Below are positions 1-64,000 of a stretch of 64,000 bases of DNA, piece by piece. Made by a program: the position numbers and the translations under genes. This stretch comes from Magnolia sinica. Its lineage: Eukaryota > Streptophyta > Magnoliopsida > Magnoliales > Magnoliaceae. How positions within the stretch are numbered: position 1 is the first letter of the stretch; each line of letters opens with the position of its first letter. The notes beneath the pieces are model-generated. The model saw only the letters and a list, made by a program, of their open reading frames with translations, ran no database searches and was not told the DNA's origin. Where the stretch lies: positions 57,201,493 to 57,265,492 of the forward strand of contig NC_080575.1 of the NCBI RefSeq assembly GCF_029962835.1, written 5' to 3'.

Positions 1-1110
1 AATCGGCCTCGACAATTGGCCTTGACAATCGGAATCAGCCTCGATAATCGGCCTCGACAATCAAAATCAGCCTCAACAAATTAAAATCGGCCTCGACAAT
101 TGGCCTCGACAATCGAAATCGGCCTCAATAATCGTCCTCAACAATCGAAATTAGCCTCGACAATCAGAATCAGCCTCGATAATCGGAATCGGCCTCGATA
201 AATCAGAATAAGCTTTGACAATCGAAATTAGAATCGGCCTCAATAATCAGAATTGGCTTTGATAATCAGAATCAGCCTTGATAATTGGCCTCGACAATCA
301 GAATCGAAATCGGCCTCAACAATTGGCCTCGACAATCGGAATCGGAATCGGAATCGGCCTCAACAATCGGAACCGGCCTCAACAATCGAAATCGTCCTCG
401 ATAATTGGCCTCGACAAATCAAAATCGGTCTCAAAAATTAGCCTTGATAAATTGAAATCAGCCTCGACAATCGAAATCCGAATCGGCCTCAACAATCGGC
501 CTCGACAATCAAAATCAGAATCGGCCTCAATAATCGGAATCGAAATCGGCCTCAACAATCGACCTTGACAATCGAAATCGGAATCGGCCTCAACAATCGA
601 CCTCAACAATCAGAATCGAAATTGGCCTCGACAATCAGAATCAGAATCGGCCTTAACAATCGTCCTCGACAAACGGAATTAGAATCGGCCTCAACAATCA
701 GCCTGGACAATTAGAATTGAAATCAGCCTCGACAATCGGAATCGAAATCGGCCTCAATAATTGGAATCAGAATCAGCCTCGATAATCAGCCTCAACAATC
801 AGAATCGAAATCGGCCTCGACAATCAGAATCGGCCTTGACAATTAGCCTTAATAAATCAGAATTGGCTTCGATAATCAGAATCGGCCATGATAATTGGTC
901 TATATAATTGGCCTCAACAATTGGCCTTGATAAATCAGAATCGAAATCAGCCTCGACAATCGGAATCGGCCTCGACAATCGAAATTGGCCTCGACAAATC
1001 AAAATCGGTCTCAACAATTGGCCTCGACAAATCAGAATTGGCCTCGATAATCAGCCTTGACAATCAGAATCAGAATCAGCCTTAACAATCGGCCTCAACA
1101 ATTGGAATCG
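1..1110. repeat. Two-word minisatellite (AATCGG / CCTCGAC)
   Basis: More than 1.1 kb is built almost entirely from two words, AATCGG (6 bp) and CCTCGAC (7 bp). They are arranged as CCTCGAC followed by one or more AATCGG, so spacings follow 13+6n rather than a fixed period. Many words carry single changes of the CG-to-CA or CG-to-TG kind, as expected of methylated DNA. Open reading frames across it are only low-complexity repeats. At the matching place in copy C (about 62020-62035, inverted) only two or three words are present, so the array is probably a local expansion of a seed inside the LTR unit. Confidence 0.9.
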
Positions 1111-1254
1111 GTGAGAATGGGCCTAACGAGGCCTAAGGGAAGGTCACAATGTGAATATTCAACCATCGTTGTCCATCAATATGGACATTCAACCAACATT
1201 ACTCCCAAGGAGTAGCCCACATAGGGCAAACATACAGTAGACCCACGGCCTCAC

Positions 1255-1610
1255 ATAAAGGCCTAATATACATCACAATGGGCCTCATATAAGGGCTACA
1301 TACACAACAGGTGCGCCCTATACATGGGCCTCAGATACATCACACAGGCCACAACCCATGGGCCTAATGTACATCATAATGGGTCTCATTAAATGGGTTA
1401 CAAAAACATCACAATGGCCACGCCATATAAGCCGGAAATACATCTCATTGGGCCTTACCAAATGGGTCAAAAATACATCACAATGGGCCACATCATATGG
1501 GCTGAAAATACATCTCAATGGACCTTACCAAATGGGCTACGTATCTGGGTCTCGAATACATCAAATCAGGCCGCATCATGTGGGCCTCAAACAAATCATA
1601 TCATCAAGGT
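1255..1610. repeat. Tandem array of ~30-bp ACATCACAATGGGCC units (copy A)
   Basis: Degenerate repeats of a unit resembling ACATCACAATGGGCCTCATA, with spacing of roughly 28-32 bp. The array reappears in copy B (7745-8125) and, inverted, in copy C (about 61640-61900). It is therefore an ancestral module of the large LTR family. Confidence 0.8.
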
Positions 1611-1699
1611 AAGGCCCACTATAATGTTATTTTCCATCCAATCTGATCATAAGGTCACGTAGACTTGAATTAAAGGGAAAATAAATTTCATATTGATCC

Positions 1700-2303
1700 C
1701 ATATGGGTTTCAATGGTAGACGATCAATCTTCCACTATTTATGCAGTGTGGTTCACTTGATAGATGGACAGTGTGGATCATAAATGCATCACGGTGTGCC
1801 CTAAATAGCCCGTCAGATGGACGGCATGGTATACATACATCATGCAAGACTTAGAGAACTTGTAAACTTCAATACATTAGCTTCATCCCACCGTCCAAGG
1901 TCTCGACGATAAGGGTGATACACATACATCATTGTGGGGTCCACATCCCATGTGTGGACAGCCCACAGAGCTTGCTGATGTCATGAATACAACAGCTATG
2001 CACTTGATGTGACCCAACAGATGGACGGTTGGATGAAACACATCTATCAAGGTGGGCCCGACAGATGGATAGTGTGGATAAAGCACATACATCAATGCTA
2101 TGGCCCACCGTCCAGCCATCTGAATGGTGGAGACCTAACATATACATCATGGCATGGCCCACATAATCTGCACGGCCTGGATTTTAGGCACGTGCACCAC
2201 GTGTGGGACAAAAGCACATACATGGACCCACAAGGTTGTTGACGTACACAAGGTAAGCCTCTTCTACAGAGGTGGGTCCCACGTGGGGCCATCAGTTATC
2301 ATC

Positions 2304-2347
<44 letters not shown>

Positions 2348-2760
2348 CATACATCAATGGTATATTATATTATATATATAATATAATATAATATATAGTA
2401 TTTCATGTAGTCCAGTGTCCAGATGGATGATCTGGACAATTTGATTTTCATACCTTACAAGGGGCCCATCGTCTAGAGATCTGGATGGTGAGGGTGACAT
2501 AAACATCACGGTGGCTTCCACGTGGGTGGGGTCCATGGCTGAATGGTGTAAATAAGGCACATACATCATTGCCATGAGGATGGGCCGCCACGGTTTGGAT
2601 CATGCTGTTATTGATGATTTCTTCCATCAGGGTCTGTCTCGCCATGAACAGCAATGTGGGCTCCACCAACTGGGTCAAGTGGGCCACACACACACATCAG
2701 GTGGGCCACACCTCACTATCATCAACACCATAACAAAAGATAAAGAGAGAGAGAGACCGG
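1700..2760. repeat. Degenerate GGACGGTGTGGAT / CACATACATCA array (copy A)
   Basis: Repeated modules of about 60-110 bp, each containing versions of GATGGACGGTGTGGATAAA, CACATACATCA and GTGGGCCCAC. An AT microsatellite sits at 2308-2337. No coding sequence is apparent. The same module makes up 8130-9300 in copy B and about 60050-61200 in copy C. The words resemble the terminal arms of the foldback elements at 22836-23366 and 40260-40691. Confidence 0.7.
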
Positions 2761-3500
2761 AATAGCGGAGGGACCCTGCCACTATGGGCCCCTCTATACA
2801 ATGTATACATCAATGTGGGTCCTACCATATGTGGGCCCTCAAATCATCAAAATCAACAAATAAGATCACCCACCTTTGATCTCCTCTTCCTTCTTCCACC
2901 AATGCGATCTAGAGCTCCAAGGAGATGATTTCAATGGTCGAGATGATCTTTGGATGGTGGAGATAGGAGGTAGGAAGTGGGCCACACAAACTCTATCCAT
3001 GGAGCTTAGATGATTGCTCTCATGTGGTTCCTTGAAAATGAAGAGAGAGAATGAGAGAGAGAGAGAGATGATGGGAGAGAAGTGATGGGAGAGAGGGATG
3101 GTGAGTGATGGATGGGTGTACTTGTGTAAGGGAGAGAGTTGACTTTAAGTAAGGTTGTGTAAGAAAGGGATGGGTTGAGTTGCTTGTACTTGATTGATGG
3201 ATTGATGGGAAGTGTTATAGAGATTCCCTCTGGATTGTAAATATACGACGTTTTTCTTGAACTGAACGCGCGCCCACATCTCTTGGCCCGGGTATCACCT
3301 CGGCGTGCGAGACGCGACATCAGAACTGTGGCAATGGTGCAGTCGCACTGGTACAAGTCTCTGGTCGAACCGAATCTGATATACTGGACACGACTCAGGA
3401 TAACATGTAAACACTGATAATAGATCGCAGGTCACCGGAATTCTACCGGGAGGACCGTGGAAGCCTACGGAACAGTACGGGCTAGGATACAAGTCTTACA

Positions 3501-5173
3501 GTATGCTTATCTCTACTCTTATTGAGCATAAAGGAGCCCTTAGATGGTTCATTACGAACCTCAAGGGAATTGACCCTTTAATTTGTACTCACCGCATTCA
3601 TCTTGAGGATAATGTGAAGACCTCCCAGCAACCACAACGAAGATTAAATCCAAACATGAAGGAAGTGGTTAAGGCTGAGGTACTTAAGTTATTAGATATG
3701 GGTATTATATACCCCATATCCGATAGCCAATGGGTGAGTCCAACTCATGTGGTTCCTAAGAAGTCCGGAATCACCATCATAGCCAATGCCAATAATGAAC
3801 TCATGCCAACTAGAGTTACTACTGGTTGGAGAATGTGCATTGACTACAGGAAGTTGAATACTGTAACGAGGAATGACCACTTCCCTCTGCCCTTCATTGA
3901 TCAAATCTTGGAAAGGCTAGCTGGTCACTCTTACTATTGCTTCCTTGACAGATATTCGGGGTATAATCAGATAGAGATAGCCCTTGAAGATCAAGAGAAA
4001 ACAACGTTCACATGTCCTTATGGCACATTTGCTTACTGAAGGATGCCATTTAGATTGTGTAATGCTCCTGCCACTTTTCAACGATGCATGTTAAGTATAT
4101 TTTCTGATATGGTGGGACAATATTTAGAGGTCTTCATGGATGACTTCTCTGTCTTTAATCCATCCTTCAGTGAGTGTTTGAAAAATCTGAAAAATGTGCT
4201 GAAGCGATGTGAGGAAAAGAATTTGATACTAAATTGGGAGAAGTGTCATTTCATGGTTTTTAAGGAAATAGTTCTTGGACATAATTTCCTCAAAGGGAAT
4301 TGAGGTAGACAAGGTGAAAATTGATCTTATTTTTAACCTACCTCCACCCAAGAACATACGAGACATGCGATCCTTCTTAAGACATGCCGGATTTTACAGA
4401 CGATTCATAAAGGACTTCAGTCACCTCTCTCATCCTTTATGTAATCTACTTCAAAAGATATACCATACGAGTGGATTGATCAATGCCAAGAAGCTTTTAC
4501 CAAGCTCAAGAGCATGTTGACCACCTCTCATATCATGCAACCACCCGACTAGATCATTCCTTTTGAGATTATGTGTGATGCGTCTAACTATACTATTGGG
4601 GCAGTGTTAGGCCAAAGAAAAGAAAAGAAAATATATGTTATTCACTATGCAAGTAGAACTTTAAATTCTTCTCAAGTGAATTACTCTACTACAGAGAAGG
4701 AAGTCCTAACCTTAGTATTTGCTTTGGATAAATTTAGGTCCTACTTGATCAAATCCAAGATCATCATTTAAACTGATCATGCGGCGCTCAAGTAAATTCT
4801 TTCTAAGAATGATGCTAAGCCCCGCTTGATAAGATGGATCCTCCTACTCAAGGAATTTGATTTGGAAATACGGGACAAAAGGGGTATAGAACGTAGTGGC
4901 TGACCATCTTTCCAGACTTGATCTCTCTAATTTCCTTGAGACGATACCTATAAATGACATGTTCCCTGATGAACAACTATTTAAACTCTCCTATTTCCAT
5001 TGGTTTGCTGACATTGCAAATTATCTTGCTACAGGTTCCACGCCGACTCATTGGACTGCACAAGATAAGAAAAAATTCTTCGCCGAGGTTCTAAATTCTT
5101 CTGAGATGACCCGTATTTATTTAAATATTATCCAAATCAAATTCTAAGGAGATGTGTGCTAAATAATGAACAC
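3501..5173 (+). pseudogene. Athila-type Ty3/gypsy pol: reverse transcriptase and RNase H (decayed)
   Basis: Broken reading frames at 3503-4039, 4043-4303, 4275-4520, 4571-4771 and 4896-5147 form one gypsy polyprotein. It starts near the amino end of the reverse transcriptase; QRRLNP, GIIYPISDSQWVSP and VPKKSG are readable, followed by WRMCIDYRKLN, the catalytic FMDD (about 4132) and an RNase H segment beginning MCDASNYTIGAVLGQ. The order and wording match the plant Athila lineage as I know it. Inactivating changes include a TGA at 4037-4039 where the family has an arginine codon (CGA to TGA), a frame break near 4280 and further stops near 4530 and 4770. The 5' part (gag, protease) is outside the window or beyond copy A. 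The reading frame continues on the far side of copy B, so 3501-5178 and 10324-11442 were once contiguous. Confidence 0.9.
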
Positions 5174-7744
5174 CAAAGTGTCACACCCCAAACTTGCAAA
5201 CTGGGCTCACAAAATTCTCGATCATTCAATCTAGCACTGACAGCCTTCGTAGTACCCCATTCTTGGCTTCCAATGCCCATATGCCATATTCCGATCCCGG
5301 GATCCTATAAGGAGGATTTTCCAACATACATTTATCTCATAAGAAGTATAACCACAAGTTTACCCAAATCACAAAGGCAACATCATTATCACATATCTAC
5401 TAATATAAACAGTTGATTACAATGCTGAAAGGAAATACATAAATATAATAAAATCTCTACAAAGCTCAGCTTGCATGCTCATCCCTCAATGTTTTTGTAA
5501 CCTAATGACACCTGCATGCAACGGTCATGCATAAGCTTACAATAAGCTTAGAGAGTGGTGTATGTGTGTGTAATACATGTACCAAGCATATAAATTTCAT
5601 AGTAAGTGAAAATACTGGCAAATCTATAAATACCATTAACCTTATCCAGGCTATGCGATGTGAAGACGTAATAAGAAAATGTAATATACTGATAAAGCAA
5701 TGTAAATCAACCATGCAATGAGAAGATATAGTAAGCCAAATGTCATATCTAGGCCATACAGTGCGGAATCATAGTAAACTCAATGTCATAAGCCAAGGGT
5801 GCAATGTAATATGCAAGTGCAAAAGAAATGATAAAGCTAGAGTGTGTAATCGGGATGATAGCATATGGTATCGCAAGCTGCGGGGTTCATCACAAGAGAC
5901 TTCTATCCAAACCAGTCTCATACCTAAATTTAGATAGCTAGACTTAACGTGGTAAACTCCTGATCTCAGGTTGGTCGTGCACCCAACCAAAATTATGGCC
6001 ATTGCGAAGGTGGACGTAATGATCTAGTTACGCACCATCAGCCTGAGTGGATAGTGAATGAATGAATGAATGAGTCAAATGATGAGTACATAATCCCATA
6101 CTCAGTACATCCACATGTCAGTATGACTCATCTTTAGGATATCACTGGGGTCTAGTATACTCTGCAATGGCTGTCACCTCCCTAGTCGTACAACCAGCGA
6201 GTGAAAAAGATCTCACTATCCACCTAGCCAGTAGTCTACCAATACCTACCTGGCTCGTCGATAGTGGACCCATTTATGAGCTGGTCATAATCAGTCTAGC
6301 TTACAGCCCCCTCACTCGGGCAGATAAGGCCAACCCCCTCCCAACCAACCACGACATAGTGGGAGACGCTGCCTACTGGTATTTGACACTCGGGCACTTA
6401 TATATCCATTCGGTCTAGACGTTTGAGTATCCTCCAGTACCAAGAGGATTCTGAGACTCTCACCTAAGGACATCCTATGTACCCCCAGTGCTAGAACCAA
6501 ATATTTCTGATATCCCATCTGGCCATCCATGATGAACCTGTGGAGGCCACAACCCTGATATCACTAAGGCGCCAAGAGATCATGTCACACAAATGCGAGA
6601 TGCATGAGTCATACCATCCAGTCATGCATCAAATCTGTGCGTACTGCGCGATCATGTGGGGCAACTCCGTCTCTTAAGGAGTCCCTTAAATAACTCAACA
6701 CAATGTTAATGCTATGATCAACCATTCCTCATAACAGGCATACAAATGATGCGTATGGACATGTAGTATGATGTAATAAAGTACACAGGCATGATTATCT
6801 GATAAGGTAGACAACAATAATCCACAATCGACCTTCATCGGCATGTTACATACTTAGAGTATTAACTAAACAACATGCTCATTCTATAACTATCGGGGTC
6901 CATGAAGCATGTCCCACTTTATACTACATTAGCTTTCCAAGGCATTGATATATCATATATTCTAAGACGGGGTCCACTGGAAGGATGGCGGATCTTGCCC
7001 ATACATCGAGATAGGCTCTATATGGTGGATATACCAAACCTGATACTACATATTCTCCCATTTACAGCAAGGAGGGGGGAGGGGGGGGGGGAAGGATGCA
7101 GATGTACTAATGTCAAAGATAGGCCTCACACTCATCCTAAGAAGGTAAATGAACAGTGTGGATGATACACACATAACACGCAGTCCTAGTAATCGATTAC
7201 AAGGTAGAATACATCTCACAAGGTGATGCAAGTAGGTATACATCAAGATGAGTTAAGAGGATGAGTCTAAGTACAACAAGTGGGCTTCCTCACCCTCTCT
7301 ATCATGTAGTAACTGGGCTTTCCTATTGGGCCCGATACTTACATAAGGTGGGTTATAAGGTTTGGATAATTCTACAAGGTATGTTGGATAATTCTACAGG
7401 GTATGGTGGAAAGCACCATCATCAATGAAGATCCACTTGTTTGGGGTAGCCCTACAAGGTAAGACGAGTATCACTAACATTAATAAGGGCCCAACAGTTT
7501 GGGATAGCTCAACAAGGGAACATGGGTATCGCTAACATTAATGGGGACCCAACGGTTTGGGGTAAGCCCAATAAGAGGAGATGACAGTGGGCCTAATAAT
7601 GGGCCTTAGGGAGATGTACGATGGGGACATTTAACCACCATTTACAACATGGATATTTAACCACCATTGCTCCCAAGGTGCAATCCATTTGGGATTGGAA
7701 TCGGAATCACAACAGGGCCCTCAGCCCTTAAAATCTCTAGAAGG

Positions 7745-8125
7745 ACAGATAAATACTACACATACAATACACACATCAATGTGGGCCTCACACATCATAA
7801 TTGGGCCTTCCACATACAATGGGCCTCGCATAATCACATTGGGCCTCATACACGGGCCGCATCTACATCACAATGGGCCTCATACACGGGCCGCATATTC
7901 ATCACATTAGGCCTCAAACATGGGCCGCATATTTATCACAATAGGCCGTATCTCATGGGTCTATATACATCACAATGAGCCACAACCAATGGGCCTCAAA
8001 TACATCGCAATGGGTCACAACCCATCGGCCTCATCATAAGGGCCTCAAATACATCACAATGGGCCTCATATATGGGCCATAAATACATCATATTGGGCCT
8101 CATACGTATCAAATTGGGCCTCACA
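7745..8125. repeat. Tandem array of ~30-bp ACATCACAATGGGCC units (copy B)
   Basis: Same unit as in copy A, here repeated about a dozen times with ACACGGGCCGCAT and CATATGGGCC variants. It lies at the matching place in the LTR unit. Confidence 0.8.
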
Positions 8126-9310
8126 TATGGACGGATGGCTCAGATCAAACACGCACACATCATAGTGGCCAGCTGGACATCCAGCCCATGGACAGATGGC
8201 TTGGATAGAATAGATAATCATGTGGGGTCCATGGACGGACGGGATGGATAAAACACATATGTCACAGTGGCTCCACATGCAAATAGATGACATGATATAC
8301 GACACATCATCGAGGTAGGGGTACGCATAGCCCAAAATGGACGGACAACATGGATGTAAGCCACATACATCACGGTCAGCTCCAAACAGCATCGTCCAAA
8401 TGGACGGTGTGAATATAGACACTTACATCTTGGTGCGCCCCACACCACCCATCCAGATGGATGGGTGTGGATATAGAACAGATACATCAAGGTAGGTCCC
8501 ACCTTCCCACACGTGTCACACGTGTGGGGTGGGCCCACACCCCAAATAGATGGACGGTGTGTATATAAACACATACATCATGGTAGTTTCCACTGTCCAG
8601 ACCACTGGACGGTGTGAATAAAATACATAAATCATGTGGGGTTCACCATTCATCAGGAAAGGCCCCACACACACGTGGCAGGTGGGATTCCACCGTCGAG
8701 AGTGTTGGACGGTGTGGATACAACATATACATCATGAGTGGGTCCACGAGCATGGCTCACCAAAGATTTGAATCTGCCACATTTTAGATGGTGTGGATGC
8801 ACCACAAGTGCACAACAAGTGGGGCCCACGATTTGGACAGTGTGGGTCACAACGCTGATGGGTCTCACGTGCAGATGTTTAGACAGCGGTGTGCTCCACC
8901 TGATATTTAAATATGTCTCATTCCCTAGCCCATGGCCAGGAGTTGGGATGGATGGTGTAGATAAATCACATACCTCATGCGTGGGACCCACAGAACTTGC
9001 TGACTTCTATAGCATCTATATGTTTAGTGGGACCCACAGATAGACGGTTTGGATATGAAACATACGTCTGGTGGGTCCCACATGCTGGAAGCAGCACGTC
9101 ACCTAGGTGGGCCTCATGTCCATGCATGGACGGCGCAGATAAAACATCAAGGTGGGTCCACATGTACGTGGCCCACCTAATTGGATCAAGCTGATATTTT
9201 GTGTCTTCCCATCATCCAGGCAGTCTAGCTAAACCGCCGGTCTAGCAAGGTGGACAGCAGGGCTATCCCACCTACTGGATGGTCTGGATCATCCACTTAA
9301 GCACACATCA
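8126..9310. repeat. Degenerate GGACGGTGTGGAT / CACATACATCA array (copy B)
   Basis: Repeated modules containing ATGGACGGTGTGGATA, CACATACATCA and GTGGGTCCCAC, in the same order as in copy A. No gene is seen. Confidence 0.7.
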
Positions 9311-10323
9311 AGGTGGACCACAATCAGAGAAAGGGGAGAGAGAGAGAGAGACGATGTGCGGTGGAGAGGAGCTTCGCCACCATGAGCTCCTCTATATCAT
9401 ACAATGTGTACATCAAATGGGTCCCATTACATGTGGGCCCTTCAATCAAAATCAACGGTGGAGATCCCTTATCCACTAAAATGCAAAGTCTAGATGATCT
9501 TTTCATAATAGAAAAATAAACATCATGATGGGGTCCATGGAGAATGGCCCTATCATGGGATGATCATATGAATCATGGTGGGCCATTGCCACACTTAGGG
9601 TCTAAAGTAAGATCTATACCATCAATCGATAGGCCCGACTTGGACCATCATCAAAACATGAATCTAAGCTTATAAAACACCCATCGATTGCTAATCTTCT
9701 TGGTTCTATGGCTTCCTTAGATCCGTAGCTTCCTCTTTAATGGTGGGAGATGAAGATTGAAGGGTTGGATTAAGAGATATGGGGTAGGGAGTGGGCCACA
9801 CACTTGGCTCTCTCTTGGAAGAGCTTAGATGGTCTCTTCTTTCTTGGGTTTCTTAGAAATTTGGTGGAGAAAATGAGAGAGAGAGGAGATTTAAGGGAGA
9901 GGGATGGATGTGATGGGTGAGTGTTGGGTGTGAATGATGGGTGTACTTGACTTGAGAGAGGTATGGGTTGTGTTAACTTTTGGGTGAGAGAGGGATGGGT
10001 GTTGTACTTGATTTATTGATGGGATTGATTTGAAAGATTGTAGAGATTCTTTTCTTGAAATTTTCTATGTGCAGAATTTTCTCGAAATAAATGCGGGCTA
10101 CAACAACTGGCCTGGGTATTGCATAGGTGTGTAAGATGTGGTGTTGGAACCGCAGCGACGGCATGGTCGCCAGGGTACAAGTTTCGAGTCGAGTTGACTC
10201 TGATCTAAAGGATGTGACTTATATTCATGTGCAAATGTCAATTATAGGTCGCGGGTTGTCGAAATTCGTGGGGAGGATCGAGAAAGTTTAAGGAATGGTA
10301 CGGACTAGGATACGAGCCTTATA

Positions 10324-11442
10324 CAAAGTATCATCTACTTCTGTCATTCTCAGGCATATGGTGGTCACTTTTCTGCTAAAAAGACCATAGCCAAAATTCT
10401 GCAATGCGGCTTCTATTGGCCCACTATGTTCAAAGATAATAATGAGTTTTGCAAAGCTTATGAATGTTGTCAGAAATTGGGAGCATTGTCCCATCAAAAT
10501 TTAATGCCTTTGAATCTCATTGTAATAATTGAAGCATTTGATTGTTGGGGCATTGATTACATGGGACCATTCCCCTAATCATTCAGGAATTTGTACATTT
10601 TGCTAGCAATAGACTATGACATTAAATGGGTCAAAGCGTTCCCGTGCCGGAACAATGACCATCAAACGGTCATTAAATTCTTAAAAGAAAACATCCTTTC
10701 CCGGTTTGGAACACCTTGAGTTATCACTAGTGTTGGAGGTTGACATTTCTGTAATAGACCATTTGCAAACTTAATGAAGAAATATGGCATCTCTCATAAG
10801 GTGAGCACTCCATACCACCCGCAAACAAGTGGGCAAGCTGAGATTTTCAATTGGAAAATTAAACACATTCTTGAAAAGACGGTTAACCCTGATTGTAAGG
10901 ATTAGTCAATTCACTTGACCGATGCCTTATGGGCCTATCGTACTGCCTTTAAAACCCCAATTAGAATGTCTCCCTTTAGACTTGTCTATGGGAAAGCTTG
11001 CCACTTACCTGTGAAATTGGAACATAGAACCTATTGGGGTATTAAAAATCTGAACTTTAACCTGGACAATGCTGGCTCACTGCGCAAACTTTAATTGAAT
11101 GAACTCGAGGAAATCTAGAATGATGCATACAAAAACTTGAGAATTTACAAAGATAAGATGAAGGTGTTCCATGATAGGAACATCATTCAAAAATCATTCT
11201 TAATCAGTCAAAAAGTCCTTCTGTACAACTCTCGATTACACCTTTTTCCAGATAAACTCAGATCTCGTTGGACCGGCCCTTTCACTGTTACTAATGTCTA
11301 TCCTTATGGGGCCATCGAGATTCAGAATCCAATGAATGACAATGTTTTCAAAGTGAATGGATATCGTTTACAGATATTTGTTGAGAAATTTTATTCAGAG
11401 AACATGTCCATACCTCTGATTGATCCTGTTTATTACGAGTAA
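10324..11442 (+). pseudogene. Athila-type Ty3/gypsy integrase (decayed), downstream of copy B
   Basis: Continues the pol frame broken at 5173. The HHCC zinc-binding module is readable (CHSQAYGGH, then CKAYECC), followed by a catalytic core starting IDYMGPF, a PYHPQTSGQ segment and a carboxy part from 11137 that ends with TAA at 11442 (RSRWTGPFTV is recognisable). At least five in-frame stops interrupt it. The second catalytic aspartate is lost: the family's SDGG block reads SVGG around 10732-10740, so the product could not act even if translated. The lineage call rests on resemblance to plant Athila integrases. Confidence 0.88.
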
Positions 11443-12544
11443 CCTCTTAGTCTAATGGAGATGTAGTTAGGTTTATCGCTTTCATGGGATTTAGGACTCG
11501 GATAGTTTGCTTTCCACTTATCTAGTCTATGTGCTAACCCATCTTCACATTGAGATGCTTGGAAAAAGTCTCAAAATTTTCTTCCTCAGGTACTACCTTT
11601 CCATTACTTTTCCTTTCTTTTCATTGCCATTTTTACATTGCATGCTTATTTCTTTTACATTGAGGACAATGTAGATTTTAGGTTGGGGGTGTGGATTAGG
11701 TAAACTAATCAGTGTTTTCTTAGTTTTGAGCAAAATTTTTAAAATTTTTAATATTTCAAGTTGAAATCTATTTGGAAAACGGTAATTTATGCACTTAAGA
11801 ATGTTTTAAGTATAATGATAAGATAGGGATTGAATTCTGAATTGGAGTTGATAAACTAAGTAGTCTATCACTTACAGTTCTTGCACTCAATTGATTAAGA
11901 GGAAGTTTGAAATATCATGTTAATCTTAGTCACAAGGCACGTTCAAGTTGCTTTTTGTGAGTTGTACTAGAATTTCTGATTATTGGCATGAGAATCATTG
12001 ATGGCTGTTGAGAATTGAGTCTGAAGAATTTTATCCACCTTAAAAAGATAAAAAGAACCAGTTAAAAATTAGAAGATCGACAAAAGGTCATATATGACTA
12101 GAAAAGAATGGAAAAAGAATGACAGTCTGAAAAAGAATGAATGAAATGAGACCGTTGATATAAAATCAAAAACTGAAAAAAGAAGGAAAAGGGGATAAGT
12201 TTGGAATCAGTACTCGAGTTTTCAATTAATCTTGACATGGTGAGAATGGCCAACATTATGAAATGATAGTATTCTTATGAGAAGTAAGTTGATTTTCATC
12301 AAGCACATTGAAAAACTTGATATACGAACTTATGCTCTTATTTAATGGATAAAAAACTTATTTGATTGTTTGCTTATATGATTCAGCTTTAGGTTTTCAA
12401 AATCCCACTTCCTCATTTTAATTCCACTCATTCATACTTGACTACACAAAGGATTGATTTCTGAAAAAGGATTTGAACATTAAGAATTGAGAATTACTTC
12501 ACACATGTTTTGCTCAAGACTAGCAAAATGTTGGTTGAGGAGTA
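11443..12544 (+). mobile_element. Athila-type element, noncoding region between pol and 3' LTR
   Basis: About 1.1 kb with no reading frame. The block CATTGAGGACAATGTAGATT followed by TTGGGGGTGTGG (11658-11694) is a hallmark of this part of Athila-like elements, as I remember them. The remainder is A/T-rich and unremarkable. Confidence 0.65.
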
Positions 12545-13191
12545 TGTTGAGTGTCAAATATTGCATATTTTCTCCTATTTATATCTTGGTTTCATGAACA
12601 TGATAAAGCTTAAAGGTATATCTTATGCATGTTTTTGTTGCAAGGTGAATCTAAGAGCTTGGATGGAAAAGAATGCTAAAAGCATGGATTTAATGCTCAA
12701 GAATCACGAAGGTGAAAGATAGATCTTAGGAGACCAAGAATGAAGAGTTTACATGTCAAAGATCCAAAGAAACCAAGTACAAAGTTGAAGAAAGGACTCG
12801 AAAGATCGCAGAATCTGTAGCAGAAAACAGACAAGTTAGGTTTGACCGAAGTCATGTTTGGTGCGACTGAAATCGCACAAAACAATCCAGCAGCCAACGA
12901 TGAAATTTAGAAGCTAATTCGGTTTGACCGATAGACAATTTGGTCTAATCAAAACCCAGTTCAGTTCAAGTAAAAGGATGATTCGGTGCGACTGAAGGTG
13001 CACAAAAAGCTTCAGCGAAGAACGATGAATTTTAGAGTTAATTCAGTTTTACTGAGGATTAATTCGGTCCGATTGACAACTTAAGTTCAATCCGACCAAA
13101 ATCGGGCAATTGTTGAAGCAGAATCCTTTCCAAATTTGGACTCTGAAATTGCGGCAAGGACCGCAGTAGTAGAAGTTGGAATAGGTCAAAG
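12545..13191 (+). mobile_element. Athila-type 3' LTR, 5' portion
   Basis: A TG start at TGTTGAGTGTCAAATA follows a G-rich stretch (GTTGGTTGAGGAGTA) that could be the polypurine tract. Repeated words such as GGTGCGACTGAA and TTTGACCGA (12840-13090) recur at about 57960-58200, in the Athila-type copy at the other end of the window. The LTR is cut at 13191 by the SIRE-like LTR. The exact start is a judgement from the TG and the G-rich stretch. Confidence 0.55.
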
Positions 13192-15670
13192 TGTCCTAAA
13201 GGGGGGTGAATAGGACTTTATAAACTTTTCTTGGTAATTAAAAATCCTATTAACCCAATCTTGATTTAATGTGTGACTATCAAGATATACTTACTTTAAC
13301 TCTAATGGCTTCTAAGCCAAGTAGAGGATCTAATCACAAGACTACTCAATATTTAAACAAGATTTAACAATTAGTCTATAATAGATGAACAATTTGACAA
13401 TGTGTGTGGGATGTGATTCTTAGCCATTCTAAACTTCATGTTATCATGTTTTAGGTAATCATTTAAAGTAAGCATAATAAATGAATACGCAAATATCAAT
13501 CCCAAACACAGTTGTTTATAGTGGTTCGGCTATGTGCCTACTCCACTCCGGCGAACGCACTCAACCCTTGAGTGTACCGGATTTCACTAACGGAGGTTTT
13601 AAATCAGGTTCATCTCTAACCTTTACAACCTACACAAGGTCGACTCTAGGACCTACACAAGGAACCTAGACATGCCTACACAAGGTAAAAGTTTATACCC
13701 TACAGAAGAGCAAAGGTAAACACGAAGCACCTACGTTTTATGCCCTACACAAGAGCAAATGATCCACACAAGAAACCTCAATTTAGACCACACAGGTCAA
13801 GGATCCACACAAGAAACCTCAATTTAGACCACATAGGTCAAGGATCCTAGTTTAGGCCACACAGGCTAAGGATCTACACAATGACCCTAGTTTAGGCCAT
13901 ACAGGCCATGAACCTACACAAAGGACCTGAGTTTATGCCCTACACAAGAGCAAGGGTCAACAGACATCACCCAAACGTACTCTTCCATCAGAGGCCTCCT
14001 ATGAGGGATTGAAAGGGTGAGATGTACCTGTGACCCAATCCTACATAAGGAATGATCAATAGGGTCTCTGGACTCTAATAACTTACAGATAAGTAGATGA
14101 GCCCCATTCTGCACATTGTTGAAGATATACTCCCTTGATAATGGAGATTCTTCAGCTCCCTTGATCCGCAACACTGATGATGATCCAATGTAAGGTAACG
14201 GGGTTGGGTCAAGGTTTATTGGAATCCACTCTGATAAATGTTAATCATTAAGAGACGGAGTGATTTCAAGGTTTTAAGCATTTAAGGGATCCCAGCTCAA
14301 TGATTTGCCATTAAAATGGTAGCTGGATGATCCTTGAATGAGGAAGTTCATTCACCAATCCACTCCACAGAATATCAATGTTGAGGGTGGATTGAGGAAT
14401 GAACTCCCACGAGAAAAAGGACCCAGGGCAGATGATATGCAAGTATTCTCTCAAGGCTCTCTCTCTTTTTCTCTCTATAGCAACCAAGAGCAAGCTTTCG
14501 TTATATAAACAAAAAGTTTCAACGGTAATAATGCTGTCAAAGACTAACTGAGTTCGATGTCATCGAACCTTATCCGATATCATCGACCATATACTTTCGA
14601 TGGCATCGAATCTAGGCTCGATGATACGAACTCAACTGAAGATATACTTGGAACTTTTTGACTAAGGATCGATGACATCGAACTTGATTCGATGTCATCG
14701 AATTTTAAACTCCGATATCATCGAATACCAGAAGGATAGATCTATCATTTCTAAAAATATTCCATGAAAGCTTGCTGGACACTTTTTGTCCGAATTCGAT
14801 GACATCGATCCTATCTCAAAATCATCAATTTTTGAATTATGATGTCACCGAGACTATATCGATTCCTCGATTATTTCCACATGACTTTCCTCATAAGCTT
14901 GCTGGAACAGTTTTGACCAGATTAGATCTCATTGAGACTCCCTCAATATCATTGTGATTTGAATTGCGATGACATCGAGTAATGTGTCGATTCCTCAAAA
15001 ATTTTAATGATTTTCCACTAAAGCTTGCTGGACAAAACTTATCCCAATTTGATGTTATTGAGACCCTGTCGATGACATCGTGATTTGAATATCGATGACA
15101 TCGATTTCCTTTCGATTCCTCGAGCAGTGTCAAAATATTTTCCAAGTCTTTGTTGGATAATGCTCTAAGTCTATCGATATCATCGACTGCCTTCGATGTT
15201 ATCGATTACTGATGGTCGATATCATCGACTGCCTTTGATGTCATCGATTACTGATGGTCGATATCATCGAATGTATGTTCGATTTATTGACCATTTTGTC
15301 CAAATTACTTTGTGATTGCTGGACATAAAAAGGCCTAATTCAATATCATCGAGTACTGTTCGATGTCATCGAACATGAGTGTTCGATGACATTAACACAA
15401 ACTCGATATCATCGAACTTTGTTGAAAAACTTAGAAGATTTTCCTATTTGAAACTTAAGTTTTCAGACTATTACATCCCATGTTGTTCTAAGTCTTTTAG
15501 GGCTTTTGTTTACCTAGGTGTTTTGGGATTTGGGATGTGAGTCTTGATTTACTTGTGATGAGCTCAGAACACACATCCAATTGAGGCAATAGCTTGATCA
15601 ATCTTCATATGAGGCTCACTTGACTCACCGACTCAACTTACACATTAATTGACAAATCGGGGCACTTTCA
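13192..15670 (-). mobile_element. SIRE-like copia LTR (about 2.5 kb), minus orientation
   Basis: On the plus strand it runs from TGTCCTAAAGGGGGGTGAAT to GGGGCACTTTCA, giving TG...CA termini. It is followed by ATCTCCCCCTTTGTCA, which on the minus strand is an AAAGGGGGAGAT polypurine tract of the kind found before the 3' LTR of SIRE/Maximus elements. It therefore reads as the 3' LTR of a minus-strand element. It contains a ~53-bp tandem repeat at 13750-13920 (ACACAAGAAACCTCAATTTA words) and a dense field of CGATGTCATCG motifs. No coding sequence is seen. Confidence 0.65.
14545..15420. repeat. Field of near-palindromic CGATGTCATCG / CGATATCATCG motifs
   Basis: Roughly 25 copies of an 11-13 bp near-palindrome, irregularly spaced and on both strands, for example TCGATGACATCGAA and TCGATATCATCGACT. 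Spacing is not constant, so it is not a simple tandem repeat. The motif returns at 18240-18420. Confidence 0.8.
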
Positions 15671-16412
15671 ATCTCCCCCTTTGTCAATTACATGAAAAAA
15701 TACAAAACACCTAGAACAATACCTAGAACGACACCTTGAATTGTGTTTACATGAACTTTACACAATTTTATAAATAGTTTATTTGAGTTCACACATAAAA
15801 CAAGTCTGCATGTAGCTGCTCCCCCTATCACCTGTATCACCATGCATATAAACCATACATAGTTGTTCTCATGGTGGGATTTGTTCTCCCCCTTTTTGTC
15901 GGTCATTAGCAAAGGTTAGAATATACCAATCGCAAACATATTGACTGAAGTTGAATTTGAAGATACTAGGAGAATCAAGACAGTAGGAGGGCCATGCAAG
16001 GAAGTCTCATAACATGAAGGCAACAGACTTCACTCTATAATATGTAACCACATTACCTAAATGTATAATATAGATAGTAGGAAATACAACATTTCGTAAG
16101 AGACATTATAAGCACATATGCATTTGGAAATAGAGCATTGAAATCATCACTTAGCAACCTAAATGAAACCTTTTAATGAGCATATAAACAGTGATAAACT
16201 AATCATCATCCCATAGTTAGTATCCAATCCTTACGAGCATATAATATGCAATATTTAGCATTCTGCAGACATGATTCATCCTCAGAGATTATTGTATATC
16301 AAGTTTAGAAATATCATCATTCATTAAACCATAAAAACTGCCCAAGCTTGGCAGTTAACAAACATTGAAAGTATCCAAACTATCATCTAGCCCATCCATG
16401 GGCAAACATAAT

Positions 16413-16443
<31 letters not shown>

Positions 16444-16690
16444 TAGCCAACTCATCCTTGGGCACATTTACCCAAAAAAATCCAACTATTTTGCCCATCC
16501 ATGGGCAGTATCAAACAATATCCCAACCAATCAAAATATCCCAATACCAAGGACCAAACAAACACACTAAACTGTTAGACTATACAAATCAGTAGACCAT
16601 CACATACACTCATAAATACTTAGGATAATAAAAAAGATACCCATGTCCTAAGTATCAGTGATGAACATATGTATGTGATGAGGTAATCAA
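15671..16690 (-). mobile_element. SIRE-like noncoding region between accessory ORF and 3' LTR
   Basis: Contains two C-rich blocks, ATCTCCCCCTTTGTC (15671) and CTCCCCCTTTTTGTC (15886-15900), which are purine tracts on the minus strand. Three CCCATCC(A/T)TGGGCA words lie between 16390 and 16510, and an AT microsatellite at 16420-16442. No gene is seen. Confidence 0.5.
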
Positions 16691-16695
16691 TAGAA

Positions 16696-17945
16696 CTATG
16701 GTGCTGAGCTGGATGGAGCTGTGTCGTCATGCCGGCAAGTGAGTAAATCAACTATATGCTGAGCCGTGCATTGCAAAGCAGCCACCATCTGCTCCAAGCC
16801 TGAGATTCGCTCCTCATGTCGATCGAATCTGTCTTTAAGACATGTCACCCCTCTTAAAGTCACCCGGACCCGATCCTGATGCCACTTTTGTCTCTGAGTC
16901 TGTGCGGGGTCAAGTGTGGTTAGAGTGACCCGTGGTCCCTGCGTCTCTCCTTCATTTGGTGTCGCTGCCTCCCCTATGTTAGTGTCACCTTGAGTCTCTT
17001 CCTCAGTTTGCCCTTCTGTGACTAAATAGAACTTGAGGTCCATCTTGTGGATGTTAACTTTGTTGAAATGTTGTAAAGGACACTCAGGATCATCCGTCAT
17101 AGGTAGTCCCAACTCATTGCTCAATACATGAAGGATATGAGGAAATGGGAGATAAGTTGCTCGAGAAGTGTGGACAACAATAGCCAACTGATGGACTATA
17201 AGGGTGGGTAGACACTGTTTGACAATGCGATGCTGTACAGAATGAGGACCATGAAGCTGGTAAGATCGACTCGATTAATTCCCCTTGGATACACATTTGT
17301 GGAAAAGATCCCATGCAGAACCCGGTATTTTGGTTGCATGTATTTAGCTTTAAGTGCATTTCCTTGATACCGAGGAACATCTCTTCCATAGCATAGGAAT
17401 TTGGTGGCCAAGGATCGGACAGTGGGATCATCCATATCAAGGTCAGACATACCGATCGGAGAAAGAGTGAGACCAAACAAATTTGCAACAACATTGGCAG
17501 TGATTTCCACATTCATCTCCCCAACTGTGACTGTGATTGAGGGAGGCTCAAGGATTGGAGAATGACAAGAGGCAAGAAGGCGATAGGTCCTTTCATCGTG
17601 ACTTGGTCCACCAAAATCCAAGATAGGTGACCAATCAACTACAGACAACAAGGATTCCATGTCGAAAGGTCGAATGCATTCCCTATCTACCCGACATTCA
17701 TGTACAAGACTCCTCCCCAAATATTTTTCCAATACATTGGCGTGTGGTGGAGGAATTACTATAGTTGGAGGAGGTGTAGGCGGTGAAGATAGAGCCTCAC
17801 CGCATGACGACTGCCTGACGGTGGTTCCACGGCGGCGAGTGGGTGATTCGGGAGCTCTAGCTCTTTTTCGTGGAGCTAAAGCCTTTTTCCAAGTAGGCCG
17901 CGAGGATTCTCCAATGATTGGAGCTTTTCCTTTATCCTTAGACAT
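16696..17945 (-). pseudogene. Retroelement accessory ORF ('putative plant transposon protein' type), frameshifted
   Basis: The minus-strand reading frame starts best at ATG 17945, just after an acceptor-like TTCTGCAG, and opens with MSKDKGKAPIIGESS. A basic, proline-rich amino part (PESPTRRRG, SPPTPPPTIVIPPP) is followed by a globular region with ITVTVGEMNVEITANVVANL and MQPKYRVLHGIFSTNVYPRG. It matches, in my recollection, the domain called putative plant transposon protein, found between pol and the 3' LTR of SIRE- and Tat-like retroelements. A frameshift near 17190-17230 moves the frame to 17187-16696. That part ends with a likely coiled coil (RFDRHEERISGLEQMVAAL) and TAG-side tail HDDTAPSSSAP. 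Its function is unknown. It lies upstream of the SIRE-like LTR in the expected order, supporting a single element. Confidence 0.6.
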
Positions 17946-18900
17946 GATAGCTTTGGTAACTGCAGAAGAACGGTGAAAGATGATGGAAATGCCCAATAGA
18001 TAGTTGAAGTACAAAAAGAATTTTGCCAAAGATAACCTTTTAACAAACCTAGGATAACTCAATAAAAATGATAAATACCTTGGAAGGAACTGAGGAATAC
18101 GCCTAGGGATCTCCGGATCTAGGGTGCAAATGGATGCTCAACTCGTTAATGGTGTCAAGAAACCCTGGGGAGAAGAAACCCCCAAAAATGGAAATAAAAC
18201 AAAAAGTTCCCGCTCGCCCGCCTTTTATCGGGTGAGCTTTTTCGATATCATTGAATTAGTTTCGATGACATCGAAATCCCTGAGTCGATATCATCGAATA
18301 GGTGTTCGATGATAGATTGTCAAGTGCGACGCTTCAGATTCTGAGAGGTCGTCGATGATATCGAGATGTTATTGATGACATCGATAGTCATTCGATTCAT
18401 CGACTGACTTATCGAAGAGAAGAATATGACATTGATCAGTGGACTTCAATAACCTCTCAGATATGCATATCATAAAGTGTTTTCTTATCATCTTGTATAC
18501 ACAACAAAATTTGTACAAAAAGTTGTGGGACTCAGAATCATGAACATTTGTTATGTTCATTATAAAAAAGAATTTGATGAGTTATACAAACCTTGGATAT
18601 AACATAGTAATCACAAAAGTGCATCATTTTACACACATGTTCGGGCCTAGATGCCATGACCTGAACTTATTATCTGTGCTCTGGTGATATCAGGCAGAGG
18701 GATCATCCTTGCTCTTGCCTTTGACAACATAGCAGTGGTCACTAGTGCGAAGACCCTTCATGATGGCGACTTGAGCTTCACAGCTTCTTCTCTCTCCGGT
18801 AGATCAATAGGCATCAACCCCTAGGTCAATTTGACACCAATGACTTGAATGGCCCTCATTGGCAACGATGAAGAAAGGTGGATTTTTTTTATTTTAAAAA
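17946..18900 (-). mobile_element. Internal remnant of the SIRE-like element
   Basis: A second patch of CGATGACATCG-type motifs lies at 18240-18420. On the minus strand, about 18740-18780 reads MKGLRTSDHCYVV, resembling the segment before the integrase in SIRE-type copia polyproteins. Reverse transcriptase and most of integrase are absent, so the element has a large internal deletion. The outer end is not defined. Confidence 0.4.
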
Positions 18901-18972
18901 AAAAAAATAGGCCATATTTGGCATATGAGTTCTTTAAATTGTAAGTGACTTACAGGTGAAAGTCACTTACAT

Positions 18973-19792
18973 GCATTGTTTAAATTATCTCCAATATTAT
19001 ATAAATATCCTCAATATTATCTATATCTCTAGCTCAAGGATATCGATAACATGGGTAATGATACCAACAACACTAGCAATATAAAAAATTCTAGGTATCG
19101 GTGTTGTATTGCCAACATTTTTTACCGTGTAAATTCCAAGTGTCACTTATATTGCAATGTATCGCCAATTTTTCAACTGTATAAGTTTCAAGTGTCGCTT
19201 GTATCACCAATGTATTGGCAACATTTCGATAATATCGCCAATGTATCAATATCACTAAAAAAAATTTTATTTAAAAAAAAATCATTTCAAAATTTTTTAT
19301 GGGTGCATGGTAGTATGCAATATTTAATTTGTCGACGATAATATCAATAATATCGCATTATTATTGTTATTGCAATATCGATAATATTGAGACTACAATC
19401 TTTCATTTCCTTTCAAGTTTTTGATGATTTCTCAACGAAATATTATGTTATCAATATTCGAAAATATCGATGGATGTTTAGAGGGTAGGTTGGATGGTTG
19501 GGTGGATGGTCAGTTGAATGTGATGGTTGGACTGATTTCTTACGATGACACATGCTTTCTGGCCCCATTAAATGAAATTTTATTATGTATGTATTCTTTA
19601 TGTAATTTTTTTTTTATTTCTAAATATGCAAATATGTATACTTTAGCATCTCCTGAAGTTTCATTGAAAAATGTCTTCATTTTCCTCATGTTTCTCCACA
19701 TTTTCGATTATTGACAATATTATCGATGATATTGATATTGTTTTCGTATCCTTGGCCATCGAAACTTATAGCATCAATAATTCAAACACTGC
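18973..19792. mobile_element. AT-rich non-autonomous DNA element with ATCGATATT palindromes
   Basis: Ends are imperfect inverted repeats: GCATTGTTTAAATTAT on the left and, inverted, GCAGTGTTTGAATTAT on the right. The interior (820 bp) is rich in short palindromes such as GATAATATCGATAATATT and in ATCGCCAAT words. No target duplication could be resolved and no protein is encoded. It could equally be a fragment of a larger element, since GTAAGTGACTTAC-like words lie outside both ends. Confidence 0.45.
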
Positions 19793-20955
19793 TTATAGGT
19801 AATTTTATTTGGATGCAAGTTGTAAGTCAATTATAAGTATGTTATTTTTTGTGTTTAGGTAACCTATAAGTTACTTCCAAGTAAGAAGTTGTATATTTAC
19901 ATGAAGCAAAACTTGGAGTAGGGAATATTCAAAAATGTTATAATTACATATGAAATCTTGGCACCAAATATATCATTTTATTAAGCCCATCTAAATTAAT
20001 ATTTAAGCCAATACTTAGGCTAAACCAATCATCAAGTGGGTCATAAATATTGGCCCATGGATTCAAAATACCTATAATATAGAACAATAACTCAATTTAA
20101 GCATTGGAAGGAAACTAAAAATTTTAATAGTAAATCAAACATTAAAAACACATCAACAACGTTCTCTTTAACCATAAAAAGTACAAGGATTAGGCTTCCT
20201 CCATGGCTTCTAGATCTCAATCCCAAGGCAGGTATGAAGGGTCTCATGACCATCATTGTTGGTGATGCATGGATTAAGCAACTTGAAACTTGTTGGAATC
20301 CAGCATCCTCAAAAGGGTTCCGAGGGGGCTCGGATTAGGGAAAAGACCCAATCTCAAATAACTCAGAAACCCAATGCACGGAATAAATGGATCATCCATG
20401 CATCAATACTGGAGATTCCATAATATATCTTAAACGTAAATGTGTAACTTGTAAGGAAGACATTCCTGATGCCGCAATGTTGGTAAGAGGTGATATTGGT
20501 CTTCCGCACCTTATACCCTCATAAAAACCTATTAATGGAACTAGTGTTTTATGTCTATAGGTAAAGGGACCAAGACGTAGAAGGAAAAAAAAAAGGCAAA
20601 AAAGCTTACCCATCATGCTTGTTTCCTTTGAAGTCTTCAACATTATAGGTTACCATATTCAACTTAATAATCATATATAGGTACCATGGTTCAAGTGTCC
20701 TACCCTAAATATATTTATAATAATCACAACTGCAGTGAGGCCCACCAAATCGTGTAATCTGAATAATAGTTGGTCAAATCAAAATCGATGGTCATGTGTG
20801 GCATATCTAATAAGAATCTTACACAAAATGCTAGGACAACTAATGGTGCAAATGCTAGAGCTTTATTGGGCTTTGGCCCATCTGCATCCCGATCACCAAA
20901 CACATTTGCAACTTGTATGATGAGGATCCTTCATCAAACTTCCATGAAGAGCACT
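19793..20955. other. Intergenic stretch, nothing recognised
   Basis: About 1.2 kb of A/T-rich sequence. The block at about 20300-20640 (TTCCGAGGGGGCTCGGATTA through GGTGATATTGGTCTTCCGCA) looks less random and could be an old LTR fragment, but no termini or partner were found. Confidence 0.4.
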
Positions 20956-20956
20956 A

Positions 20957-20958
<2 letters not shown>

Positions 20959-20996
<38 letters not shown>
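20959..20996. repeat. (TG)n microsatellite
   Basis: About 18 uninterrupted TG units, ending a few bases before the left end of the MITE at 21003. Confidence 0.95.
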
Positions 20997-20997
<1 letters not shown>

Positions 20998-21002
20998 TGT
21001 GG

Positions 21003-21360
21003 GGAATGCTCACCAGTGCACCAGTTCTCATTAGAACTCTTAAGAAATTTTTGAGAACTCGCCTCCTGTGATATGAGTCCAAAATTTAAACCATTCATGT
21101 GATGTAGCACCCCATAAAACCTTTAGGGCCTAACTTTTACCGTGATGCAATACTTTTGGTGGGTCATGGAAAAGAGAGGCAAATCAAGGGAGGAAACTGT
21201 TTCACTTTGCTATATCTCACTAAAGTTAAGTTGAGCCCCGGGGGTTTCATGGGTGCTGCATCACGTGGATATGTAGCTCACATTTTGGGCTTATATCATA
21301 AGATATGACTTCTCAAAATTTTCTCATGAATTCTCGTGAGAACAGGTGTACTGGTGAGCA

Positions 21361-21364
<4 letters not shown>
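21003..21364. mobile_element. MITE with ~60-bp terminal inverted repeats
   Basis: The left end GGAATGCTCACCAGTGCACC is the inverse of the right end GTGTACTGGTGAGCATTCC. The similarity continues inward through GTTCTCATTAGAACTC-like sequence for about 60 bp. At 362 bp with no coding sequence it is a typical MITE. It is bounded on the left by (TG)n and on the right by (CT)n, which hides any target duplication. Confidence 0.85.

Positions 21365-21422
<58 letters not shown>
21364..21422. repeat. (CT)n then (TA)n microsatellite
   Basis: Twenty CT units followed directly by about ten TA units, starting at the last base of the MITE. Confidence 0.95.
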
Positions 21423-21510
21423 ATTCAACGAGCTCATTAAACTCTGGACTTGCCAGTGGATTCTTTAAACTAGAGCCAAAAACATATAATTAGACAGTTC
21501 CATCCACTAA

Positions 21511-24507
21511 GGGCCTGTTTGTTAACTCTTAAAATTAATACTTAACACGGAATTGAGAAAATGCCTCGTATTAAGAGTTGTTTGTTAACACTGAAATTGG
21601 AAAGTGCTAAGTGATTTTCTGCGAGATTTCACTGAATTCTTTCGGCGATGGGAGTCTGGCTTAACGGTGAACGCTGAGTGCTCTTCATAAAATTTTCTAT
21701 TAAAAGAAATTTTTTATTCCAAAATTACCCTTACTACTACGGGTATTTTTTTTCTCTTAAAAAACTATCTTTTAAAATGTGAAATTTATTTATGCCCTAC
21801 CGTAATTTATGTGTTTGATCCACACCATCCATCAACTTTTTCAGATCATTCTTGAGCATGCGCCCAAAAATTATATGTAAAACTCAAGTGGGCCACACCA
21901 TAAAAACCAATGGAAATTAAATAAAACTCAAGTCCACCATTAAAAACCTTTTGGGGGCATAAAAGTTTTGGATCAAGATGATCTTTGTTTTTTTACCTTC
22001 ATCTGGCCTGTATGACCTAATCAACAGATTGGATGTCAAATAAACATTACTGTCGGCCTTAGGAGAATTTTAATGGTGGATATCCAATCATCATTGTTTT
22101 TCTGTGGTGTGGTTCGCCTAAGATTTATATCCCTCTCATTTTTTTTTATTTTTTATTTTTGTGAAGCCCTAAAATGATCAGTAAAAATGGATGAACAGAA
22201 TGGATGAAAAACATACATCATAATGGGGCCCACAGAGCACCGACCACAAGCCACGGGGTTGATGGCAGGGGAGTAGATACGTGTCATGGAAAGACAAGCG
22301 CCTACGCTCGTCAAGCTCCGAGTTGTGCGAATGGTTCAAAAGAGATCAAAGTTACATGGGCCCACAATAATGTATTTATTATATCTAGACCGTTCATCCA
22401 TTTTTTGAGATCATTTTATAGAAGTAGCGAAAAAATGAATCATATCCAAAGCTCAAATGGACCGCACCAAAAATAGCAGCGGGATAATGATTTTCACCGT
22501 TAAAAAATTCATAGGGCCCACCATAATGTTTATTTTTCATCCAATCTGTCCATAAGGTCTCAAATACCTGGATGAAGAGGAAAACCAAATTTCATATTGA
22601 TACGAAACTTCCGTGACCCCAAAAAGGATTTCAATGGTAGGCATTCAATCCCCCACTACTTTGTGCAGCGTGGTACACTTGATCTTTAGATCTGTCCTTA
22701 TTTTCTGCTCAAGCCTTAAGAAGAGCACGAAAAATGGATGGAAGGTTTGGATCGATATAACACATACTTCATTACATGACCCACATAGGTATGTGGCACA
22801 CCAGCCAATCCACTTCTGTCCAGATCGGACGCAGATTTCGGAAACGGATTGGCTACTCCCCTTGACACCAGCCCGGGCTGGTGGTCGGTGCTCTATGGCC
22901 CCCACCATGATGTATGTGTTTCATCCATTTTTAAATATCATTTTAGGGCTTGATCCGAAAAATGAGAGCGATATAAATCTCAGGTGGACCACACCACATG
23001 AAAACAATAGCGATTGGATATCCACCAATAAAATCCTTCTAAGGCCCACTGTATTGTTTATTTGACATCCAATTTGTTGATTAGGTCATATAGGCCCAAA
23101 TGAAGGGAAAAAAATAAAAATCAGCTTGATCCAAAACTTTTATGGCCCCTAAAATGTTTTTAATGGTCGACGCTCATTCAACGTTGTTCTTGTAATATGG
23201 TCCAATTGAGATTGGGATATACCTCATTTTTGGTCTCATAAAGTAAAATGATCTGTAAAAATAGATGGATGAAATGGATGAGACACATACATCATGGTGG
23301 GCCCCATAGAGCATCGACCACAAGCCATTATTAGGTGTCAGGGGAGTAGCCAATCCGTTTCCCAAATTTCCCGCGAAGGACCCGGATTAGCTACTGACAG
23401 GTTGATTAGCGAGAATGGCTACTGAAGTGACATCACCAAGTTATGTTACGTGGGACCAACCATGATGTGTGTGTTTTATCCACACCGTCCATCCATTTGG
23501 TGATATAAATTTAGGGTATGAGCCAAATAACGAGTCAGATCCAAAGCTCGAGTGGACACCACAACAGAAAACAGTGGAGAGAGTGCCATCCACCCTTAAA
23601 ATTTTCTAAGGGCCACAAAAGTTTTAGATCAAGCTGAAATTTATTTTTTACCTTCTTTCATGTCTGTCTTAACTTATGAACACGTTAGATCTCAAATAAA
23701 CATTATGGTAGACCTTAGGAAGGTTTCGATTGTGGGTATCTAATCTACCAGTCTCCTACTCAACCTGTCAGTATCTAATCCACCTCCTCCTGTGAAAGAC
23801 TCCCGCAGGAACTTCCTGCGAAAGATTCTGTGTGGGGCCTACTGCCATGTTTGTGAGAAAATCAGTCCATCCATCCATTTTTGGAGCTTATTTTAGGGCA
23901 TGCAACAAAAAAAAAAAAAAAGATGTATCCAAAACTTAAATGGGCCACACAATAGGAAATAATGGAGATTTTGTGACCACCGTTGAAACATTTATATGGC
24001 CACAAAAGTTTTGTATCGGTTTAAGTTCATGATGTTTTCACTTGAGATTTGGATACTCTTCATTTTAGTCGAATGTTCTAAAATGAGTTTTGGATACTTC
24101 TCATAAGGAACTTTTCTAGGTTTTTTTTTTTATGAATAATGATATTTCAACTTCCTCTTAATTACTATAGTTTATTTGAATTAAATAGAATAATTTTATT
24201 TTTATTTAATAAAAAATAATTTCTTTATAACGTAAAACATTTCCAAACAGGAGATAGGGGCAAATGCGTTAATTTAATGTATTTCAGATATTTCAGATGT
24301 TTGTTAACAAACATATTGTCTCAAATTTGGTACTTAATTTTCAGACTTGCGCCATGATTACCAAACAAGTTTTTTGACTTCAGATTTCAGATTCAGCCTT
24401 GAGATTTCTTATTCAGGCTTCAGATTTCAGATTCAGCCTCAAGATTTCATATTCAGGCTTCAGATTTCAGATACAGGCTTTAGACTACGGATTTAACAAA
24501 CGGGGCC
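21511..24507. mobile_element. PIF/Harbinger-like non-autonomous element (about 3.0 kb)
   Basis: Left end GGGCCTGTTTGTTAACT and inverted right end GGCCCCGTTTGTTAAAT form ~17-bp terminal inverted repeats. TAA duplications flank both sides (21508-21510 and 24508-24510). A 3-bp TAA/TTA target and this kind of terminus are features of PIF/Harbinger and Tourist elements. There is no transposase. The right subterminal part (24370-24490) holds tandem TTCAGATTTCAGATTCAGGC words. The middle is a patchwork of CCACACCGTCCATCCATTTTT and GGGCCCACCATGATGTATG modules in both orientations, including the foldback element at 22836-23366. Confidence 0.7.
22836..23366. mobile_element. Foldback (Mutator-like MITE) nested in the Harbinger-like element
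   Basis: The left arm TTTCGGAAACGGATTGGCTA and inverted right arm TTTGGGAAACGGATTGGCTA are nearly identical. The arms continue inward for about 100 bp through GGTGGTCGGTGCTCTATGG and CACCATGATGTATGTG. Total length is 531 bp with no coding sequence. Long arms suggest a Mutator-like (MULE) derivative; no 9-bp target duplication could be made out. Confidence 0.65.
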
Positions 24508-24510
24508 TAA

Positions 24511-25464
24511 ATCTCTAATCATGACGCTTTGGATCCTTGACTTCCCTCCGTTGATCTCCGACCACGATGCTTGCAGTCCGTAATTACATCCGTTGAATTT
24601 AAGTCAATGCAGCTAATCATGAGATGCGGATTGTTATGGCGCACTGTCATTAACTTACCTTTGAAATGTATGACTCAAGACTAATGAGCTGGTCCGGTCC
24701 ATCCAGCCCGGTCTGATTCACAGCTCACCTTGGTCCAATGTATGATGAGTCTTGAGGCCCATGAATTGGACCCAACCCTATGATAGGACTGCAGGACTGC
24801 CCAACGAGTAGGCCCAACCACACTTAATTCAGATGGTATATGGATGATGACTCATCCGAGCCAACTCAGACTCGTCAACCGGCCCCATGGCCAAGTTAGT
24901 TCATGGGCTGATCCGGATGATGGGTGAGTAGGGCCCACATGGGCACTCAAATCCACGACCTCAGCGTTGAAACACATTGTCTGCTTTGCTACATGTACCT
25001 GAGCGAGTTGAAATGAAACAGCCAAGTAATCAAACCCATCTGAAAATGAGCATCATTCATCGATACTGGCACTCGATGGTGCGAGCCTGCATTAACATTT
25101 TTTATTTTATTATTATTATTATTATTATTTCCGTCCAATGCTTGCATGCACGCTTAGGTGAGTAACTGCAGATTAGATCAACCAGTCGGCTCTTCTAAAC
25201 AAGGGCCCTGCTATGGCCCACCCACACCCATTTCAATGCCTCGAGTGTACAAAATCCAGACTGTTCATAAGCTGACCAATTTTTCATCAAGTAGGCCATG
25301 CATGTATGTAAAATTCAGGCCAGAAGATGCATGTTGAGGATCACAAAATAAACGGCATGGATCTTGCAAAACATGCTAGAGTAGATTTCTGATTGTCCAT
25401 GACATTTTTATTCTTCTTCTTCTTGATTTCTTGGACCTTTGGCATGTTTGCAGTTTTTGCTGAC
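24511..25464. other. Intergenic stretch, nothing recognised
   Basis: Unremarkable A/T-rich sequence with a short (ATT)n run at about 25107-25130. TGGGCACTCAAATCCACGAC with CCTCAGCGTTGAAACA (24940-24975) looks like a fragment of a tRNA-derived SINE on the minus strand, but the ends are not visible. Confidence 0.35.
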
Positions 25465-25469
25465 TAACC

Positions 25470-26044
25470 TGTAAGAACTCTATTTAGTGGGCCTTACTGA
25501 TCAACGGTCTAGATTGCCATTCAGTTGGACTGGATGATTGAGTAGACCAGTGGGCCCCACTTCATGTGATTCGCTGTGCAATTTTGATTGTGCAGCAGTG
25601 CGTATTAGGGCTGGAATGCTATGGCTGTTTACGCAGACAACAGTTTGAGTCGAACTAGGACACAACAATGTGGAGCGTGGGAGAGGGAGTTTTGATGAGT
25701 TTCAAACTCCCCCTCCACAGTCTCTATAAAAGAGAGCTGAGTCCCCGATCCTACACCACGACAGAATTCAAGTCCATCTTTTGAGTTGCAGAAAGGGTGT
25801 GAAGGAAAAGAAGATCCTAAGCTCTACAGGTATTCTGGTATTCTTATCCGGCTTGAGTCTCATCTTTTGAGTTGCAGAAAGGGTGTGAAGAAAAGGAAGA
25901 TCCTATGCTTTACAGGTATTCTGGTATTCTTATCCGGCTTCTATGGCGGCATCTCATCTAGGTACGCTATCTAAACCCCTGATCGCCATGTCCCATGCAC
26001 AAACAGATCCGTGGGCCCATTCCACATATAGATTAAGTCCCACA
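25470..26044 (+). repeat. 5' LTR of copia element 1
   Basis: 575 bp, from TGTAAGAACTC to GTCCCACA. It contains CTATAAAAGAG (about 25723) as a TATA-like box. An 86-bp tandem duplication (25775-25860, then from 25861) lies about 50 bp downstream of that box, in the expected transcribed part of the LTR. Confidence 0.95.
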
Positions 26045-26046
26045 GT

Positions 26047-26059
26047 TGGTATCAGAGCC
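26047..26059 (+). promoter_or_regulatory. Primer-binding site of copia element 1
   Basis: TGGTATCAGAGCC lies 2 bp after the 5' LTR. It is the usual plant copia sequence complementary to the 3' end of initiator methionine tRNA, from which minus-strand synthesis is primed. Confidence 0.9.
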
Positions 26060-26778
26060 ACTGTGCAAAGGCATGGATGATCAGATTCATCTATTACAGA
26101 TTCATATCAGCAATTGAGTTTTTCGAATTTGAAACCCATATCAGTATTAGGGTTTTCCAATTCGAAAACCAAATCCAGATTTAATTAGGGATTTTTTTTT
26201 TCTCGAATCCCTGAATTCAGAAATCAGTTTTGATTAGGGATTTTGAATCCCAAATCCCATATTGGAGATTTCAGTTCTATAACCCCAAATCTAGTTCGAA
26301 TTCCCCAAATCTAGATTATGGATTTCAAAACCCCAATCCTATACATTGAGGATTTCAGGTCCATCATCCCCAAATTCAGTCAGATTGGGTATTTGCAGTT
26401 GAAATCCCAAATCCATATTTGGATCTCATAAACCCTAAATCCAATTCGAATTTCATTCCATCATTATAGCATAGGATTTGCACCCTTACCTGTATCCTCA
26501 GTGGAGGCAGACATGGATTTCCAATCTACCTCCGACATCTTTCTCATACAGGAACACCGTCAGCCGCGATAACCTTCATCAGAGATGGTAGTGCCATCTT
26601 GATCGGCACTGTGGAAGATGTTAGCGGCCCGGCTTTCGTCTGACTGTGAATACATCTGTTGCGGCTGGGGATTTCATCCCAATCTCTTCAGTCGCTGCAT
26701 GCAGTAAGTCGACAATGGCTGGGGATTAGAGAGGAGCTCCGTCTCCATCTCCGTTCGTTGGACGGACAGCGAGGGCAA

Positions 26779-26824
<46 letters not shown>

Positions 26825-28790
26825 CAGAGAGCTAGAAATAGGGCATTCTACCCTTTTGAGTCGAAAATGGGAGTTCTCTTGCCCAAAATTCCATCGGGTT
26901 AGTGGACCCGATTGTAGTTGATTCGGATCCGCTTGTGGACTCGTAAACGGTAATCACCTATGTCCAAATCTTGGGCTTGACATTGTTATGGGCCCATTAA
27001 GTATATCCTAGCCACACAACCGTGTTTCCCATACCGCTAGTGGGCCTCATGCGTATGGACCCATCTTTTCGGACCATCCAGTTCACATTCATTTGATATA
27101 TCATGGCCTGATTAAGGCATATAGATTGTCCATATGTAGCCCATATCCGCAACACATCATTTTGGGCTTTTCTTGTTTCAGTTGTGGGCCCTCTCTACTG
27201 GACTATTGTGCAGGCCTGATCCAACTCTAGATTAAGGGTTGGGCCATGGCCATGGGCCGTGAACTCTAGTGGCCCCATATCCATGGCCCATGTTTGGGTC
27301 TTTGCCCACTTAAGATTTGTTTTATATATATTTTAACCTCTTGGGCTTCAATTGGGTCTGTCTAGTGACTCATCTTGGAAACCATCTCATGGGCCACTTC
27401 AGTTAATCATAGGCCCAATTAAGGCCTAGTGGTTGACTAGATGAAGCTCCTATATTAGGCCCATACCCATTTTGATTCAGCCCATATTTAGCGCATGTTG
27501 GATACTCAACTAATGTTTGGGCCTTCCCTTTAGGGCCAAGTTTGATATCCGCTTCCTATATCTGAGTCATCTATTTAGTTTATAATGAGCAAATAATCTG
27601 GACCACTTACTAAATGGAAGATAAAGAATATAAAACTTTCACATGTGGATCTTAAGTATTGGATATGACCTGTCCATCTTATGGACACTAATGTGAGGAT
27701 CTAACCATCCATCTGAATCGCTCCATACCAACCGTCTATCATGTGAGTGTCAAAGGCTAGACTTGTAATGCTCATTGATGATGACCAAATCATACAGAGT
27801 CCTGATTCGACCCTATTATTAGCCCATCATCCATCCTTAGGAGTTGATATGGACCGTTGGAATATATGGTGTGAAACCTATTTGTATGGTTCATTTCAAG
27901 TATCCTTTATTTTCCAAAAGGTCAATACCAATTAACTTATGGGTCGCATCGGACTAATTAAGCTATAATCCATTGAGAGGCAGGATTATAATCGCGATCC
28001 TAAGTCTATATTTATAGTGTTGGACTCGGTTGTATTGGCCACCATAGTGACCTTAACGATGAAAATTTTACAAGTACAGCCTTGCAACATCGGGATAAGG
28101 AGGATTACATATAGTTGCATTCACGTATTCATGCGTACGGTAACGAAAACACAGACGATTACTGTTTGGCAGTCACATAAACGGGTGAAGTAACTGGTGC
28201 TGGTAATGTAAAACTGAAAGACTCATCTCACCCACAGGTGTTGAGTATCTCAGATTTATATGACTTACATCACTTAGCTTCATGTTCAAGAAGATCACTA
28301 ACATGTTATTATTACCACCCACAGGAGGAATGCTAATGATGTAATAGGTCCTCACTAGGATGTGATGGTTGGGCCCATCTTCATCTTGGATGATTCAGTT
28401 GTCGCCTCCCTTAGCAACTGAATTGATTTACTTTGCCTGATATTTAATTTTGTTCATGAATTGTTCTATGTAAAATAATCTGCCAATGTGAGTATATTTT
28501 GCATTTAGATCTCATCCTAACTGAATTCGATTATGTTTAATAAAAGAAGTGCATAGAGATAGGTCTGGGATTGTTACATTTGGAGATCACTTCGAAAAAA
28601 TTCTGAACCGTCAAAACCTTTTGAAAACAATTAGAACATTGATCTTCTAACCTCAAGATATGTACTTAGACTTAATGGAAATAGAAGAGGAAACATGGTT
28701 CTAACGAGGGATCCTCAAGACCTCACAGTCCTCTAGGTTCTTCAGTTGAAAACCGACCTGGGAATGGATCGAGTTGCAAGCAGACTAAAG
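26060..28790 (+). pseudogene. Leader and missing or degraded gag region of copia element 1
   Basis: About 2.7 kb where gag is expected. 26090-26470 is made of repeated words such as CCCAAATCCAGATT. A (CT)n tract lies at 26783-26822. The rest, with many GGGCCC and GGCCCAT words, carries no gag reading frame I can recognise. The coding part of gag is probably deleted or replaced by repeat-derived sequence. Confidence 0.5.
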
Positions 28791-31700
28791 GGGATACTTG
28801 CTTCTTTCACAAGAAGCCGAGCCATCACAAGAAAGACTGTGTAAAGTATAAGGAATGACTCATAAAGAAGGGTAATGATTCTGTTCTAGTTTGTTTTAAA
28901 TCTAATCTAACTGATGTGTCTGTGGATTCTTGGTGGATAGATTCGGAAACCACTATTCACATATATGCTTTTATACAGGTCTTACTACAGACCAGGCCAC
29001 CAACTGATGCAGAAAACTCAGTATACGTAGGCAATGGTGTCAAAGTCAACGTAGAAGCAATTAGAGTCTATAAACTTAGGTTAGAGTCTGTTTGTTTATT
29101 GGATTTGGTAGATACATTTTGTGTGCCTTTTATAAAGCGCAATCTAGTCTCTATTTCTCGTTTGGATAAATTGGGATATTCATTCCAATTTGAGAATAAA
29201 AGATTTAGTATTTACCTTAATTCGATTAAAGTTAACACAGACTCTATGGTAAACAACCTATGCCAACAAGACTTGATTGCCTCACACATCTATAATGTTA
29301 ATGACTTGTACGGAAATAAAGTAGGATCCAAGCGAAGGTTAGACTATGAGAATTCTTCCATGTTGTGGCACAGGCGACTATGTCATATATCTCGTGAGAG
29401 ATTAGACAAGCTTGTGCGAGAAGGAATTTTGCATTCTCTAGACTTTTCTGACTATAAATGTGCATTGATTGCATAAAAGGAAACAGACTAGAACTAGAAA
29501 GAAAGGTGCAACCAGAAGTGTAGATCTAATAGAGGTGATACATACAGACATTGTGGACCATTCCCTACAGCATCATGGAGTGGACACAACTATTTTATTA
29601 CCTTTATAGATGACTACTCTCGCTTCGGGTACCTATACCTTATTAATGAGAAATCAAATGCCCTGGATGCTTTTAAAATCTATAAGGTCGAGATTGAAAA
29701 TCAACTCGATAAGAGAATTAAAGTTGTCAGATCTGATCGTGGTGGTAAATACTATGGCAGATATGACGAATCAGGACGCAATCCAAGGCCATTCACTAGA
29801 TACCTGCAGGATTGTGGCATTGTCGCTCAATACACTATGCCTGGTACCCCAGAGCAGAATGGAGTGGCTGAGAGATGCAATTGTACCCTTATAGATATGG
29901 TGCGAAGCTTGGTCAGCAATTTGACATTGCCAGAATCTTTGTGGGGTGATGCGATCAAAACCACAGTCCATATACTAAATAGGGTTCCCAGCAAAGCAGT
30001 AAGTAAAACTCCTTTTGAGTTGTGGAATGGAAGAAAACCAAGTCTCCGATATCTACATGTTTAGGGTTGTCCTACTGAGGCCAAAGTTTATAACCCGCAT
30101 GAAAAGAAGCTTGATCTTAGAACCGTAGGTTGTTTCTTCATTGGATACCCAGAAAGATTAAAAGGCTATCGATTCTACTGACTTTTTCACTCCATCAGGA
30201 TTGTTGAGACTGGGAATGCCAGATTCATTGAGGACACTGAAAACAGTGGGAGCACGAACATAAGAAATTTTGTATTTAAGAAACAAAGGACTGTGAGTCT
30301 AGTCATGGTCAATCCAGATCACATGGATATTACTGATGCAGTCGATTCTGCAATCACTGCAGAACATCACGTAGAACCTCATATACAAACCACTGATGAG
30401 AAAAATCAAGATTAGACCTAACAAGCTGAACCATTGAGAAGATTTGAAAGAGAGAAAAGGCCTGTAAATCGAGACGATTATATCGTATACTTACAGAAGC
30501 ACGACTTTGACATAAGGCTGGAAAAAGATCTTGAATCCTTTGCACAAGTCAAATAAAGGGCTGATCCTTTTCGTTGGTTTGATGCCATGAAAGATGAGTT
30601 GAAATCCATGCGGGACAATAAAGTATGGGATCTTGTAAAGTTACCCACTGGAATAAGGCCGGTTGGTTCTAAATGGATATTTAAAACCAAAAGGGACTCC
30701 AAGGGTAATGTCGAAAGGTATAAACCCCGACTTGTTGCCAAGGATTTTAACCAACGTAAGGGCATTGACTTTAAAGAGACTTTCTCACCAGTATCCAAGA
30801 AAGACTCATTCAGGATCATAATAGCTCTTATAGCTCATATGGATTTAGAGTTACATAAGATGGATGTAAAGACTGCATTTTTCAATTGGGATCTGAATGA
30901 GAATGTATACATGTTGCAGCCTAAAGGTTTTGTAGCTATTGGCTCAGAACATTTGGTTTGCAAACTTAAGAAGTCCATCTATGGGTTGAAACAGGCATCA
31001 CAATAGTAGTATCTTAAGTTTCATGAAGTAATTTCCTCATATGGTTTGTAGAAAACACTGTAGATGAATGCATCTACATTAAAACCAGTGGGAGTAAGTT
31101 CATTATGATGATTTTGTATGTTGATGACATTCTGTTGGCAGCAGTGAAACCAGGATGTTGAGCGACACCAAGAAATTCTTATCTCAAAGGTTTGAAATGA
31201 AAGACCTTGGTGAAGCTTCTTACGTCATCGGCATTAAGATTCACCGTGACAGAACACTTGGATTGCTCAGTCTGTCACAGAGGGCCTATATTACTAGGGT
31301 ACTGGAAAGGTATGACATGCAAAATTGTGCTTCAGGAAAGTTGCCCATCGTGAAGGGTTACAAATTTGGTCTATTTTAATGTTAAAAGAATGATTTAGAA
31401 AAGAATCGAATGAAAGAATTTCCGTACGCATCAGTAGTAGGGAGCATCACGTATGATCAAGTCTGTACGCGATTGGACATTGCCTTTGTCACTAGAATGT
31501 TAGGAAGATATCTATATAATCCATGAATGCAACATTGGATAGCTGCGAAGAAAGCATTATGGTATCTTCAGAGAATGAAAGACTTCGGACTCACATACAG
31601 AAGGTCTGATCATTTGGAATTGATCGGATATTCAGACGCAGACTTCATAGGCTACATTGACACTAAGAAGTCTACTTCAGGATACATCTTCATGATGGTG

Positions 31701-32108
31701 GGAGGAGTTGTGTCATAAAAAAGCGTGAAACAATCTACCACAGCCTCATCCATTATGGAAGCTGAATTTATTGCCTGTCATGAGGCATCTAATCAGGCAC
31801 TATGGTTACAGAGTTTCTTTTCAGGTTTGCGGGTACTGGAGCATATCCTAAAACCATTGAGAATATTTTGCGATAATTCGGTTGTTATTTCCTTCTCTAG
31901 TAACAACAAGCATTCGTCAAGGTCGAGGCATATCGACATCAAGTACCTTGTTGTAAAGGAAAGGGTTCAGAATCATCAAGTGTCCGTGGAATTCATCGGC
32001 ACTAAGCAGATGATTGTAAATCCGCTCACTAAAGGGCTCCCTATTACGCCATTTCAGGAGCATGTAATATCCATGGGAGTCATTGATCCCACAGATGTTT
32101 TCAATTAG
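28791..32108 (+). pseudogene. Copia element 1 pol: protease, integrase, reverse transcriptase, RNase H (decayed)
   Basis: A damaged zinc knuckle (CFFHKKPSHHKKDC, second cysteine replaced by histidine) comes first. Next is a protease start WWIDSETTIHI, where the family has DSG. Then follow the pre-integrase domain (LLWHRRLCHISRERLDKLV), the integrase core ([23 protein letters not shown]), reverse transcriptase (GSKWIFKTKRDSKG, KMDVKTAFFNWDL, LYVDDILLA near 31110) and RNase H (MEAEFIACHEASNQALWL, MIVNPLTKGLP), ending with TAG after 32105. Frames change near 29475 and 29610 and again around 31010-31150. Stops interrupt at about 30062, 30180, 31004, 31377 and 31716. The domain order integrase before reverse transcriptase marks it as copia. 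It cannot produce a functional polyprotein. Confidence 0.95.
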
Positions 32109-32588
32109 TGCGAGTTAAGCGTATTTTGATTTTCACAGACACTTAAAGATCTCGTTTTATACAGTTTATTTGGATGATTTTGATATAAAGATTAATTTCT
32201 GCTTCTCTATATATATGCGGAAATTTTGAGTAAGTAGAACTACAGACGTGTCTCGTTGGAGACATGTAAAAGCTTCAGGACCTCTTAAGGATAGGCACAT
32301 ATCATCACACTAAAGTGTGTAATCCTTATACCACATTTTCTGGTTCGTGATCTATGTCGTTAAGATTGAAAGTATTTGTGATCGCGCTTAGACTCACTTC
32401 GCCTAAATTAAATGTTGTGATGACTATCGTGTTTCGATACTGACTATCTTGATGGACCAGATTGAATAGCATTACTCATACTATTCAACTGTTTCATTGG
32501 TTAACCATTTGGATATTTTCTTAAAGGATCAAAACTTGTTTTCAAAATTATTCTATATGACTATCATTGACGTTGCTCAATGAGGCCC

Positions 32589-32599
32589 AAGTGGGAGAA
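32589..32599 (+). promoter_or_regulatory. Polypurine tract of copia element 1
   Basis: AAGTGGGAGAA lies directly before the 3' LTR. This is the plus-strand primer position in LTR retrotransposons. Confidence 0.85.
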
Positions 32600-33175
32600 T
32601 GTAAGAACTCTATTTAGTGGGCCTTACTGATCAACGGTCTGGATTGTCATTCAGTTAGACAGGATGATTGAGTAGACCAGTGGGCCCCACTTCATGTGAT
32701 TCGCTACGCAATTTTGATTGTGCAGCAGTGCGTATTAGGGCTGGAATGCTATGGCTGTTTACGCAGACAACAGTTTGAGTCGAACTAGGACACAACAATG
32801 TGGAGCGTGGGAGAGGAAGTTTTGATGGGTTTCAAACTCCCCCTCCATAGTCTCTATAAAAGAGAGCTGGGTCCCCGATCCTACACCATGGCAGAATTCG
32901 AGTCTCATCTTTTGAGTTGCAGAAAAGGTGTGAAGGAAAGGAAGATCCTAAGCTCTACAGGTATTCTGGTATTCTTATCCGGCTTGAGTCCCATCTTTTG
33001 AGTTGCAGAAAGGGTGTGAAGGAAAGGAAGATCCTATGCTCTACAGGTATTCTGGTATTCTTATCCGGCTTCTATGGCGGCGTCTCATCTAAGTACGCTA
33101 TCTAAACCCCTGATCGCCATGTCCCATGCACAAACAAATCCGTGGGCCTATTCCGCATATAGATTAAGTCCCATA
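32600..33175 (+). repeat. 3' LTR of copia element 1
   Basis: 576 bp, from TGTAAGAACTC to GTCCCATA (terminal CA mutated to TA). It has the same 86-bp internal tandem duplication as the 5' LTR, so the duplication predates this insertion. Confidence 0.95.
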
Positions 33176-33180
33176 TAACC

Positions 33181-33717
33181 TTGTGAGAAGCAGGTGTTTG
33201 GGTATGCTGCGCAGCCAAAGCATGATGACACCAACTTGGATAATTTCAATGAGTAGTGGATTTATCAAGATGAACATTTACTAAATCCGGTGACAATTAA
33301 GAGGACCATCAAAACTGTGGTTGGGTCCATTTCTCCAGTTTTTTTTTTTTTTTTTTTTCTTTCTCTTTTTTAGATGAACTCAACATTAATAGAAACTTAA
33401 AGGCCTTGATCTTTTTGCATTAAGAAATCATTAAAGGTTTGTTAACAAAAAACATGGAGGCAACAATGCCAAATAATCATCTATACCAACAATGGTGATC
33501 TACGGAAGAAAGTGAAGGTGGACCAGTGCATTCTCCCAAACAAACACAAAGTGTAGTGTTACATATATTCAAAGAAACAATGACATGGATCCCACCGGTT
33601 GGTTTTATAGTGACATTCCCAAATGAGTTGGAGACTATAATCATATAAAGCAGCTTTCTCAGAAAGGTGGGCCAATGCCACTCCTACCACCATCACCATC
33701 TAACTCCAAGAACCACC
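33181..33717. other. Gap between copia element 1 and the LHT gene; LHT 3' region
   Basis: Next to the copia end, 33181-33335 reads on the plus strand as EKQVFGYAAQPKHDDTNLD and onward with a single stop, looking more protein-like than its surroundings, but I do not recognise it. A T-rich run follows at 33340-33371. From about 33400 to 33717 is the probable 3' untranslated region of the LHT gene, read on the minus strand. No clear AATAAA signal was found. Confidence 0.4.
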
Positions 33718-36700
33718 TTACGAGTAGAACTGGTAGGTCTTGGCTGTAACAATGATCTGTCTTAGTCCGCCGATGGGCGATACAATCATCAGTATCAATC
33801 CGAGGATGATGCAAATCTGAGGAGCATAAATACTAACAAGGTCAGTTCAGACTTCCCAAAATACATGAGAAACAGATGGAGAAAGAGCCGGAAACAAAAT
33901 GTTGTTTCAAGTTAAGCTTACCCAATTCGTAATCCAAGACAAGCTGAATCGTTTAGGCTTGCAGATAGCAAGCCACATGACGCAAGGCAGCTGTGAAAAA
34001 AGGAAGAGATTTATGGGTCATATACCATTATGACGTGTGTCGGGCTGGTGTTAAAGGTCATGTTTGGACACCATGGAATTGAATTGCAATATTTGGGTAC
34101 CATAGAAAGAAAATGAGCCTATTGGTAATGAGAAACTAGCCCTCGAATTGCAGTTATATACTCCAATTAATCTAATTGCAGTTTGGCCATTTCCCACATC
34201 ATTGAAGTAATTATTGCAATTCAATTAATCAGAATATCCAAACGCCGCCGATTAGATAAAAACGGGGGCAAAAAAAAGAAAGAAAGAAAGAAAAGAAAAG
34301 AAAAGAAAAACAATGTGTTTTGGGGCTTACAAAGTATGTTGTTGGTGCAAAAGCAAATCCTCCGAAGAATCCAAGCAACCCACCAAAGAAAGGGAAGGTT
34401 ATACCAACAAACATCGTGAATGCTGCAGTGAAAGACAATGAAAGAAGACATCCAATAAGCCTGTGTTGTCATACAGATTGTAAATTCATAACAGATTAAG
34501 CGAAGGGAAAAGAAAATATACCAACGTATAAGGAGCGTGCTATCAATCGAAGAACAAGGCCAGGTGGGAAATGAAGCTTCTTCACTAGGACAGTTTCCAT
34601 CATGTCAAACACAGGCATGGCATAGATCTGCATCAGTGCAAATAAATTCAATTCGGATCAGGAAACTCGTCCATCTGCTGATATACCCAAAATGAAGGAA
34701 AAACAGGAAGAAGTAATCAACAATTGCAAATTAGTTCTTTTTTTAGCACCTGATAACTTCCAATAACATGGACGACAACCATCATGTTTGCCATGGCGAT
34801 TAGCCAACTTGGTTTCTTTAGAGAGATGAGGATATTATCATCAACCGAGTTCCCAAAGGCCCAGTACCCAACCAATGCCACAGGGAAGTAGCAGACGGCG
34901 ACAACGATGTAGGCAACAATCACACCCTTCCACATGGGTTTCTTAGATGGCTTTTCAGGTGTTGAAGGGATGGTTGCTTGGATCTCCAAGACCACATTGT
35001 GACCAGCGTATGCAAAAGCGACGTCTCCTAACGCACTAAAGAAGTTGAAAACGGTGCCAGCTGTGCTATGAGCTTTGTATCCGTACTCCACCTCTTGTTG
35101 CTTCCCTTTATCAACAGAAGCTCCCCAAGCAATGGTGGAGTAACTGTAGAAAAAAGCAGTGACAAATAAGCAAAAACAGATAAGAAAAAATGAAGATCAG
35201 ATAATCAAAGCCCATAATGATTCAAAGAAAACTACATTTAGGAGTAAATATGTACAATGTCTTGGTCCTTTTGGTGATCCAAATGGAAAATCTCCTTCTG
35301 CAGGTGATCCTAACTATCTAAATGGTGACTGAAATGTGGAATACTAGTCGTAATAGCCATCTTTCAATCGGACATGAATATCTGATTCAGGAAATAGATA
35401 TTAGGGCATGACCCATCCCTTGATGGCTCCCACCAGATCAATGGTTACCAGAAGGTGGGGAAATACTTTTTTTTTTTCCTCGATCATCCATCACATAATA
35501 CCTCTTCATTTTAAATACTGCTTTGATAAGAATCAAATCCATACATAAGGTGATCCAATTTTTAATATGGTGAATCTCATGATGGATGGGAAATGCCAAA
35601 AATTTCCCTCTGCAGGCTATCCTAATGGTCTAAATGGCCAGTTGAATGTCAACTGTTGGTTGTAATTAGCCGTTTTCAATCAGATGGACAGGATAATCTG
35701 ATTGGGGAGATATTCGGCCATGGCCCATCCCTTGATGGGTCCCACTAGATCAATGGCTTAGGTTACCAGAAGTTGGGGCATTACTGTTTCACTCAATCGT
35801 GCATCACATAATGCCTCTTCTTTTAACTACGACTTTGCTAAGAATCAAATCCTTATGGTGATCCAAATTTTAAAATGGTGTCTCATGGTGGATGGGAGAT
35901 GCAGAAAATCTCCCTCTGCGGATTATCCCAACTGTGTAACTGGCCATTTAATGCAGACCATTGGTTGTAATTAGGCCTTTTTCAATAAGATGGACATGAT
36001 CATCTGTTTGGGGAGATGATATTGGGGTCTGGCCTACCCCTTGATGGGTCCCACCAGATCAATGGCTTAGGTTACAAGAAGTTGGGGAGATTGTGCATCA
36101 CATGACACCTCTTCTTTAAGTACTACTTTCCAAAGAATCAAAGCCATACATGGTAAGAAATGTATTTAAGAAAGAGTTAGATGAATTTGAAATCCAAGGC
36201 CTAGTGAGAGCAAGAAAGAGAGGATACCTAAGAGACATGACTGCTGCGGCCAAAGAAACCCCAGAAATGGAGTTGAGATTTGGCAGCTGAGAAAGAACAA
36301 AGTGTACAGAGGCGAAGATCATGATGAAGTAGGTCGTCTTGATTTTTTTGCAATCATCGCAAACTGTCTCATGGAATTTCTTGAGCGACTTTCCACCTGT
36401 TACCATGTACACAATGCACACGCCTACTTCGACCACAAGCTGTTGGGGTACTACGATCCATAACCCAAGTTTCTCACCAAAGGCATGCTGGCCCAGCTCG
36501 TGATATCTGTCAAACCGCTTGCCTGGTACCATCTCATGCATCTCAACCATTTGCCAGAGTGTGTATAATGTGATAATCCATGATATGATAAGCACTGCAA
36601 TGCCAGGGCCCCTGAAAATAACACCACCTAATGTCAACACAGTTTGCAAGCAGATGCTGAAAAATCATGACATGTCTCTGTCTACCGGAAATCGAAAACA

Positions 36701-37787
36701 GCATTAGATCTCAATTGCAGTTTCTAAAGCAGAGAAATATGATTAGGAATTACATAATCCTTGAATAGACCGAGTTGGCTATGTTTCCATAATCCATACC
36801 ATTGGTCTAGAAGGGCCTACAAGGATGGACAATGTCCTAAAAACCTCTCGGATTGGAGGATCCATCATTCATTACTTGGTCTTTTATCTATTGAATATGG
36901 ACCATTGCAGCGTAATTTTCTCAACTGTAAATTTCCAGGCCAATGATCAAAGAACATTAGGACTATCCTTTATGGGTGTCTAGTCAATCCATGGTGGGGT
37001 CCATAAAAATAACTACATGGGTGGCACTCGTACGGACTGATCAGAGGATGCTAATACATCCTCAGGTTGAGGATAATGTAATTCCTAGTATTATTATCAG
37101 TTAGAAGATTGATAATTGCACTGGTAAAAGAATCTCAAACACAAGAAGAAGAAAAAAATCCAATCATACGTTACAAGTTTGAGAAGCCAATTGAAAAATT
37201 ATTTCAAAACCATCTTTGAAACACGAACGTCAAATCTATAGTGAAAAATTATTTGTAAGAAAACACTGTCCAACTGCCAAAAAAGGAAAAAAGAAAAAGA
37301 AAAAAAACAGTCATCTACACAAGATGAACACGCATCAATTGCAAGCTATCCCCCTCAACAAAATTTATAAGAAAACCATCTCAAATCCATTACTTAAGAC
37401 GGTCTTTGTACCATGCGGAATACCCAATTGCAAAAGAGTCCCAGCTGAAAACTCAGTGTACCCCCAACTGCAAATCAATACCATCTACTGAAAATATATA
37501 CAGAGTCCCATTTGAGAGAGAAACTAATCTTATAAGAAAAAAGAGCATGTAATACCCAATCCATTTATAATAATAATAATAATAGCATGACCCAATTCCA
37601 AATCTTAAAAAATAAAAATAAAAATAAATAAAATCTGTTTCAACTAAAAAGAAATAAGAAAAAGAAAAATGACAACTAGCAAGTATGATATGATTGAAAA
37701 GAGACCAATCCATCGAAAATGGAAAGACACCCAATTAGCAAAGTGAGCATTTGAATTGAGAATTTATGTAAAAAGAATGGAAGGGAT

Positions 37788-37841
<54 letters not shown>

Positions 37842-40800
37842 CCATCCAAGTTCAGACATGGCATAGGGGAGGCTCAGAACGCCTGCCCCTACCATAGCAG
37901 TCACATTGTGAAAAGCGGAATACCACCATTTAGCATTTCTGGAGGATGTGATTGGGAGCCAATCATCGATCGCCTTCTGCTTCGCCGACCGCTCATCACC
38001 ATCCTTCTGCATTATTTAATAAATCATTTCAACAAAAATCAAAATCCAAACCAATTTCAACAACAACACTAGTTAACTTCAAATGCAACTGCCACTTGCA
38101 TGCAATATAGGGACCATTTCCAAAGGTAGTGGGAATTTAATCGATAGCAACAAATGAGTAGGAAATTCCCATTCTGACAGCTCTCCTTCTCATCAATGGC
38201 TCCAGAGATTTTCAAATTTTGAGGTTTTTACTGGGAAAACCTCTCCGTAAATAAAACATTTTTTTTTTCCCTAAAATCTATTGTAAAATTCTTTTAAGGT
38301 TTTACTAGATTTCGAGTTAATTCGCTATAATTTGAAGAGATTTTAAAAATCTCGGAGATATTTATCACACTGGACATGGCAAAGCATTTAAAGATGGAGC
38401 TGTTTCTACGACGATTTCCTTTAAGGATATCGTGCAGTGGTACCAGGATGAAGTGGGGCCCAAGTGATGTATTAACGACATCTGACTCGTCCATCAGACA
38501 CGCAGAAGCAGCTACGGGGGCTTCTCGCCCTTGATTTTCGTGCCCCCGCCCCCCGCCCCCACGTTGTTTATAGGGAATCTAGATCGTTCAGACAGGACAA
38601 AAATCAGGCTGTTATCCAAGAAACTCAGGTAAGAATCCCCTGCCACCAGAGTTTTGAATGGAGCTGATTTTAAGGCTTCTACTCATGACCGACTGCACCA
38701 GGATGTAGTACCCGCATGGTATATGACAAGTATACCACGCGGGTACTACACTTGAGCGTAACTTTCTTTTCTTTTTTTTGAATGCCGAAAAATCGAGTAA
38801 CTGGGTAGTTGGCTTACTCCCGATGGGGCCCACCCCTTGTTTGGTTGAATTTGGACGCTTGATTATATCCAAACCCCATTAGATCGACGGTCTGGATCAT
38901 CACATAATGGGCCATAAAGGGGGAAGTGGATTGGGCGAACAGCTAAAATGACAATGATCAAGCTATCGTCCTAGTGATCCAATTGATGTGTATAAAATGG
39001 ACGGTTAAAAGTAGAATAGCGAGTGGCCCAAATTACAACCGCAAAATCAGATAATTGAAACCATTTTCTTCGGGTAATTATAAGGTTATGCTCCATCCAC
39101 GACTGGCTCAGAAAATGAACGGTCCAAATTACTTTCCAACTAAGCGTGAGATTTGGGGAGACATGGAGATGGGGACAGATGCCTGCTTTTGGACGTCCCT
39201 CCGTGGAAAGAACGCTCGGGTGATATGGACCAAGAACGTCGCAGCACATGGGCTAACGTGGCATGTATATGCTTATCTTGGACGCTCATCAAAGCACAGG
39301 CAATCACGTACATGCCTTGGTCCGAAATCAATATGGATAGTAAATCGATCTCTTACATCTCCAATTCATTTGTACATGTGTGCCATGCCCGTCCTGACCA
39401 GCAGACACGCATGATTTACGAGACAAGAAATCTGCATGATGGAACCCCACCTTGTGGACCCGTTGGATCTGTCTCATTAGCCCCACCTAACATCTCACGT
39501 AGAAATCTCCTGCGAAAGGCTTTCCGAGCAAATCCGTGTCCAAAATAAATTCGCTGGCGAATTCCTCGTGTCATCGTTGAAAGGCATGTCTCATGCTCGT
39601 CGAAACGGGTGCGAATTAGGTACCTACGGTTCCAAGTTCGCGACTGGAGGAGGCGTCGAGGGGCCACCGTTACGTATGGCTTTCATCCACACCGTTTATC
39701 TATTTTTTTTCATATCATTTTAGATTATTATACCAAATAAGATTGTTCTAAAGCTCAAGTGGACCATACCATAATAATAAGCAGCCGTGCTAAGGACGCC
39801 CACCATTGAAACCTTCTTTTGTGTAGGGCGTTGTTTATTTGCAATCCAACACGTTAATAGGGTAGTGGAAAAATAAATACCATCTTGATATAAAACATCT
39901 ATAGTACTTTATAAAATTTTCAACTGTAAGAATTTAATTTCAACCGTATAAAGTGAAAAACAAATATCATCTTGATATAAAACATACGTGGTCCTCAAAA
40001 ATATTCAACAGTGAGAATTTAACTTCCACCTTATGGTCCACTTGAACCTTGAATCTTCCTTGCTTTCAGGCTTATATACTAAATTGATACGAATAAAATG
40101 GGCAGTGCGGATGAAATCCATACACTACGGAGGCCCTTCCTGTCCCAGCATGCAACAGACGGAGATGGTACCTGATCCGCTCCCCGTCTTGTGGAGACGC
40201 GGATGGCGGGAGACCTGAGATTGCGTGTTCCACAACGTGAGCCCATGTGCTCTGGCCACGGATTGCGTCCTACCCCGCCCCTCTCCAGCCCCGAACGGGC
40301 AGTTCTGTGGGCGGCCCCACCGTGGTGTATTTATTTATCCAAGCCGTTTATTCCTTCTCTCGGATCATTTTAAGCAAAAAAATAAAATAAAATAAAATAA
40401 AATAAAAGAAAGAAAGAAAGCAAGCAAGCAAGGAAATCCAACTGTCAGGTGGACCACGCCAAATAATAAGCTTAGTTGCATTAAATGCATAAAGCATTAA
40501 ATGTCAGGTACATCAAATGCAAGAGTCATCCTTGGTGTGGCCCATTTGAGCGTTGGATCCGCCTTATTTTTGTTTTTATGCATTAAAATGATCTTAAAAA
40601 AGGGATGGACGGCTTGGATAAACAGATACATCACGGTGGGCCCGCCGACAGAACCGCCCGTTTGGGGTTAGAGACGGACAGGACGCAATCCGCGTCCATG
40701 GGCTCTTTCCGTGATAACCGGCCACATTGCGTACGTAGTTTTAACTTCTGCTTATCGCCACTTCTCTCTCTCTCGTTTTTTTTTTTTTTCTTTTTCCGTC

Positions 40801-42700
40801 CATGTTAGGTCCGGACGACTGGCTGGATATTTCAGCCTGCAACGTGTACCGTGGATTGGACGTATCAACGGGATAACAAGCTTTTGCTATCGATTGACTT
40901 TATCGCCGTCCGTGTTTGACTGGACGATTACTCCAAGTGGCCCACTTGCCGACTACCTATTCTTTTTTCTTTCTTTTTTCTTTTTGCACACGCACACACA
41001 CGCCCACACACTCACGCTAGTGGAATTTCACCACCTATGAATACTCGAACCCTTGACCGGGTGTTGAAACTCCTGCGAGTCTACCACGCGAGCAAGAGTA
41101 AGGATCCAACCGACTACCTATTCTGGCAAAAAAACAAAAAATAAAATAAAAACAAAAAATAAAAATAAAAATAAAAAAATAAAAAAGTGTAGGTCAACGT
41201 TATGGTAAAACTCCTCCACTTGGAAGGTTAGGATCATCCTACCATAGGTGGTTTTTTACACATGAACAACCAGGGGAAGGCCCACTTGATGAATGGTCTA
41301 GATCTTGCCTGCATGTATTATTATATGTACAATTCCATGAAGCCGAAGTTCCATTTAATTGGAAGCCAGGCTACGTGTAGACATACAGGGACGTGCCTGC
41401 CATTAATCAAGTGGCACAGGAAGGAGAACGTGCATGAGATCCACCCCGTCCATCAAGTGTGCTAGCACATGTTCACCCTGGAACGAAAAAATCAGTCCTC
41501 TACAGAACTCAGGTAAACCACACCTTAGGGAGGAGTTGGAATGGGACGCCCGCCATTTGTTTAGTGTTGGGCTCACATATTATCTATATGGCATCCAATC
41601 CGTTCATCTGACGAAAATCTCCAGGTTGAATGGACTTGCAAAAATTAACGCTTCTCTGAAACTCATGTGGGCCACACCAGGTTTTAGGTATGATTTTACA
41701 CTGTTTCCAAAGGTGACGAGCATAAAGTTCTGGGTCGATCTTATGTTGGGAGTTAAAGACAGACATTGTGTGGCGCACATGATGGACCGTATGGATCTTA
41801 CTAACATGAAGTGGTTTGCCCCCACAGAGCAGTAGGCACACACACACCACATACAGGCTTACCCGCAATCCACGCCATTGTGTTCCATGACAAAAAAGAC
41901 TTTTGTGGAGAAGAAAAAGTGACGAATGAAAGGATAATATGCATACACACGTAGGACACATGTAAACGATCAGGACTGTTTACGGTAGTGGCCTTACAGT
42001 GGATTTTAAATATACCAAAGCCTCCACCAGTCAGCCAATGATCCAAGCAATCGGGACTTGGAAAATTGGTTGAACTGTTTATGAAGCATCCATCACCATC
42101 GGATCAGTGGGTACGATAACCCAACAGGCGTGATTTTTGGGGCAGGTCCCATCCAAGTTAAGGCCCAACAGATGAATGGTCCAGATGATGCACAACGTAT
42201 AGAGATATCGAATCTTTGATTACTAATTTATTTTTATTATTTTTATTTTAAAAAAAAAAAAAAAAAAGTGAAAAACAGAGGACTTTGATAGAACGCAAAA
42301 CCAAAACAGATGAGGCTCCAAATCAATCCAATTACCATCTGAATAAAACAAAGCATAATCCTAATAACGAAAACTTATAAAAGAAAAGACGAGAAAAAAG
42401 AAACCCAATTCCCATTCAATAGAACGCTAAGAGGGACTAAGGAAAGAAAAGGAAGAAAAAGATTGGTTTTTGTACAAACTAACAAAATAAAAGACTTTCA
42501 AAAGCGACCCAATTGCCATTTCAACAAAACTCTATGAGATTTATATCAACAATAGATAAAATCCAACGAAAAAGTTTTTCTTTTATTTTATTTTAAAAAG
42601 AAAAAAGAAAAGAAAAGAAAAGAAAAGGCCTAGATTTTCATACCTTGTTGGTGTCGTTGGAGACATAGGAGTCTTCATAATAAGGAGCCTGGGTCCCCAT
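33718..42700 (-). CDS. Lysine/histidine transporter-like amino acid permease (LHT family), 8 exons
   Basis: Proton-coupled amino acid importer of the plasma membrane (amino acid/auxin permease superfamily; AA_trans fold, about 11 membrane helices, as known for LHT1-like proteins). Exons on the minus strand: 42700-42644, 38006-37843, 36611-36228, 35143-34750, 34627-34522, 34422-34331, 33990-33922, 33816-33718. All introns are GT-AG, and the phases join without a shift to 1365 bp including TAA, 454 residues (Arabidopsis LHT1 is about 446). Exon 1 gives [19 protein letters not shown]. Exon 2 carries the family signature [20 protein letters not shown] and the first helix ([12 protein letters not shown]). 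Exon 4 contains [16 protein letters not shown], exon 6 [20 protein letters not shown], and the end reads KTYQFYS. No stop or frame damage was found, so it is probably functional. The member of the family is not assigned. Confidence 0.93.
35287..36115. repeat. ~310-bp tandem triplication within LHT intron 3
   Basis: Three diverged units begin near 35287, 35598 and 35904 with AAAATCTCC(T/C)TCTGC-like sequence. Each continues through TTTCAATCrGA, GGCATGACCCATCCCTTGAT and CCACCAGATCAATGG (small variations). They lie between exons 3 and 4 and account for most of that 1.08-kb intron. Confidence 0.8.
37790..37839. repeat. (GA)n microsatellite abutting an LHT splice donor
   Basis: About 25 GA units on the plus strand, that is (CT)n on the transcribed strand. 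On the minus strand, intron 2 begins GTATCTCTCT, so the tract starts within four bases of the donor GT. Confidence 0.95.
40260..40691. mobile_element. Foldback (Mutator-like MITE) in LHT intron 1
   Basis: The left arm GGATTGCGTCCTACCCCGCC and the inverted right arm GGATTGCGTCCTGTCCGTCT match. The arms go on matching inward through CGGGC(A/G)GTTCTGT and CACCGTG(G/A)TGTAT to ATCCAAGCCGT, roughly 100 bp in all. Total length is 432 bp. A target duplication was not resolved. Confidence 0.65.
40964..41109 (-). mobile_element. tRNA-derived SINE in LHT intron 1
   Basis: Flanked by a perfect 15-bp duplication, CCGACTACCTATTCT (40949-40963 and 41110-41124). On the minus strand it starts near the right duplication with an A-box-like TTGCTCGCGTGGTAGACTC. 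A B-box-like GGTCAAGGGTTCGAGTAT follows, and it ends in a GTGTGTGCGTGTGC stretch and a purine-rich tail. This layout matches Au-type plant SINEs transcribed by RNA polymerase III. It lies in the same orientation as the LHT transcript. About 146 bp. Confidence 0.85.
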
Positions 42701-42707
42701 GGCTGTG

Positions 42708-42710
<3 letters not shown>

Positions 42711-42757
<47 letters not shown>

Positions 42758-42858
42758 TGGGAGATACCGAGGGAGAAGGGAGCAGAATATAAACAGGGGG
42801 AAGTGAGAGCTGTGGGAGATACCGAGGGAGGAGAGCAGAATATAAACAGGGGGAAGTG
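42711..42858 (-). promoter_or_regulatory. LHT promoter and leader: CT tract plus duplicated TATA-like segment
   Basis: On the minus strand, a (CT)n tract of 45 bp (42755-42711) ends 10 bp before the start codon and probably forms most of the 5' leader. Just upstream a ~55-bp segment is present twice (42756-42810 and 42811-42858). Each copy contains GTTTATATT (42786-42794 and 42839-42847), a TATA-like box. A start about 30 bp from the nearer box would fall at the edge of the CT tract. Transcription start positions are inferred from spacing only. Confidence 0.6.
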
Positions 42859-43117
42859 TAAGGAATGAGAGCCCAATCTTCTAAAGGAGGTGACGTTGTG
42901 TTTGACTTTGGTAATCTTCTAAATACAAAACCTGTGAGAAAAACAATGACCTTGCTTTGCTGTCATCTCTCCATCTGGCTGTCTGTGTGCGAGGGAGATT
43001 CATGGAAACTGGCTCCTGCCGGGAAGTTAACACTCTTTTTCTTTCTTTCTATTTTTATCAATTTATTATTTATTAATCTGATCCGCGATCCCAGCACATC
43101 CACATTGTACTCGGGTT
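42859..43117 (-). promoter_or_regulatory. Remaining proximal upstream region of LHT
   Basis: About 260 bp between the duplicated TATA segment and the copia insertion. The plus strand contains GGTGACGTTGTG and GTTTGACTTTGG (42889-42912), which include a TGACG element and a TTGAC W-box-like core of the type bound by TGA and WRKY factors. These short words occur often by chance. Any older distal promoter lies beyond the 14.5-kb copia insertion. Confidence 0.35.
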
Positions 43118-43122
43118 TTCGG

Positions 43123-43748
43123 TGTTGGAATGTATAAAAAGAGTGGCTCATTTATGACCACAACCCTTGTATTAAAAAATAATAACTTCTCATATTCCAC
43201 ACCTTTTCATATTTTGAAAGGTGTCTCTCCACATTCCAAGAATATCTTTTCACATTCGAAGGAGTGATTTTTCCAATTCCTTCAAATTCATTCCTTTGGT
43301 TTTAAAAACTCTTAAAATTCTGTAATGACATTGAATATTCTGATTGATTAATTAGATAAGATAAAGAGTCATGTAATTACTTGGTTCCTTTGATGGATTG
43401 GAACCAAATCATCTATAAATTCCAAGCTCCTGCTCCTTCTCTTCAACTCAACATTTTGCAGTTGATCTCTCACCCCATTCACGCATCTAAAAGAGTTGAG
43501 GAGAGAGAAGGTCAGAGCTAGTTAATCTCAGTGGTTGTGCCAAGTAGAGAAGACGTAAACCGTTGAAAGTAATAGCTCATCAACATCAAGTTTCTTCATC
43601 GTCTAATTCAATGGTGCAAGGTATACTCTTTAATTAGTGCAACTCTTTGGTTTTCATTTTGTCGAATGCATCAAGTCAAGATTTTATGGATTTTATATTA
43701 TTATAAAACCATATGTAAATGTTAACATGTATTGGTTCAATGTTAACA
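43123..43748 (+). repeat. 5' LTR of copia element 2
   Basis: 626 bp, TGTTGGAATG to GTTAACA. Relative to the 3' LTR it has an extra ~22 bp near 43240 (a partial repeat of TTCACATTC-type sequence). The following TGTGGTAATG is a poor match to a primer-binding site. Confidence 0.93.
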
Positions 43749-44779
43749 TGTGGTAATGTATTTGGCAAACAATCTTTATTAGCTATCCATATGATGATTT
43801 GATCATTGTCTAATATTAGATTGCCTTCTTACATATCAAGTGCATATTTTCTTGAACCATAATGATAGATAGCAAATTTTCAAAATTAATGCAATTTGTA
43901 GTCTATTGGTAGAATCATGCCGTTTGGGATTCATGACCAATCGACAATGCAAGATATTCGAATGGCTTAAATATGATGGTTCACCAGTTAATAAGAATCA
44001 ATGGGCTCACATTCAATGACTTAATCTTGCACTCTTGATATGCATATGCATGTACATGATAGTCATCATATTCTCACATGGAATCATGTTTTTGACCTTA
44101 TTCATATTATGATTGTCATTTTATTAGGCCCATCATGTATGTTTTTAGCTCATGAGCGAAAATGAAGTAGTTTGCTCAGATCACTGATATTTGGCCAAAA
44201 CAGATTAAGTGGGCCTTTAATGGCACAATAATCAAACAATCACTTAGGTTTCTCTTAGGCCACTTATGTAGATGCTATTGACTCTAATTAGAAATCCATA
44301 ACTTGGAATAGTTTGGTAGTCACCAAAGTGATCCAACTAGAAAGATTTATGGATATCTAATTGGAATTATTGATCTTTGGAATCATAATTTTAAGAATAA
44401 TAGCATCGCAATCGTGGTTTAGTTATTTGGATATCATGGATCGGTGGCCTAAAGGTATGATCATCTTTAAGTAATTACAAAACCGGTATAGGTTAATGAA
44501 ATAAATCTTTTTAATTGAGTTTAGGTTGGAATATCCAAAGGTATAAACCCATCTCCATTGTACCATGATTGAATAGTAGCCCTATGGGTGATGTTTCTCA
44601 TCCAAGAGTGGACCAATAACAAGTTGTAGTCTCGACCTAAATGAGGGATTATAACAATGTAATGAGTTGCTCTTCAGAGTAAGTCTACAAATGCTTTTTA
44701 GAATTACTCTGAATTACGGAATTAGCGTGAATCTCAAAACATTTTAAGTAATAAGTGAGCATGTTAATTTTTTCAAGCA

Positions 44780-45641
44780 GGTCTCAACTCAACTTCAATT
44801 CCTTATAACGTTCCTATGCTTATTGGACCTAATTACTCGGATTGGCATGAGCAAATTTTATTTACATCAGGCTCTATGGATTTGGACTTGGCCTTGCGCA
44901 TTGATGAGCCAACTCAGCCCACACTGAAAGTTCTCCTAAAGCTAAAATTTTATATGAAAAGTGGGAGCGATCGAACTGATTGAGTCTTATGTACGTAAAG
45001 ATGTCGATCACCAAACATATCCGTGGATCCATACCATCGTCCATGAAGGCACAAGAATATCTTGCATCTATGTAAAAACATTTTGTGTCGATGGACAAAT
45101 CGTTGGCTGGAACTCTCATGGCAAAGCTAACAACTATGAAGTATGATGAGCTGAGTGGTGTGTAAGAGCACATTCTTGAAATGGCACACATAGCAGTGCA
45201 ACTTGAAGCCTTAGATATGAAAGTTAAAGAACCTTTCCTTGTACAGTTCATTCTAAACTTGCTTCCTCAGCAGTTTGAACCATTTAAGATTCATTATAAT
45301 ACCAATAAAGATAAATGGAATCTTAATGAACTGCAAAGCATGTGTGTATAAGAGGAATCGCGACTTAGACAAGAGGGAGGACATATCGTCCACTTAGTAT
45401 CATAGGAGAATAAAGTAAAAAAGAGGAAATTTTAAAAAAGGGCAAGAGGGGTCCACCAAAGAAGAAGAATAACCCCACACCTGATGCATGCAAGGATAAC
45501 AACGACCGTGACAAAATAAAATGTTTCTTCTGTAAAAAGAAGGGATACCTCTATAAAGATTGTCAAAAGCGAAAGAATTGGTTTGAATCAAGAGGTAATA
45601 ATTTAACTTCCGTATGTTTTTAAACCAATCTTATCGATGTT
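44780..45641 (+). pseudogene. Copia element 2 gag (decayed)
   Basis: Gag is recognisable from MLIGPNYSDWHEQILFTSG (about 44816) through LEALDMKVKEPFLVQFILNL to a zinc knuckle CFFCKKKGYLYKDC (45519-45560). The knuckle's histidine is replaced by tyrosine (CCHC to CCYC), which should impair nucleic-acid binding. Several stops and frame changes occur between 44970 and 45440. The segment 43749-44780 upstream is noncoding leader. Confidence 0.8.
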
Positions 45642-47641
45642 CCTTTAAATAGTTGGTGGATTGACTTCGGTGCATCTATCCATGTTTCAAATTCAATGCA
45701 GAGATTTCTTTAAAGCCGGAATCCAAGTGATGGAGAGAAGAATGTTTATATAAGAAACCGATTGGAGTTTGAAGTATGAGCAATCAGCACCTACAGACTC
45801 ATTTTGAAAACCAGCTTTCAATTAGACCTAAAAAATATTTTATTCATATCATCTATATCAAGAAATCTTATCTCTTTATCTAGATTGGACAAAGAAGGCT
45901 TTAGCTATCATTTTGCAAACAATTATCTCAGTTTATGTATAGATAATATTTTAGTTGGTACTAGATTTTTGAATGGTGGTATTTATCAATTAAACTTAGA
46001 TTCCATATTTGAGCAATCTCTCCTTACTCTGCATGTGAATATTGGATTGAAACGTGGCCCGCTTAATAATACTTCTTCATTGTTGTGGCACCAACGTTTA
46101 TGTCACATATCTAAAGACAAAATTATGACGTTAGTGAGGTTAGGGGTGCTGGCGACTCTTGACTTCACGGACTTCAACATATGTATAGATTGTATAAAAG
46201 GAAAGTAACCTAAAATTAACAAAAAAGGTGCCACATGCAGTAAAGAACTCCTTGAATTGATACATACTGATATTTGTGGACAATTTCCGCCTTCTATTAT
46301 TGGAGAAAATTATTTTATCACCTTTATCGATGACTATTCACAATACAATTATGTTTATTTACTAAAAGAAAAGACAGAGGCCATAAATGCTTTCACAAAT
46401 TTCTAGGTCGAAGTGACATATCAATTAGACAGAAACATTAAAGTTGTGAGGTCAGATAGAGGTGGTGATTTTTATGGCAGACATACTGACTTAGGTCAAA
46501 GTGAAGGCCCATTTGTCAGTTTCCTCAAATCAAAAGGAATAGTTCCTCAATATACGACACCGAGTACGCCTCAATAAAATGGTATTGCTGAGAGGCATAA
46601 TCAGACACTTATGGATATGGTACGTAGTATGATTAGTAATTCCTCATTACCTGAATCCATGTGGAGTGAAGCTCTGAAAACATCAGTGTATATCTTAAAT
46701 GGGGTTCCTAGCAAGGTTGTCCCTAAGACTCCTTTCGAGTTATGGACAGGAAAGAAACCTAGTTTGAGACACTTACACATTTGGGGTTGTCCTGCAGAGG
46801 CTAAATTGTACAATCCATAAGAAAAGAAACTTGATCTCAAAACTGTGAGTTGTTTTTTTAGCGGATATTGTGAGATATGAAAGGGCTATAGGTTTTACTT
46901 CCTAACCATAGCACCAGGATCGTTGAGACTCGATCTGCTAGATTCTTGGAAGATGGTGATGATAGTGGGAGTGATGAACCACACAATGTGGTATTATAAG
47001 AAAAACTAGTATCAATTTCATTACCCGTACCTTATCACAATATTATTATTCCGTAGGACATTATTCATAACAATGAGAAACAACAGCTCAAGAATGAACC
47101 ACTCCATGAAGAAAATGTCATAGAACCGGTAAATGAAATGTCCTAACCGGAAGTACAAATAAGATCCACCAACATTTTCACAAGCCAGGGTGATACATAG
47201 CTATTGTTTACCTCTAAGAATTTGAATTTGATATAGGAGTCACAAATGATCCACCAACATTTTCACAAGCCACGAATGATAAGGATTCTGATAAGTGGCT
47301 TGATGCAATGAAAGATGAGTTGAAATCCATAAATGACAACAAAATTTGGGATCTCGTTCAATTACCCACAGGTTTTAAGGCAATTAGTTGTAAATGGATA
47401 TATAAAACTAAGCACGACTCAAAGGGTAAAGTTGAACGATATAAAGCCAGATTAGTTACCAAGGGACTCACTCAAAGATAAGGTATCGATTATCATGAAA
47501 CCTTCTCTCCAGTATCTAAAAAAGATTCACTTAGAATCATTTTGGCACTAGTGGCTCATTATGATCTCGAGTTATATCAGATAGATGTGAAAACGGCATT
47601 TTTAAATGGGAACGTAGTTGAGGAAGTCTACATGAATCAAC
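45642..47641 (+). pseudogene. Copia element 2 pol, 5' part: protease, integrase, start of reverse transcriptase
   Basis: Protease remnant SWWIDFGASIHVSNS (family DSG reads DFG), pre-integrase LLWHQRLCHISKDK, and integrase with [12 protein letters not shown], then a stop just before [10 protein letters not shown], then [15 protein letters not shown] and [16 protein letters not shown]. The reverse transcriptase starts at AMKDELKSINDNKIWDL and runs to DVKTAFLNGNVVEEVYMNQ, where the CACTA insertion begins. Stops at about 46406, 46575, 46819 and 47480 make it inactive. In the pre-integrase, integrase and reverse transcriptase blocks it closely resembles copia element 1. Confidence 0.93.
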
Positions 47642-47683
47642 CACTACCAAAAAGAGGTAAAGGATTCAGACCACGTTACTTTT

Positions 47684-47745
47684 TTGCTACGGATATAAAC
47701 CTTAGCTATAGTTGCTACGGTTTTAATCCGTAGCTAAAAAGTTGA
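47684..47745. repeat. CACTA subterminal repeats, left
   Basis: TTGCTACGGATATAAACC, TAGCTATAGTTGCTACGG and TTTTAATCCGTAGCTAAA are direct and inverted copies of a GCTACGGATT word. In CACTA elements such words are the binding sites of the transposase-associated DNA-binding protein. Confidence 0.8.
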
Positions 47746-48105
47746 CAACCATTAATAATTAATAGTGTTGTAAGGGGCTCCATGAGGCCTAAAAAAAACT
47801 ATATGTTATATCTAAGCTGTCTTTATATTTGTAAATATTACTTTAGAGGATGAAAAAAAAAAGCAGCTAGATCGAACGCTCAAGTGGACCACACGGTAGG
47901 AAACATTGATATTAAATTACAGTTGCTTCTTATGGTGTGGTCCACTTGGGCCTTAAATATACCTTAAATTTGGTATCATAAGTTATAATAATTTATTAAA
48001 ATTATGCATCGAAATGGATAAACCAAATACATCATGGTGGGCCCCACGGAGCCCCTATCCAGACCGTCTTCGTTCGTCCATGAGAAGACGCCCAAAGATG
48101 GGTAT

Positions 48106-48159
<54 letters not shown>

Positions 48160-48287
48160 TCCCTAATCAGAGCATTCCCAAAGCTCCTTTCCCTAATCCT
48201 CTCTCCCTCCCGATCTCTGCTCCATCTCTCTCATTCTCCTCCCTCTCTCTCCAATGCATCAGTCATGAAGCACACAGGCCGTGGACG

Positions 48288-48331
<44 letters not shown>

Positions 48332-48349
48332 ACAGCAGCCATGAATCTC

Positions 48350-48740
48350 CTACCTGAAGAAACACACGCCGTGAAGCTCCTCTCCATAGGTTTGATATCT
48401 TCTTCTATTTGTATCTCTTTTCCTGTCTTTCAGATATGATATATGCTAACTGTTTGAAGAAATGGCATGCTATCTATTTATTGAAATGGCTGGATGAGAT
48501 TTTTTTTTTAATTTTCTGTAATTTTAGATACATGCTAACGACCTGTTCACGAATAGCTTCTCTTCAAAGAGGCATGGAAACTCATGCTCGGTTGATCCGC
48601 ATTGGGTCCTATCTTGATGTGTTTGTCATGAATGCTTTGACTAACATGTATGCGAAATGTGGATGCTTGAACCTCTGTTTTTTTATCCTAACCCTTGGAC
48701 ATTTGCCCCTTTTTCTGGTAGTGATTGTTTAAAATCTTCA
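48350..48740 (+). pseudogene. Captured pentatricopeptide repeat (PPR) gene fragment inside CACTA
   Basis: From about 48528 the plus strand reads LTTCSRIASLQRGMETHARL, then IRIGSYLDVFVMNALTNMYA, then KCG. This is a typical consecutive repeat of PLS-class PPR proteins, which bind RNA in organelles. It follows an acceptor-like TTCTGTAATTTTAG, and coding similarity ends after KCGCL, so only about one and a half repeats are present. Upstream, after two CT tracts, ATGAATCTCCTACCTGAAGA runs to a donor-like CCATAG|GTTTGA. That looks like a leader exon from the same or another gene. A full PPR protein has many such repeats; this is a fragment. Confidence 0.75.
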
Positions 48741-51220
48741 GGATCTGTTCCTGTTTCTCTACTTTCTAGTTGTAGCAAAAAACAATTGGAAAAGGTTCAT
48801 TTCCTCTCTCCATGTGCATGTTGCCTCTCTTCTTCGACATATGGTTAGATCAATTGGTACGTTCAAAAATTTAAATGTATTGGAATTTTTTTTTTCCTTA
48901 TATGCACCTATTTAATACTTGTCTTTTTTGTAGATTTTAATTGCATTCATGTTGTTTTAAGAGTAGTGTTTCTCGTTTACAGATTTTACATTCCCACTTG
49001 TAGTTGTGCAAGGACAAACATTATATTCCACAATGGGACCCATGGTTCTGTAATCCAGACCATTGGCCTATTGCATCGAACTGCAGATTGATGAAGGCCT
49101 GAAAATGGGAATGATGGGAAATTCACAGGCACCAATCTTTGGATCAATTTCATTGGGATGGAGACCGACACTCTAATTTTCAACCAAAATGTACTTTTTT
49201 TTGCCACAATCAAAAGGCTAGAATTGTCCCAGCTAAAAGAATTTAATACTCTACACAAGGAAGAATGTAATAGACCAATGGTCAGGACTGCCTATCTGGC
49301 TTCGTTAAAATAGAAATGAAGTAAATAATGTTTCTTAAAATGCCATTTATAAATGTTGCAAAAGGTAAAATAGTTTGTCTTAAGGCTAGTTTGAATAAAT
49401 TGCAGATTGGAGAATGCAACTAGTTTGCATCAACAAGGAATTTATACTTATTTGGGAAGTAATTGCATTTGCTGGCTGTATTCTCATTCCTTTTATGTAG
49501 AGAAGGATTGTTGGTCTTCATCAGAATACATCAGTTGGATCAACTGACATAATTGAATGTTTTCCTTTAAAAAAAAAAAAAAATCTTTTTTCTTTACCTT
49601 GAGCTTGGAGGAAGATTATACTGTGGTTTTGACCAAATCTATATGCCTATTTTCATATCCAAATACAAAATTCAAGGGTGTTTGATGAATCTGAGTTGAA
49701 TGGATCACTTTGGGAATTGGGAAAAACATGCAAGACAGATAAATAATCATTTTTTGTTTTTTAGGTTTCTTCTTTTGCTTTGTATTTTCAATGTAATGGG
49801 CCCCAATTAACCTAATCATATTTGATGCGTGTTCTATTAGGGCCCATTTGGATGATTTTCCTGTTATTCGTGTTTTAACCCCTTTTTTCCACTGATTTTT
49901 TAATCAATTTTTTTCTTATCTTTTTTTAAAATTTTTTTATTGTAAATGATACATGATTAGGTTGCTTGTGCTCATGCTTGAACGAGTAAGGAAAGAAAAG
50001 TTAATTCGGGCATCTTTGGACATTTTTGGGCATTTAGTGCCTTTTTTTTTTTAATTTTTTATTGTGGTTTACTCTTTATCCTGATTAGGTTGCTTGTGCT
50101 CATGCTTGAAATTATTATAAACATGTTTTTTTATGACAACATGTATGTAACTTGTTTATATATAAGCATGTATTTATTGTCTTTTTTAAAATTTGCTGTT
50201 TTTTTTTTTTTTTTCATTTTTTTCTTTTATTTTTGCTGTTAAGGTCAGGCAGTTCAGGCTAACAGAAAACATTTATGCCCCATCAAATGTATGCCACAAA
50301 ATATGAATGATACACATGCTTTCCTTTTTTACTACATATAAATGTGCGTGTCTTTTTACCATAGAAACCATCAGAAATAGCTATTTACTACATATAAATG
50401 GGATTGAATGCCTACCATTGACAATCGCTTGGGGAAAGCAATTGGTAGCTTATTGTAGGTCTAGTGCAATGTGTTTTAAGGTGTAGCAGGGGAAGTTGCT
50501 TTGACTTCAGGTGGTGGATTGAAGAAGCTATCTTTATTAACTGATAACTATGAAGAGATTGCAATGGTAAATCATTTATACCAACTCTCTTACCTGATAT
50601 TCTCCCAATTTCCATTTTCTTTTATGCTCATTTCTTACCACATTAGTGCCAATTTTTTACTCAAACTCTCTAAGTGCATCATAAGAATACAATTCCACGA
50701 ATGTAAAGTGGGTCAAGCACAGGCTAAGGTTTGACCCATTTTCTATTTGGGGCAGAGTGGAAAACATAACCTGCCTTTATGTAGGCTGTCATTTCCCACT
50801 TTTGATGCTACAAATCACAACTGAGGTAAGAACAAGAAGGTCCTATTCTTATCTCACTTGTGAGTTGGACATAGCCACCTGTCATGAGATATTTATGGGT
50901 TAATTGACATTGGTGTAATTATTCCAATGCAATTAGTAGCAGTCCTTGTGTTTTGCATGAGTTGGACACAACACACCTATATATATATTGATTTTTATTT
51001 TTGTTTTATTTTATTTCTGGCTTTCTTTTTTAAGAAAAATCTTGATTTGAAATTTCTTTTTCTTTAGAATAAAATTCTAAGTTTGTAGTAAATTTCAGAA
51101 GCAGAACTGATGCATGCCCAAAATCAGGTATGTAGTAAAATTTAGTTAGTTGTTCAAGGTTTGTGTAAGAGTAATAAAATTCATGTCATTGTATATGTAT
51201 CTTGTCATGTATCAGCTAGG

Positions 51221-51322
51221 GTGGTAACTGACCGAACATCAGGATATTTGAAGGGCTTTAGGTTTGTCACATGCCCTATCATTGAAGAGATGGAGCAAGG
51301 CATAAAGGGAATGGATGGTCAG
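51221..51322 (+). pseudogene. Captured RNA-recognition-motif exon inside CACTA
   Basis: Thirty-four codons read VVTDRTSGYLKGFRFVTCPI, then IEEMEQGIKGMDGQ, and stop exactly at a splice donor (GGTCAG|GTAATT). This is the second half of an RRM domain, with a degenerate RNP1 motif (KGFRFVTC against the usual RGFGFVTF), as in glycine-rich RNA-binding proteins. An acceptor-like TATCAGCTAG lies just upstream. The retained exon-intron border points to capture of genomic DNA rather than of an mRNA copy. Other RRM exons are not seen nearby. Confidence 0.7.
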
Positions 51323-53483
51323 GTAATTGCTCATTGCCTAGGGCTTGCAATGTTCGTCATTACTTTCAGATGTGTTGCACTGGTTTGTACCAATCAACAC
51401 TCAATGTCTTTAAACGTGCTTTGGTTGTTGCAACTACCTCACTGATAGAGCTGGCAACCCCCTTCTATTTTGGTATTTATCAATGGTAAGACATTGTTTT
51501 CTCGTTGTAACCCATATATATGATGAATAAATGGGATGATTTTTACACTAGGTGATCCTCATAGTGGGCCAACTTATTGAAAGTTTTGGATGTTACATTC
51601 ACTTAATAGGTTGGAAGTTATATGTTAGATGTTACATTTATGAGATAAGGGTTCCCGGAATGCAACAGAGAAGAAGAAAGGAAAACAAGGTATTGAAGAT
51701 AGCATTCGATCTTTCTTCAACATCTTTGATGTAGGTCTTTGGGTTCATCAAGTCAGCGAGCTGACTCAGTTGACTTGATGAGATTTTGAGCTGAGTCATC
51801 AGGTTCAGGAATGCAAGCCTCAGTTTGGTGTAGGTTTTATGCTACCCTGTTTTCAGATATTGAGTCATCAGATTTTTTTTTTCTGGTAGTGAGTGTATTT
51901 CATTTTAGACTTGTTAACTGTCATGTAGACCATACATTTTTTGTTAAATAAAATAAAATTGCTGAAATTGCTGATTTTATAAATGTGCTGCAGGTAAAGA
52001 AGGGCCTACATAAGCCCATGCGTAGATATTGTTTCTTTCCTTTATATTATGATTTAGATGTGTATAGATATTCTATGAGTTTTTGCAATCCACGCATTTG
52101 AATCATCATATATGCTTATGATTTTAATGCACCAAAAACCACCCATGCAATCTCAGCCCTGCAAATGCGTCAGCATATCAAGCTCATGGACTTGACATGG
52201 ATATGTTTGATGTCGCCTAGGTGCGGAACTAGTTGTCCATTCCAATGTTACCAAGATCACTAACCCACCTCATTCTTTTGACAAAAAAGAAAATGAAAAA
52301 TAAAAAAAGGTGGCACTTCTAGCAGTCATAGATATTATTGTCCTCAGCCCCTAGAGTCTGCATTTGGATGTTCTGATTTCTTTGTGCATGCAGTTTTTTT
52401 CCATTGAATTCAATATCAATGAGTTTCTCAAATGTAGGATGTTCTGCTGGTAGTGATTTCTTTGTTCTAATTCCTTTTACTTTATACCAATGTTTTTATT
52501 CTCAAAGTTTAATTTATCTATTTCATTATGGCGTTTTCTCATAGGATGCAAGCTCTGGTTGAGGACTACATTTTCAGTAGAGGCATTTTTTCTATGTCGG
52601 TATTTCAGTATACTAATGAGGAAAAAAGCTCTCAAGGTTAGTTCGTTTCCGCTTAAAACATCGAATAACTAGATAAATCAGTTGGTATGTACATTGATCA
52701 GTTGATAGTTTTTTTGGCTTTATCTCGTTTTTCTTCAATGGAGCCTGAATTCATAGATAAATCAGTTGGTATGTACATTGCTCATTTGTGTGATACTACC
52801 CAAACTGCACTTCTATTTTGCTGTTGATTTATAGGTTTGATTTGGAACTACAGATATTTCCATGGGATATGTCTCGCATTTGAGCATCAACATAGGCAAA
52901 AGCAATCCCAAAAAAACAAGATTGATCCAATTCCATCTTTAATAGACAACAAGGTCATGGATCCTACATAGTTGGCCTTGGGTGCTTGGCCTGAGTTCTT
53001 TTCTTTTGTTTTGTTTGGTTTTTGTTGCTGATTTTGATTCATGGTGAATGGACTTGTAAACTAGATAAACATGGATAAGTATATTCTGGTAGACTGGTTG
53101 TGAGTTGTAAAAAATAGGTTTGCAGAGGTGAACTTTTCATCCCAGATATTGATAAAGTAATTAGTATTACCAATTTGGAGCAATCAAATTTTGAAGTACT
53201 CTCTCTCAGAAGAGCACTTTGTTTGGATGATCAAGATTCACATTAGATTGGATGCAGATAGAAATTATGTGAATACTTGGTTGTGCATGTACAACTATTC
53301 CAACACAAGTATACGACGTCCTCTTGTTCATTAATGAGGTTCATGTGCAGAGGTACTCTCTCTCAGAAGAGAACTTTGTTTTTTCAGTAGCAGTTTCAAT
53401 GAGAAAATTGTAGCAGGGGAATTATACAGTGTTCTCTGAGTTTTTACTTTCTACCTTTCTATATCTATGGTCTGAAGATGGAG

Positions 53484-54008
53484 ACTTTTGCAGGTTTTTG
53501 GTTTTTTAGGTGATGAAAATCATGTAGAAACCTGGATGTATAGCATGAAGCATTGGGTCCCATCTAAAGAACTCCAAATTGCAAAGGTCTTGAATGGACT
53601 AGTATCAGGGTGGACAGTAGGGGTGGATCAATAGTGGTAGTGATGGAAATGGTGGAGGATTTGAACCATCAGATGTTTGGGATTGTTTATAGTCGCAAGA
53701 GCCGGAGGTCAGCAGCTGGAATTGCTGGGGCAAATGCTGCTTCTACGGGCTTGAAAGATCAGATGTATGGAATTCCATTCATTCTGAAACAGAGGAGGAA
53801 AACTGTGAAAACAACATGGGAAAATTCAAAAATTTTACAAGAATGTAGAGTTGTGGAGAATATCGATGCTTCTCTACCTCCGAAGGGGATGGTCATTGTT
53901 GTTATCAGACCCGATGGCTGGAGCTTTCACTCAGTGTGGCATCCATTTCTGTTCTGTACACAACATGAGTTCAAAAAATGTGAGTTTTTTTTAGTTTTTT
54001 CTTTCTAA
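53484..54008 (+). pseudogene. Unassigned captured exon(s) inside CACTA
   Basis: 53610-54008 is an open frame of 132 codons, the longest in the CACTA element. It contains two similar segments, MFGIVYSRKSRR (about 53670) and MYGIPFILKQRRK (about 53764), which look like an internal repeat of a basic motif, then GMVIVVIRPDGWSFHSVWHP. Just before it, 53484-53580 reads DENHVETWMYSMKHWVPSKE after an acceptor-like TTTTGCAG. I do not recognise the family. The reading frame does not start at a convincing initiation context, and it may be a fragment only. Confidence 0.4.
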
Positions 54009-54974
54009 AACTGCTGTCGTTGAGTTGTTGCATGATGCTTGGTTTGACTGGCAATTTCACCAGTGTGGCCTTCCTTTCACTGGCATGTGTTGTTAACCTT
54101 TGATGGGCTCCATCATAAATGGCCTCTGGCGCTGAAAATCTCTTCCATTGGACAAGTCTACTGTCCGATTGCCAGTCATTATAGAACCAGTCATTGTTCT
54201 ATAATCCATTCACAATTTTAGGCCCACCTAATGGATAGCTCAGATGTTCATGTGCAGGTTGGGTGACAGTTGAAGGGAAATGCTTTGAGGTTTTTATTGC
54301 CCTTATTAAGAAGGGAATTTAGAAAAAACTCTAGCTTTCTTTTCATTTATGATCTTTGATGCACTACTACCGAAATCGTAGAGTTTGGTCAAACAGCAAA
54401 TGCCATATCTTGGTGCATGTCTTCATCATTTATATGTCAATTAGTTTTGATTTTATGTTATTCTTGCTCTCTCCCCTGGATCATTGGAATTATCTTGTAT
54501 CTTGTTATCCTTATACATGGTATCTTTGAAGTTGTAAGAATTTTTTTATGCTCCTGTAATAGGTTGAAACGATATACTTAGAAAATGCATGTCCTAGTAA
54601 TAGGTTGAAACTATATTTCTTCACTTACCCTAGATGCCCACTTCAAATTCCTTGGAGATGGGTGCACATAGTCCAAGTTAAACACATCATTTTCAAATGC
54701 TTGTCTATCACTCCATTTCTTCTGTTTTGAGCTGCATTTTTAAAAAAATAAATTAAGTGCATCTGGTGCTGAAAAGTTCGATAATACATTTTCTGGTAGT
54801 GGATGCATTGTATGATTTTATTGCTATTTGTAATAAATGCATCATTTTTTTTCCTGATTGCATTTTATGTACTATTCCTATCAACATTAAGCTTAGATGA
54901 GTTATCAATCATAGCAGGTTCTTGCAATGGAAATAGGTACCATTATTATAATATATATTTTTTATTTTTTTTTA

Positions 54975-55440
54975 AAAATAGCTATGGATTTTATCTGTAG
55001 CTCTTGTTCTGAAAACCGTAGCTATTACTAACTTTAGCATATTGCTACGGATTTCATTCCACTTTTAGCTACTGATATTATCTGTAGTAGTAGGTACATT
55101 TCGTTACAGAAATTACACCTACTGCTTTTTTCCGTAGCTAGTGATATCAACCACTACGGATCTAATCTGTAGCCGTAGGTATATTTCGCTACAGAAAGTA
55201 TAGCTATGGCCTTTATACGTAACTACTAATATCTATTACTATGGATCTAATCTGTAGGTGTAGCTACATTTCACTACAGAAAATATAGTTATGGCCTTTG
55301 TTTGTGGCTACGATATCTATTGCTACAGATATAATCCTTAGCAATAGGCTTTTTAACCTATAGCTACCCCACCAATAGCGACGGACTAGATCCGTAGCAA
55401 AAGGTCTTTAGCTATGGTTTTTTGCCGTAGCCTTTGCCCG
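54975..55440. repeat. CACTA subterminal repeats, right
   Basis: About fifteen variants of GCTACGGAT and ATCTGTAGC in both orientations over 460 bp, for example ATTGCTACGGATTTCATTCC and ACTACGGATCTAATCTGTAG. This region is much longer than the left subterminal region. Confidence 0.88.
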
Positions 55441-55454
55441 TTTTTCTTATAGTG

Positions 55455-56629
55455 AACCAAAGGGCTTTATTAAACAAGGTAATAACCAACTAGTATGCAA
55501 ATTAAAGAAATCCATATATGGACTTAAACAAGCTTCTAAACAGTGGTATCTCAAGTTTAACCACATAATAGTTGCCTTCAGTTTTCAAGAAAATACTGCA
55601 GATCGGTGCATATATCTGAAGGTCAGTGGGAGTAAGTTTATCTTTCTGGTCCTATATGTGGATGATATTTTGCTTGCTAGTAATGATCTAAGCATGTTGT
55701 ATGAAACTACGAATTTTCTCTCTGATAATTTCAAAATAAAAGATATGGACGCAGATACTTTCGTAATCGGCATTGAGATATATCGAGATCGATCACGTCG
55801 ACTACTTTGACTATCTCAGAGAACCTACATTGATAGGATTCTCGAAAGATACAGTATAAAGAACTGTAAAGCTGGTGATGCACTTATTGTTAAAGGAGAT
55901 AAATTTAGTTAGGACCAATACCCAAAGAACGATGTAGAGCGAGCACAGATGAAAGATATACCCTATGCTTCTGCAATAGGGAGCCTTACGTATGCACAAA
56001 CATGAACTTGGCCTGATATCAACTTTACTGTTGGAATGTTAGGAAAATATCAAAGTGACCCTGGAATGGATCACTGGAAAGTTGCAAAGAAAGTCATGTG
56101 CTACTTACGGGGAACCAAGGATTATATGTTCACATATAAAGGACCCGATTAGTTAGAAGTGATTGGATATTTTGACTCTGATTATGTCGGATGCATTGAT
56201 AGTAGAAAATTGACATCTGGTTGTCTTTCTGCTTGCTAACGGGGCCATTTCGTGGAAAAGTGTTAAGCAAACTTGTGTCTCTACTTCTATGATGGAAGAG
56301 GAGTTTGTGGTTGCTTTGAGGCCACTACCTAGGCAATTTAGTTGTGGAAATTCATCTTAGGGCTTCGGATTGTCGACATCATTTCGAAGCCACTGAGAAT
56401 TTATTACGATAATACTGCAGCAGTATGTTACTCCAAAAATGACAAGTATTCTAGTCAAGCAAAGTATATTGGAGTTAAATATAATTTTGTCAAAGAAAAT
56501 GTTAAAAATCATTTAGTGTTTATTAAACATATAAGGACAAACCAGATGATTGCAGATCCAATGATCAAAGGATTACCGCCAAATACCTATAAGGGTCATG
56601 TAGCTGAAATGGGCCTAGTTAAGATATGA
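55455..56629 (+). pseudogene. Copia element 2 pol, 3' part: reverse transcriptase and RNase H
   Basis: Resumes at KGF right after the CACTA insertion. It contains LVCKLKKSIYGLKQASKQWY, the intact catalytic YVDD (VLYVDDILLASND, about 55650), IPYASAIGSLTYAQT, and an RNase H part ending MIADPMIKGLP and TYKGHVAEMGLVKI before TGA at 56627-56629. Stops at about 55809, 55909, 56003 and 56150, and a frame break near 56230-56340, make it inactive. Confidence 0.93.
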
Positions 56630-57060
56630 TGTACCTTGGTCATTAACTTGATGTAATAGACACTATTTATATGAAATCACATTTTCACGCATTCTTATTT
56701 ATCCTTATGTATATACATTTATGGTGGATGTAAGTAAGATATAATCGTTGGACTATTATGTTTAATCGGCCTTATGCTTAGCCTGTTAGTCTTCTCATTT
56801 AGCACCGGGTTAGATGTGAATTGCTAGTGTTGTAATAAATGGATGGAAGTATGTCACTAAATAATGTATGACTGTCGTGATTCACATTAGTAGTTTCATT
56901 TAATCAAGGTATAATGTCTTTTCTAGTGTGGCGCCATTGGAAGTATCTTTTCAAATGTCTAAATTTAAGAGAAGTCAATTTTTATAATATCATTTTTTTA
57001 AATAAAATAAAATAAAATTCAAATCTAGAGAAAAGTCCTCATGATATGGTCATGTAGGCC

Positions 57061-57071
57061 AAGTGGGAGAA
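57061..57071 (+). promoter_or_regulatory. Polypurine tract of copia element 2
   Basis: AAGTGGGAGAA sits directly before the 3' LTR. It is identical to the tract of copia element 1. Confidence 0.85.
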
Positions 57072-57674
57072 TGTTGGAATGTATAAAAAGAGTGGCCCAT
57101 TTATGACCACAACATTTGTATTAAAAAAATAATAACTTCTCATATTCCACACCTTCTCATATTTTGAGGGGTGTCTCTTCACATTCTAAGGAGTGATTTT
57201 TCCCATTCTGTCAGATTCATTCCTTTGGTTTAAAAAACTCTTAGAATTTTGTAATGGCATTGAATATTCTAATTAATTGGAGGAAATAAAGAGTCATGTA
57301 ATTACTTGGTTCCTTTGATGGGTTGGAACCAAATCATCTATAAATTCCAGGCTCTTGGTCCCTCTCTCCAACTCAACATGTTGCAGTTGATCTCCCATCC
57401 CCATTCACGCATCAAAGAGAGTTGAGGAGAGAGAAGGTAAGAGCTAGTTGATCTCAGTCTTTGTGCTAAGTAGAGAAGACCTAAACCATTGAAAGCAATG
57501 GCTCATCAACATCAAGTTTCTTCATCGTCTAATTCAATGGTGCAAGGTACACTCTCTAATTAGTGCAACTCTTTGGTTTTCATTTTGTCGAATGCATCAA
57601 GTCAAGATCCTATGGATTTCATGTTATTGTAAAACCGTATGTAGATGTTAACATGTATTGGTTCAATGTTAACA
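57072..57674 (+). repeat. 3' LTR of copia element 2
   Basis: 603 bp, TGTTGGAATG to GTTAACA, followed by the target duplication TTCGG (57675-57679). It is clearly the same LTR as 43123-43748, with scattered substitutions and a ~22-bp length difference. Confidence 0.93.
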
Positions 57675-57679
57675 TTCGG

Positions 57680-58629
57680 TTCTAACGAGTGGGACCCGTT
57701 CTTGTTGCAGTTTTCTAGTCCATTGATAAACACTGGGCCATGCCTAGTTAATGTAGAATTCTATATGTATGGATATTTTTAATTGATCCAATTATATATG
57801 TTTTGCCATACAATATGAATTGGAGAACTAAGACAAAGAATTATTAAAAAGAAGATTTAATGTTCAAATAATAACCAAGTGAGGGTTTGGAGATTTGGAG
57901 GTTATTAATGAAGAAATCAAGTATCAAAGATCTAAGAAAACTACGTACAAAAAAGAAATAACAAACTTTTCAGTCCCACCCAAGGTTGGTTTAGTCTGAC
58001 CAAAAGTGAACAGAATATTCCAACAAGAAACTATGATTTTCAAATTTAATTTGGCTCAACACTTAAGTTCACTCGAAGACATGTTCGGTGCGACTGAAGG
58101 GAGATTCAGTGAAACCTAAGGGAGACATACTTTAGACCTATTTTGGATAAATTCAGCTACAACCGAAGGCTATTATCGGTGTAACTGAAGCGTTACAAAA
58201 GTGCATAAAATTGAAGTCAGTTCCAAGTTTGTACGAATACAAATTAGGGTAGAGGAGAGAGAGTAAGGAGTTGTGGTTCTTTTACGAAGTCCTCCTTCTC
58301 CAATCCTTCAATTATACTTTACTTTTTATCTTTTTGTTTGAGTTTAGTTCAATAATGTCTATGGTTGAATAAATCTCTTAATAAGGGCTAAGAGGTAAAG
58401 CTTATAGTGATTTTTAATGTTTTATTTTACTTTGAATCATGTTATTGGTTTAATTGTTGAATAATTTATTAATATTGGTTTGAATGAAGATTTATTTTTA
58501 TTTTAATTTGATCCACACATGGATACTTAGGAAAACTAAGAGTGATTGCTTATCTATTTTGTAAGGGATTAATCTGTAAAATTCATTGATCTATCGTAGA
58601 CTAAGGGTTAGAGTTTGTGTAGGATTATG

Positions 58630-58667
<38 letters not shown>

Positions 58668-58962
58668 CTAGACACTAACATTATTTTCTTTCTTTCTCAA
58701 AATCTAACGTAGGATCATTAATCGGCTACTATCCTTTCAACCCTCTTGCTTTAGTTTATTTTAATTTTTTTTTTATTTCATTGTAATTTTTATTTCAGTA
58801 AAAGTAGGTTTAGGTTTAAAATTAGGTTTTTAAGTGGTTCATGTCCTAGTAGTCTGTTCATGACAACACTCTTCGTCTCTTAAGTGAATGAGGACTAGTT
58901 GAAGGATTGTCTATCCATTATCGGATTAGACAACACTTAAGATCATCTAAAGAGGCTAAGAA
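57680..58962 (+). mobile_element. Athila-type element, part of 5' LTR and leader
   Basis: 57850-58260 shares words with the Athila-type LTR at 12680-13100 (GAAGAAATCAAGTATCAAAG against CATGTCAAAGATCCAAAGAA, and GGTGCGACTGAA). 58320-58420 (TGGTTGAATAAATCTCTTAA, GGGCTAAGAGGTAAAGC) resembles the 3' part of Athila LTRs as I know them. An AT microsatellite lies at 58634-58663. No convincing primer-binding site was found, and the left boundary with unique DNA is not defined. The leader is interrupted at 58962 by copy C. Confidence 0.55.
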
Positions 58963-59322
58963 TGTAAGGCCTGTATCCTAGTCTGTACCGTTCTGTAGAC
59001 TCTCGCGATCCTCCCCGTCGAATTTCGGTAACCTGTGACCGATGATCAACGTTTGTGCTTGACCTTAAGTCATATCCGGTATATCAGAGTTGGCTTGACT
59101 CAAAACTTGTATCTTTGTGACCGCACCATCACCATGGTTCCAACGCCACGTCTTACATACTGATCCGATACCCTGGCAGGGAGATGTGGACCTGCATTCA
59201 GTTCGAGGAAACGTCGCGCGTTTGCAATCCCAAGAGTATCTCTACGATATGTCAAATCAATCCAATCAATCACCTCACATGTCAAGTACATGACCCATCC
59301 CCAAAAGCAACCCTAAAGTCAA

Positions 59323-59364
<42 letters not shown>

Positions 59365-59991
59365 CACCCATACATGTCAAGTAATGCCCATCACCCCATC
59401 ACTCACTTCCCATCACTCCATCACTCTATCACACATCACCTCTCTTACAACCACCCTCTCCCTCTCTTTCTCTTCACACTTTCTAAGCCACAAAGAAGTG
59501 TGGATGTCTAAGCACTTCCAAAGGGAGAGAAAAGTGAGTGTTGTGTGTGGCACACTTCCTATCTCTAGATCTATCATCCTAGCCCTTCATCTCTCATCAC
59601 CTTCCATCAAAGAAGAACACAAGGAGGTCGGCGTTCCATCGGACTAAGGATATCAAACGGTGGGTGCTTTATAGGCTAGATTTTCATGTTTCGATGATGG
59701 GCCAAGTGAGGCCTACCGATTGATGGTATGGATCTCACTTTGGACCCTAGATGTAGCCGATGGCCCATCTTAATTCTCATGATCATTCCATGATGGGGCC
59801 ATTCTCCATGGACCCCATCATGACGTTTATTTTTCATGCATGGATAGGGTCATCTAGACCTTGCATTTCGGTGGAGAAAGGATCTCCACCATTGGTTTTG
59901 ATTGGTGGGCCCATATGTAATGGGACCCACTTGGTGTATGTTGTAAATCATGGAAGGGAGGGCCTATAGTGCCGGGGTCCCTCCATCACTC

Positions 59992-60053
<62 letters not shown>

Positions 60054-63000
60054 CTTGATTGTTGGCCCCATGATGTATGCATTTTATCCAAGTTGTCCAC
60101 CTTTGTGGACCCACTTAATGGACATGTAGGATTTGAACCATCCAAGCCATGTGGGCCCTACCTTGGGGTAATGAGAAGACACAAATATCAGTTTGATCAA
60201 AATCAAGTGGGCCACGTCTATGTGTTACCCACCTTGATATTTATTCACGTCGCCTGTCCAGCGTCCCTGGACGCTGGACATAATTTTTTTAGTGTGAGCA
60301 ACAGTGGGATGTACTAATAAAAAAGGGCCGCTCGTACAGGCCCCAACTTGATGTATGGATTTAATCCACGCCGTCCATCCTGTTTCCCAGATCATTTTAG
60401 GTGTTGAGCCGAAAAATGAAGCCAATCCGACTCTTTGGTGGGCCATAGCATAGAAAATAGTGTTGTCTACCATTGAAATGTACTCTGATGTTTTTGTACC
60501 TCAAAATATGTCGAATATTGGTCTCAATGGGTTTGTCTTGGGCCATAAAAACCAATGGCTGGGTCGGATTCCCCGGATGCGGGCTCTACCTAGGCAAAAC
60601 CGCAGAAAAACTCAATTTCATTAAAAAAAAAACAGAGGCAGCAAGTGCTGCTGCTGGCGCCAGAGGACATTGCGCAGCGTCCTGCTGCGCTCCTGCGGTG
60701 GGCATGAATGGCTAGGGATGTGGGTCCCAGCCATGGGCCCCACCGTGATGGGTGTGGAACATCAACACCTTGCATTTGGTGGGCCCCCTTAGGGCAGCGG
60801 GCCACCCCAAAAATTGGCCGTATACATAGCTCAGGTGGCCCACGTCATATAGGAAACAATGGGATTGAACGACTACCATTAAAACCCCTTTTAATTGTCA
60901 CAAGAGTTTTGGATCATTATGAAATTTGTTTTTCCTCTTTATTCAGGTCCCTGTGACCTTATTAACAGTTTGGATGATAGATAAATGTTATGATGGGCCC
61001 CACATGGGACCCATTGATGTATACATTGTATTCCACACGTGTGGACCCCACCATGCAGTATGTGTTTTATCTATGCCTGCCCCTGCGCTGTGCTGCGCCG
61101 GTCAGGCCCCACCGTGATGTATGAGCTGGTCCACACCATCCATATGGCTGGACGGTGGGCCACTTCATGAGGTATGTCTTATATACTAACCACCCATCCA
61201 CTGGATGTGGCCCCCACCATCAATGTGGACAATGACATCCACCGTTCAAACTTCTAGGGCCATTGTAGTTTTTCAACTAAGCTAATATTTATCTTCACTT
61301 CACTATGTTAACCTATGAATAGTTTGGATCTCAAAATACATCAGGTGGGCCACGCCATCCAGCCGTTGATCAGGTGGACCACATTACAGGAAATAGTGGG
61401 TTTGAATGTCCACCATTAAAACCCTTGGGCTACAGGATTTGGACCTATATGATATTTGTCTTCCCCTCTTAATCCAGGTCTTTATGACCTTATGATTAGA
61501 TTGGTTGGAAAATAAACTTTATAGTGGGCCTTGTGATTTATTTAACCAGGAAAATTATTATCTCTATTGCTATTTTTAGTATGATCCAAATGATCCTCCA
61601 ATATGATTTTGGGGATGTATGAGGCCCATCTTGATTTATTTGTGGCCGTCCATTGAGGCCCACCTTGGTATATATATGAGGCCCATATGATTAGGCTCAT
61701 CTTGATGTAATTATGGCCCATCCGTTGAGACCACCTTGATATATATGAGACCCATGTTATTAAGTCATTGTGATGTATTAGGGCCCGTGGGTTGAGGCCC
61801 ATTGTGATGTATTTCTGACCCATTTGGCAAGGCCCATTATGATGTATTCAAGGCCCATGGTTGAGGCCCAGTGTGATGTATGTATGACCCGTTAAGTTGT
61901 ATATGAATCCCTTGTATGGGCCACTACTTGGGAATAATGTTGGTTAAATGACCACATTGTTGGGCAATGATGGTTTAATGTCCACATTGTGACCTTCCCT
62001 TAGGCCTTGTTCAGCCGATTCCGATTGTTGGGGCCGATTGTCATGCCGTTCATCAATACCGATTATGATTATGAGTATGTGACAACATAGCATCATGATA
62101 CCAACACCTTGGAGCCACCTTGTGTATATATTGGGCTCATAGGAAAGTCCAGTTTATTGCGCGATAGAGAGGGTAAGGAAGCCACTTATTGAACTTAAAC
62201 TCAAATCTGCCCTCGGTGGGAGATATTGTGACGCTCCATCACTATGATCACATGTGGGCGGAGCCTGAGGAGCCTGGGCGAGCTACCAGTGATTGGCAGG
62301 CTACTGTGCTGGCAGGTTACTGTGCACACTGTGAAGGCAAAACTTTATCCTACATTAGTTGCATCGTCCGATGTTGTGGTGACTATAAGTTGGATTCTTT
62401 CCTTAACTATTATGACACGTTTTAAATTAGTGAGCTTATCTTGATATTTAGACTAAATCTGCTGTCCTTCTGTGGACCCCCATCATTCGTATGCATGTTA
62501 TGATGAATGATTGATTAAAGCAGATGCCATTGGGTTGAGATGATTATGGGACTCCTTGTGAGACGGAGTTATCCCCACATGATCGCGCGATACGCGCAGG
62601 TTTGATGTACGACCTAGATGAGGTTGATGGTATTCATGGCTCTTCAGGATTTGCATATTGCATTTGCATCATCGGCATCTGATATTTAGTTCTCTACGAT
62701 TTCACATTTGTATAGCCAATTCGCATTGCATATTCTGATATTATATGACTCATGGACTTACTACATATTTTTGCTTACTCTGATTACTCTGATATTGTAT
62801 ACTTGACACTTACCTTATGCACACACTTACACCACCCTCTAAGCTTTCTATAAGCTTATGCACGATAGATGCATGCAGGTGGCGTTAGGTTGCAGCAAAT
62901 TGAGCTTGGAGCGTGCAACGATCTTCTGGAGCTTTGATTTTTGATTTATGTATTTTCCTTCCAGTATTGTACTCAAATGATTATATTAGTGGATATGTGA

Positions 63001-63210
63001 TGATGATGTTGCCTTTATGTTTTGGGTATACTTGTGGTTATGCTTCTTATGAGACCAATGTACGTTGGAAAATCCTCCTTGTAGAATCCCAGGATCAGAA
63101 CCTGGCGTATGAACGCTGGGAGCCGAGAATGGGGTACTACGGAGGCTATCGACACTGGGTTCGGCGATCGGGATTCCTGTGAATCCGATTTCAAGGTTTG
63201 GGGCGTGATA
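58963..63210 (-). mobile_element. Large LTR-like unit, copy C (4248 bp, inverted, probable solo LTR)
   Basis: Inverted relative to copies A and B. On the plus strand it runs from TGTAAGGCCTGTATCC to TTTGGGGCGTGATA (the TG of the canonical start is mutated to TA here). It is flanked by AAGAA (58958-58962) and GAGAA (63211-63215), a 5-bp duplication with one mismatch. The inner order is the mirror image of copy B, including the ~270-bp GC-rich end (58963-59240), CT tracts (59323-59360, 59994-60051), the GGACGGTGTGGAT-type array, the ACATCACAATGGGCC array (about 61640-61900) and the unique-looking part to 63210. No coding sequence was recognised. Confidence 0.82.
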
Positions 63211-63215
63211 GAGAA

Positions 63216-64000
63216 TCAACCTCATCCATCGTGCCGATGAGCAATAAGATGAGAACAATGTGTATAATGGTCCTCCAGTTAAAACCCTATATGATTATTT
63301 GCAACCAGCTAGGACGAGCACACCTCCCCTCATGATTTTTCCACATAAAGCAGGAAATGTGGATTTTAAATCAAGAGTGATCCAAATACTCCCGAAATTC
63401 AATAGACTAGATTCTGAGAATCCATATCTACATCTCAAGGAGTTGTTTGATGCGATTGTAGCAACCTTACATTTTAACAATGTAGCGGATGACATCCTGA
63501 GACTAAAATTGTTTCCTTTTTTTCATTAAAGGAGAAGGCCAAGTCATTACTTTACTCGTTAAGACCAAGATCGATTAGGACATGAGCTGAGATGACCCAT
63601 GAGTTCTTTAAAAAGTTCTCCCCGGTTCATTAGACTAACACTCTTAAAAGGGTCATTATGAACTTCTCGAAGAAAGAGGAACCTTCTTCCAATGCTTGGA
63701 GAGGTTTAAGAATCTTCTAAGTGCTTGATCACATCATGGCTACAAAAATTGACAGGTCATATGCTTTTTCTATGATGGACTAAATTTAACCATGTGCCAA
63801 TTCATAAAAATGATGTGCAATGGAGAATTCATGAACAAGGATCCTGATAACGCATGTGACTATTTTGACATGTTAGCTAAAAACGTGCAATCTTAGGATA
63901 CTTCAGTCAAGCCGATCAATCCTAAGTCAACTCAGTCTAAAGAAAATGGAGGAATGTACGCCTTAAGGGAAGAAGACAACGTCAATGTTAGGGTGGTCAA
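63216..64000 (+). pseudogene. Athila-type Ty3/gypsy gag (decayed, runs off window)
   Basis: From 63260 the frame reads MYNGPPVKTLYDYLQPARTS and continues through NRLDSENPYLHLKEL to DDILRLKLFPF, with a stop at 63529. It resumes in other frames with SLKEKAKSLLYSLRPRSI-like, EFFKKFSPVH and MCNGEFMNKDPD-like segments up to the window edge. This is the capsid-like gag region of Athila elements (the PYLHLKEF and LYSLRPRSI blocks are characteristic, from memory). Several stops and frame breaks mark it as decayed. It is the continuation of the leader interrupted by copy C. Confidence 0.85.

Follow-up and report, generated by a model that had tools for sequence, protein, structure and literature searches.

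How does a transposon lying inside a retrotransposon come to carry pieces of unrelated plant genes? Within the window, the whole 64,000-nucleotide stretch of Magnolia sinica DNA analysed here, a preliminary description had outlined a 7.8-kb non-autonomous CACTA element with fragments of host genes. We conclude that this element is very probably a non-autonomous, gene-capturing CACTA transposon of the En/Spm superfamily that was built in steps. It holds pieces of three plant genes, the sources or likely sources of which lie elsewhere in the genome, and clearly adds a new case to what plant transposons are known to do.

Results

Structure of the element and its host

The element spans 47642..55454 on the plus strand (7,813 bp) and is flanked by AAC target-site duplications (TSDs) at 47639..47641 and 55455..55457. 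Its borders read ...ATGAATCAAC|CACTACCAAAAAGAGG...TTTTTCTTATAGTG|AACCAAAGGG, with the CACTA and TAGTG termini and 3-bp TSD of En/Spm elements, and its TIRs are imperfect (CACTACCAAAAAGAGGTAAAGG versus CACTATAAGAAAAACGGGCAAAGG). Short subterminal repeats in both orientations complete this architecture. Allowing at most one mismatch, the word GCTACGGAT occurs 22 times in the window versus 5.5 expected, a count reached in 0 of 100 shuffles; 14 of the 22 occurrences fall within 47686-55398, and an 85-bp array at 55069-55299 is also among the subterminal repeats. Sequence and shuffle test thus confirm the ends, duplication and subterminal words by which the element had been defined. A six-frame scan of the element at E <= 1 found no transposase domain, in keeping with a Pack-CACTA element and with the non-autonomous status claimed for it. 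The sole domain row in that scan was DUF3915 (0.61), and single-frame scans returned MucB_RseB_C (0.04) and DUF4257 (0.13), both below cut-off. Searches of the window gave no match in Rfam and none with ARAGORN.

The element splits an open reading frame, whose left part runs ...TAFLNGNVVEEVYMNQP to the element edge and whose right part resumes as KGFIKQG...KKSIYGLKQA. Outside this frame lies a pair of plus-strand LTRs of 626 and 603 bp (5′ LTR, 43123..43748; 3′ LTR, 57072..57674), bordered by the 5-bp TSD TTCGG at 43118-43122 and 57675-57679. From its motifs and these LTRs we take the host frame to be a putative copia reverse transcriptase, and the proposed nesting of the CACTA in a copia-like element stands on the split frame and the flanking LTR pair with its TSD. 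The age order is read from K2P distances of 0.05-0.07 between sister CACTA copies and 0.087 between the host LTRs.

A high-copy family with conserved end modules

Among 40 scored of 2,628 first-look candidates, at least 21 other places show a match to the 5′ end, at 78-87%, that starts at base 1-8 and reaches base 844 or beyond. Ends without other copies had been named as an outcome that would undo the capture reading; a large family was found instead. Its common 5′ module (47642..48500, plus strand) comprises the TIR, subterminal words, a MITE-like insert, a CT-rich leader-like stretch and a conserved GT. The MITE-like palindromic repeat (47769..48055) is an inverted pair of 70% identity, and it has relatives outside the family too, with matches in loci L052 and L053 in both orientations. 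The CT tracts, at 48110-48156 and 48290-48327, are present as first described, but they recur in the 5′ module of the aligned copies; we reject them as a captured leader and assign them to the family module. The GT belongs to a putative splice donor, CCATAG|GTTTGATATC (48384..48399, plus strand), and all 21 aligned copies (the window copy and L009-L028) retain it. The common 3′ module (54801..55454, plus strand), which contains the subterminal words at 54981-55398 and the 3′ TIR, is present in sense over at least 570 bp in 7 of the 22 copies read. Relatives carry 3-bp TSDs of their own: GAT in L013, AAT in L016 and AAA in L046. For L022 a clean TSD was not obtained, and in a search for the 3′ termini those of L023, L025 and L027 did not turn up.

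Captured gene fragments and their parents

All three captured pieces lie in sense, and two of the three keep exon-intron boundaries and intron sequence. The piece at 48523..48674 (plus strand) derives from a PLS-type PPR gene on C15, at about 15.285 Mb, to which its 152 bp align at 88.8% DNA identity. This parent has an open frame of 855 aa and matches at 78% at the amino-acid level, compared with 50% for the next best gene (150 of 1,230 candidates scored). Stretches at this site resemble PPR proteins in phmmer searches against PDB chains (E 1.3e-6 to 1.4e-5); Pfam on the window copy reported no PPR family at this piece.

The second piece (51156..51375, plus strand) is an RRM exon at 51216-51322 with flanking intron and its AG/GT kept. 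Its candidate parent is a putative gene on C4, at about 105.776 Mb, which aligns over 220 bp at 85.5% DNA identity and in which visual inspection shows the preceding half of the RRM upstream; related places also occur on C12 and C19. The window copy gives a poor RRM score (PDB E 0.011; Pfam E 0.16, below cut-off), but the reading of the sister copy L046 reaches E 5.9e-6.

The third piece, initially an unassigned exon, occupies 53612..54180 (plus strand) and contains the 3′ part of an exon (to 53979), the donor GTGAGT at 53980 and intron sequence. Its parent locus lies on C19, at about 30.538 Mb, where 292 bp at 88.7% and 285 bp at 89.5% align through the donor into the intron. The locus has a 311-aa open frame and is presumably an Enhancer-of-polycomb-like gene; PDB searches returned no hit either for its identity or for the 146-aa frame at 53568. 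Another candidate, at C12:77.36 Mb (L047, 83-91% match), was rejected as a parent: since it lacks a counterpart of 52447-53454 and reads in two frames, it is a further derivative.

The plus-strand PPR and RRM fragments of the preliminary description are therefore upheld, together with its third exon. A search of the same genome gives a parent or candidate parent for every piece (C15, C4 and C19), so that host coding DNA with a genomic source is present, as in Pack-CACTA elements, the RRM source being a candidate. Similarities found only in element copies, without parent genes, would have told against capture and were not seen. The suggested comparison among copies also revealed shared cargo, in L012 and L046.

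A hybrid of two subfamilies

Two lineages of the family meet in the window copy, the 5′ part being that of a PPR-type subfamily and everything from the interior to the 3′ end that of another. PPR-type copies L009 and L013 match positions 1-1076 of the element and then diverge; L046 matches positions 1-628 and 1083-7813, the PPR piece being absent. The change from PPR-type 5′ part to L046-type interior falls at 48710..48724 (plus strand), where TTTTTCTGGTAGTG looks like the 3′ terminus of a CACTA element; no clean CACTA end is present at the joint of L012. Four CTGGTAGTG words might be scars of old CACTA ends; L012 and L046 each have a single copy of the 9-mer, and at the three remaining sites in these copies the sequence is different, missing or unread. 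The interior block at 48724..52955 (plus strand) is matched end to end at 92-93% by five other places among 40 scored of 2,606 candidates, and these copies continue unlike the window on either side.

Several copies leave the window sequence exactly at 48724 and 52955, as would be seen if the block were a mobile element of its own inserted into the CACTA, with the RRM exon captured by some non-CACTA agent. We consider this very unlikely. The sequence beyond both breakpoints is also common to those copies (eight left and eight right flanks), and none of the 16 flanks read places a copy with its own TSD in unrelated sequence. In L046, moreover, CACTA ends of this family enclose the block, and in L045 it follows the same 5′ end. 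Because the outside sequence is shared among copies, the block represents one segment of a longer interior, and we reject it as an independent mobile unit.

It is extremely improbable that the element is instead a decayed autonomous CACTA in which transposase or intron sequence resembles host genes by chance. Such an origin would suit the sharing of the 5′ module with transposase-bearing relatives, the lack of a Pfam PPR match in the window copy, and RRM and PCNA scores that are weak when taken alone. However, alignments to the parent and candidate loci show 85-89% DNA identity and end sharply, exon-intron boundaries are crossed in two of them, and the six frames of the window copy are free of transposase domains; for the PPR and third fragments, the parent alignments already refute chance similarity.

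Gene capture in steps thus remains the reading we adopt. The starting frame is the high-copy family, with its conserved 5′ (about 0.85 kb) and 3′ (about 0.65 kb) modules, between whose ends host gene pieces were gained as genomic DNA, perhaps through repair or when insertions lying close to each other were mobilised. The 5′ part of the PPR-carrying subfamily was joined to the interior and 3′ end of the second, which carried the RRM exon and one edge of an exon from another gene. The product then moved into the copia element, most likely by CACTA transposase acting in trans, leaving the AAC duplication. Neither an excision nor a transposition was observed. The captured pieces may yield a chimeric transcript or, as first suggested, small RNAs against the parent genes.

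Cargo and orientation among relatives

Partial Transposase_21 matches in L010 and L017, both with the family 5′ module, represent the tnp2-type transposase expected among relatives of a CACTA (En/Spm) element. Transposase_21 is common in this genome. Among 13 members scanned in sense frames (the window copy, L009, L010, L011, L013, L014, L015, L017, L020, L022, L023, L025 and L027), the search turned up no complete element having a transposase together with both modules. Host exons in relatives resemble GH16 (2.1e-7), GH1 (4.7e-4), FemAB_like (1.6e-9) and PCNA_C (0.0097), the GH1 and PCNA_C scores being below Pfam cut-offs.

In members with both modules (the window copy, L025 and L027), 7 of 7 host fragments are in sense, a set of pieces that is small and not wholly independent. 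This count leaves out the transposase-related, PMD and Atrophin-1 rows of a group scan, in which PMD was not located to a copy, and also the rows of L013 (only TPR_MLP1_2, 0.037) and L022 (only AIM24, 0.21); the rows left out are transposon-borne, weak or not located. The scan of L023 for host fragments gave nothing. Antisense frames were scanned in the window copy, L010, L013, L015, L027, L023, L025, L017, L009, L011 and L014. An antisense PRP38 piece in L011 was not counted, because the 3′ module is absent from L011 within 17 kb and membership of the piece in the element is thus unproven.

Could the 5′ module be a portable exon trap, by which the family would systematically express and test fusions of leader and exon? 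The CT-rich leader ends at the donor-like GT that the copies conserve, the interiors part ways some 100-150 bp further on, and the seven host fragments located, from three members, all lie in sense behind this module. On the other side, the RRM-carrying copies L045 and L046 match the 5′ module over its first 628 bases only, short of the donor-like site. An exon trap seems rather unlikely, and it is similarly doubtful that selection or the route of capture would maintain the sense orientation.

Relation to known systems

The Magnolia elements are a further case of a CACTA family that shuffles genes, here in high numbers and in a large plant genome, and their parent loci, sister copies and hybrid junction form a record of cargo assembly. 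With its leader-like 5′ module and its so far one-sided exon orientation, the family makes expression of the captured pieces concretely testable.

The En/Spm-type Tpn1 family of Ipomoea nil has conserved terminal regions with interiors replaced by captured host sequence, an average length of 7,081 bp, 3-bp TSDs with one exception, and few transposase-bearing members; chimeric transcripts and activity are reported (PMC5105172). The Magnolia family shares the conserved ends with captured interiors, the 3-bp TSDs and the scarcity of transposase, but differs in species and cargo and is known here from DNA alone. Tgm-Express1 of soybean is a 5.7-kb CACTA with pieces of five unrelated host genes and their exon-intron structure kept, located within an intron of an expressed gene, and its spliced chimeric RNAs were sequenced (PMC1947982). 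Our element likewise carries several host gene pieces with exon-intron structure, whereas it sits in a retrotransposon and is described at the DNA level.

Pack-CACTA elements of Arabidopsis, rice and maize are non-autonomous, with CACTA ends and host coding DNA, often from several loci per element, and Pack-TYPE CACTA elements are described as mostly of low copy number (PMC8903248, PMC13317346). The hybrid route proposed there fits the junction of the window copy; unlike those low-copy elements, the Magnolia 5′ end gave 2,628 first-look candidates, 40 of them scored. Jozin CACTA elements of Chenopodium have captured gene pieces in the 5′ region, upstream of a transposase-associated domain (PMC8978399). 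The window copy itself differs in having no transposase, and the likeness is to L017, where the PPR piece lies upstream of Transposase_21.

Results and discussion

The 7,813-bp element at positions 47642-55454 of the window is a Pack-CACTA, a reading that is well supported, and its architecture is already known from other plants. It starts with CACTACCAAAAAGAGG, finishes with TTTTTCTTATAGTG and has AAC at either side. With up to one mismatch allowed, the window holds 22 occurrences of the word GCTACGGAT, where 5.5 would be expected; 14 lie within the element, close to both its ends. The CACTA ends, target duplication and subterminal words of the preliminary description are thus borne out. The element also contains an 85-bp array (55069-55299), and Pfam reports no transposase domain in its six frames.

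The insertion breaks a frame whose left part reads ...EVYMNQP and whose right part restarts as KGFIKQG...YGLKQA; from its motifs we take this frame to be a copia reverse transcriptase. Two LTRs surround it (43123-43748 and 57072-57674; K2P 0.087 over 601 sites), and TTCGG is duplicated on their outer sides, so that the proposed nesting also holds. A second LTR-like pair (25470-26042 and 32600-33173, 95.8% identical) encloses positions 30575-30891, which resemble the reverse-transcriptase region at 47296-47611 (74.7%), and probably marks another, younger copia-like element. Elsewhere in the window, positions 1-1110 form a long degenerate tandem array of AATCGGCCTCGAC-like units, and several blocks of 5239-10321 recur inverted at 58965-63150 (72-82% identity).

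A CACTA family with common ends

A search of the 1.84-Gb genome (127 contigs), using the element's first 959 bases as query, gave 21 places besides the window that match from base 1-8 to at least base 844 at 78-87% identity (40 of 2,628 candidates scored). Twenty of the 21 were read, 9.96 kb each, along with two further family members, L045 and L046. All 20 copies have the 5′ module (47642-48500) in common, after which the interiors diverge, mostly at element positions 844-871, 897-899 or 1033-1076, all-against-all comparison included. L045 and L046 have only element positions 1-628 of this module in common with the window copy. Of the 22 copies, 7 (L013, L016, L022, L023, L025, L027 and L046) also carry 570 bp or more of the 3′ module (element positions 7160-7813) in sense orientation. 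Clean 3-bp duplications flank L013 (GAT), L016 (AAT) and L046 (AAA); L022 shows none, and no 3′ end could be found for L023, L025 or L027. Partial Transposase_21 matches occur in L010 and L017, in the latter downstream of a PPR piece. Within the 5′ module lie CT-rich stretches and a MITE-like palindrome (47769-48055), to which related sequence is found elsewhere in either orientation.

Captured gene fragments and their parents

The PPR piece (48523-48674) has no Pfam report in the window copy and was detected by comparison with PDB chains. With 150 of 1,230 candidates scored, a 47-residue query finds nine further places at 61-89%, of which one contains stops. Also among the nine is a gene on contig C15 (15.285 Mb) with an open frame of 855 aa, which matches at 78%; the next gene stands at 50%. 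The DNA of this C15 gene aligns to the window piece at 88.8% over 152 bp, and L017 carries a piece of this gene that overlaps the window piece and is longer (198 bp, 92.4%).

The RRM exon (within 51156-51375) is a weak match in the window copy; in the sister copy L046, the corresponding reading hits RRM chains at E 5.9e-6. With all 65 candidates scored, 21 places reach at least 85% (window and query itself included). After these come a C4 locus (78%), three places at 62-66% and a last one at 51%. The C4 locus has the preceding RRM half upstream, as judged by eye, and its match to the element is confined to the second exon and its surroundings, 220 bp in all (85.5%; L045 and L046, 87-88%). Over 41 codons, the reading is open in 16 of the 21 places and has a stop in 5.

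The third fragment (53612-54180) was an unassigned exon in the preliminary description. Its 110-aa reading occurs in eight places, window included, all with other element cargo too, and at one further locus, on C19, with an open frame of 311 aa. The C19 DNA matches 53612-53903 at 88.7% and 53896-54180 at 89.5%, passing the donor GTGAGT at 53980 and reaching intron sequence; 105-113 bp of this parent are absent inside the fragment. The downstream reading of the C19 gene resembles an Enhancer-of-polycomb-like protein, an identity that a PDB search did not confirm. The window copy is free of stops over 146 aa, whereas each of the other five transposon-type places with a full-length match has 1-3. 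Capture from host genes, as originally proposed, is therefore upheld by parents on C15 (PPR) and C19 (third fragment), a candidate parent on C4 (RRM) and the shared cargo. Because the RRM and third pieces contain intron sequence, they were captured as genomic DNA.

Orientation of the cargo

All three window fragments are in sense. L025 has captured GH16 (2.1e-7) and GH1 (4.7e-4, below cut-off), and L027 FemAB_like (1.6e-9) and PCNA_C (0.0097, below cut-off), the PCNA exon being flanked by AG and GT. Across these three members with both modules, host pieces are in sense in 7 of 7 cases, a two-sided probability of 0.016 under no bias if the pieces are independent, which fragments in one element may not be. 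Antisense frames of the same three members, in scans of which one covered a group of five, yielded no match better than E 0.046. L011 has an antisense PRP38 exon at 9592-9681 (2.9e-5), ~9.6 kb behind its 5′ module; with the 3′ module not found within 17 kb, this piece may lie outside any element.

The 5′ module might act as an exon trap, its CT-rich leader ending in a donor-like GT and being expressed fused to captured sense exons. All 21 copies aligned (the window copy and L009-L028) retain the GT of the motif CCATAG/GTTTGATATC. L045 and L046 do not show the donor-like site, which lowers the probability of such a trap, and we consider it unlikely. Nor do we claim that the cargo is maintained as protein, since the pieces are short and young.

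Hybrid make-up of the element

PPR-type copies L009 and L013 match element positions 1-1076 and differ afterwards, L013 matching again only in the 3′ module. The 8,893-bp relative L046, flanked by AAA duplications, matches positions 1-628 and 1083-7813, with a different sequence where the window copy has the PPR piece. In the window copy and L012, a PPR-type 5′ part meets an L046-type interior at 48710-48724. The window joint reads TTTTTCTGGTAGTG/ATTG, where L046-type sequence has AAGGC/ATTG. As the L012 joint is less clean (TTTCTAGTGGTG), we infer rather than assert that the joint is the remnant expected of an inner CACTA 3′ end beside an ATT target. The window joint fits the Pack-CACTA growth model of adjacent insertions followed by re-mobilisation, as outlined in PMC8903248 and PMC13317346.

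Most likely, the transposase of relatives would act on the common ends, host DNA would be taken up during repair or via joint mobilisation of adjacent insertions, and hybrids would form between subfamilies. Tpn1 of Ipomoea nil, Tgm-Express1 of soybean and Pack-CACTA of Arabidopsis, rice and maize have the same architecture as the window element; for CACTA in Liriodendron or Magnolia, no paper on this family is among the matches listed.

L012 also contains, at ~3460-7780 in element orientation, a related CACTA in reverse (5′ module 7780-7106, 3′ module 4018-3459), so nested insertions of such elements do occur. The 9-mer CTGGTAGTG is found four times in the window (48715, 51883, 52447 and 54793), always on the plus strand and within the CACTA element; the first sits at the hybrid joint, and the remaining three lie where other copies part from the window copy. 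It occurs once each in L012 and L046. In L025, the 3′-module start appears twice in succession (6670-6837 and 7758-8326), as expected if neighbouring elements had fused.
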